Under the pieces are notes generated by a model. That model searched no databases and had not been told where the DNA came from. It was given only the letters and a program-made list of their open reading frames with translations. The position numbers and the translations under genes are program-made. From a virus, in the IMG/VR virus record IMGVR_UViG_3300031216_000053, positions 1 through 27,777 of that record: DNA of 27,777 nt; one strand, given 5' to 3'. Of this stretch, positions 1 to 27,777 are shown one piece after another. Within the stretch, counting starts at the first letter, position 1. Every line of letters begins with the position of its first letter.

Positions 1-427
1 CCGGCAATTAAGTACAGTTGCAGATTCCATAAAGGAAGCGGGGAATGTGGTTAGCACAGACTTAATTACACTTGTTGATCAAAACATGACTGTAGGCAGA
101 ACAATCACGGTCGAATTTATTAGTGCGGATGCAGGGCTTACAGATAAAGATTTCTGGATTGAAGTTGCATATCCGAATGAAACTAATCACGCAGAAGCAG
201 ATGTTGTATCCGGTCGCAGTGCCCAATTATATCCTCTTGATTCAGGCGGTGCTGCACACACAGCATCAGCATCTGGATGGAATGTTGGAACTGGGACTGC
301 GTATAAACAATCTGTTGTAATTCCCGCACAAGCAGGAGGTACTGCATTTGGTGTCATTCGGGTATCTGCACTGCTCAGGAAAGCAAGCACAGACGTCAAT
401 GTTGATCCTAAAGTTACAGTGAGTTAG
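1..427 (+). CDS. C-terminal part of a putative virion protein (partial, 5' end outside window)
   Basis: The reading frame is open from base 2, upstream of the first possible start (GTG at 47), so the gene most likely begins outside the window and this is its C-terminal 141 codons. The visible protein is rich in Thr, Ala, Gly and Val with few charged residues. It ends in a beta-rich segment (WNVGTGTAYKQSVVIP, then FGVIRVSALLRKAS and DPKVTVS). This style is common at the C-termini of phage structural or decoration proteins. The stop is followed two bases later by the next + gene, so the two are co-transcribed. Its orientation matches the late operon at the other end of the window, which suggests it belongs to the end of that operon. 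The exact function is not recognised. An internal GTG start is possible but less likely, because the frame stays open upstream. Confidence 0.6.
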   Translation, partial: RQLSTVADSIKEAGNVVSTDLITLVDQNMTVGRTITVEFISADAGLTDKDFWIEVAYPNETNHAEADVVSGRSAQLYPLDSGGAAHTASASGWNVGTGTAYKQSVVIPAQAGGTAFGVIRVSALLRKASTDVNVDPKVTVS

Positions 428-429
428 TC

Positions 430-783
430 ATGTCGCACATCAGATTAGTTAACGATAACTGGGTTGAAATAGAATTTGAAGGTTTACGCCTTGTTGGCAA
501 TCAATGGGTTGAGGGTGTTACGTTTTTCGACCCGACCTTGGAAGGCTCAGGTGTTATCTCAGATGAAATAGTAAGGGCGCTAGGGTCAGGTCATATAAAC
601 GATCTGCTCTCAACTCACTTCGGTAGAACCGCGACAGAATCCCTACAGGATGCAGAGTACAGGTTTCTGGTTGCTGCCGGTGCGACTCCAAGCGATATCG
701 CTAGTATGTGGGTAGAACTATATGGATCTGCTAACGAACAGGATGTTGAGAGCGCGAAGCTTGCTTATTGGGTTAACCAGTAA
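430..783 (+). CDS. Hypothetical phage protein, 117 aa, end of late operon
   Basis: This small acidic protein has no membrane segment or signal peptide. The start ATG lies two bases after the preceding stop, and GTGAG upstream may serve as a weak ribosome binding site. The N-terminus contains two similar short stretches (NDNWVEIEFEGLRL and GNQWVEGVTFF), suggesting a small beta domain. The C-terminal half is predicted-helical in character (acidic and Ala-rich, ending KLAYWVNQ). I do not recognise a family. It is the last + gene before the convergent early block, and its stop codon overlaps a hairpin of the dispersed GTTGC-N6-GCAAC family. Position suggests a virion or tail-associated role, but that is inference only. 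Confidence 0.6.
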   Translation: MSHIRLVNDNWVEIEFEGLRLVGNQWVEGVTFFDPTLEGSGVISDEIVRALGSGHINDLLSTHFGRTATESLQDAEYRFLVAAGATPSDIASMWVELYGSANEQDVESAKLAYWVNQ

Positions 784-801
784 GTTGCTCCAACGCAACT
801 T
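782..801. repeat. GTTGC-N6-GCAAC hairpin, copy 1 (convergent gene ends)
   Basis: The sequence AAGTTGC-tccaac-GCAACTT forms a 7-bp perfect stem with a 6-base loop. It sits exactly between the stop of the + gene at 783 and the stop of the - gene at 801. There is no long T-run on either side, so it may act as a weak bidirectional terminator or mRNA 3' end. It is a member of the eight-copy family. Confidence 0.7.
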
Positions 802-2228
802 TACGCAATAGCTTTAAGTCGACCGTACTCTTTGATGAGATCTCGTATCGATGTCTCATCTTCCATCTTTAGTTCCAAGGCTTTAAGCACAACCATGTCC
901 ATCGTGTTAGCCATCAAGATCCTGTGATTCATAACAGTCGGCGCATTGTTACCCTGCCTTCTTATGCGCGAGTACGCCTGATAGTACAACTCCCATGACC
1001 AGTTTAGACCGAACCATATTATGTTGTGGCAACTGGTTTGCAAGCGGTCAACCCCGTGACCCATCGATGCCGGATGTCCTATGATCATATCGAGGTTGCC
1101 AGTATTCCAGTCGATGATAGCTTGATTGAAATCTGACTCCGAGGTCTTCGATGAGATCCACATCGAGTTGGGGAATTCTTTCTGGATGCGGATAGCTTCA
1201 TGCTGAAACTGATATAACACTAGAACGGGCTGTCCGTTAAGTTCTTCGACAAGCTCTTTCATGGCGTCGATCTTCATCGTGTGTATATTTTCTGACTCAG
1301 GTAAACCAGGATTTAGGTAAACTGCGCCGCCCGCCCATTGCAGGCAACGATTCACCAGTGATGCCTTGTTTTTGATCTCGATTGAGTTACCGCTTTCCAA
1401 TTCGATTAACATCTCTTTCTCGATCTGATCATACTCAAGTTGCATACCTTTAGGCATATCAAGCATGATATCGTTGTCTAACAGATCCGGCATTTTAAGA
1501 TAGTCTTCGGCTCTAAGATCCATAGTGATGCCACCGATCAGGTCAGTGATCTGTTGCTTAGCCTTCTCAAACGGGGCGAACCTGTATCCACTGTGATCAG
1601 ACTGATAGAAGTATTTGAACTTGTACCTGTCGAAGCTTGTGCCTAACCGCTTACCGGAATCTATGCAGAGATATTGCCCGTACAGATCCAACATGCCGTT
1701 CGGGGCAGGCGATCCGGTTAACCCTACCCTTCGCGGGCAATACTGTAAAAGCTTGAGTGTTGCCACCCCTCGCTTTATACCTTGCTTTATACGAGTGCCT
1801 TTCATCTTTGAGATCTCATCTATGACGCACATATTCCAAGGCGGGTATTTGCCGTGTCGTAAAAACCGATGTTCGACCTCGGCCTGTAACCAGACTAAGT
1901 TCTCAAAGTTGATCAGGTAAATATCTGCCTTTTTGCATAGACCTCGTATGCGGCTACCCTTATCCCCGATCATATAAGAGAACGTGAGATTCTGTGTATG
2001 CGACCACTTCTTCGCTTCCTGCTTCCATACTGACTGTACTACACGGAGCGGGGCGAGCACCAATACACCCGACACAGAATATGAGTCATATTTTAAGCTC
2101 TCTACGGCTGTCAGAGTAGATATGGTTTTACCTAATCCAGGATCTTGATGGAGCATCGACTCCGGATTATCCTCGATGTGTCTGGCTGTACGGACTTGGT
2201 AGTTGTGTAGGTTCTCAGGTGTTAACAT
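801..2228 (-). CDS. SNF2-type DEAD/DEAH helicase (superfamily 2)
   Basis: The protein is an ATP-dependent DNA translocase or helicase of the phage SNF2-like group, 475 aa, which is the usual length for phage members. Visible motifs are Walker A DPGLGKT at residues 29-35, motif II DEIS at about 137-140, motif III TGSPAPNG at 171-178, and a motif VI region YSRIRRQGN at about residue 425. The start ATG at 2228 lies 14 bases inside the preceding coiled-coil gene, indicating translational coupling. It is the last gene of the leftward early block with VRR-NUC, polymerase B, DUF2815 and DUF2800 genes, a combination widely seen in phage replication modules. The role is probably replication-fork or recombination remodelling. 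Family assignment is firm; the substrate is not known. Confidence 0.92.
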   Translation of the reverse strand: MLTPENLHNYQVRTARHIEDNPESMLHQDPGLGKTISTLTAVESLKYDSYSVSGVLVLAPLRVVQSVWKQEAKKWSHTQNLTFSYMIGDKGSRIRGLCKKADIYLINFENLVWLQAEVEHRFLRHGKYPPWNMCVIDEISKMKGTRIKQGIKRGVATLKLLQYCPRRVGLTGSPAPNGMLDLYGQYLCIDSGKRLGTSFDRYKFKYFYQSDHSGYRFAPFEKAKQQITDLIGGITMDLRAEDYLKMPDLLDNDIMLDMPKGMQLEYDQIEKEMLIELESGNSIEIKNKASLVNRCLQWAGGAVYLNPGLPESENIHTMKIDAMKELVEELNGQPVLVLYQFQHEAIRIQKEFPNSMWISSKTSESDFNQAIIDWNTGNLDMIIGHPASMGHGVDRLQTSCHNIIWFGLNWSWELYYQAYSRIRRQGNNAPTVMNHRILMANTMDMVVLKALELKMEDETSIRDLIKEYGRLKAIA

Positions 2229-2466
2229 ATTGCGGGTAACCCCTCTTAGGTTTGCGGTGCAGTCTCATTTTTTTGTGAGACTGTTTTTCCAGTTTAGATT
2301 CCAATATACCAACTTGCCTTTTGATTACCCGATAGTCCTCTTGCAGCCGACGATTACGTTCTCGCATTGCTACAGCATCATCGCTAAGCTCGTAAATTCG
2401 CATTGACAATTTTTCATTAATCGCCTTGTACGATTCTATTAGTTCTTCGTCATGAATTATCGGCAT
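2215..2466 (-). CDS. Small coiled-coil protein, hypothetical
   Basis: The preferred start is the ATG at 2466 (MPIIHDEELIES), because it follows the VRR-NUC stop almost directly (TGA-T-ATG) and has GGAG about 10 bases upstream. A start at 2487 is also possible and adds seven residues. The product is about 83 aa. Most of it is a charged heptad-like helix (SMRIYELSDDAVAMRERN and VIKRQVGILESKLEKQ), followed by a basic tail (KKMRLHRKPKRGYPQ). The 3' end overlaps the SNF2 gene by 14 bases. I know of no enzymatic family. A coiled-coil adaptor or DNA-binding accessory of the replication block is a reasonable inference. Confidence 0.7.
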   Translation of the reverse strand: MPIIHDEELIESYKAINEKLSMRIYELSDDAVAMRERNRRLQEDYRVIKRQVGILESKLEKQSHKKMRLHRKPKRGYPQYVNT

Positions 2467-2467
2467 A

Positions 2468-2755
2468 TCACCACTTCTCCACATCACTTAGATGAAGTAT
2501 CTTTTTAAACTGTTCGACGTTGAAGATCACAAACACCGCATGACCTAACTCAGTAAACTCTGCTATGGTTCGCTTTTGTACAGGTGAAAGCCTGCCGCCA
2601 TCTTTCTTAAACTCCACCCATACGGTAGCACCTTTAGGCGCAACGAACACTCGATCAGGTACACCGATTCGATTCGGGCAAGTTAGCTTCAAAGGTATCC
2701 AACCTTTTTGCTCTGCCATCTTGCAACACCTACGCTCTATCTCTTTCTCTTTCAT
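2468..2755 (-). CDS. VRR-NUC domain nuclease
   Basis: This is a 95-residue stand-alone VRR-NUC (PD-(D/E)xK superfamily) protein, the normal size for phage members, which act on branched or flap DNA. The diagnostic run is visible: an N-terminal helix with EIERRCCKMAEQKGW, the catalytic GVPDRVFVAP with its Asp, VEFKKDGGRLSPVQ with the E-x-K pair, and a C-terminal strand AVFVIF. The ribosome binding site AGGA lies inside the end of the upstream 38-codon ORF, only four bases before the ATG. It is encoded between that small membrane peptide and a coiled-coil gene, and next to the SNF2 helicase, with which VRR-NUC proteins are commonly paired in phages. Likely role: resolution or processing of replication and recombination intermediates. 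Confidence 0.92.
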   Translation of the reverse strand: MKEKEIERRCCKMAEQKGWIPLKLTCPNRIGVPDRVFVAPKGATVWVEFKKDGGRLSPVQKRTIAEFTELGHAVFVIFNVEQFKKILHLSDVEKW

Positions 2756-2759
2756 AAAC

Positions 2760-2876
2760 TTATCCTATGCTAATTGTTACAAAACTAAACAACCAAAGTA
2801 CCAATTCGATAGCAGCCCATCCAACTACGGCTGCAACTACAAAAAGAGGCCGAATTTTAATATTTGCATAACTCAT
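2760..2876 (-). CDS. Small hydrophobic peptide, 38 aa, predicted membrane protein
   Basis: This short ORF is coupled on both sides. Its ATG overlaps the TGA of the methylase-like gene (ATGA), and its TAA is four bases before the VRR-NUC start, whose ribosome binding site it contains. The product begins MSYANIKIRPLF and continues as one long hydrophobic segment (residues about 11-37, with VVAAVVGWAAIELVLWLF) without charges except one Glu. It looks like a single transmembrane helix, with the basic end at the N-terminus. Function is unknown. Similar tiny membrane peptides in phages can be holin-like or can alter host membranes, but nothing here specifies that. The tight coupling is the main evidence that it is real. 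Confidence 0.7.
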   Translation of the reverse strand: MSYANIKIRPLFVVAAVVGWAAIELVLWLFSFVTISIG

Positions 2877-3502
2877 AAATTACCCCATTGTTCGGCAAAA
2901 GCATCACCTATGCCAGTGAATGTCCTAGCTCGATCTTTCCATCTATCAGCACTCGGCCCCATATAAAAGACTGCCTCTCGCACCCTTACAGGCAGTCGCA
3001 TCATTTCACGGTACACGTTGTTGGTTTGAACTAGATCGGGAACTGAGGCTGTCTTATACAACCCTGTTCGCTTCTGTTGCATGTGACCGAACTCGTATGG
3101 CTGCACAAACTGCGGCAACGGCAAGCCTGCCATACTGGTAAGAACTCCAGGAGGGTTTTCGAAAACCACATTCTTACATACGTGCCTGCACTTAGACCAC
3201 AATATGGCTGTCCATCTGGCAGCGGCTACCCGTTCATAGTATAGCGGCGATCCCTCGGCATAGTGTTTGTTGCCCGCATTACAGAGTGCGGTACAGTCAG
3301 GGTGCATGATGATCAGATCCCATTTGATCTTACCGTTATTCAACAGGAACTCAGGGTTAAGAACATCAAGCACGTTACCTCTGTAGTGTAAGCCTTCGGG
3401 AGATTCGCTAGGCAGGAAGTCACAGGACATTGCGAAGTGACCGCGCTTGAGAAATGCGTCCCGAACTATGCCGGAGAACTCACAACCTATTAGAACGTTC
3501 AT
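2873..3502 (-). CDS. DNA cytosine methyltransferase-like phage protein
   Basis: The product is about 209 aa and belongs to a phage family often labelled DNA cytosine methyltransferase or hypothetical. The N-terminal MNVLIGCEFSGIVRDAF resembles a nucleotide-binding Rossmann start, followed by SCDFLPSESPEGLHY, IIMHPDCTALCNAG, FENPPG, a QPYEFGHMQQKRTGLY segment and the C-terminal GPSADRWKDRARTFTGI. Relatives I know usually carry HPPCT; here the Pro before Cys is Asp (HPDCT). That residue sits where the catalytic PC of a C5-methylase would be, so methylase activity is uncertain. The ATG at 3502 is chosen over the TTG at 3508. It overlaps the preceding zinc-binding gene and is coupled to the 38-aa peptide downstream. 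Confidence 0.75.
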   Translation of the reverse strand: MNVLIGCEFSGIVRDAFLKRGHFAMSCDFLPSESPEGLHYRGNVLDVLNPEFLLNNGKIKWDLIIMHPDCTALCNAGNKHYAEGSPLYYERVAAARWTAILWSKCRHVCKNVVFENPPGVLTSMAGLPLPQFVQPYEFGHMQQKRTGLYKTASVPDLVQTNNVYREMMRLPVRVREAVFYMGPSADRWKDRARTFTGIGDAFAEQWGNL

Positions 3503-3680
3503 CGTCAAACCAGATGTCCGATCTATCGGCTCTATCGGCGGCTAACTTCCCTGCATTTTCTAAGGTAAGCATAGATCCCGAACAGGTTTCACCCATAGGA
3601 TCAAGGTGACAACGCATCTTTCCGTTGTTATGCATCTTAACGCTCTCATCACATAGCGGGCATTTTTTCGTAATTGTCAT
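3480..3680 (-). CDS. Small zinc-ribbon-like protein
   Basis: This 66-aa protein has a probable zinc-binding knuckle in its first half: CPLC at residues 7-10, a short linker with H17, then C24-H25 and C33 around RCHLDPMGETC. The C-terminal half is charged (DRADRSDIWFDDER). The ATG overlaps the TGA of the gene before it (ATGA), and its own 3' end overlaps the methylase-like gene, so it is part of a tightly coupled run. Small zinc knuckles of this sort are common in phage early operons and often bind nucleic acid. No specific function can be assigned. Confidence 0.72.
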   Translation of the reverse strand: MTITKKCPLCDESVKMHNNGKMRCHLDPMGETCSGSMLTLENAGKLAADRADRSDIWFDDERSNRL

Positions 3681-3880
3681 TCTGGATTTTCCTCTTTGAT
3701 TATTTGTTCACACGTATCGATGATAGCTTTAAGACGATCCATAATGCCTAGTCTTTCACAATCATCTACGCCGGTATCCATGCGGTCCTCATCGCTGTCA
3801 AACATATCAACCTCTTTCAAGGCTGATCTCGCTCTGACCATGTTTTCTATTGCTCTATTTGTCCTCTTGCTAAACTCCAT
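3677..3880 (-). CDS. Hypothetical early protein, 67 aa
   Basis: The ATG at 3880 (MEFSKRTNRAIENM) is preferred to the upstream TTG at 3901, because an AGAGG ribosome binding site sits eight to nine bases before it. The protein is helical in character and acidic (DMFDSDEDRMDTGVDD in the middle, ending IIKEENPE). It overlaps the downstream zinc-ribbon gene by four bases, and its start lies within the tail of a 33-codon ORF. I recognise no family. Function unknown. Confidence 0.65.
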   Translation of the reverse strand: MEFSKRTNRAIENMVRARSALKEVDMFDSDEDRMDTGVDDCERLGIMDRLKAIIDTCEQIIKEENPE

Positions 3881-3971
3881 TGTAAAACCTCTTGTGGTCA
3901 ATACGTCCGAGCCTGTCTTCTGCCTGCTTCATCCGCATTTGAATTTCTGTTGCAGTTAGGTTATCTGTCAT
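3870..3971 (-). CDS. Tiny ORF, 33 aa, coupled to polymerase gene
   Basis: The ATG overlaps the last codons of the DNA polymerase gene, with GGGG eight bases upstream (in GTGTGGGGTATAC). The stop lies 11 bases inside the next gene, so the layout is that of a translationally coupled chain. The peptide starts MTDNLTATEIQMRMKQ and continues as a charged helix AEDRLGRIDHKRFYNGV. The segment LTATEIQMR...LG resembles a helix in the portal protein of this same phage (MTATEVNAR...LG), which may be chance. It is supported by position and ribosome binding site, not by family. Confidence 0.45.
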   Translation of the reverse strand: MTDNLTATEIQMRMKQAEDRLGRIDHKRFYNGV

Positions 3972-5760
3972 TTGTATACCCCACACTCTTAACTATGTCC
4001 CATGCTTCTTCGATATACCATTCGTGATCGAGATCATCCGGTAGATCTACCGGCATTCTCATCATCGGTATGGCCCCATCACTCTTGGCAACCTTGTTAC
4101 CATTAGAGATATAATTTATAGGTGTCGATGTCTCTGTGCTGTAGTACCATCGGACAGTCTTGCCTACATAAACCCCATCTTTCTCGGCTCCACCTTTGAC
4201 CTTACGCACCGAGACAAACTGGTGCGGATCTTTGCACTCGTATATCGTACTGAACATAGGCTTATTGTAAAGCACATAATCGATAGCAGCCTTGGCGCAT
4301 ATAGGTGTCGTCGGATTCTTAGCCAATGCGGGCGGTTTGAATACACCCTTGGTCTTGACCTGATTGTCAGATGTTAGTGCGAAGTAGTTGTTCACATCCC
4401 TGTAGTGGATAGATTTGTAGATCGTACCTTCCATGTTAAACCCTGTTTCCTTTTCCCATTCTGCTACGATGTTATACATAAGATCAGGATTACTTTTAGG
4501 TACTAGCAACGTCAGACCGTCGGTGTTAGCTGACACGCACTGTATGCCAGCTAGAGACAGCCTTTCTATAAGCATCAGTAAGGTTAGCTGTCCGGTGAAA
4601 GTCACCCCTAGCAGCAAATTAGGGGCATATATGGCGCTAAAAACACTGCCGAGCTTGCCGAAGGTTCCGTTGATTGTGATCTTCAATGTGTCTGCTGTAA
4701 CTTTGTCACCGCTTCGCTTTGCTGTGACCCTGCGGTCAACTATGGACGAGAAGATCTTAGTGAACGTGTTGCCCATGTGAGGCGGCTCATAACCGGCGTT
4801 TAGTATCAACCTCGGATAGAAGCTTTCGACGTCTATGTCGGTTACTGTGTACCTGTCTGTTGACTCATAGGACTCGGCACTGTTCTTAGAATGCAGCCCG
4901 CCTAACCCTACAGCATATTTGCGATTGTCTATGGTGACAGTTTTGCCTTTCATCCAATCAGGGGTAATTGCTTTGCCATTAGCACCTATGTCGAAAGTTG
5001 TTTCTTCCAGGAAAAACAGGAACAGGTTTAATTCTTTGGTGGTAAACTTCACCCAATCAGGCGCAGTATATGTTAGGGTTCTCGGCAAAAACTCAGTACC
5101 TTTGTCGATAGGCTTGATCGCCTTGCTGCCTGTTATGCGTTGATACTCTGAGCAGATCACCTTCTCGGCTATCTGAGCATCAGATAGTGACCGGAGATCC
5201 TGTCCGTACTCGTTGCCCATGTTGACTCTAAGCTGAATCTGTTCCCATAAGGATAGAAACAACTCCCATGTGACCATGCAATCGTTGCGACAATAAAGGC
5301 GCATAAGGTCGAGGTGACTGTCCTCGATAACCGTGGATTCATGTAGCGGTAGATCTTGTATAGTCGACGTACCGTTGCGAGCAGCATATAGCTTGAGGCT
5401 TTCAAATAGCGGTAGCGGATTTATGATGTCAATATGATCTATCTGCAGCGTGTGGAAGTGGTACTTGTTTTCAAGCTGCCACCAAAACCAGTTGTTTTTT
5501 ATGATCAGGTTGCTCGCTTCTTTCAGCAGACCGTTCGATGCACCCATGAGTGCCATAGAGAAGATCGGGAGATCATACCGCTTGCCGTTGAAGGTTACGA
5601 GGGTTGCGCCTTCACTGAGTATGCGCCTGCCTAGATCACCAATCGGCATGTTCTCTCTGTCATTGTATTTTTCGTACTCGATAATCTCGCCACTCTCGAA
5701 AATGAAAGTGGCGAGGAAGTAGTTAACGTAACATTCACAGTCTAATATAACGTGACTCAT
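3961..5760 (-). CDS. Family B DNA polymerase with 3'-5' exonuclease domain
   Basis: This is the replicative polymerase of the phage, 599 aa, at the compact end for family B. The N-terminal DnaQ-like exonuclease has D7/E9 (LDCEC), Exo II FNGKRYDLP with D63, and Exo III YCRND with Y156 and D160. The polymerase domain has motif A DIDVESFYP at about 308-315, motif B K360-ITINGTFG, and motif C ANTDG at about 411-415. Motif C differs from the classical DTD: the first Asp is Asn (N412) and only D414 remains. I have seen this variant in other phage polymerases, so it need not mean inactivity. No terminal-protein domain is evident. It lies downstream of the DUF2815 and DUF2800 genes. The start ATG at 5760 lacks a strong ribosome binding site. 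Confidence 0.9.
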   Translation of the reverse strand: MSHVILDCECYVNYFLATFIFESGEIIEYEKYNDRENMPIGDLGRRILSEGATLVTFNGKRYDLPIFSMALMGASNGLLKEASNLIIKNNWFWWQLENKYHFHTLQIDHIDIINPLPLFESLKLYAARNGTSTIQDLPLHESTVIEDSHLDLMRLYCRNDCMVTWELFLSLWEQIQLRVNMGNEYGQDLRSLSDAQIAEKVICSEYQRITGSKAIKPIDKGTEFLPRTLTYTAPDWVKFTTKELNLFLFFLEETTFDIGANGKAITPDWMKGKTVTIDNRKYAVGLGGLHSKNSAESYESTDRYTVTDIDVESFYPRLILNAGYEPPHMGNTFTKIFSSIVDRRVTAKRSGDKVTADTLKITINGTFGKLGSVFSAIYAPNLLLGVTFTGQLTLLMLIERLSLAGIQCVSANTDGLTLLVPKSNPDLMYNIVAEWEKETGFNMEGTIYKSIHYRDVNNYFALTSDNQVKTKGVFKPPALAKNPTTPICAKAAIDYVLYNKPMFSTIYECKDPHQFVSVRKVKGGAEKDGVYVGKTVRWYYSTETSTPINYISNGNKVAKSDGAIPMMRMPVDLPDDLDHEWYIEEAWDIVKSVGYTNDR

Positions 5761-5824
5761 GATACTTTAGAGAACGACACTATGTTAGCGTGAACTTTGA
5801 TTTCAGGTGAAGGCTCTGCATGGT

Positions 5825-6544
5825 TTAAAGGAAGTCTATGTTCTTGGAAGCCGGAGCCGGAGCCGGAGCCACAGGCATTCCACCCGTAGCAAGATGATTA
5901 CCTTGACCCATAGAAGGCATTCCAGGAGCAGAGGCAGTGGCGGCAGGAGCGCCCGCGACAGGTTGGAAGATACCTGCTGCATCGACTTCTTCTGATCCGA
6001 AGTGTTCACCTTCGCGAAGATACTGCACCGCTACTAAGTTTGAGCGAACACCTCGACCATACTCGTTGTCCTGTAACCACAATGATATGACGCCATCACA
6101 GTAGTTGCCCCCGACGAACATGGTGTTGGCATTGGCTGTAGGAGGCAACTCTTTTCCATCAGTCCCGTATAGGGTAGGTTTCGCATTGTTAGATCCACCT
6201 ATCCAGACCACGTTGCCAGTATAACCTTCGTAGACCTCACCAGTCTGGCGGCTAGTTTTTTCGCTACCTATCCCGTAGCAACGCATCCACTTGTCCTGAT
6301 TGATCATATTGATCGCAGCAGGAGCATGTTCTTTCCACCTTTCAGTGGCTAGTTCTTGTAGGATCTGTCCGATCTCTGACCATTCAGGTGCATCAGGTGT
6401 AAGCAGGAAGTTGCAGGAATACTTAGGCGGGCCCTTCTCTACCGACTTAGGCACAAGTACATTCGGGAAACTAAGTCGAGCGTTGCGAATCCACAACACG
6501 TTGTTAGTTCCATTGGGGTTTTGCAATATCATAATTTTCTCCAA
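5825..6544 (-). CDS. DUF2815 single-stranded DNA-binding protein
   Basis: This 239-aa protein matches the DUF2815 family, an SSB-like OB-fold protein of phage replication modules. Recognisable segments are LWIRNARLSFPNVL near the N-terminus, KYSCNFLLTPDAPE, NQDKWMRCYGIG, and DGVISLWLQDNEYGRGVRSNL, with the core ending near residue 185. A flexible Ala/Pro/Gly/Met linker follows (a 6-bp GGAGCC tandem repeat encodes PAPAPA). The tail ends KNIDFL. The linker-plus-tip design parallels bacterial SSB. Its ATG follows the DUF2800 gene TAA directly. It probably coats single-stranded DNA and recruits partners through the tip. The tip is shared with several other proteins in this window. Confidence 0.9.
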   Translation of the reverse strand: MEKIMILQNPNGTNNVLWIRNARLSFPNVLVPKSVEKGPPKYSCNFLLTPDAPEWSEIGQILQELATERWKEHAPAAINMINQDKWMRCYGIGSEKTSRQTGEVYEGYTGNVVWIGGSNNAKPTLYGTDGKELPPTANANTMFVGGNYCDGVISLWLQDNEYGRGVRSNLVAVQYLREGEHFGSEEVDAAGIFQPVAGAPAATASAPGMPSMGQGNHLATGGMPVAPAPAPASKNIDFL

Positions 6545-7828
6545 TTATAAAAAATCAAAATGTTGCTCGGAAGCAACTTTCTCTGTAGTTTCGAACGGTA
6601 TATCAGGCAAAGCATTATCCCTTGGATCTGAATCAGGTACAACGCTAAGGCTACCTTCACCTTTAGATATGTACTTCTGTAACCGTTCTTTTTGCGCAGG
6701 CTTGAGCTTCGATATTTTCAAAGCTGCTGGCGCAGTGAGCATCCGTTCTTTAACCAGATGCTTTTTAAGTATCCTATCGCTGCCTTTGGTGATCTCAGCC
6801 AGGATCGTTTCTTCGTCAGTGTTCCACGCATTAGCGCCACCACACCGGACAAGCTTGAGCTTACCCTCAAGACGCTTATCACGTTCTTTCAGCAACGTCT
6901 TTATGCGGTCAGCGACAGACTTGAGATAGCCATTGATCAAGGGTGTCTTATCGAAGATATCAACTAGCCTGTCAACATCCATCATAGCAACATCGTCAAA
7001 CACTTCCGGTACTACACCGTCAGTTGCAGGCGCAAACGGGATACTGATAGCGTTGCGCATAACCTCGGCAGCAGCGGGACAGTCAGGTTTAGCTAAACAA
7101 AACCGGCATTGCTTCTGACCTGCAACAGGTTTTAAGTCTGTGACATCAGTTGCTCTTGCTATAGGTAGGACATCTTTATCAAACCAATCCATTAATTTCT
7201 CAGGGTCGTATTCTTCGTAACGAAAGATCTCACCGTTCTTATCAGGGAATCGAGGTTGCATGATCGTACCACGTACCCATGTCCACGGAACCTCACCTTT
7301 GGTAGCCTTCATGTACTGGCACATTTTGCCCAATACATAGAGCCTGTTTTGAGTGGTGTCAGATTCGACGAAGATACCCGATCCATACTTTAGATCAATG
7401 ACATCTATCGTCGAAGCATTAGACAAGATGACATCACCCGTACCCCAAAGGTCGTCGCGATTGGATATGTAATGCAGATCGACTCGACGCTCGATCTCCA
7501 TCCTGACCGTACCTTTCTCGCCGCCCAATTCATTGTACCTTTCCAGGACGTAGTTGACGCAACGCTGCAAGCAGTCGCGCATCTCATCGAGATCCATGTT
7601 TAGGTATTTTAATTCATCGGGTACATCAGACGGAACCATAACAACCGTGCCTTCACCGACACCGGCTATAAAATCTTTGAGAGTGCGCTCCATAATCGAA
7701 TGAGCAAACGTACCCTCTTTCGCTGCATCAGAGTCGCCGCCAGTTCGACCCTGTGACATATACACGGAAGCAGGACACCGGAGCCAACGCTCCGATGCAC
7801 TGAAACTTAGGCGGGCATGTTCGCTCAC
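6545..7828 (-). CDS. DUF2800 protein, Cas4/AddB-like PD-(D/E)xK nuclease with probable Fe-S cluster
   Basis: This 427-aa protein fits the DUF2800 family, normally encoded beside DUF2815. Visible features are LSFSASERWLRCPAS with C18, the EGTFAH motif with H43, GTGDV with D132, DVIDLKYG with D145 and K147, Q160 downstream, and CRFCLAKPDC with C241, C244 and C250. Four cysteines spaced this way are the Cas4/AddB signature for a 4Fe-4S cluster; H43, D132, D145 and K147 make up the nuclease site. It starts with GTG at 7828, overlapping the TGA of the gene before it (GTGA). It ends SEQHFDFL, one of the shared C-terminal tails. Likely role: DNA end processing in phage recombination. Confidence 0.88.
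   Translation of the reverse strand: MSEHARLSFSASERWLRCPASVYMSQGRTGGDSDAAKEGTFAHSIMERTLKDFIAGVGEGTVVMVPSDVPDELKYLNMDLDEMRDCLQRCVNYVLERYNELGGEKGTVRMEIERRVDLHYISNRDDLWGTGDVILSNASTIDVIDLKYGSGIFVESDTTQNRLYVLGKMCQYMKATKGEVPWTWVRGTIMQPRFPDKNGEIFRYEEYDPEKLMDWFDKDVLPIARATDVTDLKPVAGQKQCRFCLAKPDCPAAAEVMRNAISIPFAPATDGVVPEVFDDVAMMDVDRLVDIFDKTPLINGYLKSVADRIKTLLKERDKRLEGKLKLVRCGGANAWNTDEETILAEITKGSDRILKKHLVKERMLTAPAALKISKLKPAQKERLQKYISKGEGSLSVVPDSDPRDNALPDIPFETTEKVASEQHFDFL
6562..6577. repeat. GTTGC-N6-GCAAC hairpin, copy 2
   Basis: GTTGC-tcggaa-GCAAC lies inside the last dozen codons of the DUF2800 gene. On the coding strand it reads as codons for KVASEQ, just before the tail HFDFL. The loop is again exactly 6 bases. 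Confidence 0.7.
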
Positions 7829-8232
7829 GCAGCACCAAAGCGAGCGTTAAGATTCTGCTCGAAACCTGCAAGCTGATCATCAGGCAACTCGGAGAAGCGA
7901 GCGACACCGAAGCTGTTGATGAACGCTCCGAGTTGAGAGGGATCATCCATCCCTTCGGCGAGAGTGCGAAGCCTTCCGGTCAATGCTGCTCGTTTGACTT
8001 CGAAGTCATCAGCGACAGGGGCGGCTGCGGTAGCGACAGGCATAGCAGTAGCAGCCGGAGTAGGGGCAGGTTCGGCAGGCTTAGAGGCAGGCATTTGAAC
8101 TACCTCGCCGGTCTTAGCCGGAGCTTCCTGAGTGTTTTGGGTCGCGGGTACAGGTGCAGCCATATCTGCAGTGTTGAGAAAACTTTGAAGCTCCTGTGTA
8201 GAGCTAAATGTCATGGTCAATGTGATATTCAT
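7825..8232 (-). CDS. Hypothetical early phage protein with Pro/Ala linker
   Basis: The ATG at 8232 (MNITLTMTFSSTQELQSFL) is preferred over that at 8253, because AAGGA lies about eight bases upstream. The product is then 135 aa. The N-terminal 25 residues look like a small beta-alpha element. They are followed by about 60 residues rich in Ala, Pro and Thr (for example AEPAPTPAATAMPVA), and then a conserved-looking C-terminal helical segment with INSFGVARFSELPDDQ. I recall phage proteins with this general FGVxR-hSELP end next to recombination genes, but no function is known to me. It is the first gene of the leftward early block and overlaps the DUF2800 gene (GTGA). Confidence 0.72.
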   Translation of the reverse strand: MNITLTMTFSSTQELQSFLNTADMAAPVPATQNTQEAPAKTGEVVQMPASKPAEPAPTPAATAMPVATAAAPVADDFEVKRAALTGRLRTLAEGMDDPSQLGAFINSFGVARFSELPDDQLAGFEQNLNARFGAA

Positions 8233-8313
8233 AAAATAATCCTTTTGTTGCATTTTGTTGAAGGAGATGGTACTCTATCACACTTCTTATCACAACTCAA
8301 GAGGTTTATAACC
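8233..8313. promoter_or_regulatory. Divergent control region with direct repeats TATCACA
   Basis: This 81-bp gap separates the leftward early block from the rightward regulator pair. TATCACA occurs at 8276-8282 and again at 8288-8294, a 12-bp period, 20 to 38 bp before the regulator start. Paired direct repeats are typical ribbon-helix-helix operators, and the adjacent gene encodes such a protein. A weak rightward promoter (TTGCAT at about 8249, 17 bp, TACTCT) overlaps them. No strong leftward consensus is visible. Confidence 0.4.
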
Positions 8314-8481
8314 GTGAAAACTAAGACTGAATTTGTACATCTACCGAGATCAATTAGAACCGATCCTGATTTGTCAGAAAATCTGCGCGCTATGGCTGAG
8401 GAACAACATCGATCTGTTGCCAACCTGATTGGCCTGATCCTGATCGAAGCTATAAACAAATATACCGAGGGGAAAAAATGA
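8314..8481 (+). CDS. Ribbon-helix-helix (Arc/CopG-like) DNA-binding regulator
   Basis: The start is GTG at 8314 with GAGG about nine bases upstream; the frame stays open far upstream, but only as antisense of the early genes. The 55-aa product fits a ribbon-helix-helix repressor in size and pattern. A short strand (TEFVHLPRSI) is followed by helix 1 (LSENLRAMAEEQH), the S-V-A-N-L-I-G turn, and helix 2 (LILIEAINKYTEGK). Such proteins bind as dimers to short direct repeats, and two TATCACA repeats lie just upstream. Its TGA overlaps the next ATG (ATGA), making a two-gene regulator operon divergent from the early block. It probably controls early or its own transcription. Confidence 0.75.
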   Translation: MKTKTEFVHLPRSIRTDPDLSENLRAMAEEQHRSVANLIGLILIEAINKYTEGKK

Positions 8482-8771
8482 AGACATTCAACGAACAGCA
8501 GATGGCTAACCCGTGGAGTTGGTGTGTAGGAGTCATAGAAAAATACGAACTGTCTAGTCGTATGGTGGCTGAGGCTACCGGCGCACCAAGGAGTACGCTT
8601 CGCTCCCTGTTCAATGGTAACAACACTAACCCGCGATATGAATTGCTTTGTAAGGTTATCCAGTTGTGCATCGACATCGAGAACGGCGGCGGATTCTTTC
8701 CTAAGAAGACTGGCAAGAAAGAAAAAGTTGCTCCGAAGCAACCTAAACAATCCATCGACGATTTTCTCTAG
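8478..8771 (+). CDS. Helix-turn-helix (Cro/CI-like) regulator with basic linker and C-terminal tail
   Basis: This 97-aa protein carries a helix-turn-helix at about residues 25-60: SSRMVAEATGAPRSTLRSLF followed by NGNNTNPRYELLCKVIQ, where the TGAPRSTL stretch looks like the recognition helix region. A Lys/Pro-rich linker (KKTGKKEKVAPKQ) follows, and the protein ends QSIDDFL, one of the shared tails. It is coupled to the ribbon-helix-helix gene by ATGA. Its stop overlaps the stop of the convergent sulfotransferase gene. It is likely a transcription regulator that can also contact whatever partner reads the DFL tail. No lysogeny genes are visible, so a role as lysogenic repressor is not supported. 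Confidence 0.75.
   Translation: MKTFNEQQMANPWSWCVGVIEKYELSSRMVAEATGAPRSTLRSLFNGNNTNPRYELLCKVIQLCIDIENGGGFFPKKTGKKEKVAPKQPKQSIDDFL
8727..8742. repeat. GTTGC-N6-GCAAC hairpin, copy 3
   Basis: GTTGC-tccgaa-GCAAC lies inside the last 15 codons of the helix-turn-helix gene, in the codons for KVAPKQ. The frame is the same as in copies 2 and 4. Confidence 0.7.
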
Positions 8772-9307
8772 GACGGTTTGTAAGTTGCAGGGATCAAAGG
8801 CGCTCGTGTCACTTCCAAGTAATCGCATATACGCAATGCGGTTTCGTGTTCTATTTTGCGGGCATCTTTCCCTTTGCACATGTCGTTATATGAAACGGTT
8901 AACGCAGGGTTTGAGGCAGTGAACTCGTCGAGGGCGAGCGAATCGTGAAGCAGATCATTCCAGACTTTAAACTTAGGGGTATGGCTTATACCTTCCTTTT
9001 TGACAGGCTCAGTATGTTGATCAGAATTCGTACCGTCGATGCTATTGAGGAATCGAGAGGCTACGATTTGAACCAACGGGCGTTTGATCCGTATGATTTT
9101 GGTAGGGATACTGATAGGGGCAATTTCACGTCGAATATGGTATGCTTGCACGATGCAACCGTGTATCTGTTTGCGGGTATGTCCGATGGGTATTTTATCT
9201 ATCATTTCATATTCCCCTTCACAGGATATTTCGGGGTGAGAGTCGAGAGCGGATGCGAGCATGTGACTGCCGGATCTAGGTAATGAGAGAATGATAAAGT
9301 CGTACAT
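8768..9307 (-). CDS. Sulfotransferase-like P-loop protein
   Basis: The ATG at 9307 is preferred (GGAA five to eight bases upstream), giving 179 aa. The N-terminus MYDFIILSLPRSGSHML has the strand and PRSGSH loop of PAPS-dependent sulfotransferases (5'-phosphosulfate-binding loop, residues 10-15), followed by DSHPEISCEGE. At about 71-84, IIRIKRPLVQIVASR fits the 3'-phosphate-binding motif with Arg and Ser84. It is short for the family but keeps both cofactor motifs. It stands alone on the - strand between + genes, like a moron. The substrate could be a host surface glycan, lipid or small molecule; the sequence does not say. A terminator-like hairpin lies directly upstream. Confidence 0.75.
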   Translation of the reverse strand: MYDFIILSLPRSGSHMLASALDSHPEISCEGEYEMIDKIPIGHTRKQIHGCIVQAYHIRREIAPISIPTKIIRIKRPLVQIVASRFLNSIDGTNSDQHTEPVKKEGISHTPKFKVWNDLLHDSLALDEFTASNPALTVSYNDMCKGKDARKIEHETALRICDYLEVTRAPLIPATYKPS

Positions 9308-9313
9308 AAGTTT

Positions 9314-9346
9314 CCAAAAAAATAACCCCTGATGTTGATCAGGGGT
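9314..9346 (-). terminator. Hairpin with T-run in the leader of the sulfotransferase gene
   Basis: On the - strand a 9-bp perfect stem (ACCCCTGAT / ATCAGGGGT, loop CAAC) is followed by TTATTTTTTT. It has the form of an intrinsic terminator but sits about 18 bases before the sulfotransferase ATG. It would end any leftward transcript just before the gene, acting as an attenuator or insulator. No - strand gene lies upstream. Confidence 0.6.
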
Positions 9347-9382
9347 AAAGTTACAGAAAACACAATAGCGGTGGAGTACCAA

Positions 9383-9409
9383 ATGAAGACAATCGAGGTG
9401 TCAACATGA
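9383..9409 (+). CDS. Eight-codon leader minigene MKTIEVST
   Basis: This ATG has GGAG eight bases upstream (GGTGGAGTACCAA). It reads eight codons to a TGA that overlaps the ATG of the primase-helicase gene (ATGA). The primase ribosome binding site GAGG lies inside it. It could be a leader peptide that couples or tunes translation. Chance cannot be excluded at this length. Confidence 0.3.
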   Translation: MKTIEVST

Positions 9410-11949
9410 ACGAGACAGTATCACAAAACGTAACACTGAGCAATAAGGAATTTTTAAATGGTGTTATGGGCGACTATTATAAGGCCGCACATGTTACAGG
9501 GTTTATCGAAGATCCTGCCGAACTGGACGCATTAGATTTGCGTCACTATTGGGGCGGGACAATATGGGCTAAGAATCCGATTGAGAATCCCGATCAGAAT
9601 AATTTCTTCACAATAAGCACGTTCTACCCTGATCCAGAGGACGGTAAGAACCGCAGGCGCAAGGCAAACTTCGCCGCAGCTTACTGTATGATGATCGACG
9701 ACATCGGCTCCGGCGAGGGTGCTAAGATAAGCGACATCGATATGCTGTCCTATCCGATAGTGCCATCGTGGAGGATCGAAACCAGTCCTGATAATTTCCA
9801 GTACGGTTACATCTTCGATTACCCTGAGATGGATCGAGGTACGATTGAGGCTTTGCTGAAAGGATTGGTCGCGCTCGATCTGGTTGATGGAGGGGGTGAT
9901 CCTGGAATGTTGGGTTGCACTCGATATGCGCGTTTACCTGTCGGCTCCAATACCAAAGCCAAATACGGTCAACCTTTCAGGCATGTCCTGCACGAGTGGC
10001 GACCTGATCGCAGGTATACGGTAGGTAAGATCGCAGAGAGCTTCGGCATTGATCTCAAGTACCATGCTACACACGAGGACTACGCCGAACCGCTTAGTGA
10101 AGAACTAGATTACCCGCTGCAATCTCTGAAACGGCTTGGACTAACGAAGGCTAAATTGCGAGAGGGCATTTGGGACATCACATGCCCTTGGCAGGATGAA
10201 CATAGCGGCGAGCTAGACAACGGTACTGCCTACCTATCACCGATGGGGTTCAAGTGCCACCACGGGCATTGTGCTGACAAAACAGGTAAAAATTTACTTA
10301 ACTGGTTGCATGGCAACGATCCTGTATACGCAGAAGCATGTCAGGTTACGATCCCTTTTGTGGCTCAAAGGGAAACGGCATCGGAATCAACCTTCAATGA
10401 TCCAGATGTTACGGATACTCCGACAGAATTCAGATCTCAATTCGACGAAGCACTCAACCACGTAAACCCAAGCGATCCGGCATCCTCTCAAGACGTGTAC
10501 AAAATTCTAGCATCATACCTGCCGCACCTGACTCCAACCGAAAAGGATCACTATCTAAAGCTGATCAAAGAAAACACTTTAGTCACTATAAAAGTTGCGC
10601 GGGAGCAACTTAAACACACTCGAACGGAGATGCTACGTGAACACAGAGAAAAGGGTATTCTGCACGAGCCTGCATGGAAGACTTTCAATGAAGACCGCAT
10701 TGTCCCCTGCCTCGATAATTTCAAGGCTATCTGTGAGTTCCACGGTATCCATACGGCATACAATCAGATGTCGCATACCATCGATGTCAACATTCCGAAA
10801 CATGACTTTTCAGGCGAGGATCTGAATAACCGTACCCTGATGTTTATGCGGGATCTGGTTCAAAATTACGGCATACCTTTTAGCCGTGTGGACGAATGGA
10901 TGATGGGCTACGCGCACGAACATGCATACCATCCGTTCCGCGACTATCTGGATTCGTTAGACGGGGTTTCATTCGATCCGAAAACCCCGTACTTTAATAA
11001 ATTAGTTTCTACTCTTGAGTTCGATGAGTTTCCAGATCAATCAGAGCAGTTTGTTCGTCGATGGCTCATTTCTGTTGTAGCGGCAGTACGCGGGCATGGT
11101 GGAGCGGGAATGAAAGGTGTCCTGACGTTCGCAGGTAAGCAAGGAATCGGCAAGACATCTTGGTTTAGAAATTTGATACCGGACGGTATGTTCTCCGAAG
11201 GTCTGGTACTTGATCCGCACAACAAAGACACCTTGATCAAAGCCACAAACTATCTGGTCTGCGAGCTAGGCGAATTAGATGCAACGTTTAAACGTGACAT
11301 ACCCGCATTGAAGGCTTTCATATCAAGCCAGACTGACGAGATCAGACATCCATACGCGCCGAAAACTTCGACCCATCCAAGACGCACGGTATTCTGTGCG
11401 ACGGTCAACCAGACAAACTTTTTAGTAGATCAAACAGGCAACTCGCGTTTCTGGCCTGTGCAAGTTTTGAAGACTGATTTTCTGGCGGTTAAACAGATGA
11501 AGGATTCAGGCGAACTGCATAACTTCTGGCGAGAGATAGACATGATGTATCAGGCTTGTATAGCAGGCAGACAGGAATTCAGATGGTGGATCGGCTACGA
11601 AGAATCAGACATGTTGTCAGAAGTCAGTGAACGGTTCATCAGAGAGTCTGCAGGCGAGTCTATGCTACGCGAGAGTTTCGACATGGATGCGCCCGCGATA
11701 CATTGGCTTTCAACTACAGAAATCATGCATGCAGTCGGCTTGCGGATGAGCGATCATAACTACGTTGCGAAAAAGAACGAAGTCCTGGAAAGCTTGCGCC
11801 GAATTACAGGGCAAGGTACAGCGAAACGGTTTCAGCGAAACGGCGCTCGTGAGTACGGGTATAAAATGCCGCAGCACAAAGTATCTAAGATCAAGCCGGT
11901 GTTCGAAGCTGTACCCGAAATGCCCAAGGCAGATTACGACTTTATGTGA
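9406..11949 (+). CDS. Primase (RepB-like AEP) fused to VapE-type SF3 helicase
   Basis: This is an 847-aa replication protein. The N-terminal half resembles RepB-type primase-polymerases: YCMMIDDIG with D98-D99, WRIETSPDNFQYGYIF at about 122-137, and CTRYARLPVGSNTK at 171-184. A possible zinc knob follows (C260-PW, H266, then FKCHHGHC at 282-289). The C-terminal half is a VapE/D5-like helicase with Walker A GKQGIGKT near 577-584, Walker B-like LVCELGELD near 616-624, and FCATVNQTNFLVDQTGNSRF near 663. GAGG is well placed before the ATG. It ends KADYDFM, a shared tail. It should prime and unwind DNA for the family B polymerase. It stands alone on the + strand. Confidence 0.88.
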   Translation: MNETVSQNVTLSNKEFLNGVMGDYYKAAHVTGFIEDPAELDALDLRHYWGGTIWAKNPIENPDQNNFFTISTFYPDPEDGKNRRRKANFAAAYCMMIDDIGSGEGAKISDIDMLSYPIVPSWRIETSPDNFQYGYIFDYPEMDRGTIEALLKGLVALDLVDGGGDPGMLGCTRYARLPVGSNTKAKYGQPFRHVLHEWRPDRRYTVGKIAESFGIDLKYHATHEDYAEPLSEELDYPLQSLKRLGLTKAKLREGIWDITCPWQDEHSGELDNGTAYLSPMGFKCHHGHCADKTGKNLLNWLHGNDPVYAEACQVTIPFVAQRETASESTFNDPDVTDTPTEFRSQFDEALNHVNPSDPASSQDVYKILASYLPHLTPTEKDHYLKLIKENTLVTIKVAREQLKHTRTEMLREHREKGILHEPAWKTFNEDRIVPCLDNFKAICEFHGIHTAYNQMSHTIDVNIPKHDFSGEDLNNRTLMFMRDLVQNYGIPFSRVDEWMMGYAHEHAYHPFRDYLDSLDGVSFDPKTPYFNKLVSTLEFDEFPDQSEQFVRRWLISVVAAVRGHGGAGMKGVLTFAGKQGIGKTSWFRNLIPDGMFSEGLVLDPHNKDTLIKATNYLVCELGELDATFKRDIPALKAFISSQTDEIRHPYAPKTSTHPRRTVFCATVNQTNFLVDQTGNSRFWPVQVLKTDFLAVKQMKDSGELHNFWREIDMMYQACIAGRQEFRWWIGYEESDMLSEVSERFIRESAGESMLRESFDMDAPAIHWLSTTEIMHAVGLRMSDHNYVAKKNEVLESLRRITGQGTAKRFQRNGAREYGYKMPQHKVSKIKPVFEAVPEMPKADYDFM
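10593..10610. repeat. GTTGC-N6-GCAAC hairpin, copy 4
   Basis: AGTTGC-gcggga-GCAACT lies in the middle of the primase-helicase gene (codons for KVAREQL). It is the only copy that is not near a gene end. Confidence 0.65.
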
Positions 11950-11990
11950 CCTCCTGAGAGCCGTTTTAAGTCACGCCCTTCTAACCCTCA

Positions 11991-12257
11991 CTACCGTACC
12001 AGTTTTTTCCAATCTCCCTGCCACGGCTCACCAGTAATATGTGGCAGGCACAAAAAAGCCTCCCCTCCGGTTAAGGAGGGGAGGCTGAAAACAAGACATA
12101 TTTTACGCAAGTAACGCGTAATCCCTTGGTTAATAGCAGCCTGCACACACCCGTACAAATCAAAAGAAACTGTAGTGCAAATGCCTCTTGCACCAGTAGC
12201 CCTGTCTTCAACTTCCATACCCAAAAAATCTAAATGTTTTTGTATCTCGGTACTCAT
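11991..12257 (-). CDS. Conserved small phage protein, C-terminus altered by repeat
   Basis: The ATG at 12257 has AAGGAG about ten bases upstream. The first 50 residues (LGMEVEDRATGARGICTT and SFDLYGCVQAA) match a family of short phage proteins I recognise by pattern, with an LGxxVxDxxTGxxG...DLYGCxQ core and no known function. After about residue 50 the frame runs through a 49-bp repeat (RKICLVFSLPS) that contains a near-ideal intrinsic terminator for this strand, about 60 bases before the ORF stop. A transcript ending there would lack a stop codon. The tail may therefore be a recombination product and the annotated stop at 11991 unreliable. It is 12 bases downstream of the HNH gene. Confidence 0.6.
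   Translation of the reverse strand: MSTEIQKHLDFLGMEVEDRATGARGICTTVSFDLYGCVQAAINQGITRYLRKICLVFSLPSLTGGEAFLCLPHITGEPWQGDWKKLVR
12052..12085 (-). terminator. Intrinsic terminator within 49-bp repeat copy 1
   Basis: On the - strand the 11-bp GC-rich stem GCCTCCCCTCC / GGAGGGGAGGC with a 6-base loop is followed directly by six T residues (A-run at 12052-12057 on the + strand). The form is strong. It would end the leftward small-gene transcript, inside the annotated end of the last gene. Confidence 0.85.
12058..12106. repeat. 49-bp direct repeat, copy 1
   Basis: This repeat comprises the terminator stem plus TGAAAACAAGACATATTTTAC. It recurs at 13197-13245 in the same orientation with one mismatch (G to T in the outer stem). 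The pair brackets about 1.1 kb containing the HNH gene. Confidence 0.9.
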
Positions 12258-12269
12258 ATCATCATCTCC

Positions 12270-12671
12270 TTAAAAATTAAAACTGTGTTGTCTGGGGGGT
12301 ATATCAATAAGATAATCCTCAAACATATCGTGATTCTCAAACGGCATATCAGGCCACCACAAATTACTCTTAAGCCTGTTAGCCTCGGCTGTTATTACTT
12401 GCAGATTCCACGGTACATGCAGCCCACAAACTATAGTGGAACATATAGGTACAATGTGGTCTATCTCCACGGTGCGCCCCTGTGCTAACTGTCGGCCCCA
12501 CTCTTGGGCGATCTTCTTAAAGTCGGGGTGATTGTTAGCCCAATCAGGAAACGCTTTATAGAGCTTCCTATAATACATAACAGTACGTCTGTAGCTTGGG
12601 TGTAAATTAGGATCATCAGGGTCTTGCTTTGCTAACCATCTTGGGATTGATTTATTCTTGACTATACCCAC
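12270..12671 (-). CDS. HNH endonuclease
   Basis: This 133-aa protein has a clear HNH site in VEIDHIVPICSTIVCGLHVP followed by WNLQVITAEANRLKSN (about residues 73-110); the DH pair, the Asn of WNL and the final N-x3-K-S-N complete the motif. The N-terminal half is helical (YRRTVMYYRKLYKAFPDW). It starts with GTG at 12671, with GGAGAG about eight bases upstream. It ends QHSFNF, similar to the shared tail. The gene lies between two copies of a 49-bp direct repeat, which suggests a mobile or recombined cassette. It is free-standing, with no intron or intein seen nearby. Packaging-linked HNH proteins normally sit next to the terminase, and this one does not. Confidence 0.88.
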   Translation of the reverse strand: MGIVKNKSIPRWLAKQDPDDPNLHPSYRRTVMYYRKLYKAFPDWANNHPDFKKIAQEWGRQLAQGRTVEIDHIVPICSTIVCGLHVPWNLQVITAEANRLKSNLWWPDMPFENHDMFEDYLIDIPPRQHSFNF

Positions 12672-12712
12672 AACAATCTCTCCTTAAAACTTTGATATTA
12701 ATGTCAAAACTC

Positions 12713-13042
12713 CTAAAAAGGGCAATCATCTTCTGGTTTCATGATGGTTACCGTGTGACCGTCTTCAAACGCTTCAACATAAATTTGAGCTTCTTCGAAT
12801 GGTACGTGTATGCATATATGATTTTCATCTTCAACACGCCCCTTATTGTGAGGCCAATGTCTCCCTTGACAAAAGCATCCACGCCGCTTTGATCTCTGGT
12901 GTTCCTTTTCATAGACAGGTTTAAGCGTATCACGTTTGCACCCAAGACACTTCGGCCTGTTAATGTACCAATCAATTTTGTGCTTGAGTGCTCTTCGCCT
13001 TCCGCAATTGGTTCTATCGGAACATCTGTAGGCATAACCCAT
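12713..13042 (-). CDS. Cys/His-rich probable zinc-binding protein
   Basis: This 109-aa product (ATG 13042, MGYAYRCSDRTNCGRRR) contains several Cys pairs: C7/C13, INRPKCLGCKRD, and RRGCFCQGRHWPHNKG. The CxCxGxHxPH pattern is one I recognise from small phage proteins of unknown function, and it suggests bound zinc. It ends EDDCPF, strikingly like the DDxPF tip of bacterial SSB proteins. GGAGG lies about 11 bases upstream. The start is four bases after the TGA of the gene before it. Another frame (12748-13047) is also open, but its product shows no recognisable pattern and the Cys-rich frame is favoured. Confidence 0.68.
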   Translation of the reverse strand: MGYAYRCSDRTNCGRRRALKHKIDWYINRPKCLGCKRDTLKPVYEKEHQRSKRRGCFCQGRHWPHNKGRVEDENHICIHVPFEEAQIYVEAFEDGHTVTIMKPEDDCPF

Positions 13043-13043
13043 T

Positions 13044-13184
13044 TCATGACACCTCCCCCAAATCAGGTATCCTACCAAACACTTCAATGAATATCTGTCT
13101 CCGGATAGTCAACTTCATATCCGCAACAGTAAAATCACTACCTGCAAAGTATTGACGCTCTATAATGTAGCCTTTATAAACCAC
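13044..13184 (-). CDS. Small phage protein, 46 aa, with YKGY motif
   Basis: GTG at 13184 is chosen because AGGGGG lies six to ten bases upstream; the frame extends to an ATG at 13238, but that part is the 49-bp repeat. The product VVYKGYIIERQYFAGSDFTV has the YKGYxI opening common to tiny phage proteins of about 50 aa. It is followed by KLTIRRQIFIEVFGRIPD, a probable helix. Function unknown. It is coupled to the Cys-rich gene downstream (stop and start four bases apart). Confidence 0.55.
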   Translation of the reverse strand: MVYKGYIIERQYFAGSDFTVADMKLTIRRQIFIEVFGRIPDLGEVS

Positions 13185-13196
13185 CCACAACCCCCT

Positions 13197-13245
13197 GCCT
13201 CCCCTCCGGTTAAGGAGGGGATGCTGAAAACAAGACATATTTTAC
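13197..13245. repeat. 49-bp direct repeat, copy 2, with terminator-like stem
   Basis: This copy is identical to copy 1 at 12058 in 48 of 49 positions. It begins two bases after the stop of the coiled-coil gene at 13247 (- strand sense). Its stem is intact apart from the outer pair changed by the mismatch. The T-run present after copy 1 is absent here, so termination is probably weak and the hairpin becomes the 5' flank of the 46-aa gene. Confidence 0.9.
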
Positions 13246-13246
13246 C

Positions 13247-13450
13247 CTATAATTTTGCTACTGTTTGACCATCTTGAGACCGTTTGGCTTGGGATAAATA
13301 CCATTCGATCCACCGTAACTCATAGTCGTTATCAATTAGTTGCTGCTGTTTGAAACCTATGGTTTTCTGCAACCTTTTGATTTTGCTGAGATGTAGAGCC
13401 TTTTCCTTTTTAAGCTGCTCTATCGTCATTACTTGATGCCGTTTACTCAT
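13247..13450 (-). CDS. Small coiled-coil protein, 67 aa
   Basis: This is an almost entirely helical, heptad-patterned, basic protein (TIEQLKKEKALHLSKIKRLQ, then KTIGFKQQQLIDNDYELRW) with a polar tail. The ATG overlaps the TGA of the preceding 64-aa gene (ATGA). No family is recognised. It is the last gene before repeat copy 2, so it may originally have been the last gene of the leftward operon. Confidence 0.65.
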   Translation of the reverse strand: MSKRHQVMTIEQLKKEKALHLSKIKRLQKTIGFKQQQLIDNDYELRWIEWYLSQAKRSQDGQTVAKL

Positions 13451-13641
13451 AAGAAACTGTACTCCTTAAAATCTGGTGCTGTTGGCTCACCGATATACGA
13501 CCATGCACCATGATCTATGTCGGGGATATAAACATTCTCGGAAAGCTTTCCGTTGCCGGAAAAAGAAAAGAACTGGCGTTTGGACAGCCCTTTAGACTTG
13601 CGCAGTCGTTCCAACCTGCGCTCTACGGCTGATTTAGACAT
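13447..13641 (-). CDS. Hypothetical protein, 64 aa, ending EYSFL
   Basis: This small basic-to-neutral protein starts MSKSAVERRLERLRKSKGLS, a likely helix. A Gly/Ser/aromatic middle follows (FFSFSGNGK), and it ends DFKEYSFL, which resembles the shared C-terminal tail. The start overlaps the stop of the DUF3102-like gene by one base (TAATG), and the end overlaps the coiled-coil gene (ATGA). Function unknown. Confidence 0.62.
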   Translation of the reverse strand: MSKSAVERRLERLRKSKGLSKRQFFSFSGNGKLSENVYIPDIDHGAWSYIGEPTAPDFKEYSFL

Positions 13642-14291
13642 TACCCAATAATGTCGGCAATGTCATCGTTGTCGTCGGATTCTTCAACTTCGTCGCCGAC
13701 ATCTTCAAGTTCTTCGATGCGGGCATGACACAGCTTGATCAGACCGCGTAGCTCGCTTATATCAGTGCACTGTTCAACTTCGTCCAGTGTTGCGTTGCTG
13801 ATAATACCGGCAGTAGCGATTTTCTGCTTTTTGTTACCTGCTGCTTTCTTATCGGCGGCAGCTTTTTCGGCGGCAGCTTTTTTCTCCGGCTTGCGAAGAT
13901 ATTCGATTTCTTTTACAGCCGACTCGATGCTAGTACTTTCAAGTGCTGCAAACTCATCGTCAGTTGCGCCTGCCAGTTTCATGTAGCGTGAAGCTTGCTC
14001 GTAACCGATTGACAGATTGCCTTCGGTTTGCGCCCATGTTTTCCAGACGCGACCAAACTTAGACTGGATTTCTTCTTTCAGCTTCATCAAACGCTGACCA
14101 GAATCGAAGCCGATTTTCAGCATGGCTTCGGCGTTTGATAAAATCCGGTCTTGGTTCTTTTCAACCATTTCCAGAGTTTTAGACTGCGCTTTTGTGAGTA
14201 CAACGTCCGATGCTGTGTACTTCACAACTTCCTTTTTTGCCGTCTTTTTAGTAGTTGTTACAGATTTGCTCGTGCTTTCTTTCTTAGACAT
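13641..14291 (-). CDS. DUF3102-like protein
   Basis: The product is 216 aa. A Lys/Thr-rich N-terminal tail leads into a helical domain, about residues 45-115 (ILSNAEAMLKIGFDSGQRLM, FGRVWKTWAQTEGNLSIGYE, QASRYMKLAG). This fits the DUF3102 pattern of phage and plasmid proteins thought to bind DNA. A low-complexity Ala/Lys linker (EKKAAAEKAAADKK) follows, then a second helical part and a very acidic end (DDNDDIADIIG). The ribosome binding site CGGAG is about ten bases before the ATG. It has the clearest promoter of the small-gene cluster, at 14335-14363. Function is probably regulatory or partition-like; only the family resemblance is seen. Confidence 0.7.
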   Translation of the reverse strand: MSKKESTSKSVTTTKKTAKKEVVKYTASDVVLTKAQSKTLEMVEKNQDRILSNAEAMLKIGFDSGQRLMKLKEEIQSKFGRVWKTWAQTEGNLSIGYEQASRYMKLAGATDDEFAALESTSIESAVKEIEYLRKPEKKAAAEKAAADKKAAGNKKQKIATAGIISNATLDEVEQCTDISELRGLIKLCHARIEELEDVGDEVEESDDNDDIADIIG

Positions 14292-14303
14292 GATAATTTT
14301 CTC

Positions 14304-14416
14304 CGTTGAGATTTAAGTTGTGTTACGAGATGCGACAGTAATCGGATTTGATTAATATGTCAACAAAATACTACAATTCGTAACACGGTTTCTGTATACC
14401 GCCCGTAATCACGGGC
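14304..14416 (-). promoter_or_regulatory. Promoter TTGACA-17-TACTGT flanked by inverted repeats, inside a split leader cassette
   Basis: On the - strand, TTGACA (14358-14363), a 17-bp spacer and TACTGT (14335-14340) form a sigma70-like promoter for the DUF3102-like gene. A 9-bp perfect inverted repeat GTGTTACGA (14320-14328) / TCGTAACAC (14378-14386) brackets it and may be an operator. Outside it lies the conserved leader half GGTTTCTGTATACC plus the hairpin GCCCGTAATCACGGGC (14387-14416). Confidence 0.55.
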
Positions 14417-14421
14417 TAAAT

Positions 14422-14437
14422 GTTGCGTCCGAGCAAC
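14422..14437. repeat. GTTGC-N6-GCAAC hairpin, copy 5
   Basis: GTTGC-gtccga-GCAAC lies directly after the stop of the 107-aa gene (- strand), before the leader hairpin at 14401-14416. Position suggests an mRNA 3' end role. Confidence 0.7.
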
Positions 14438-14439
14438 TT

Positions 14440-14763
14440 TTAAAATTCATAGTCTTTATGAATTCGGGCTTCGGGTTTGAAGCGTTGAAGCTCGCTTTTG
14501 GTCAAGTAGTAGCGCATTCCATCCTCACGTTCAAACCATGCTTCCACGAAAGCCATTTTTTCCTTATGTGCTATGTTACCGGCAAACTTCATTCGGCCTG
14601 AAAACTTGCACGAGCCTGCGTCAAATGCATACGCCCAAATGGATTGCATTTTGATAGAGGGTTTCAACCTATCATGCAGTCTTGCCAGTTCACGTTGCCT
14701 TTCGTCGATGCGGTCCATCACAGTGTCGATGTTTGAGTATAATTGCTCGCTATGTGAAGTCAT
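14440..14763 (-). CDS. Hypothetical protein, 107 aa, ending KDYEF
   Basis: The ATG follows CCGGAGAAAATT, the shared leader ribosome binding site. The N-terminal 40 residues are helical (NIDTVMDRIDERQRELARL). The rest looks like a small beta-rich domain (WAYAFDAGSCKFSGRMKFAG, then FVEAWFEREDGMRYYL). The C-terminus RIHKDYEF ends in an acidic-aromatic tip like other proteins here. The gene end is followed at once by hairpin copy 5. No family is recognised. Confidence 0.62.
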   Translation of the reverse strand: MTSHSEQLYSNIDTVMDRIDERQRELARLHDRLKPSIKMQSIWAYAFDAGSCKFSGRMKFAGNIAHKEKMAFVEAWFEREDGMRYYLTKSELQRFKPEARIHKDYEF

Positions 14764-14776
14764 AATTTTCTCCGGT

Positions 14777-14989
14777 TTATTGGTTGGTTGTGGCCAGGCG
14801 TTTTAGTTCAGCGTTGTTTACATGCACAAAAGGCAGACGTAACGCCTTTGGGTTGTTATATAAGCTGTTACACTTTAAATGGCGTGCGAGGTCTTCGATG
14901 TTCTCAACATATGCAGCTTGCGCCACGCCGAACATAATCTCAATGATTAAGAATTTGGTTTTACTTTTAAAAACTTGTATCGCGTGCAT
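14777..14989 (-). CDS. Hypothetical protein, 70 aa
   Basis: The start ATG at 14989 has AGAGAGAG about nine bases upstream. The protein begins MHAIQVFKSKTKFLIIEIMF and contains AQAAYVENIEDLARHLKCN, a probable helix, and a basic end. It is part of the run of small leftward genes. The upstream leader keeps an eroded copy of the cassette (GGTTGGTTTCTGTTC on the + strand at 15010-15024). Function unknown. Confidence 0.55.
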   Translation of the reverse strand: MHAIQVFKSKTKFLIIEIMFGVAQAAYVENIEDLARHLKCNSLYNNPKALRLPFVHVNNAELKRLATTNQ

Positions 14990-15028
14990 TTTGTTTACTC
15001 TCTCTAGTGGTTGGTTTCTGTTCTGGGT

Positions 15029-15298
15029 TCATAGGGCGGCCGCAGCTTCGTAACGCGTTTCTGTTTCGGCCAGTAGGGAAGTTAACTTGTCTTGATCCTC
15101 ACGGGTCAGTGTCATAATGCCGAGGCCGGTTCCATCGTAATAACTAACGCACAATTCGTATTCTTCGGTAACATCAAGGTTAAGGTCACCGACACGGACG
15201 TAAAAGTCGCCGGACATAGTCTCTACTATCTGGGCTTTTTCTAAAAGCGCGGAGGCGGTCAGGCCAGCTATGGTTTTTCTAAGCGGTAAGTTAATCAT
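15029..15298 (-). CDS. Hypothetical protein, 89 aa
   Basis: ATG at 15298 with AGGAACC upstream. A helical N-terminus (INLPLRKTIAGLTASALLEK) is followed by a beta-like acidic middle (FYVRVGDLNLDVTEEYELCV) and a C-terminal helix (REDQDKLTSLLAETETRYEA). No family or motif is recognised. It lies within the cluster of small leftward genes, with about 100 bases of upstream leader that may hold a weak promoter. Confidence 0.58.
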   Translation of the reverse strand: MINLPLRKTIAGLTASALLEKAQIVETMSGDFYVRVGDLNLDVTEEYELCVSYYDGTGLGIMTLTREDQDKLTSLLAETETRYEAAAAL

Positions 15299-15394
15299 GT
15301 CTTCGGTTCCTGTGGTTGTTTTGTTTCAGTGGGGTTCAATTGCTTGCAAAAGGGATAGTGTAACCAACCAAGGTCTATCCGCAAATCACAACAA

Positions 15395-15670
15395 TTAAGA
15401 TGCAAGTTTGCCGACATAGCAGTATTTGTTTGTCTGTTCGTCGTGCATTAAATTATCCTGATGCAGTGAGTCAGCGTAATTGCAAAACGCTTCCTTGATT
15501 GCCGGTTCATCGTCTTCACCATATTCAGCGATAACATGCGGCAAAATATTTGCATCGAACAGAGCGGATAATTGTGTTTCGCTTTCAATAACTCCGGCAG
15601 AGCTAAAACTGTTTAAGTCTTCGGCCCATAGTTCGACAGCATCGAGTAGTTTAAAGTTTTTAAAGTTCAT
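15395..15670 (-). CDS. Hypothetical acidic phage protein, 91 aa
   Basis: The ATG follows CCGGAGAAAATATT, the shared leader. The protein is acidic (ELWAEDLNSFSSAGV, AEYGEDDEPAIKEAFCNYAD). The pattern ILPxVxxxYGEDDxPAIxEAFxxYxD resembles small phage and plasmid proteins I have seen without assigned function. There is no Cys cluster or membrane segment. The leader hairpin for this gene is the GCCCGCTA variant at 15709-15727. Confidence 0.62.
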   Translation of the reverse strand: MNFKNFKLLDAVELWAEDLNSFSSAGVIESETQLSALFDANILPHVIAEYGEDDEPAIKEAFCNYADSLHQDNLMHDEQTNKYCYVGKLAS

Positions 15671-15727
15671 AATATTTTCTCCGGTTTGATTGTGGTTTCT
15701 GTATACCTGCCCGCTATGATAGCGGGC
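15671..15727 (-). promoter_or_regulatory. Leader cassette copy with hairpin GCCCGCTA-tca-TAGCGGGC
   Basis: In - strand order: an 8-bp hairpin (15709-15727), GGTATACAGAAACC, then an AATCAAACCGGAG ribosome binding site before the ATG of the 91-aa gene. The stem differs in sequence from the other copies (GCTA instead of GT) on both arms, so base pairing is conserved, which argues for a functional hairpin. Confidence 0.65.
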
Positions 15728-15733
15728 TTGTTG

Positions 15734-16030
15734 CTATGGTTGCGATTTCAATAACAGGCCGAAAGGGTGCGCGTAGACTTCAACCACTTTTGTACCGTCG
15801 TCGAATGCGCTTGTTACTGTTGCGCCTGTCATGTCGATAATAGGGCGATCAGGTTTACCGGCAATTTTGCGTTTGCCGTTGTCTTCAATCCTGATCAGCA
15901 GACCGTTTGATACGGGTACAGGGTTAAATCGCATACCGTGCTTAATGCCGTTATCAGTTAATATTGCGCCTTCTAACCATATACGGCGTTTGCCTTTGTT
16001 CAGGCCGATTTTTCGAGTTTGAACATTCAT
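15734..16030 (-). CDS. Stand-alone domain like the N-terminus of phage-type cytosine methyltransferases
   Basis: This 98-aa protein contains KIGLNKGKRRIWLEGAIL near the start, then HGMRFNPVPV, GKRKIAGKPDRPIIDMTGA and a final beta strand. I recognise this pattern (IGxxxGKxRIWLEG and RKxxGKxxxPIID) as a small domain found alone in phages and plasmids and also in front of some DNA cytosine methyltransferases. By itself it has no catalytic motif; DNA binding or a regulatory role is a guess. ATG at 16030 follows the CCGGAGAAAATT leader. It ends seven bases before the next leader hairpin. Confidence 0.65.
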   Translation of the reverse strand: MNVQTRKIGLNKGKRRIWLEGAILTDNGIKHGMRFNPVPVSNGLLIRIEDNGKRKIAGKPDRPIIDMTGATVTSAFDDGTKVVEVYAHPFGLLLKSQP

Positions 16031-16082
16031 AATTTTCTCCGGTTTGATTGTGGTTTCTGTATACCTGCCCGTGATTACGGGC
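16031..16082 (-). promoter_or_regulatory. Leader cassette copy with hairpin GCCCGT-aatc-ACGGGC
   Basis: The hairpin (16067-16082), GGTATACAGAAACC and CCGGAG ribosome binding site precede the 98-aa gene. The sequence matches the copy at 16436-16486 almost base for base, including TGATGGGTA just beyond the hairpin on the + strand. The stop codon of the 33-aa ORF lies in this hairpin. Confidence 0.65.
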
Positions 16083-16176
16083 TGATGGGTAAGGTCATAA
16101 GGATTTGTGCAGCGTCTGTATATAACGCAAAGCCTGCCCAGACGACAAAACCCGTATAGATTGCTTTAAAAGTCAT
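16075..16176 (-). CDS. Tiny hydrophobic protein, 33 aa
   Basis: ATG at 16176 follows a leader ribosome binding site (CCGGAGCAAATTATT). The peptide MTFKAIYTGFVVWAGFALYT has a hydrophobic stretch (about residues 7-19) that could be a short membrane segment, then DAAQILMTLPISP. Its TAA falls inside the next leader hairpin, so translation would reach into that structure. Support is the conserved leader in front; no family is known. Confidence 0.5.
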   Translation of the reverse strand: MTFKAIYTGFVVWAGFALYTDAAQILMTLPISP

Positions 16177-16231
16177 AATAATTTGCTCCGGTTTGATCGG
16201 TTTCTGTAATTGTAATGATTTTGCAGCATAA

Positions 16232-16435
16232 CTATTGATTTGCTAAGTTTTCAGATAGCAAAGTCTCCCAAATTGTAACTAAGCTGCCTTGATGCAATGT
16301 TTTGTATTCAATTCCGGACTCTATCTCATAACAAGCCTTGCCGTTTATTTTGCCAACTCGATTACTGCGATGAAAGACTAGATTCTGAGTTTTTGCTAAT
16401 AGTCTGCATTCTTTAATAATTTCGTTGTTAGTCAT
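16232..16435 (-). CDS. Conserved small phage protein, 67 aa
   Basis: The start is ATG 16435 (MTNNEIIKECRLLAKTQNLV), preceded by CCGGAGCAAAACATT. The frame is open further upstream through the 30-bp tandem repeats, but that is unlikely to be coding. The pattern EIIKxCRxLAKxxxxxF...INGKxxYE resembles small phage proteins of unknown function. It is the first gene of the leftward small-gene cluster, next to the repeat-rich control region, so it should be the earliest translated of that transcript. Confidence 0.62.
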   Translation of the reverse strand: MTNNEIIKECRLLAKTQNLVFHRSNRVGKINGKACYEIESGIEYKTLHQGSLVTIWETLLSENLANQ

Positions 16436-16486
16436 AATGTTTTGCTCCGGTTTATTGGTTTCTGTATACCGCCCGTGATTACGGGC
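16436..16486 (-). promoter_or_regulatory. Leader cassette copy with hairpin GCCCGT-aatc-ACGGGC
   Basis: The hairpin (16471-16486), GGTATACAGAAACC and an ATAAACCGGAG ribosome binding site precede the 67-aa gene. There is no T-run after the stem, so it is not an ordinary terminator. Conservation next to several starts suggests a 5' RNA structure, processing site or hairpin-type promoter. Confidence 0.6.
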
Positions 16487-16530
16487 TGATGGGTATAACG
16501 ATAGTCTTATCTGTGAGCATTGCAATAGCC

Positions 16531-16620
16531 TTGACCGTTTTATGTCGCAAATAGATAAGTTTGGCCGTTTTATGTCGCAAATAGATAAGTTTGGCCGTTT
16601 TATGTCGCAAATAGATAAAC
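16531..16620. repeat. Three tandem 30-bp repeats
   Basis: The unit begins TTGRCCGTTTTATGTCGCAA and continues ATAGATAAGT. Units span 16531-16560, 16561-16590 and 16591-16620, differing at one base in the first unit (A for G) and two at the end of the third. There are no spacers, so this is not a CRISPR array. They may be operators or iterons. Confidence 0.9.
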
Positions 16621-16624
16621 ATCC

Positions 16625-16685
16625 ACATGATGCGATGAACACATCAGCACAGACACATGATGCGATGAACATATCGGGGACAGAC
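16625..16685. repeat. Iteron-like repeats, first pair
   Basis: Two adjacent units of 30 and 31 bp (16625-16654, 16655-16685) share ACATGATGCGATGAACAYATC and end in ACAGAC. The core recurs three more times downstream in the same orientation. Confidence 0.8.
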
Positions 16686-16842
16686 ACAAGCTAGATGCAT
16701 ACATTATATGTGAACATAAAGATATCAGTTGAGGGTATTGCTAAGTTGTTGATTTATAAGAGAATGGATGTCAGTGGATGTGCATATCCTATGAGATGAA
16801 AATTGGGTTTTACTACATAGTTACCGGATACAAAATAGCGGG

Positions 16843-17017
16843 TATGCTGTGATGAACATATCAGCATATAGAGGCGCAACGGACTTCAAACTCTATAGAA
16901 ACGCACATCCACTGGCATCCACTGATATGATGTGATGAACATATCATACACAGACACATACACAGACACATGATGTGATGAACATATCATAGCCAGCCAC
17001 ATAGACGAGGCTATGAT
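16843..17017. repeat. Iteron-like repeats, second group, with palindromes
   Basis: GTGATGAACATATCA occurs at about 16849, 16933 and 16977. Each copy is bracketed by its own inverted repeat: TATGCTG/CAGCATA (16843-16868), TGATATG/CATATCA (16923-16946) and ATGAT/ATCAT. A further 9-bp stem ATCATAGCC/GGCTATGAT spans 16986-17017. Confidence 0.75.
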
Positions 17018-17255
17018 CACATGATCACATCCTGGATTCCTACACAGGATGACATGCGCGTAAGTCGTTGATCCACAAGGGAATTTTGATATTTTGATAT
17101 CAGGATATCGCGGAACGGGACCCCACCCCCCGCGATTGCCGGTTTCGTTTCTATATTTTACCACCTATCCATATCCGAGCTAAAAATTTCAAAAAATCTG
17201 ACAGGATTATATCATGATAGGAATCAATCATTGTTTCGCCCCGATGCATGTGCGC

Positions 17256-17284
17256 TTGACAGGATAGCCGCATTAGTCCACAAT
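17256..17284 (+). promoter_or_regulatory. Candidate late promoter TTGACA-17-CACAAT
   Basis: TTGACA at 17256-17261 is followed after 17 bp by CACAAT (four of six -10 bases). Transcription would start at about 17291, almost at the ATG of the next gene, implying a leaderless message. TGACAGGAT also occurs once more, 50 bp upstream. Confidence 0.45.
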
Positions 17285-17292
17285 CCGCGCCT

Positions 17293-17760
17293 ATGAGTAA
17301 GTTGCTAACCCACCCTACGTCAGTATTAGCCAAAGAAGATAAGGCTACTGACCGCGAGAACCTAGCTCGCCAGATGCGCACCACACAGATGATGCGTGAA
17401 GCTGCGCGCGAGCAGATAAGCCCTACGCAATTAATCAATGACCTGTTTGAGATTGACACTAAGCTGGCTGGCGAGAAAGACCCTGCGGGCAACCCGATCC
17501 CGCTTGAGCGCGAGGTAATAGCGGCTCTACGAGCGAGAGCGGATATTAAGTTCCGGTTGATGGGTAAGGTATTGCCCGATATCAAGGCAACGGAATCTAT
17601 CAGCCACAACATGCATGATCACGCGCACCAGCACACGCATAACGTAAGTAACGTTGAGTTGGCGCAACGGCTGCAACTATGGCGCAAGCAGCAAGGGTTA
17701 GACGAAAGTTGCTTGGAAGCAACTTTTAAAGAGGTTAACGACGAGTACGATTTTATATGA
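17293..17760 (+). CDS. Putative terminase small subunit
   Basis: This 155-aa helical protein lies immediately before the large terminase region, the normal place for a small terminase. The segment LEREVIAALRARADIKFRLM followed by GKVLPDIKATES is typical of podovirus small terminases. A His-rich stretch HDHAHQHTH follows, which could bind metal. It ends NDEYDFI, one of the shared tails. No Shine-Dalgarno sequence is visible before the ATG, and no in-frame alternative exists upstream (TGA at 17257), so translation may be leaderless. Hairpin copy 6 lies in its last codons. The role would be DNA recognition for packaging. Assignment rests mainly on position and the LPDIK pattern. Confidence 0.65.
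   Translation: MSKLLTHPTSVLAKEDKATDRENLARQMRTTQMMREAAREQISPTQLINDLFEIDTKLAGEKDPAGNPIPLEREVIAALRARADIKFRLMGKVLPDIKATESISHNMHDHAHQHTHNVSNVELAQRLQLWRKQQGLDESCLEATFKEVNDEYDFI
17705..17726. repeat. GTTGC-N6-GCAAC hairpin, copy 6
   Basis: AAAGTTGC-ttggaa-GCAACTTT forms an 8-bp stem within the last codons of the putative small terminase gene. The frame differs from copies 2-4 (ESCLEATF). Confidence 0.7.
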
Positions 17761-17770
17761 GGATACAACC

Positions 17771-17950
17771 ATGAGTAGATCACCGTTCCATTCGGCAGAG
17801 GTCGCCGTTCTCGAAACTCTCGGCGGTAATGCTGCTGATACATACGGGGCAGACGCAAGGTTAATCGAGTTTGGTATCCACTATCAGCAGGACTCGGCAG
17901 GTAGCCTCCACCAGTTTATCAAGCAAATCCGACCATACGATAATCGGTAA
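17771..17950 (+). CDS. Small hypothetical protein, 59 aa, between the terminase genes
   Basis: ATG at 17771 has GAGG nine bases upstream, and the stop touches the large-terminase start. The protein (MSRSPFHSAEVAVLETLGGN, ADARLIEFGIHYQQDSAGSL) has no membrane segment or metal motif. It follows the putative small terminase by ten bases, so it is co-transcribed. Function unknown; a packaging or regulatory accessory is possible by position only. Confidence 0.65.
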   Translation: MSRSPFHSAEVAVLETLGGNAADTYGADARLIEFGIHYQQDSAGSLHQFIKQIRPYDNR

Positions 17951-19564
17951 TTGCCCGTGACAACCTTTAAGGAAGATCTTGCCTTCATAGACAGCCTGTC
18001 CCGCGAGGACAAGATCAACCTCATGGAGTCGCTGAAAAATCGACAACCCTCATTAGTCACACATCCAGGACCGCAGACGATGGCGGCTGAGAGCGAAGCG
18101 GATCTCACGCTATACGGTGGAGCAGCCGGTGGCGGCAAGACGTTCCTTGCCATCATACTCGCCCTGACCAAACACCGACGAACCCTGATCATACGAAAAG
18201 AAGCCAGTCAGCTATACGCCATGCAGGATGAGATCGAAACAATCCTCGGCGGGCGCGAAGGTTTTAACAGTCAGAACGGTATCTGGCGACTACCGAACAA
18301 CGAGATAACAGATCCTTACGACGAGAAGCCTACGAGACAGATTCGTTTCGGAGGTCTTAACAAACCAGGAGATGCCGCGAAATATCAAGGCGCTCCCCGT
18401 GACTTACTGGTGATCGATGAAGCAGCAAACATATCCTATGGCGAATTCTCATATCTCACGGTATGGGAAAGAACCGCCTCAGAGGGACAGAAGACAAGAA
18501 CACTTCTCTGTTCCAATCCCCCAACAGATGCTACCGGAATGTGGATGGTCAGGATCTTCCGACCTTGGCTCGATCCAGACCACGATAATCCCGCTGTTGA
18601 CGGTGAGCTTCGCTGGTTTGTTATTGTGGAGGACGACGATTACGAGGTTGAGTGCGAAGGTGACTATATCATTGATAGGGATGATGGGATGGTCAGACTT
18701 GCTCTACCGGAGGAAATGCTCGATTCTGGAAACAGTATCTACTCGGCTCAATCGAGGACTTTCATAAGCGCGAAGGTCGACGACAACCCTCACATGATCC
18801 AATCAGGCTACAAGCAGAAACTACAACGACTACCGAAGCATTTGCGGGAACGTATGCTCGACGGTAAGTTCCTGTCGTCGCTAGAAGATGACCAGATGCA
18901 AGTCATACCTAGTGAATGGGTAGACCTCGCTATGCAACGGTGGAAAGACAGCGAGGATAAATCGTACACTAGAATGTCAGCTATGGGGGTAGATCCGGCT
19001 CGCGGCGGGCAAGATGAGATGACCATAATGACAAGGCATGGGTTCTGGTATTCCCCGATCATGAAGATTCCAGGAAAGGAAGTACCAACAGGATCGCTTA
19101 GTGCTGCTCGTGTTGTTATGGCAAGGCGAGACGGATGCAGGGTATACTGCGATGTGATTGGCATAGGTTCGTCAACCTACGACAAGCTTGTCGAAAACCA
19201 CATCGATGTCGATCCAATCGTAGGTAACGAAGGTAGTGATGCCATAAGTAAGGACGGTCTGTTTCACTTTAGGAATCTCAGAGCGGAACTGTTTTGGCGA
19301 TTGCGCGAGTCGTTAGATCCAGAAAGTGGTGACTTTATTATGTTGCCGCCAGACAAAAAGATGAAAGAGGATCTGTGTGCATTCAAGTACAAAATCTTGG
19401 AAGGGAATGTGATACAGGTCGAATCTAAGAAAGAAGTTAAGATGCGACTTAACCGATCACCCGATGCAGGCGACTGTGTTTTGTACACTTCCCGTGACGC
19501 CCCGATGCTATCTGACTTGCGTAAAGGGTCAAAACAGTTTAAAGTCCGACGATGTTTATCCTAA
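17951..19564 (+). CDS. Terminase large subunit
   Basis: This is the packaging ATPase-nuclease, 537 aa, a normal length. Walker A lies in LYGGAAGGGKTFLAII at about residues 54-68; Walker B is LLVIDEAANIS at about 151-161. A coupling-type motif TLLCSNPPT follows. The nuclease domain has MGVDPARGGQDEMTIM at about 345-360 (first acidic residue), VYCDVIGIGSSTYDKL, and RSPDAGDCVL near the end. The start may be TTG at 17951, directly after the previous TAA, or GTG at 17957; no strong ribosome binding site is present, so coupling to the 59-aa gene is likely. It assembles with the portal at 19901. Confidence 0.93.
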   Translation: MPVTTFKEDLAFIDSLSREDKINLMESLKNRQPSLVTHPGPQTMAAESEADLTLYGGAAGGGKTFLAIILALTKHRRTLIIRKEASQLYAMQDEIETILGGREGFNSQNGIWRLPNNEITDPYDEKPTRQIRFGGLNKPGDAAKYQGAPRDLLVIDEAANISYGEFSYLTVWERTASEGQKTRTLLCSNPPTDATGMWMVRIFRPWLDPDHDNPAVDGELRWFVIVEDDDYEVECEGDYIIDRDDGMVRLALPEEMLDSGNSIYSAQSRTFISAKVDDNPHMIQSGYKQKLQRLPKHLRERMLDGKFLSSLEDDQMQVIPSEWVDLAMQRWKDSEDKSYTRMSAMGVDPARGGQDEMTIMTRHGFWYSPIMKIPGKEVPTGSLSAARVVMARRDGCRVYCDVIGIGSSTYDKLVENHIDVDPIVGNEGSDAISKDGLFHFRNLRAELFWRLRESLDPESGDFIMLPPDKKMKEDLCAFKYKILEGNVIQVESKKEVKMRLNRSPDAGDCVLYTSRDAPMLSDLRKGSKQFKVRRCLS

Positions 19565-19580
19565 CCACGAGAGCGAGAAA

Positions 19581-19895
19581 ATGAATAAGAAAGTCCTAAC
19601 ACCTTTAGATATTGCAGTAGCAACAATCGCTAAAAATGAAAAGGCCGAACCGGAGCCTATGACTCAGCAGGAGTGTGAGAACTGGATCGTGCTCAAAGGT
19701 CAGTCAGGTGAAAGGTGGTTCGAGCTTAAGATCCTGGATCCAGAAGTCGGGCAAGATCCAACAATGGTGAAGCTAATGGAAACTGTTAACGATATGATTT
19801 TCCAAGGTATACAGGGTATGCCTTTTATGGAATCTGAAAAACAACGAGCAAAGGATGCCGACAAATCCAAATCTGATATTACACTGAAAAGGTAA
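19581..19895 (+). CDS. Hypothetical late protein, 104 aa
   Basis: ATG at 19581 follows GAGCGAGAAA. This acidic-amphipathic protein has a probable central beta region (ENWIVLKGQSGERWFELKIL) and helical ends (MKLMETVNDMIFQG is close to the run seen; the tail is charged, RAKDADKSKSDITLKR). It lies between large terminase and portal, where many podoviruses carry a small gene of unknown role. No family is recognised. Confidence 0.65.
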   Translation: MNKKVLTPLDIAVATIAKNEKAEPEPMTQQECENWIVLKGQSGERWFELKILDPEVGQDPTMVKLMETVNDMIFQGIQGMPFMESEKQRAKDADKSKSDITLKR

Positions 19896-19900
19896 AACCT

Positions 19901-21556
19901 ATGACCCCGCAAGAGATTAAGACACGGTACGATGCGTTGTGGGGTTTGCGCAAAAGCGCAGAATCCACATGGGATCTAATTGAAAAATTCATAGTGCCTT
20001 TAAAGGGCGGCAAGTTTTTTCAGGATCAATCCTCAGAGCATGAGGTCGATTGGAGGCGCGGCAGAGATGTCTTCGACTCGACTGCAATCCTAGCCTGTAA
20101 CACACTGGCAAGCTCTGTACACGGTGCGTTGACTAACCCTTCTAACCGATGGTTTGGTTTACGGTTCCGACAGGACAAGCTTAATCTCGACGAAGAAGCA
20201 AAAGAATGGTTGCAGGCTTGCGCCGAGAAGATGTGGTATGCTTTGGTAGAGTCTGACTTTAACCTACAGATCAACGAAGCTTATCTGGATCTATGCGGCT
20301 TTGGTACATCGTGTATCGTAGAAGAAGCCGAAAGTGAAACCGAGTGGAAGGGTATAGACTTCTCAACTCTCCCGATCCGAGAGATCTACTTTGAACAAGA
20401 TCACAAAGGAGGCATACGTACCTTCTACCGTCGACATCAGTGGACACCTTTGCAGATCGTCGACAAGTTCGGCGAGAAGGGTGTTACCGATGCGATCAAA
20501 GAAAAGGCCAAGCTGCCTAATCAGGCCGATAACAAGCTGACGGTCATCATGTGCATTTATCCTCGTAAGGATAAAAAGGATGCCGACACAACCAAGATCC
20601 TGACTCCAGAGCAAAGACCATACGGTTTCAAGTTCGTACTTCATGAAACCGCAGAGATGTTAGGTGATGAAGGTGGCTACTATGAAATGCCCGCATTCCT
20701 GCCGAGATGGCAAAAGACATCAGGCTCTATGTGGGGCTATGGTCCTGGAACTATAGCTATAAGTGATGCCATGACCCTGAACACTATGGTAGAGCAGCGA
20801 CTAGCTGCAGCCGCGAAAGTCATTGACCCTGCTACACTGGTAACTGAGCGCGGCCTGATGAGCGATCTCGATCTACGTGCAGGCGGTCATACCGTTGTCA
20901 GATCTATGGACTCCATCAGGGAGTTTGAATCAAAAGCCCGTTTTGATGTCGCCGATCAACTCATATTGGATTACCGGATCAATATAAACAAAATCTTTCT
21001 GGTGGACAGACTTGAACTCAAAGAATCCCCTGCAATGACTGCTACCGAAGTCAATGCGCGATTCGATCTTATGCAACGTCTGTTGGGACCAGTATTCGGC
21101 AGACTGCAAACGGATCTGCTAGATCCGTTGATCGAAAGAACCTTCCGCATACTACTGCGATCAGGACAGCTACCTGAGATGCCGAATGTTGTTTTGGAAT
21201 CTAAAGGTGATTTTGATGTCGACTATATCGGGCCTATGGCTAGAGCGCAGAAGTCCGACAGTATCGCCATGATGGCGCAATGGATGTCAATGATGACAGA
21301 GTTTGCACAAGCGTACCCTGAATTGTCTGTATTGCCTGATGCAGAGTCTTTCGGTAGAGAGACAGCTAAAGCTATGGATGTTCCTGCGACGATCATCAGA
21401 TCCAAAGAGGAAGTGAAGGTTGAGGTCAACAAAAAGAGGCAGGACGCTATCGAAGCTAGACAAATGGAAATGTTGGCTATGGGCGGCAAGGCTACATCCG
21501 ATTTGGGCAAAGGTGCGAAACAGTTTGCCGAAGCGGGTATGCCTGTTAATCAATAA
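19901..21556 (+). CDS. Head-tail connector (portal) protein
   Basis: This 551-aa protein fits the T7 gp8-type connector family in length and motifs: an N-terminal EIKTRYDALWGLRKSAESTW, WRRGRDVFDSTAILACNTLA, LTNPSNRWFGLRF, YLDLCGFGTSCI, and the clip/stem-like PAMTATEVNARFDLMQRLLG then PVFGRLQTDLLDPLIERTF. It should form the dodecameric ring at the capsid vertex through which DNA is packaged, bound by the large terminase. AAGG lies about eight bases before the ATG. The tail is Gln/Lys-rich and helical. The gene is followed by hairpin copy 7. Confidence 0.93.
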   Translation: MTPQEIKTRYDALWGLRKSAESTWDLIEKFIVPLKGGKFFQDQSSEHEVDWRRGRDVFDSTAILACNTLASSVHGALTNPSNRWFGLRFRQDKLNLDEEAKEWLQACAEKMWYALVESDFNLQINEAYLDLCGFGTSCIVEEAESETEWKGIDFSTLPIREIYFEQDHKGGIRTFYRRHQWTPLQIVDKFGEKGVTDAIKEKAKLPNQADNKLTVIMCIYPRKDKKDADTTKILTPEQRPYGFKFVLHETAEMLGDEGGYYEMPAFLPRWQKTSGSMWGYGPGTIAISDAMTLNTMVEQRLAAAAKVIDPATLVTERGLMSDLDLRAGGHTVVRSMDSIREFESKARFDVADQLILDYRININKIFLVDRLELKESPAMTATEVNARFDLMQRLLGPVFGRLQTDLLDPLIERTFRILLRSGQLPEMPNVVLESKGDFDVDYIGPMARAQKSDSIAMMAQWMSMMTEFAQAYPELSVLPDAESFGRETAKAMDVPATIIRSKEEVKVEVNKKRQDAIEARQMEMLAMGGKATSDLGKGAKQFAEAGMPVNQ

Positions 21557-21574
21557 GTTGCGTCAAAGCAACTT
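21555..21574. repeat. GTTGC-N6-GCAAC hairpin, copy 7
   Basis: AAGTTGC-gtcaaa-GCAACTT forms a 7-bp stem. It begins at the end of the portal stop codon and ends 16 bases before the next start. There is no T-run, so mRNA processing or stability is as likely as termination. Confidence 0.7.
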
Positions 21575-21590
21575 AAAAGCGGAGTAAGGT

Positions 21591-21845
21591 ATGAGCGAAA
21601 TGTCAGTAAAAGAAAAGCGAGAAGCGTTATTGCGCAAGATCAGGGTAAAGGCCGGAGTAGTGGCTGATTTTATGAACTCTGAGCTTGGCAAAAAATTCAT
21701 AGCGGCCTTGGAAGAATCTTTTTACGAGGGTGATATGGTGGGCGAAACTCCCTACGACACGTACTTCAATTTAGGTCGTCGTGATGTAGTGGAGTTTCTT
21801 AAATCTTTACAACGAATAAATGAGCGAGACAAAGACCATGCTTGA
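21591..21845 (+). CDS. Small Bbp19-like phage protein, 84 aa
   Basis: ATG at 21591 follows GGAGTAAGGT. The product is helical and acidic, with FMNSELGKKFIAALEE and TPYDTYFNLGRRDVVEFLKS. The GRRDVV pattern and the place just after the portal are typical of the small Bbp19-type family of podoviruses, whose function is not established. The end overlaps the scaffold gene start region. Confidence 0.68.
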   Translation: MSEMSVKEKREALLRKIRVKAGVVADFMNSELGKKFIAALEESFYEGDMVGETPYDTYFNLGRRDVVEFLKSLQRINERDKDHA

Positions 21846-22704
21846 ATTACCCGAAGGTTGGCGGGAACAATTACCCGAAGAAGTGCGTAACAGTGGTGTA
21901 CTGGATGATGTTAAATCCATAGATCAAATGGCTACTATGATAGTCAATGCGCGTAAATTACAATCACAACAGATCAGTATTCCTGGTGAAGATGTTGCAT
22001 CGGAAAAGCGCGAAGCTTTCCTGTTGGATCTGCAAAAGAAGATCCCTGATTTGGTATATGTCGGTGAAGGTGCTGACATGAATCATATCTATGATCGTAT
22101 GGGGCGACCCAAAGAGCCAACCGAATATGAGTTGCCCGACATACCAGATCCCCTGAAAGACAACTTCGCGCACTTGACCGATAAGGCGCATGAACTAGGT
22201 GTCACTAAAGGGCAGATGAAAGGTTTGTCCGAGTCTATCCTGAAAGACTTTGAAGACAACACTGCCAAGCAACGCAGCTACATGGAAGATATCAAGAAAG
22301 GTATCGAAACTGAATTCGGTGAAGCTGCTGATGAAAAGTTGATCAACGCTGCTGAGTTTGCACGTAAAGTCGGCTTTGACGATAAGCTAGTTAAGGCTAT
22401 CGAAGAAGGCAGTGTGGGCGCAGGTAACATCAAAGCACTCGACAAGCTAATGGAGGGGTTTAGAAACTCCGGCCCTCGTATCGGTGATGATCATGGCGGC
22501 AACGATCTTGACAGGCTAACACCTGAACAAGCCGAGATGAAAATCAACGAAATTCACAACAATAAGGAACATCCTTATTGGGACGGATCATCCCCTGCAC
22601 ATAACGCCGCAGTGAAGAAAATGGTTGAGCTTACGCGGGCTGCTGATGCCGGTAAGAAGAAAACCGAAACTGAGGAATTTCGTGACGCCTTATTAGGGCG
22701 CTAA
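21838..22704 (+). CDS. Capsid scaffolding protein
   Basis: The protein is 288 aa from ATG 21838 (MLELPEGWREQLPEEV), or 294 aa from ATG 21820; both overlap the previous gene. It is strongly acidic and helical, with ADMNHIYDRMGRPKEPTEYE near residue 80, the recognised element of phage scaffolds, followed by LPDIPDPLKDNFAHLTDKAH and a long charged helix region. The C-terminal quarter contains EHPYWDGSSPAHNAAVKKM, another common feature of this family. It stands between portal and capsid genes, the usual place. It should guide procapsid assembly and leave before maturation. Confidence 0.88.
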   Translation: MLELPEGWREQLPEEVRNSGVLDDVKSIDQMATMIVNARKLQSQQISIPGEDVASEKREAFLLDLQKKIPDLVYVGEGADMNHIYDRMGRPKEPTEYELPDIPDPLKDNFAHLTDKAHELGVTKGQMKGLSESILKDFEDNTAKQRSYMEDIKKGIETEFGEAADEKLINAAEFARKVGFDDKLVKAIEEGSVGAGNIKALDKLMEGFRNSGPRIGDDHGGNDLDRLTPEQAEMKINEIHNNKEHPYWDGSSPAHNAAVKKMVELTRAADAGKKKTETEEFRDALLGR

Positions 22705-22709
22705 ACTTG

Positions 22710-22746
22710 TTGACAAATGTGGGGATTGTGGAGCATAATCCCCACA
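22710..22746 (+). promoter_or_regulatory. Promoter TTGACA-18-CATAAT with overlapping inverted repeat
   Basis: TTGACA (22710-22715), an 18-bp spacer and CATAAT (22734-22739) form a good sigma70-like promoter for the capsid gene. A 10-bp perfect inverted repeat TGTGGGGATT (22718-22727) / AATCCCCACA (22737-22746) covers the spacer and the -10 box, and may be an operator. There is no T-run, so the stem is not a standard terminator. Confidence 0.65.
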
Positions 22747-22847
22747 ACTAAACCCAGTGACTACCAACACGGCTTGCTGGTAAAAGTATTCGGGCCAGAA
22801 TATTCTGCTACCTCTGATCTATTAACATTTTTTAGGAGGTTAGCGTA

Positions 22848-23723
22848 ATGGCTACCGATATTGATAAAGTCTATATTTCCACATTCGAACGTACCTTGCG
22901 CCATCTCGCGCAACAAGCAATCACCCGTCTCCGTCCTTTCGTTACTGAAAGATCTGGCGAAGGTAAAGACCACGCATGGGAAAGGTTGAGTGCTTCAACT
23001 TCTACCAGTAAAGCTGCCGGTCTGGTAGCAACCCCTTCTACTGGTGGAACTTACAGTAGACGTTTGTCTATCGCCGCAACTGAACATGCCGGTGATACCA
23101 CACAGCAAGAAGACATCGTACAGATGTTGATCGATCCGAACTCCAATCAGGCAATGTCACTCGCAATGGCAATTCGCCGAGCATGGGATACGGCGATCCT
23201 CGCTGCTGCCACTGGTGCTGCCACTGACGGTGATGGTGCAGCCGTTGCCTTCGATACGGCAAACCAGCAAATCGCTCCTGGATCTGCGATCACGTTTGAT
23301 CTCATTACTCAAGTGCAGGAAAAGTTTCTGGAAAACGACATCGAGCTTGATGTCCCCAAGGTGTTTGTTATTGGACCGAAACAGGTTCGCAAGTTGATGC
23401 AACTGACCGAGCAGACATCTGCCGACTACGTTCATCGCGAGTCCCTGCAACGTCTGTCAACTACCGGCATTGTCCCTAACTGGATGGGCTTTACGTGGGT
23501 CATGTCGACCCTGTTGAACATCACTGCGGGTACGCCCGATACCATCGACTGCGTTGCCTTCACGAAGCGCGGATTGGGTATGCAGGTCAACCGTGAAATG
23601 CTTGTCCGTGTTGCAGAAGATCCAACGAACTCTTTTGCATGGCGCATTTACTGTGCCACTACCTTCGGTATAGTACGAACCGAAGATGAGCATGTGGTCT
23701 GGCTGCAAGTGCAGAACACGTAA
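22848..23723 (+). CDS. Major capsid protein
   Basis: This 291-aa protein has an ideal Shine-Dalgarno sequence (TAGGAGG, eight bases upstream), its own promoter and its own terminator, as expected for the most abundant protein. Motifs match the phage capsid-like family: YISTFERTLRHLAQQAITRL, STGGTYSRRLSIAATEHAGD, DIVQMLIDPNSNQAMSLAMA, VPKVFVIGPKQVRKLM, and the end RIYCATTFGIVRTEDEHVVW. It probably has the HK97 fold. It is shorter than T7 gp10 (about 345 aa) but within range for related phages. No processing site is evident. Confidence 0.88.
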   Translation: MATDIDKVYISTFERTLRHLAQQAITRLRPFVTERSGEGKDHAWERLSASTSTSKAAGLVATPSTGGTYSRRLSIAATEHAGDTTQQEDIVQMLIDPNSNQAMSLAMAIRRAWDTAILAAATGAATDGDGAAVAFDTANQQIAPGSAITFDLITQVQEKFLENDIELDVPKVFVIGPKQVRKLMQLTEQTSADYVHRESLQRLSTTGIVPNWMGFTWVMSTLLNITAGTPDTIDCVAFTKRGLGMQVNREMLVRVAEDPTNSFAWRIYCATTFGIVRTEDEHVVWLQVQNT

Positions 23724-23740
23724 TCGGTGTTTAACCTGTA

Positions 23741-23774
23741 AGGGAAAGTTGCTCCTACGCAACTTTCCCTTTTC
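23741..23774 (+). terminator. Strong intrinsic terminator after the capsid gene (hairpin copy 8)
   Basis: A perfect 12-bp stem AGGGAAAGTTGC / GCAACTTTCCCT with the 6-base loop TCCTAC is followed by TTTTC. It contains the GTTGC-N6-GCAAC core of the dispersed hairpin family, here extended into a full Rho-independent terminator. Confidence 0.88.
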
Positions 23775-23799
23775 TCAAACTTAATAGAGCGATCCAATT

Positions 23800-24060
23800 A
23801 TGAAAAAGCATATAACCCAATCTGAGTTAACCAGAACTCGCAAACTTATCTCTCAAGGTGTTACTAAGGTGTCCGAAATCCAGAAGTACGTTTTCTGTGA
23901 TGCCTCCTGCATTCGTCGAGTTGTCAAGGTGGCTGAAAATCAGGCTGAAAAGTCTGAACAGAACGAAACGAAAGCGGATGTAGACAAGGACGAGCCGCAA
24001 GGTGCTGCCGCCAAGGCTGCTGCCAAAAAAGCTGCTAAGAAAGTAGATCCGCTTTCTTAG
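23800..24060 (+). CDS. Hypothetical late protein with basic Ala/Lys tail
   Basis: The protein has 86 aa. The first 50 residues look like a small helix-turn-helix-type fold (SELTRTRKLISQGVTKVSEI, then CDASCIRRVVKVAENQ). An acidic stretch follows, then a low-complexity tail AAAKAAAKKAAKKVDPLS. Only GAG is visible as a weak ribosome binding site before the ATG. It lies after the capsid terminator. Similar proteins occur in podoviruses between capsid and tail genes; DNA binding is plausible but unproven. Confidence 0.62.
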   Translation: MKKHITQSELTRTRKLISQGVTKVSEIQKYVFCDASCIRRVVKVAENQAEKSEQNETKADVDKDEPQGAAAKAAAKKAAKKVDPLS

Positions 24061-24086
24061 GACTCAAACCCTAAACGGGAGTTATC

Positions 24087-24287
24087 ATGATCCGATCTAC
24101 AACAAACGAAACCATTGCAAGTGCCACTAAAGAAGCGGCTAACCCTGCTGCCAATGATGGTATCGCCGGTGAAAGCATCGAGCTTGTCGACACTAACGCG
24201 GGCATCGCCGAAAAGAAAGATAGCGAAGCTCGCGTGGCAGGCCAGACTACAACTCCGGCTAGTGCCTTCAACGGTACATACGAGTAA
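24087..24287 (+). CDS. Hypothetical late protein, 66 aa
   Basis: ATG at 24087 has GGGAG six bases upstream. The protein is small, Ala/Thr/Asn-rich and acidic (TIASATKEAANPAANDGI, IELVDTNAGIAEKKD), with an end of low complexity (TTTPASAFNGTYE). It probably lacks a rigid fold. It lies directly before the tail tubular A-like gene. No family is recognised; a minor head or assembly accessory is possible. Confidence 0.6.
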   Translation: MIRSTTNETIASATKEAANPAANDGIAGESIELVDTNAGIAEKKDSEARVAGQTTTPASAFNGTYE

Positions 24288-24292
24288 ACCGA

Positions 24293-24901
24293 ATGGCTCT
24301 CTCAGAGGTATCCGTATGCAATCAAGCTCTAATCTGGCTTGGTGGAAACGTCATAACCGCCCTGACTGACGGTTCTGCGGAAGCCATAGCCTGTAATGCC
24401 GTATATGACCCTCTGAGGGATGCCGTACTGGAAGATCGTGAATGGACGTTTGCTGTAGCTAGGATACAACCTGCGGCTCTTGTAGCTACACCTGTGTTTG
24501 GATTTGATAAGCAATTTCAGATCCCCTCTAACGTAATACGAGTCCTACAGGTATCTGATGCAACAGCAGGGGTAATAGGATCTAGCGCGACAATGCAGGG
24601 ACGTTACAACAAGGTCGAGTGGCTGCGTGAAGGTGACACCATCGTAGCCAACAACGTCGACGCTATTTATGCAAGGGTGTTGACTCGGATCACAGATGTT
24701 ACAAAATTCAGTCCTGCTTTTGTGCAGGCACTAGCCGCCAGAATAGCTATGGATCTGGCGATACCGATTGCGGGTAGCAGGGAGCTGCAGTCTGATATGG
24801 CTGCCCTGTATGGTGAGAAGCTTAGAATGGCTGCGTCAACTGATGGGCTGCAAGGTCGATCATACATTACAAGATCAAACGAGTTTACAGAAGTGAGATA
24901 A
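24293..24901 (+). CDS. Tail tubular protein A-like (gp11-type) adaptor
   Basis: This 202-aa protein matches the T7 gp11-like family in length and landmarks: MALSEVSVCNQALIWLGGN, ACNAVYDPLRDAVLEDREWT, FDKQFQIPSNVIRVLQVSD, VEWLREGDTIVANNVDAIYA and a helical end with FVQALAARIAMDLAIPIAGS. It forms the adaptor ring between the connector (19901) and the nozzle. It follows the 66-aa gene by five bases, and the tail tubular B gene begins two bases after its stop. Confidence 0.9.
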   Translation: MALSEVSVCNQALIWLGGNVITALTDGSAEAIACNAVYDPLRDAVLEDREWTFAVARIQPAALVATPVFGFDKQFQIPSNVIRVLQVSDATAGVIGSSATMQGRYNKVEWLREGDTIVANNVDAIYARVLTRITDVTKFSPAFVQALAARIAMDLAIPIAGSRELQSDMAALYGEKLRMAASTDGLQGRSYITRSNEFTEVR

Positions 24902-24902
24902 T

Positions 24903-27044
24903 GTGGCTAAAGACTACGCAAAACAGATCGACTTCAAAGCGGGCGAGATCTCGCCGCAACTCTATGGTGATTCTGCTAGCGAATTCTATACCAAAGGATT
25001 AGAAACAGCAGAGAACATCACTATCAGTCGGAGGGGAGGGGCTTTTAAAAAAGAAGGTCTCCGTTATTTATATTCTCAAACAGATCCCGCGTTACAAAAG
25101 GATTCGGGGTGGCGCGTTTTCACGAAACAAATAAACAAATACAGATTTGATAAAATAATTCTTTCTGACGATGCTGTATATCTGGAAAACACAGGGAGGG
25201 CTTATACCGGTTTTAACTTAATAACTAACCCTGATTTCGCAGGCGGTAGTTTTACAGGGTGGTTTATCCCGTTTACCGATTGGCCCACATCATATACCTT
25301 GGACGGTTTCTCCATACACATCAAAGGTTACTTGAACACTTTTAGCGGTAACTCGGTAGTTGCCATGAGTACGGACTGTACTGTTTTTCGAGGGATCGGA
25401 GATTCCCATTTTTTAGAATTAAGACAAGCAACTGCTTCGGTCTTAACTGTAAAAATAGGAACTTCTAGTGGTAACGATGATATTGCATCTTTTACATCAG
25501 ACCAAGAGGTAATAACTTTTTCATTTATACCCAACAACGCTACATATTGGGTTAGTTTGGAAACGGACGCGAATACTGCGCCCGAAGGAAACATTATTTA
25601 TTTCGTCGGTAGTGCGGCTGATGCAGACAGGGGCGATCCTATAGTTGATATAAGCGTAACAACGCCACCTACGCTTTATGACCGAACTGATTTGCAAGAT
25701 GTACACATGATCACATCTCCTGATGGTACGGAAATGTTATTTCTTCATCCAAAGTACGAACCTGTTAAGCTTAATTATGTGTTTGGGTTAGATACGTATA
25801 TTCTCGATACAAGTTGGATTATACCTACAGTCGGTGAACCTGCTGAATGGACAGGGAATAATTGGCCCTCGATTGGTGCATATCATCAAGGGCGATTATT
25901 TTTAGCAGGTACGCCCGATGAACCTCAAAGAATTTGGGCTAGTCAAAGCGGGGATTACGGTGATTTCAGATTGGGTACTGGTTTGGACGGTGAAGGTTTG
26001 GATATAACCATGCAACGAGACGGACGCATAACGTGGATGTTTTCGGCTAGAGAACTTCTCATAGGGGCTGAAAACGGAGAACATATATTAAATAGCAGAG
26101 AGGGTGTTATAACCCCTAGCGATTTTCAATTCTCGTTACAATCGACAAACGGTGGCGCGAGAATCCAACCGCTTCAAGTAGGTGAAAAAATATTCTATGT
26201 GTCTTTGGATAGGCGTAGGATATATACGACTGCCTACTACAATGAAGAAAATGCATGGTTGTCAGAAGATATAGCTTTCGCCGCAGAACATGTCACAGAA
26301 GGTTTGATATTAAGGATGGCATGGGCGCAAAATCCTAATGCCATCCTTCATTTGGTTATGGAAAGCGGGGAGTATGTGAGTTTAACGTATGATAAATTTT
26401 CCCAAGTTTTAGGATGGTGCAGAAACCCTAACCCTAATTTGAAAGTTTTTGATATTGCTGTAGGGAGCATTAATGGCAAAGACATGCTGACAAGGGTTGC
26501 GTGGGTCACAGAAGCGGAAAGACCTCACATGGAGCAAGCTACGGACAAAACGATCTATATGGAAACTAATGTTCATTTTGTAAGCAACGTTTCCACAACG
26601 ACAGTTACGGGTCTTGATCACCTTGAGGGAAAGACTGTGCAGGTTTTGGTTGACGGTGCTGTTAGTCCTGAAAAGGTTGTGAGCGGAGGGTCTATAACGA
26701 CAAGTGACGCGGGTACTGATTTTATTGTCGGTTTGCAAATTTCTGCCAAGATAAAAACTTTGCCGCCTGATGTGCCTCAAGGTCAAATTAAATCATGGAA
26801 GAAACGGTGGAACAAACTATGGGTATTGTTACATTTGTCGTTATACCCTAAGATCAATGGAAGGCGACCCCCTGACAGAAATCCAGGAACGCCAATGGGA
26901 ACGCCAGAGCCGCTCGTAAGTGGGCATTCCAAAATGGTCGACTTGGGTTGGGACGAAAATGGTCAGGTTACTATTGAAGAAGATCAACCAGTACCAATGA
27001 ACGTGTTATCCATTTATGGCGAACGTAATAGGGAGTCTTTGTAA
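24903..27044 (+). CDS. Tail tubular protein B-like nozzle with inserted jelly-roll-like domain
   Basis: This 713-aa protein starts with GTG. The N-terminus KQIDFKAGEISPQLYGDSAS, the NITISRRGGAFKKEGLRYLY segment and later WPSIGAYHQGRLFLAGTPDE then PQRIWASQSGDYGDF are hallmarks of gp12-type nozzle proteins. Between about residues 98 and 235 the usual short link is replaced by a beta-rich segment starting FNLITNPDFAGGSFTGWF, like the opening of carbohydrate-binding jelly-roll modules. It then returns to the family at TPPTLYDRTDLQDVHMITS. The gene looks more AT-rich than its neighbours. It forms the tail nozzle, and the insert may bind surface sugar. Insert assignment is inference. Confidence 0.85.
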   Translation: MAKDYAKQIDFKAGEISPQLYGDSASEFYTKGLETAENITISRRGGAFKKEGLRYLYSQTDPALQKDSGWRVFTKQINKYRFDKIILSDDAVYLENTGRAYTGFNLITNPDFAGGSFTGWFIPFTDWPTSYTLDGFSIHIKGYLNTFSGNSVVAMSTDCTVFRGIGDSHFLELRQATASVLTVKIGTSSGNDDIASFTSDQEVITFSFIPNNATYWVSLETDANTAPEGNIIYFVGSAADADRGDPIVDISVTTPPTLYDRTDLQDVHMITSPDGTEMLFLHPKYEPVKLNYVFGLDTYILDTSWIIPTVGEPAEWTGNNWPSIGAYHQGRLFLAGTPDEPQRIWASQSGDYGDFRLGTGLDGEGLDITMQRDGRITWMFSARELLIGAENGEHILNSREGVITPSDFQFSLQSTNGGARIQPLQVGEKIFYVSLDRRRIYTTAYYNEENAWLSEDIAFAAEHVTEGLILRMAWAQNPNAILHLVMESGEYVSLTYDKFSQVLGWCRNPNPNLKVFDIAVGSINGKDMLTRVAWVTEAERPHMEQATDKTIYMETNVHFVSNVSTTTVTGLDHLEGKTVQVLVDGAVSPEKVVSGGSITTSDAGTDFIVGLQISAKIKTLPPDVPQGQIKSWKKRWNKLWVLLHLSLYPKINGRRPPDRNPGTPMGTPEPLVSGHSKMVDLGWDENGQVTIEEDQPVPMNVLSIYGERNRESL

Positions 27045-27777
27045 TGTCAATAACTAGCATCTATCATCCTACCGCATCTGACCCTGAAGGGCAGAGTGCG
27101 CCTCAAGCCGGATTCCAGACAGGTCTTACCATAGGTTCTATGTTCGGGCCTACAGGGGCGGCTGTAGGGGCTGCTATAGGGACTGTTGTGGGTGGCTTGG
27201 ACAAAGGTTCTCGCAGAAGGCGTAATCGGGCCATACGGAAGGTTACACGAGCATCATATAATTTTAGTGGTGACGTGTTTAGTTATGCGCAAGAGGCTCA
27301 TGGAAGTATTGCGAAAACCTATAGTGCAAATATGTCCTCAATGACCGCTCGATTAGCTGCAAGCGGCGGGCGTAGCGAAGGTGCGCTTGCAACGGAACGT
27401 GGTAAGATCCTTATGTCCCGCGACAGTGAGCTTGAGGTTTTGAATACCGAACTTGAAGGTTACAGAGCCGGTGAAGGATATAAGTGGATGCGAAAAGATT
27501 ACGAGGCGTTAACCTCAATAGCAGGACGCACTAATTCAGGTGGTAGAAGCCCTGAGTCTGCAAAGTTCGCCTTAAGAATTGGAAAGCCTCAAGGGAAAAC
27601 CGGCAGGGCTGCGTTTACCCCTGAGCAGTATGCCAGATTGAAAAAGCTCACTGTCGCGGGCGCTAACACGGGAACCCCGACATCTTACCAAGCGTATCGT
27701 GATGCCGTTGTTCCGACTTTGGAAGAATACGAAAAGTTCCAATTTGGCAATGATGCACAAAAAGCAGAATACGTGAA
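27044..27777 (+). CDS. Putative internal virion/ejection protein (partial, 3' end outside window)
   Basis: The ATG overlaps the stop of the nozzle gene (TAATG) and the frame stays open to the window edge, giving at least 244 residues. The N-terminal part has a glycine-zipper hydrophobic segment, FQTGLTIGSMFGPTGAAVGA then AIGTVVGGL (about residues 24-52), followed by a basic patch KGSRRRRNRAIRK. It continues as Ala/Ser/Glu-rich helix (AKTYSANMSSMTARLAASGG, VLNTELEGYRAGEGY). Place and membrane-active segment fit the internal core proteins that form the ejection channel in podoviruses, but no single family motif is certain. Confidence 0.68.
   Translation, partial: MSITSIYHPTASDPEGQSAPQAGFQTGLTIGSMFGPTGAAVGAAIGTVVGGLDKGSRRRRNRAIRKVTRASYNFSGDVFSYAQEAHGSIAKTYSANMSSMTARLAASGGRSEGALATERGKILMSRDSELEVLNTELEGYRAGEGYKWMRKDYEALTSIAGRTNSGGRSPESAKFALRIGKPQGKTGRAAFTPEQYARLKKLTVAGANTGTPTSYQAYRDAVVPTLEEYEKFQFGNDAQKAEYV

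Follow-up and report, generated by a model that had tools for sequence, protein, structure and literature searches.

Does a compact family B DNA polymerase (PolB) with an altered motif C, encoded in one contig with podovirus-type head and tail genes, point to a distinct replication lineage? The question is raised by a viral record of IMG/VR (the window, i.e. the whole stretch of 27,777 bases that was analysed), which is a contig covering part of a genome. A first-pass annotation, made from the sequence alone, had proposed such a lineage. Its reading of the genes is right, and the window is a distant member of an ordinary polymerase family with a known gene combination. We consider it highly probable that the window comes from an uncultured podovirus-type phage, of which it holds the replication block and the front of the virion block, and that its polymerase is an ordinary PolB of the phrog_1252 family serving as replicase.

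The polymerase and its neighbouring genes

The polymerase gene lies in a minus-strand open frame of 601 codons, just two more than the 599-aa protein (Table 1). In a profile search the protein matches phrog_1252 (“DNA polymerase”), a phage PolB family, over its full length (residues 3-598, E 3.5e-174); Pfam reaches only its exonuclease part, with PF10108 at 21.5 bits, just below the cut-off of 24. The exonuclease motifs are intact, as had been claimed (ExoI D7xE9, ExoII N58...D63, ExoIII Y156...D160), and their six residues are kept in 102 to 104 of the 104 rows of the polymerase alignment described below. Motif A supplies D310 and motif C reads S410-A-N412-T-D414-G415; D310 and D414 are invariant across the same 104 sequences. 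None of the relatives found shares more than 45% identity with the window polymerase, and the solved structures matched by the family profile, among the matches listed, are distant polymerases with DTD in motif C.

An AlphaFold model (mean pLDDT 92.3, built from a 51-sequence alignment) aligns over its whole length to solved PolBs, namely to residues 135-747 of KOD polymerase (Z 16.6, rmsd 7.8, 471 residues aligned), 150-771 of E. coli Pol II (Z 14.8, rmsd 7.1, 466 aligned) and 108-893 of RB69 polymerase (Z 14.5, rmsd 6.4, 484 aligned). The model covers the exonuclease and polymerase parts; because the alignments start at these internal residues, the compactness of the enzyme corresponds to an absent N-terminal domain, with no catalytic part lost.

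The podovirus-type head and tail genes reported earlier are borne out by matches for the portal, the tail proteins, the major head protein and the terminase large subunit. The portal belongs to PF12236, the head-tail connector family of T7-like podoviruses, which extends beyond those phages. In its polymerase family the window differs from the T7 type (Autographiviridae), also as reported: the sequenced part of this partial genome encodes a PolB, and no family A polymerase (PolA, PF00476) was matched in the 27.8-kb record by a search that did match Vibrio phage phiVC8. A contig of the same virus (L012/L168) continues past the window end into further virion genes, so the window genome is incomplete, and the ends of the contig are not those of the genome.

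The genes said to lie beside the polymerase (DUF2815, DUF2800, VRR-NUC, SNF2 and a primase-VapE fusion) are all found by Pfam or phrog matches. Those for the DUF2800/PD-(D/E)XK protein, the Enc34-type single-stranded DNA-binding protein (SSB), the polymerase, the methyltransferase, VRR-NUC and SNF2 form a minus-strand group, and the primase-VapE fusion is on the plus strand. The order DUF2800-SSB-Pol-SNF2 on one strand recurs in 20 of 80 IMG/VR loci (the best 80 of at least 592), 15 of which have VRR-NUC between Pol and SNF2. In Enc34 the DUF2815 protein is ORF6, according to excerpts of its description (PMC5686142). A further minus-strand ORF (8768-9382) has a sulfotransferase-family N-terminus (PF13469, E 5.7e-8), which is unexpected beside replication genes.

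Table 1. Genes of the window discussed in the text, with positions, strands and family matches
Feature	Position	Strand	Matches and remarks
SNF2-type helicase	801..2228	-	PF00176 E 6.6e-17; phrog_62
VRR-NUC nuclease	2468..2755	-	PF08774 E 1.4e-6; phrog_93
DNA methyltransferase	2873..3508	-	phrog_757 E 3e-49; no Pfam match
Family B DNA polymerase, 599 aa	3961..5760	-	phrog_1252; motif C SANTDG; intact exo motifs
T7 gp2.5-type ssDNA-binding protein (DUF2815 / Enc34_ssDNA-bd)	5825..6544	-	PF10991 E 1.1e-13; phrog_112
DUF2800 / PD-(D/E)XK exonuclease	6545..7828	-	PF10926 E 1.5e-55, PF12705; phrog_69
Primase (RepB_primase type)-VapE-like helicase fusion, 847 aa	9406..11949	+	PF16793, PF05272
Terminase large subunit	17951..19564	+	PF03237; phrog_979
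Podovirus portal / head-tail connector	19901..21556	+	phrog_332 E 9.3e-124; PF12236 E 2.4e-108
Major head protein	22848..23723	+	phrog_3437 E 1.6e-57
Tail tubular protein A type	24293..24901	+	phrog_394 E 5.1e-40
Tail tubular protein B type	24903..27044	+	phrog_376 E 3.1e-89
Internal virion protein, runs off contig	27044..27775	+	phrog_6056 E 2.5e-4

Motif C and the role of the polymerase

With the window polymerase as tblastn query, 942 of 50,697 phage records match, GenBank and RefSeq copies of one phage being counted apart. From these hits we picked 23 relatives for motif alignment, with identity from 44% down to 24% over part of the protein and with hosts in Escherichia, Klebsiella, Pseudomonas, Burkholderia, Rhizobium, Rhodobacter, Vibrio, Rheinheimera, Leuconostoc, Enterococcus and Bacteroides. 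All 23 have NTD in motif C, followed by Gly in 22 and by Ala in one. Scanning viral contigs with the polymerase protein alone gave no close relatives; an alignment query gave at least 592 relatives in IMG/VR, the best 80 of which were added. In the resulting alignment of 23 relatives, 80 IMG/VR sequences and the window, N412-T-D414 is found in 104 of 104 rows, a count biased by the origin of the 80 sequences in a scan with two patterns, one containing NTD and the other a stretch of motif A that includes D308.

The first-pass annotation was thus correct that Asn (N412, in SANTDG) stands in place of the first Asp of motif C. It is not a peculiarity of the window enzyme, since NTD occurs in every one of the relatives sampled from the tblastn hits. 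Judged from these alignments, phrog_1252 PolBs as a rule have Asn at the first position of motif C, with NTDG nearly throughout, and the NTDG of the window follows the NTD[G/A] form of the family. Because the residue is present in every sampled relative of a family that matches 942 phage records, Asn in motif C of phage PolBs like these should not be taken as decay or novelty. The sections of Kazlauskas et al. 2020 available to us (PMC7544198) describe crAss-like and HelPrimPolB groups that differ in MotifC and KxY, further PolB groups without the first motif C Asp, and primer-independent PolBs that lack it and polymerise very efficiently. CrAss-like phage polymerases, one of the groups in those sections, matched the window PolB by tblastn and by fold (∼25-30% identity over partial length), and that of the crAss-like Rudgehvirus likewise has NTDG. 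A literature search for NTDG with DNA polymerase and phage detected no instance; figures and most subscription papers were outside its scope, so the motif may be described there.

Could N412 instead mark a crippled or specialised enzyme, for instance a translesion polymerase, and not the replicase? Archaeal B2 PolBs, which have one motif C Asp, show weak activity and a translesion role according to the same sections of PMC7544198; however, NTD is invariant among the family members sampled and the exonuclease motifs are retained, and we regard such an enzyme as very unlikely here.

The PolB is most likely the phage replicase, which would elongate and would proofread through its own exonuclease. 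Judging from its domains, the primase-VapE protein would prime and unwind, and the SSB would coat single strands; a replisome primed by RNA or DNA is likely, given a primase-helicase fusion, an SSB and a proofreading PolB. As in other PolBs, catalysis would depend on D310 of motif A and on D414, the second motif C Asp. We take these two residues to be the metal ligands expected from the general PolB mechanism.

Protein-primed replication of the phi29 kind would fit the compact size of the polymerase and the podovirus-type virion genes, yet we consider it extremely improbable. Only 50 residues separate D310 from K360 of motif B (median 50, range 44-107 across the 104 sequences), which is short for the TPR1 insertion of phi29, and such an insertion between motifs A and B is not seen; this short gap disfavours protein priming. 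The primase fusion encoded in the window also argues against it, as do the fold matches listed, which are archaeal, alpha, delta, Pol II, T4-type and poxvirus or herpesvirus PolBs. No phi29-type polymerase is among those listed, which proves nothing alone.

For the phrog_1252 replicase that we favour, an acidic residue, D308, lies two positions before the catalytic D310. Asp occupies this position in 21 of the 23 tblastn-sampled relatives; in the larger set the residue is acidic (Asp or Glu) in 102 of the 104 sequences, a count biased by the scan pattern that contained D308. To our knowledge, canonical DTD polymerases have no acid at the equivalent position. The missing motif C carboxylate might have been re-sited, with D308 taking over the role of the first Asp of DTD; on this sequence pattern we hold the idea to be doubtful, though worth stating. 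The exceptions, Leuconostoc phage Ln-9 (Gln) and Enterococcus phage DEfc27b (Met), speak against a strict rule, and both would need a third arrangement.

Integrity of the contig, repeats and a possibly variable gene

Polymerase and virion genes might also have been brought together by assembly, the window being a chimera of a PolB phage and a podovirus. A 49-nt repeat, with copies at 12058 and 13197, sits between the two halves, and contig L002 begins within the second copy. Parts of the right half are covered by four contigs of the same virus, and contigs from other samples confirm that half, whereas searches found no second contig for the left half. Exact 30-base pieces from the polymerase gene, from the end of the primase fusion and from 12.56 kb retrieved none, in collections that may omit records very near the window, and a scan with the primase fusion gave distant relatives only. 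As no second contig was found, the left 13.2 kb, including the junction, is known from a single assembly.

We nonetheless judge a chimera improbable. The inverted repeat AGTTGC-N6-GCAACTT occurs at eight places, four to the left of 12 kb (782, 6560, 8725, 10592) and four to the right (14420, 17706, 21555, 23746), which amounts to 16 strand matches with at most two mismatches where 0.60 are expected. The core of this repeat, GTTGC-N6-GCAAC, was present in only 8 of the 182 loci: five from the same virus, the polymerase locus of the window itself, and two others. In addition, the layout of two opposed blocks is shared by Vibrio phage 1.185.O (see below) and by five IMG/VR contigs with related polymerases (G051, G058, G068, G071 and G078).

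Three of the eight copies of the inverted repeat lie at or just past gene ends; the element is a candidate terminator, operator or host-derived signal. The 49-nt copies (12058-12106 and 13197-13245) are 98% identical, and consist of a hairpin-like, G+C-rich inverted repeat plus downstream sequence. Between 16531 and 17001, a 30-nt unit is repeated three times in tandem and a 21-nt motif of the GATGAACATATCA type occurs five times; this stretch may be an origin of replication or a control region.

Contig L002, almost identical to the window, carries ∼1 kb of extra DNA at window position 14776 (window 14767-14790; L002 1555-2558), flanked by two copies of a leader repeat of which the window has one. 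Two proteins are encoded there, one of 94 aa and a sliding-clamp-like one of 196 aa. The 196-aa protein matches phrog_947 (processivity factors) at E 8.8e-7 and PF02767 at E 0.0079, below the cut-off; its best family is phrog_3007, labelled RusA-like resolvase, which the annotated clamps of Kmi2C and Seurat match weakly. Among 33 records searched, it was matched in the contig of L002 itself and weakly in G051 and G058. The clamp-like gene may be variable in the virus of the window (deletion between repeats), or the window assembly may have collapsed there.

Virion and replication genes in other phages

Among phage records, the closest virion genes are those of the Vibrio phage phiVC8/VP5 group and of Alteromonas phage ZP6, with portals 44-46.5% identical to that of the window; phiVC8 has a PolA (PF00476, E 2.1e-44) and no match to the window PolB. 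In a portal tree the window clusters with the fragments L005 and L006; their group of 42 rows also holds the PolA carriers phiVC8, G013, G020 and G039, plus G042, and five PolB contigs form a separate starred group. In a polymerase tree the window pairs with L081 as its sister (98, starred), and both fall within a group of 58 rows (98, starred). That group takes in every one of the 20 loci with DUF2800-SSB-Pol-SNF2 in order and, of the 23 phage-record polymerases, AH2 alone. Both trees come from quick searches, lack bootstrap and carry long-branch warnings, the polymerase tree being on a simpler model. The portal tree leaves out G085, which has a strong phrog_332 match yet no blastp match to the window portal, G052, whose contig ends within the portal, and 6 of 49 loci with at most 420 aligned residues.

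The 49 IMG/VR records with portal relatives include three with PolA (G013, G020, G039) and none with PolB, an absence that means little since most are fragments. In L005 and L006, which have the closest portals, the gene for the terminase small subunit starts within 1.6 kb of the contig end, so the contigs do not cover their replication block. G042 (L166, L167), of 39 kb, has a portal 69% identical to that of the window, and integrase and excisionase genes; it matched neither the window PolB nor PF00476, and other polymerase types are possible. Given the different placements in the two trees, the virion and replication blocks look like products of different history, which from these sequences we read as ordinary mosaicism; as the searches were quick and the branches long, we do not propose a dated event. 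The window would be one more case in which related virion blocks are paired with PolA, PolB or no recognised polymerase. Replacement between PolA and PolB is known in crAss-like phages, according to excerpts of PMC7886860.

Among the best 80 IMG/VR polymerase loci, 49 are on contigs of at least 15 kb. DUF2800 is found in 23 of these, phrog_394 in 4 and phrog_332 in 13, with E below 1e-50 in 7; the 6 weak matches (E 5.6e-13 to 4.1e-5) were not taken for podovirus portals. Four contigs (G051, G068, G071 and G078) combine a tail tube protein, the portal and DUF2800 with PolB; one of the four, G051 (L076), has a VapE-like match, and its tail tube match has one internal stop. Megablast of window bases 1-25000 against phages gave no match. 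PF12236 matched none of the 23 phage records with aligned polymerases (23 of 942 matching), a sample that favoured the proposal of a distinct lineage; the phage that speaks against it was reached through the primase search alone.

That phage is the cultured podovirus Vibrio phage 1.185.O._10N.286.49.C2 (MG592551). Like the window, it has a phrog_332 portal, tail proteins of phrog_394 and phrog_376, and a phrog_1252 PolB (696 aa, motif QANTDG), together with DUF2815, DUF2800, an adenine methyltransferase, VRR-NUC, a phrog_62 (SNF2) helicase and, on the opposite strand, the primase fusion. Identity to the window is 25% for the polymerase, 23% for the portal, 41% for SNF2 and 37% for the primase N-terminus; the helicase half of the fusion has no blastp match, and the methyltransferase gene is on the other side of the polymerase than in the window. 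The PolB of 1.185.O (L183 28738-30828) is annotated solely as “ribonuclease H-like domain protein” and is therefore missed by annotation searches. Six records appear in both the polymerase and the portal search with 1.185.O proteins, 40 matches being listed in each (MG592551, MW824406, MG592403, MG592404, MG592405 and MN592897), and the primase fusion of the window matches the same six through its N-terminal part. The full gene set was read in MG592551; in the other five Vibrio records the polymerase, portal and primase N-terminus, as in the window, are search matches (Vibrio phages 1.021.A, 1.021.B, 1.021.C, PS25B.1 and MZH0603). In excerpts of the paper on the Nahant collection (PMC6029569), 1.185.O and 1.021.A-C are classed as Podo Type-3.

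The notion of a distinct replication lineage does not hold up against these records, the same set being present in 1.185.O and the replication block having been described for AchV4. The first-pass annotation had named close matches in a well-described phage genus as what would tell against it; the combination does exist in 1.185.O, but the relatives are distant and we found no named genus for them. By the available parts of its description (PMC7996906), AchV4 carries its PolB gene among DNA metabolism genes and, like the window, has a primase-SF3 helicase fusion, DUF2800, DUF2815, PolB, VRR-NUC and SNF2, but is a siphovirus. Enc34, also a siphovirus, resembles the window in having a primase, DUF2815 and a DNA polymerase in its replication module, with VRR-NUC and a helicase (PMC5686142, excerpts).
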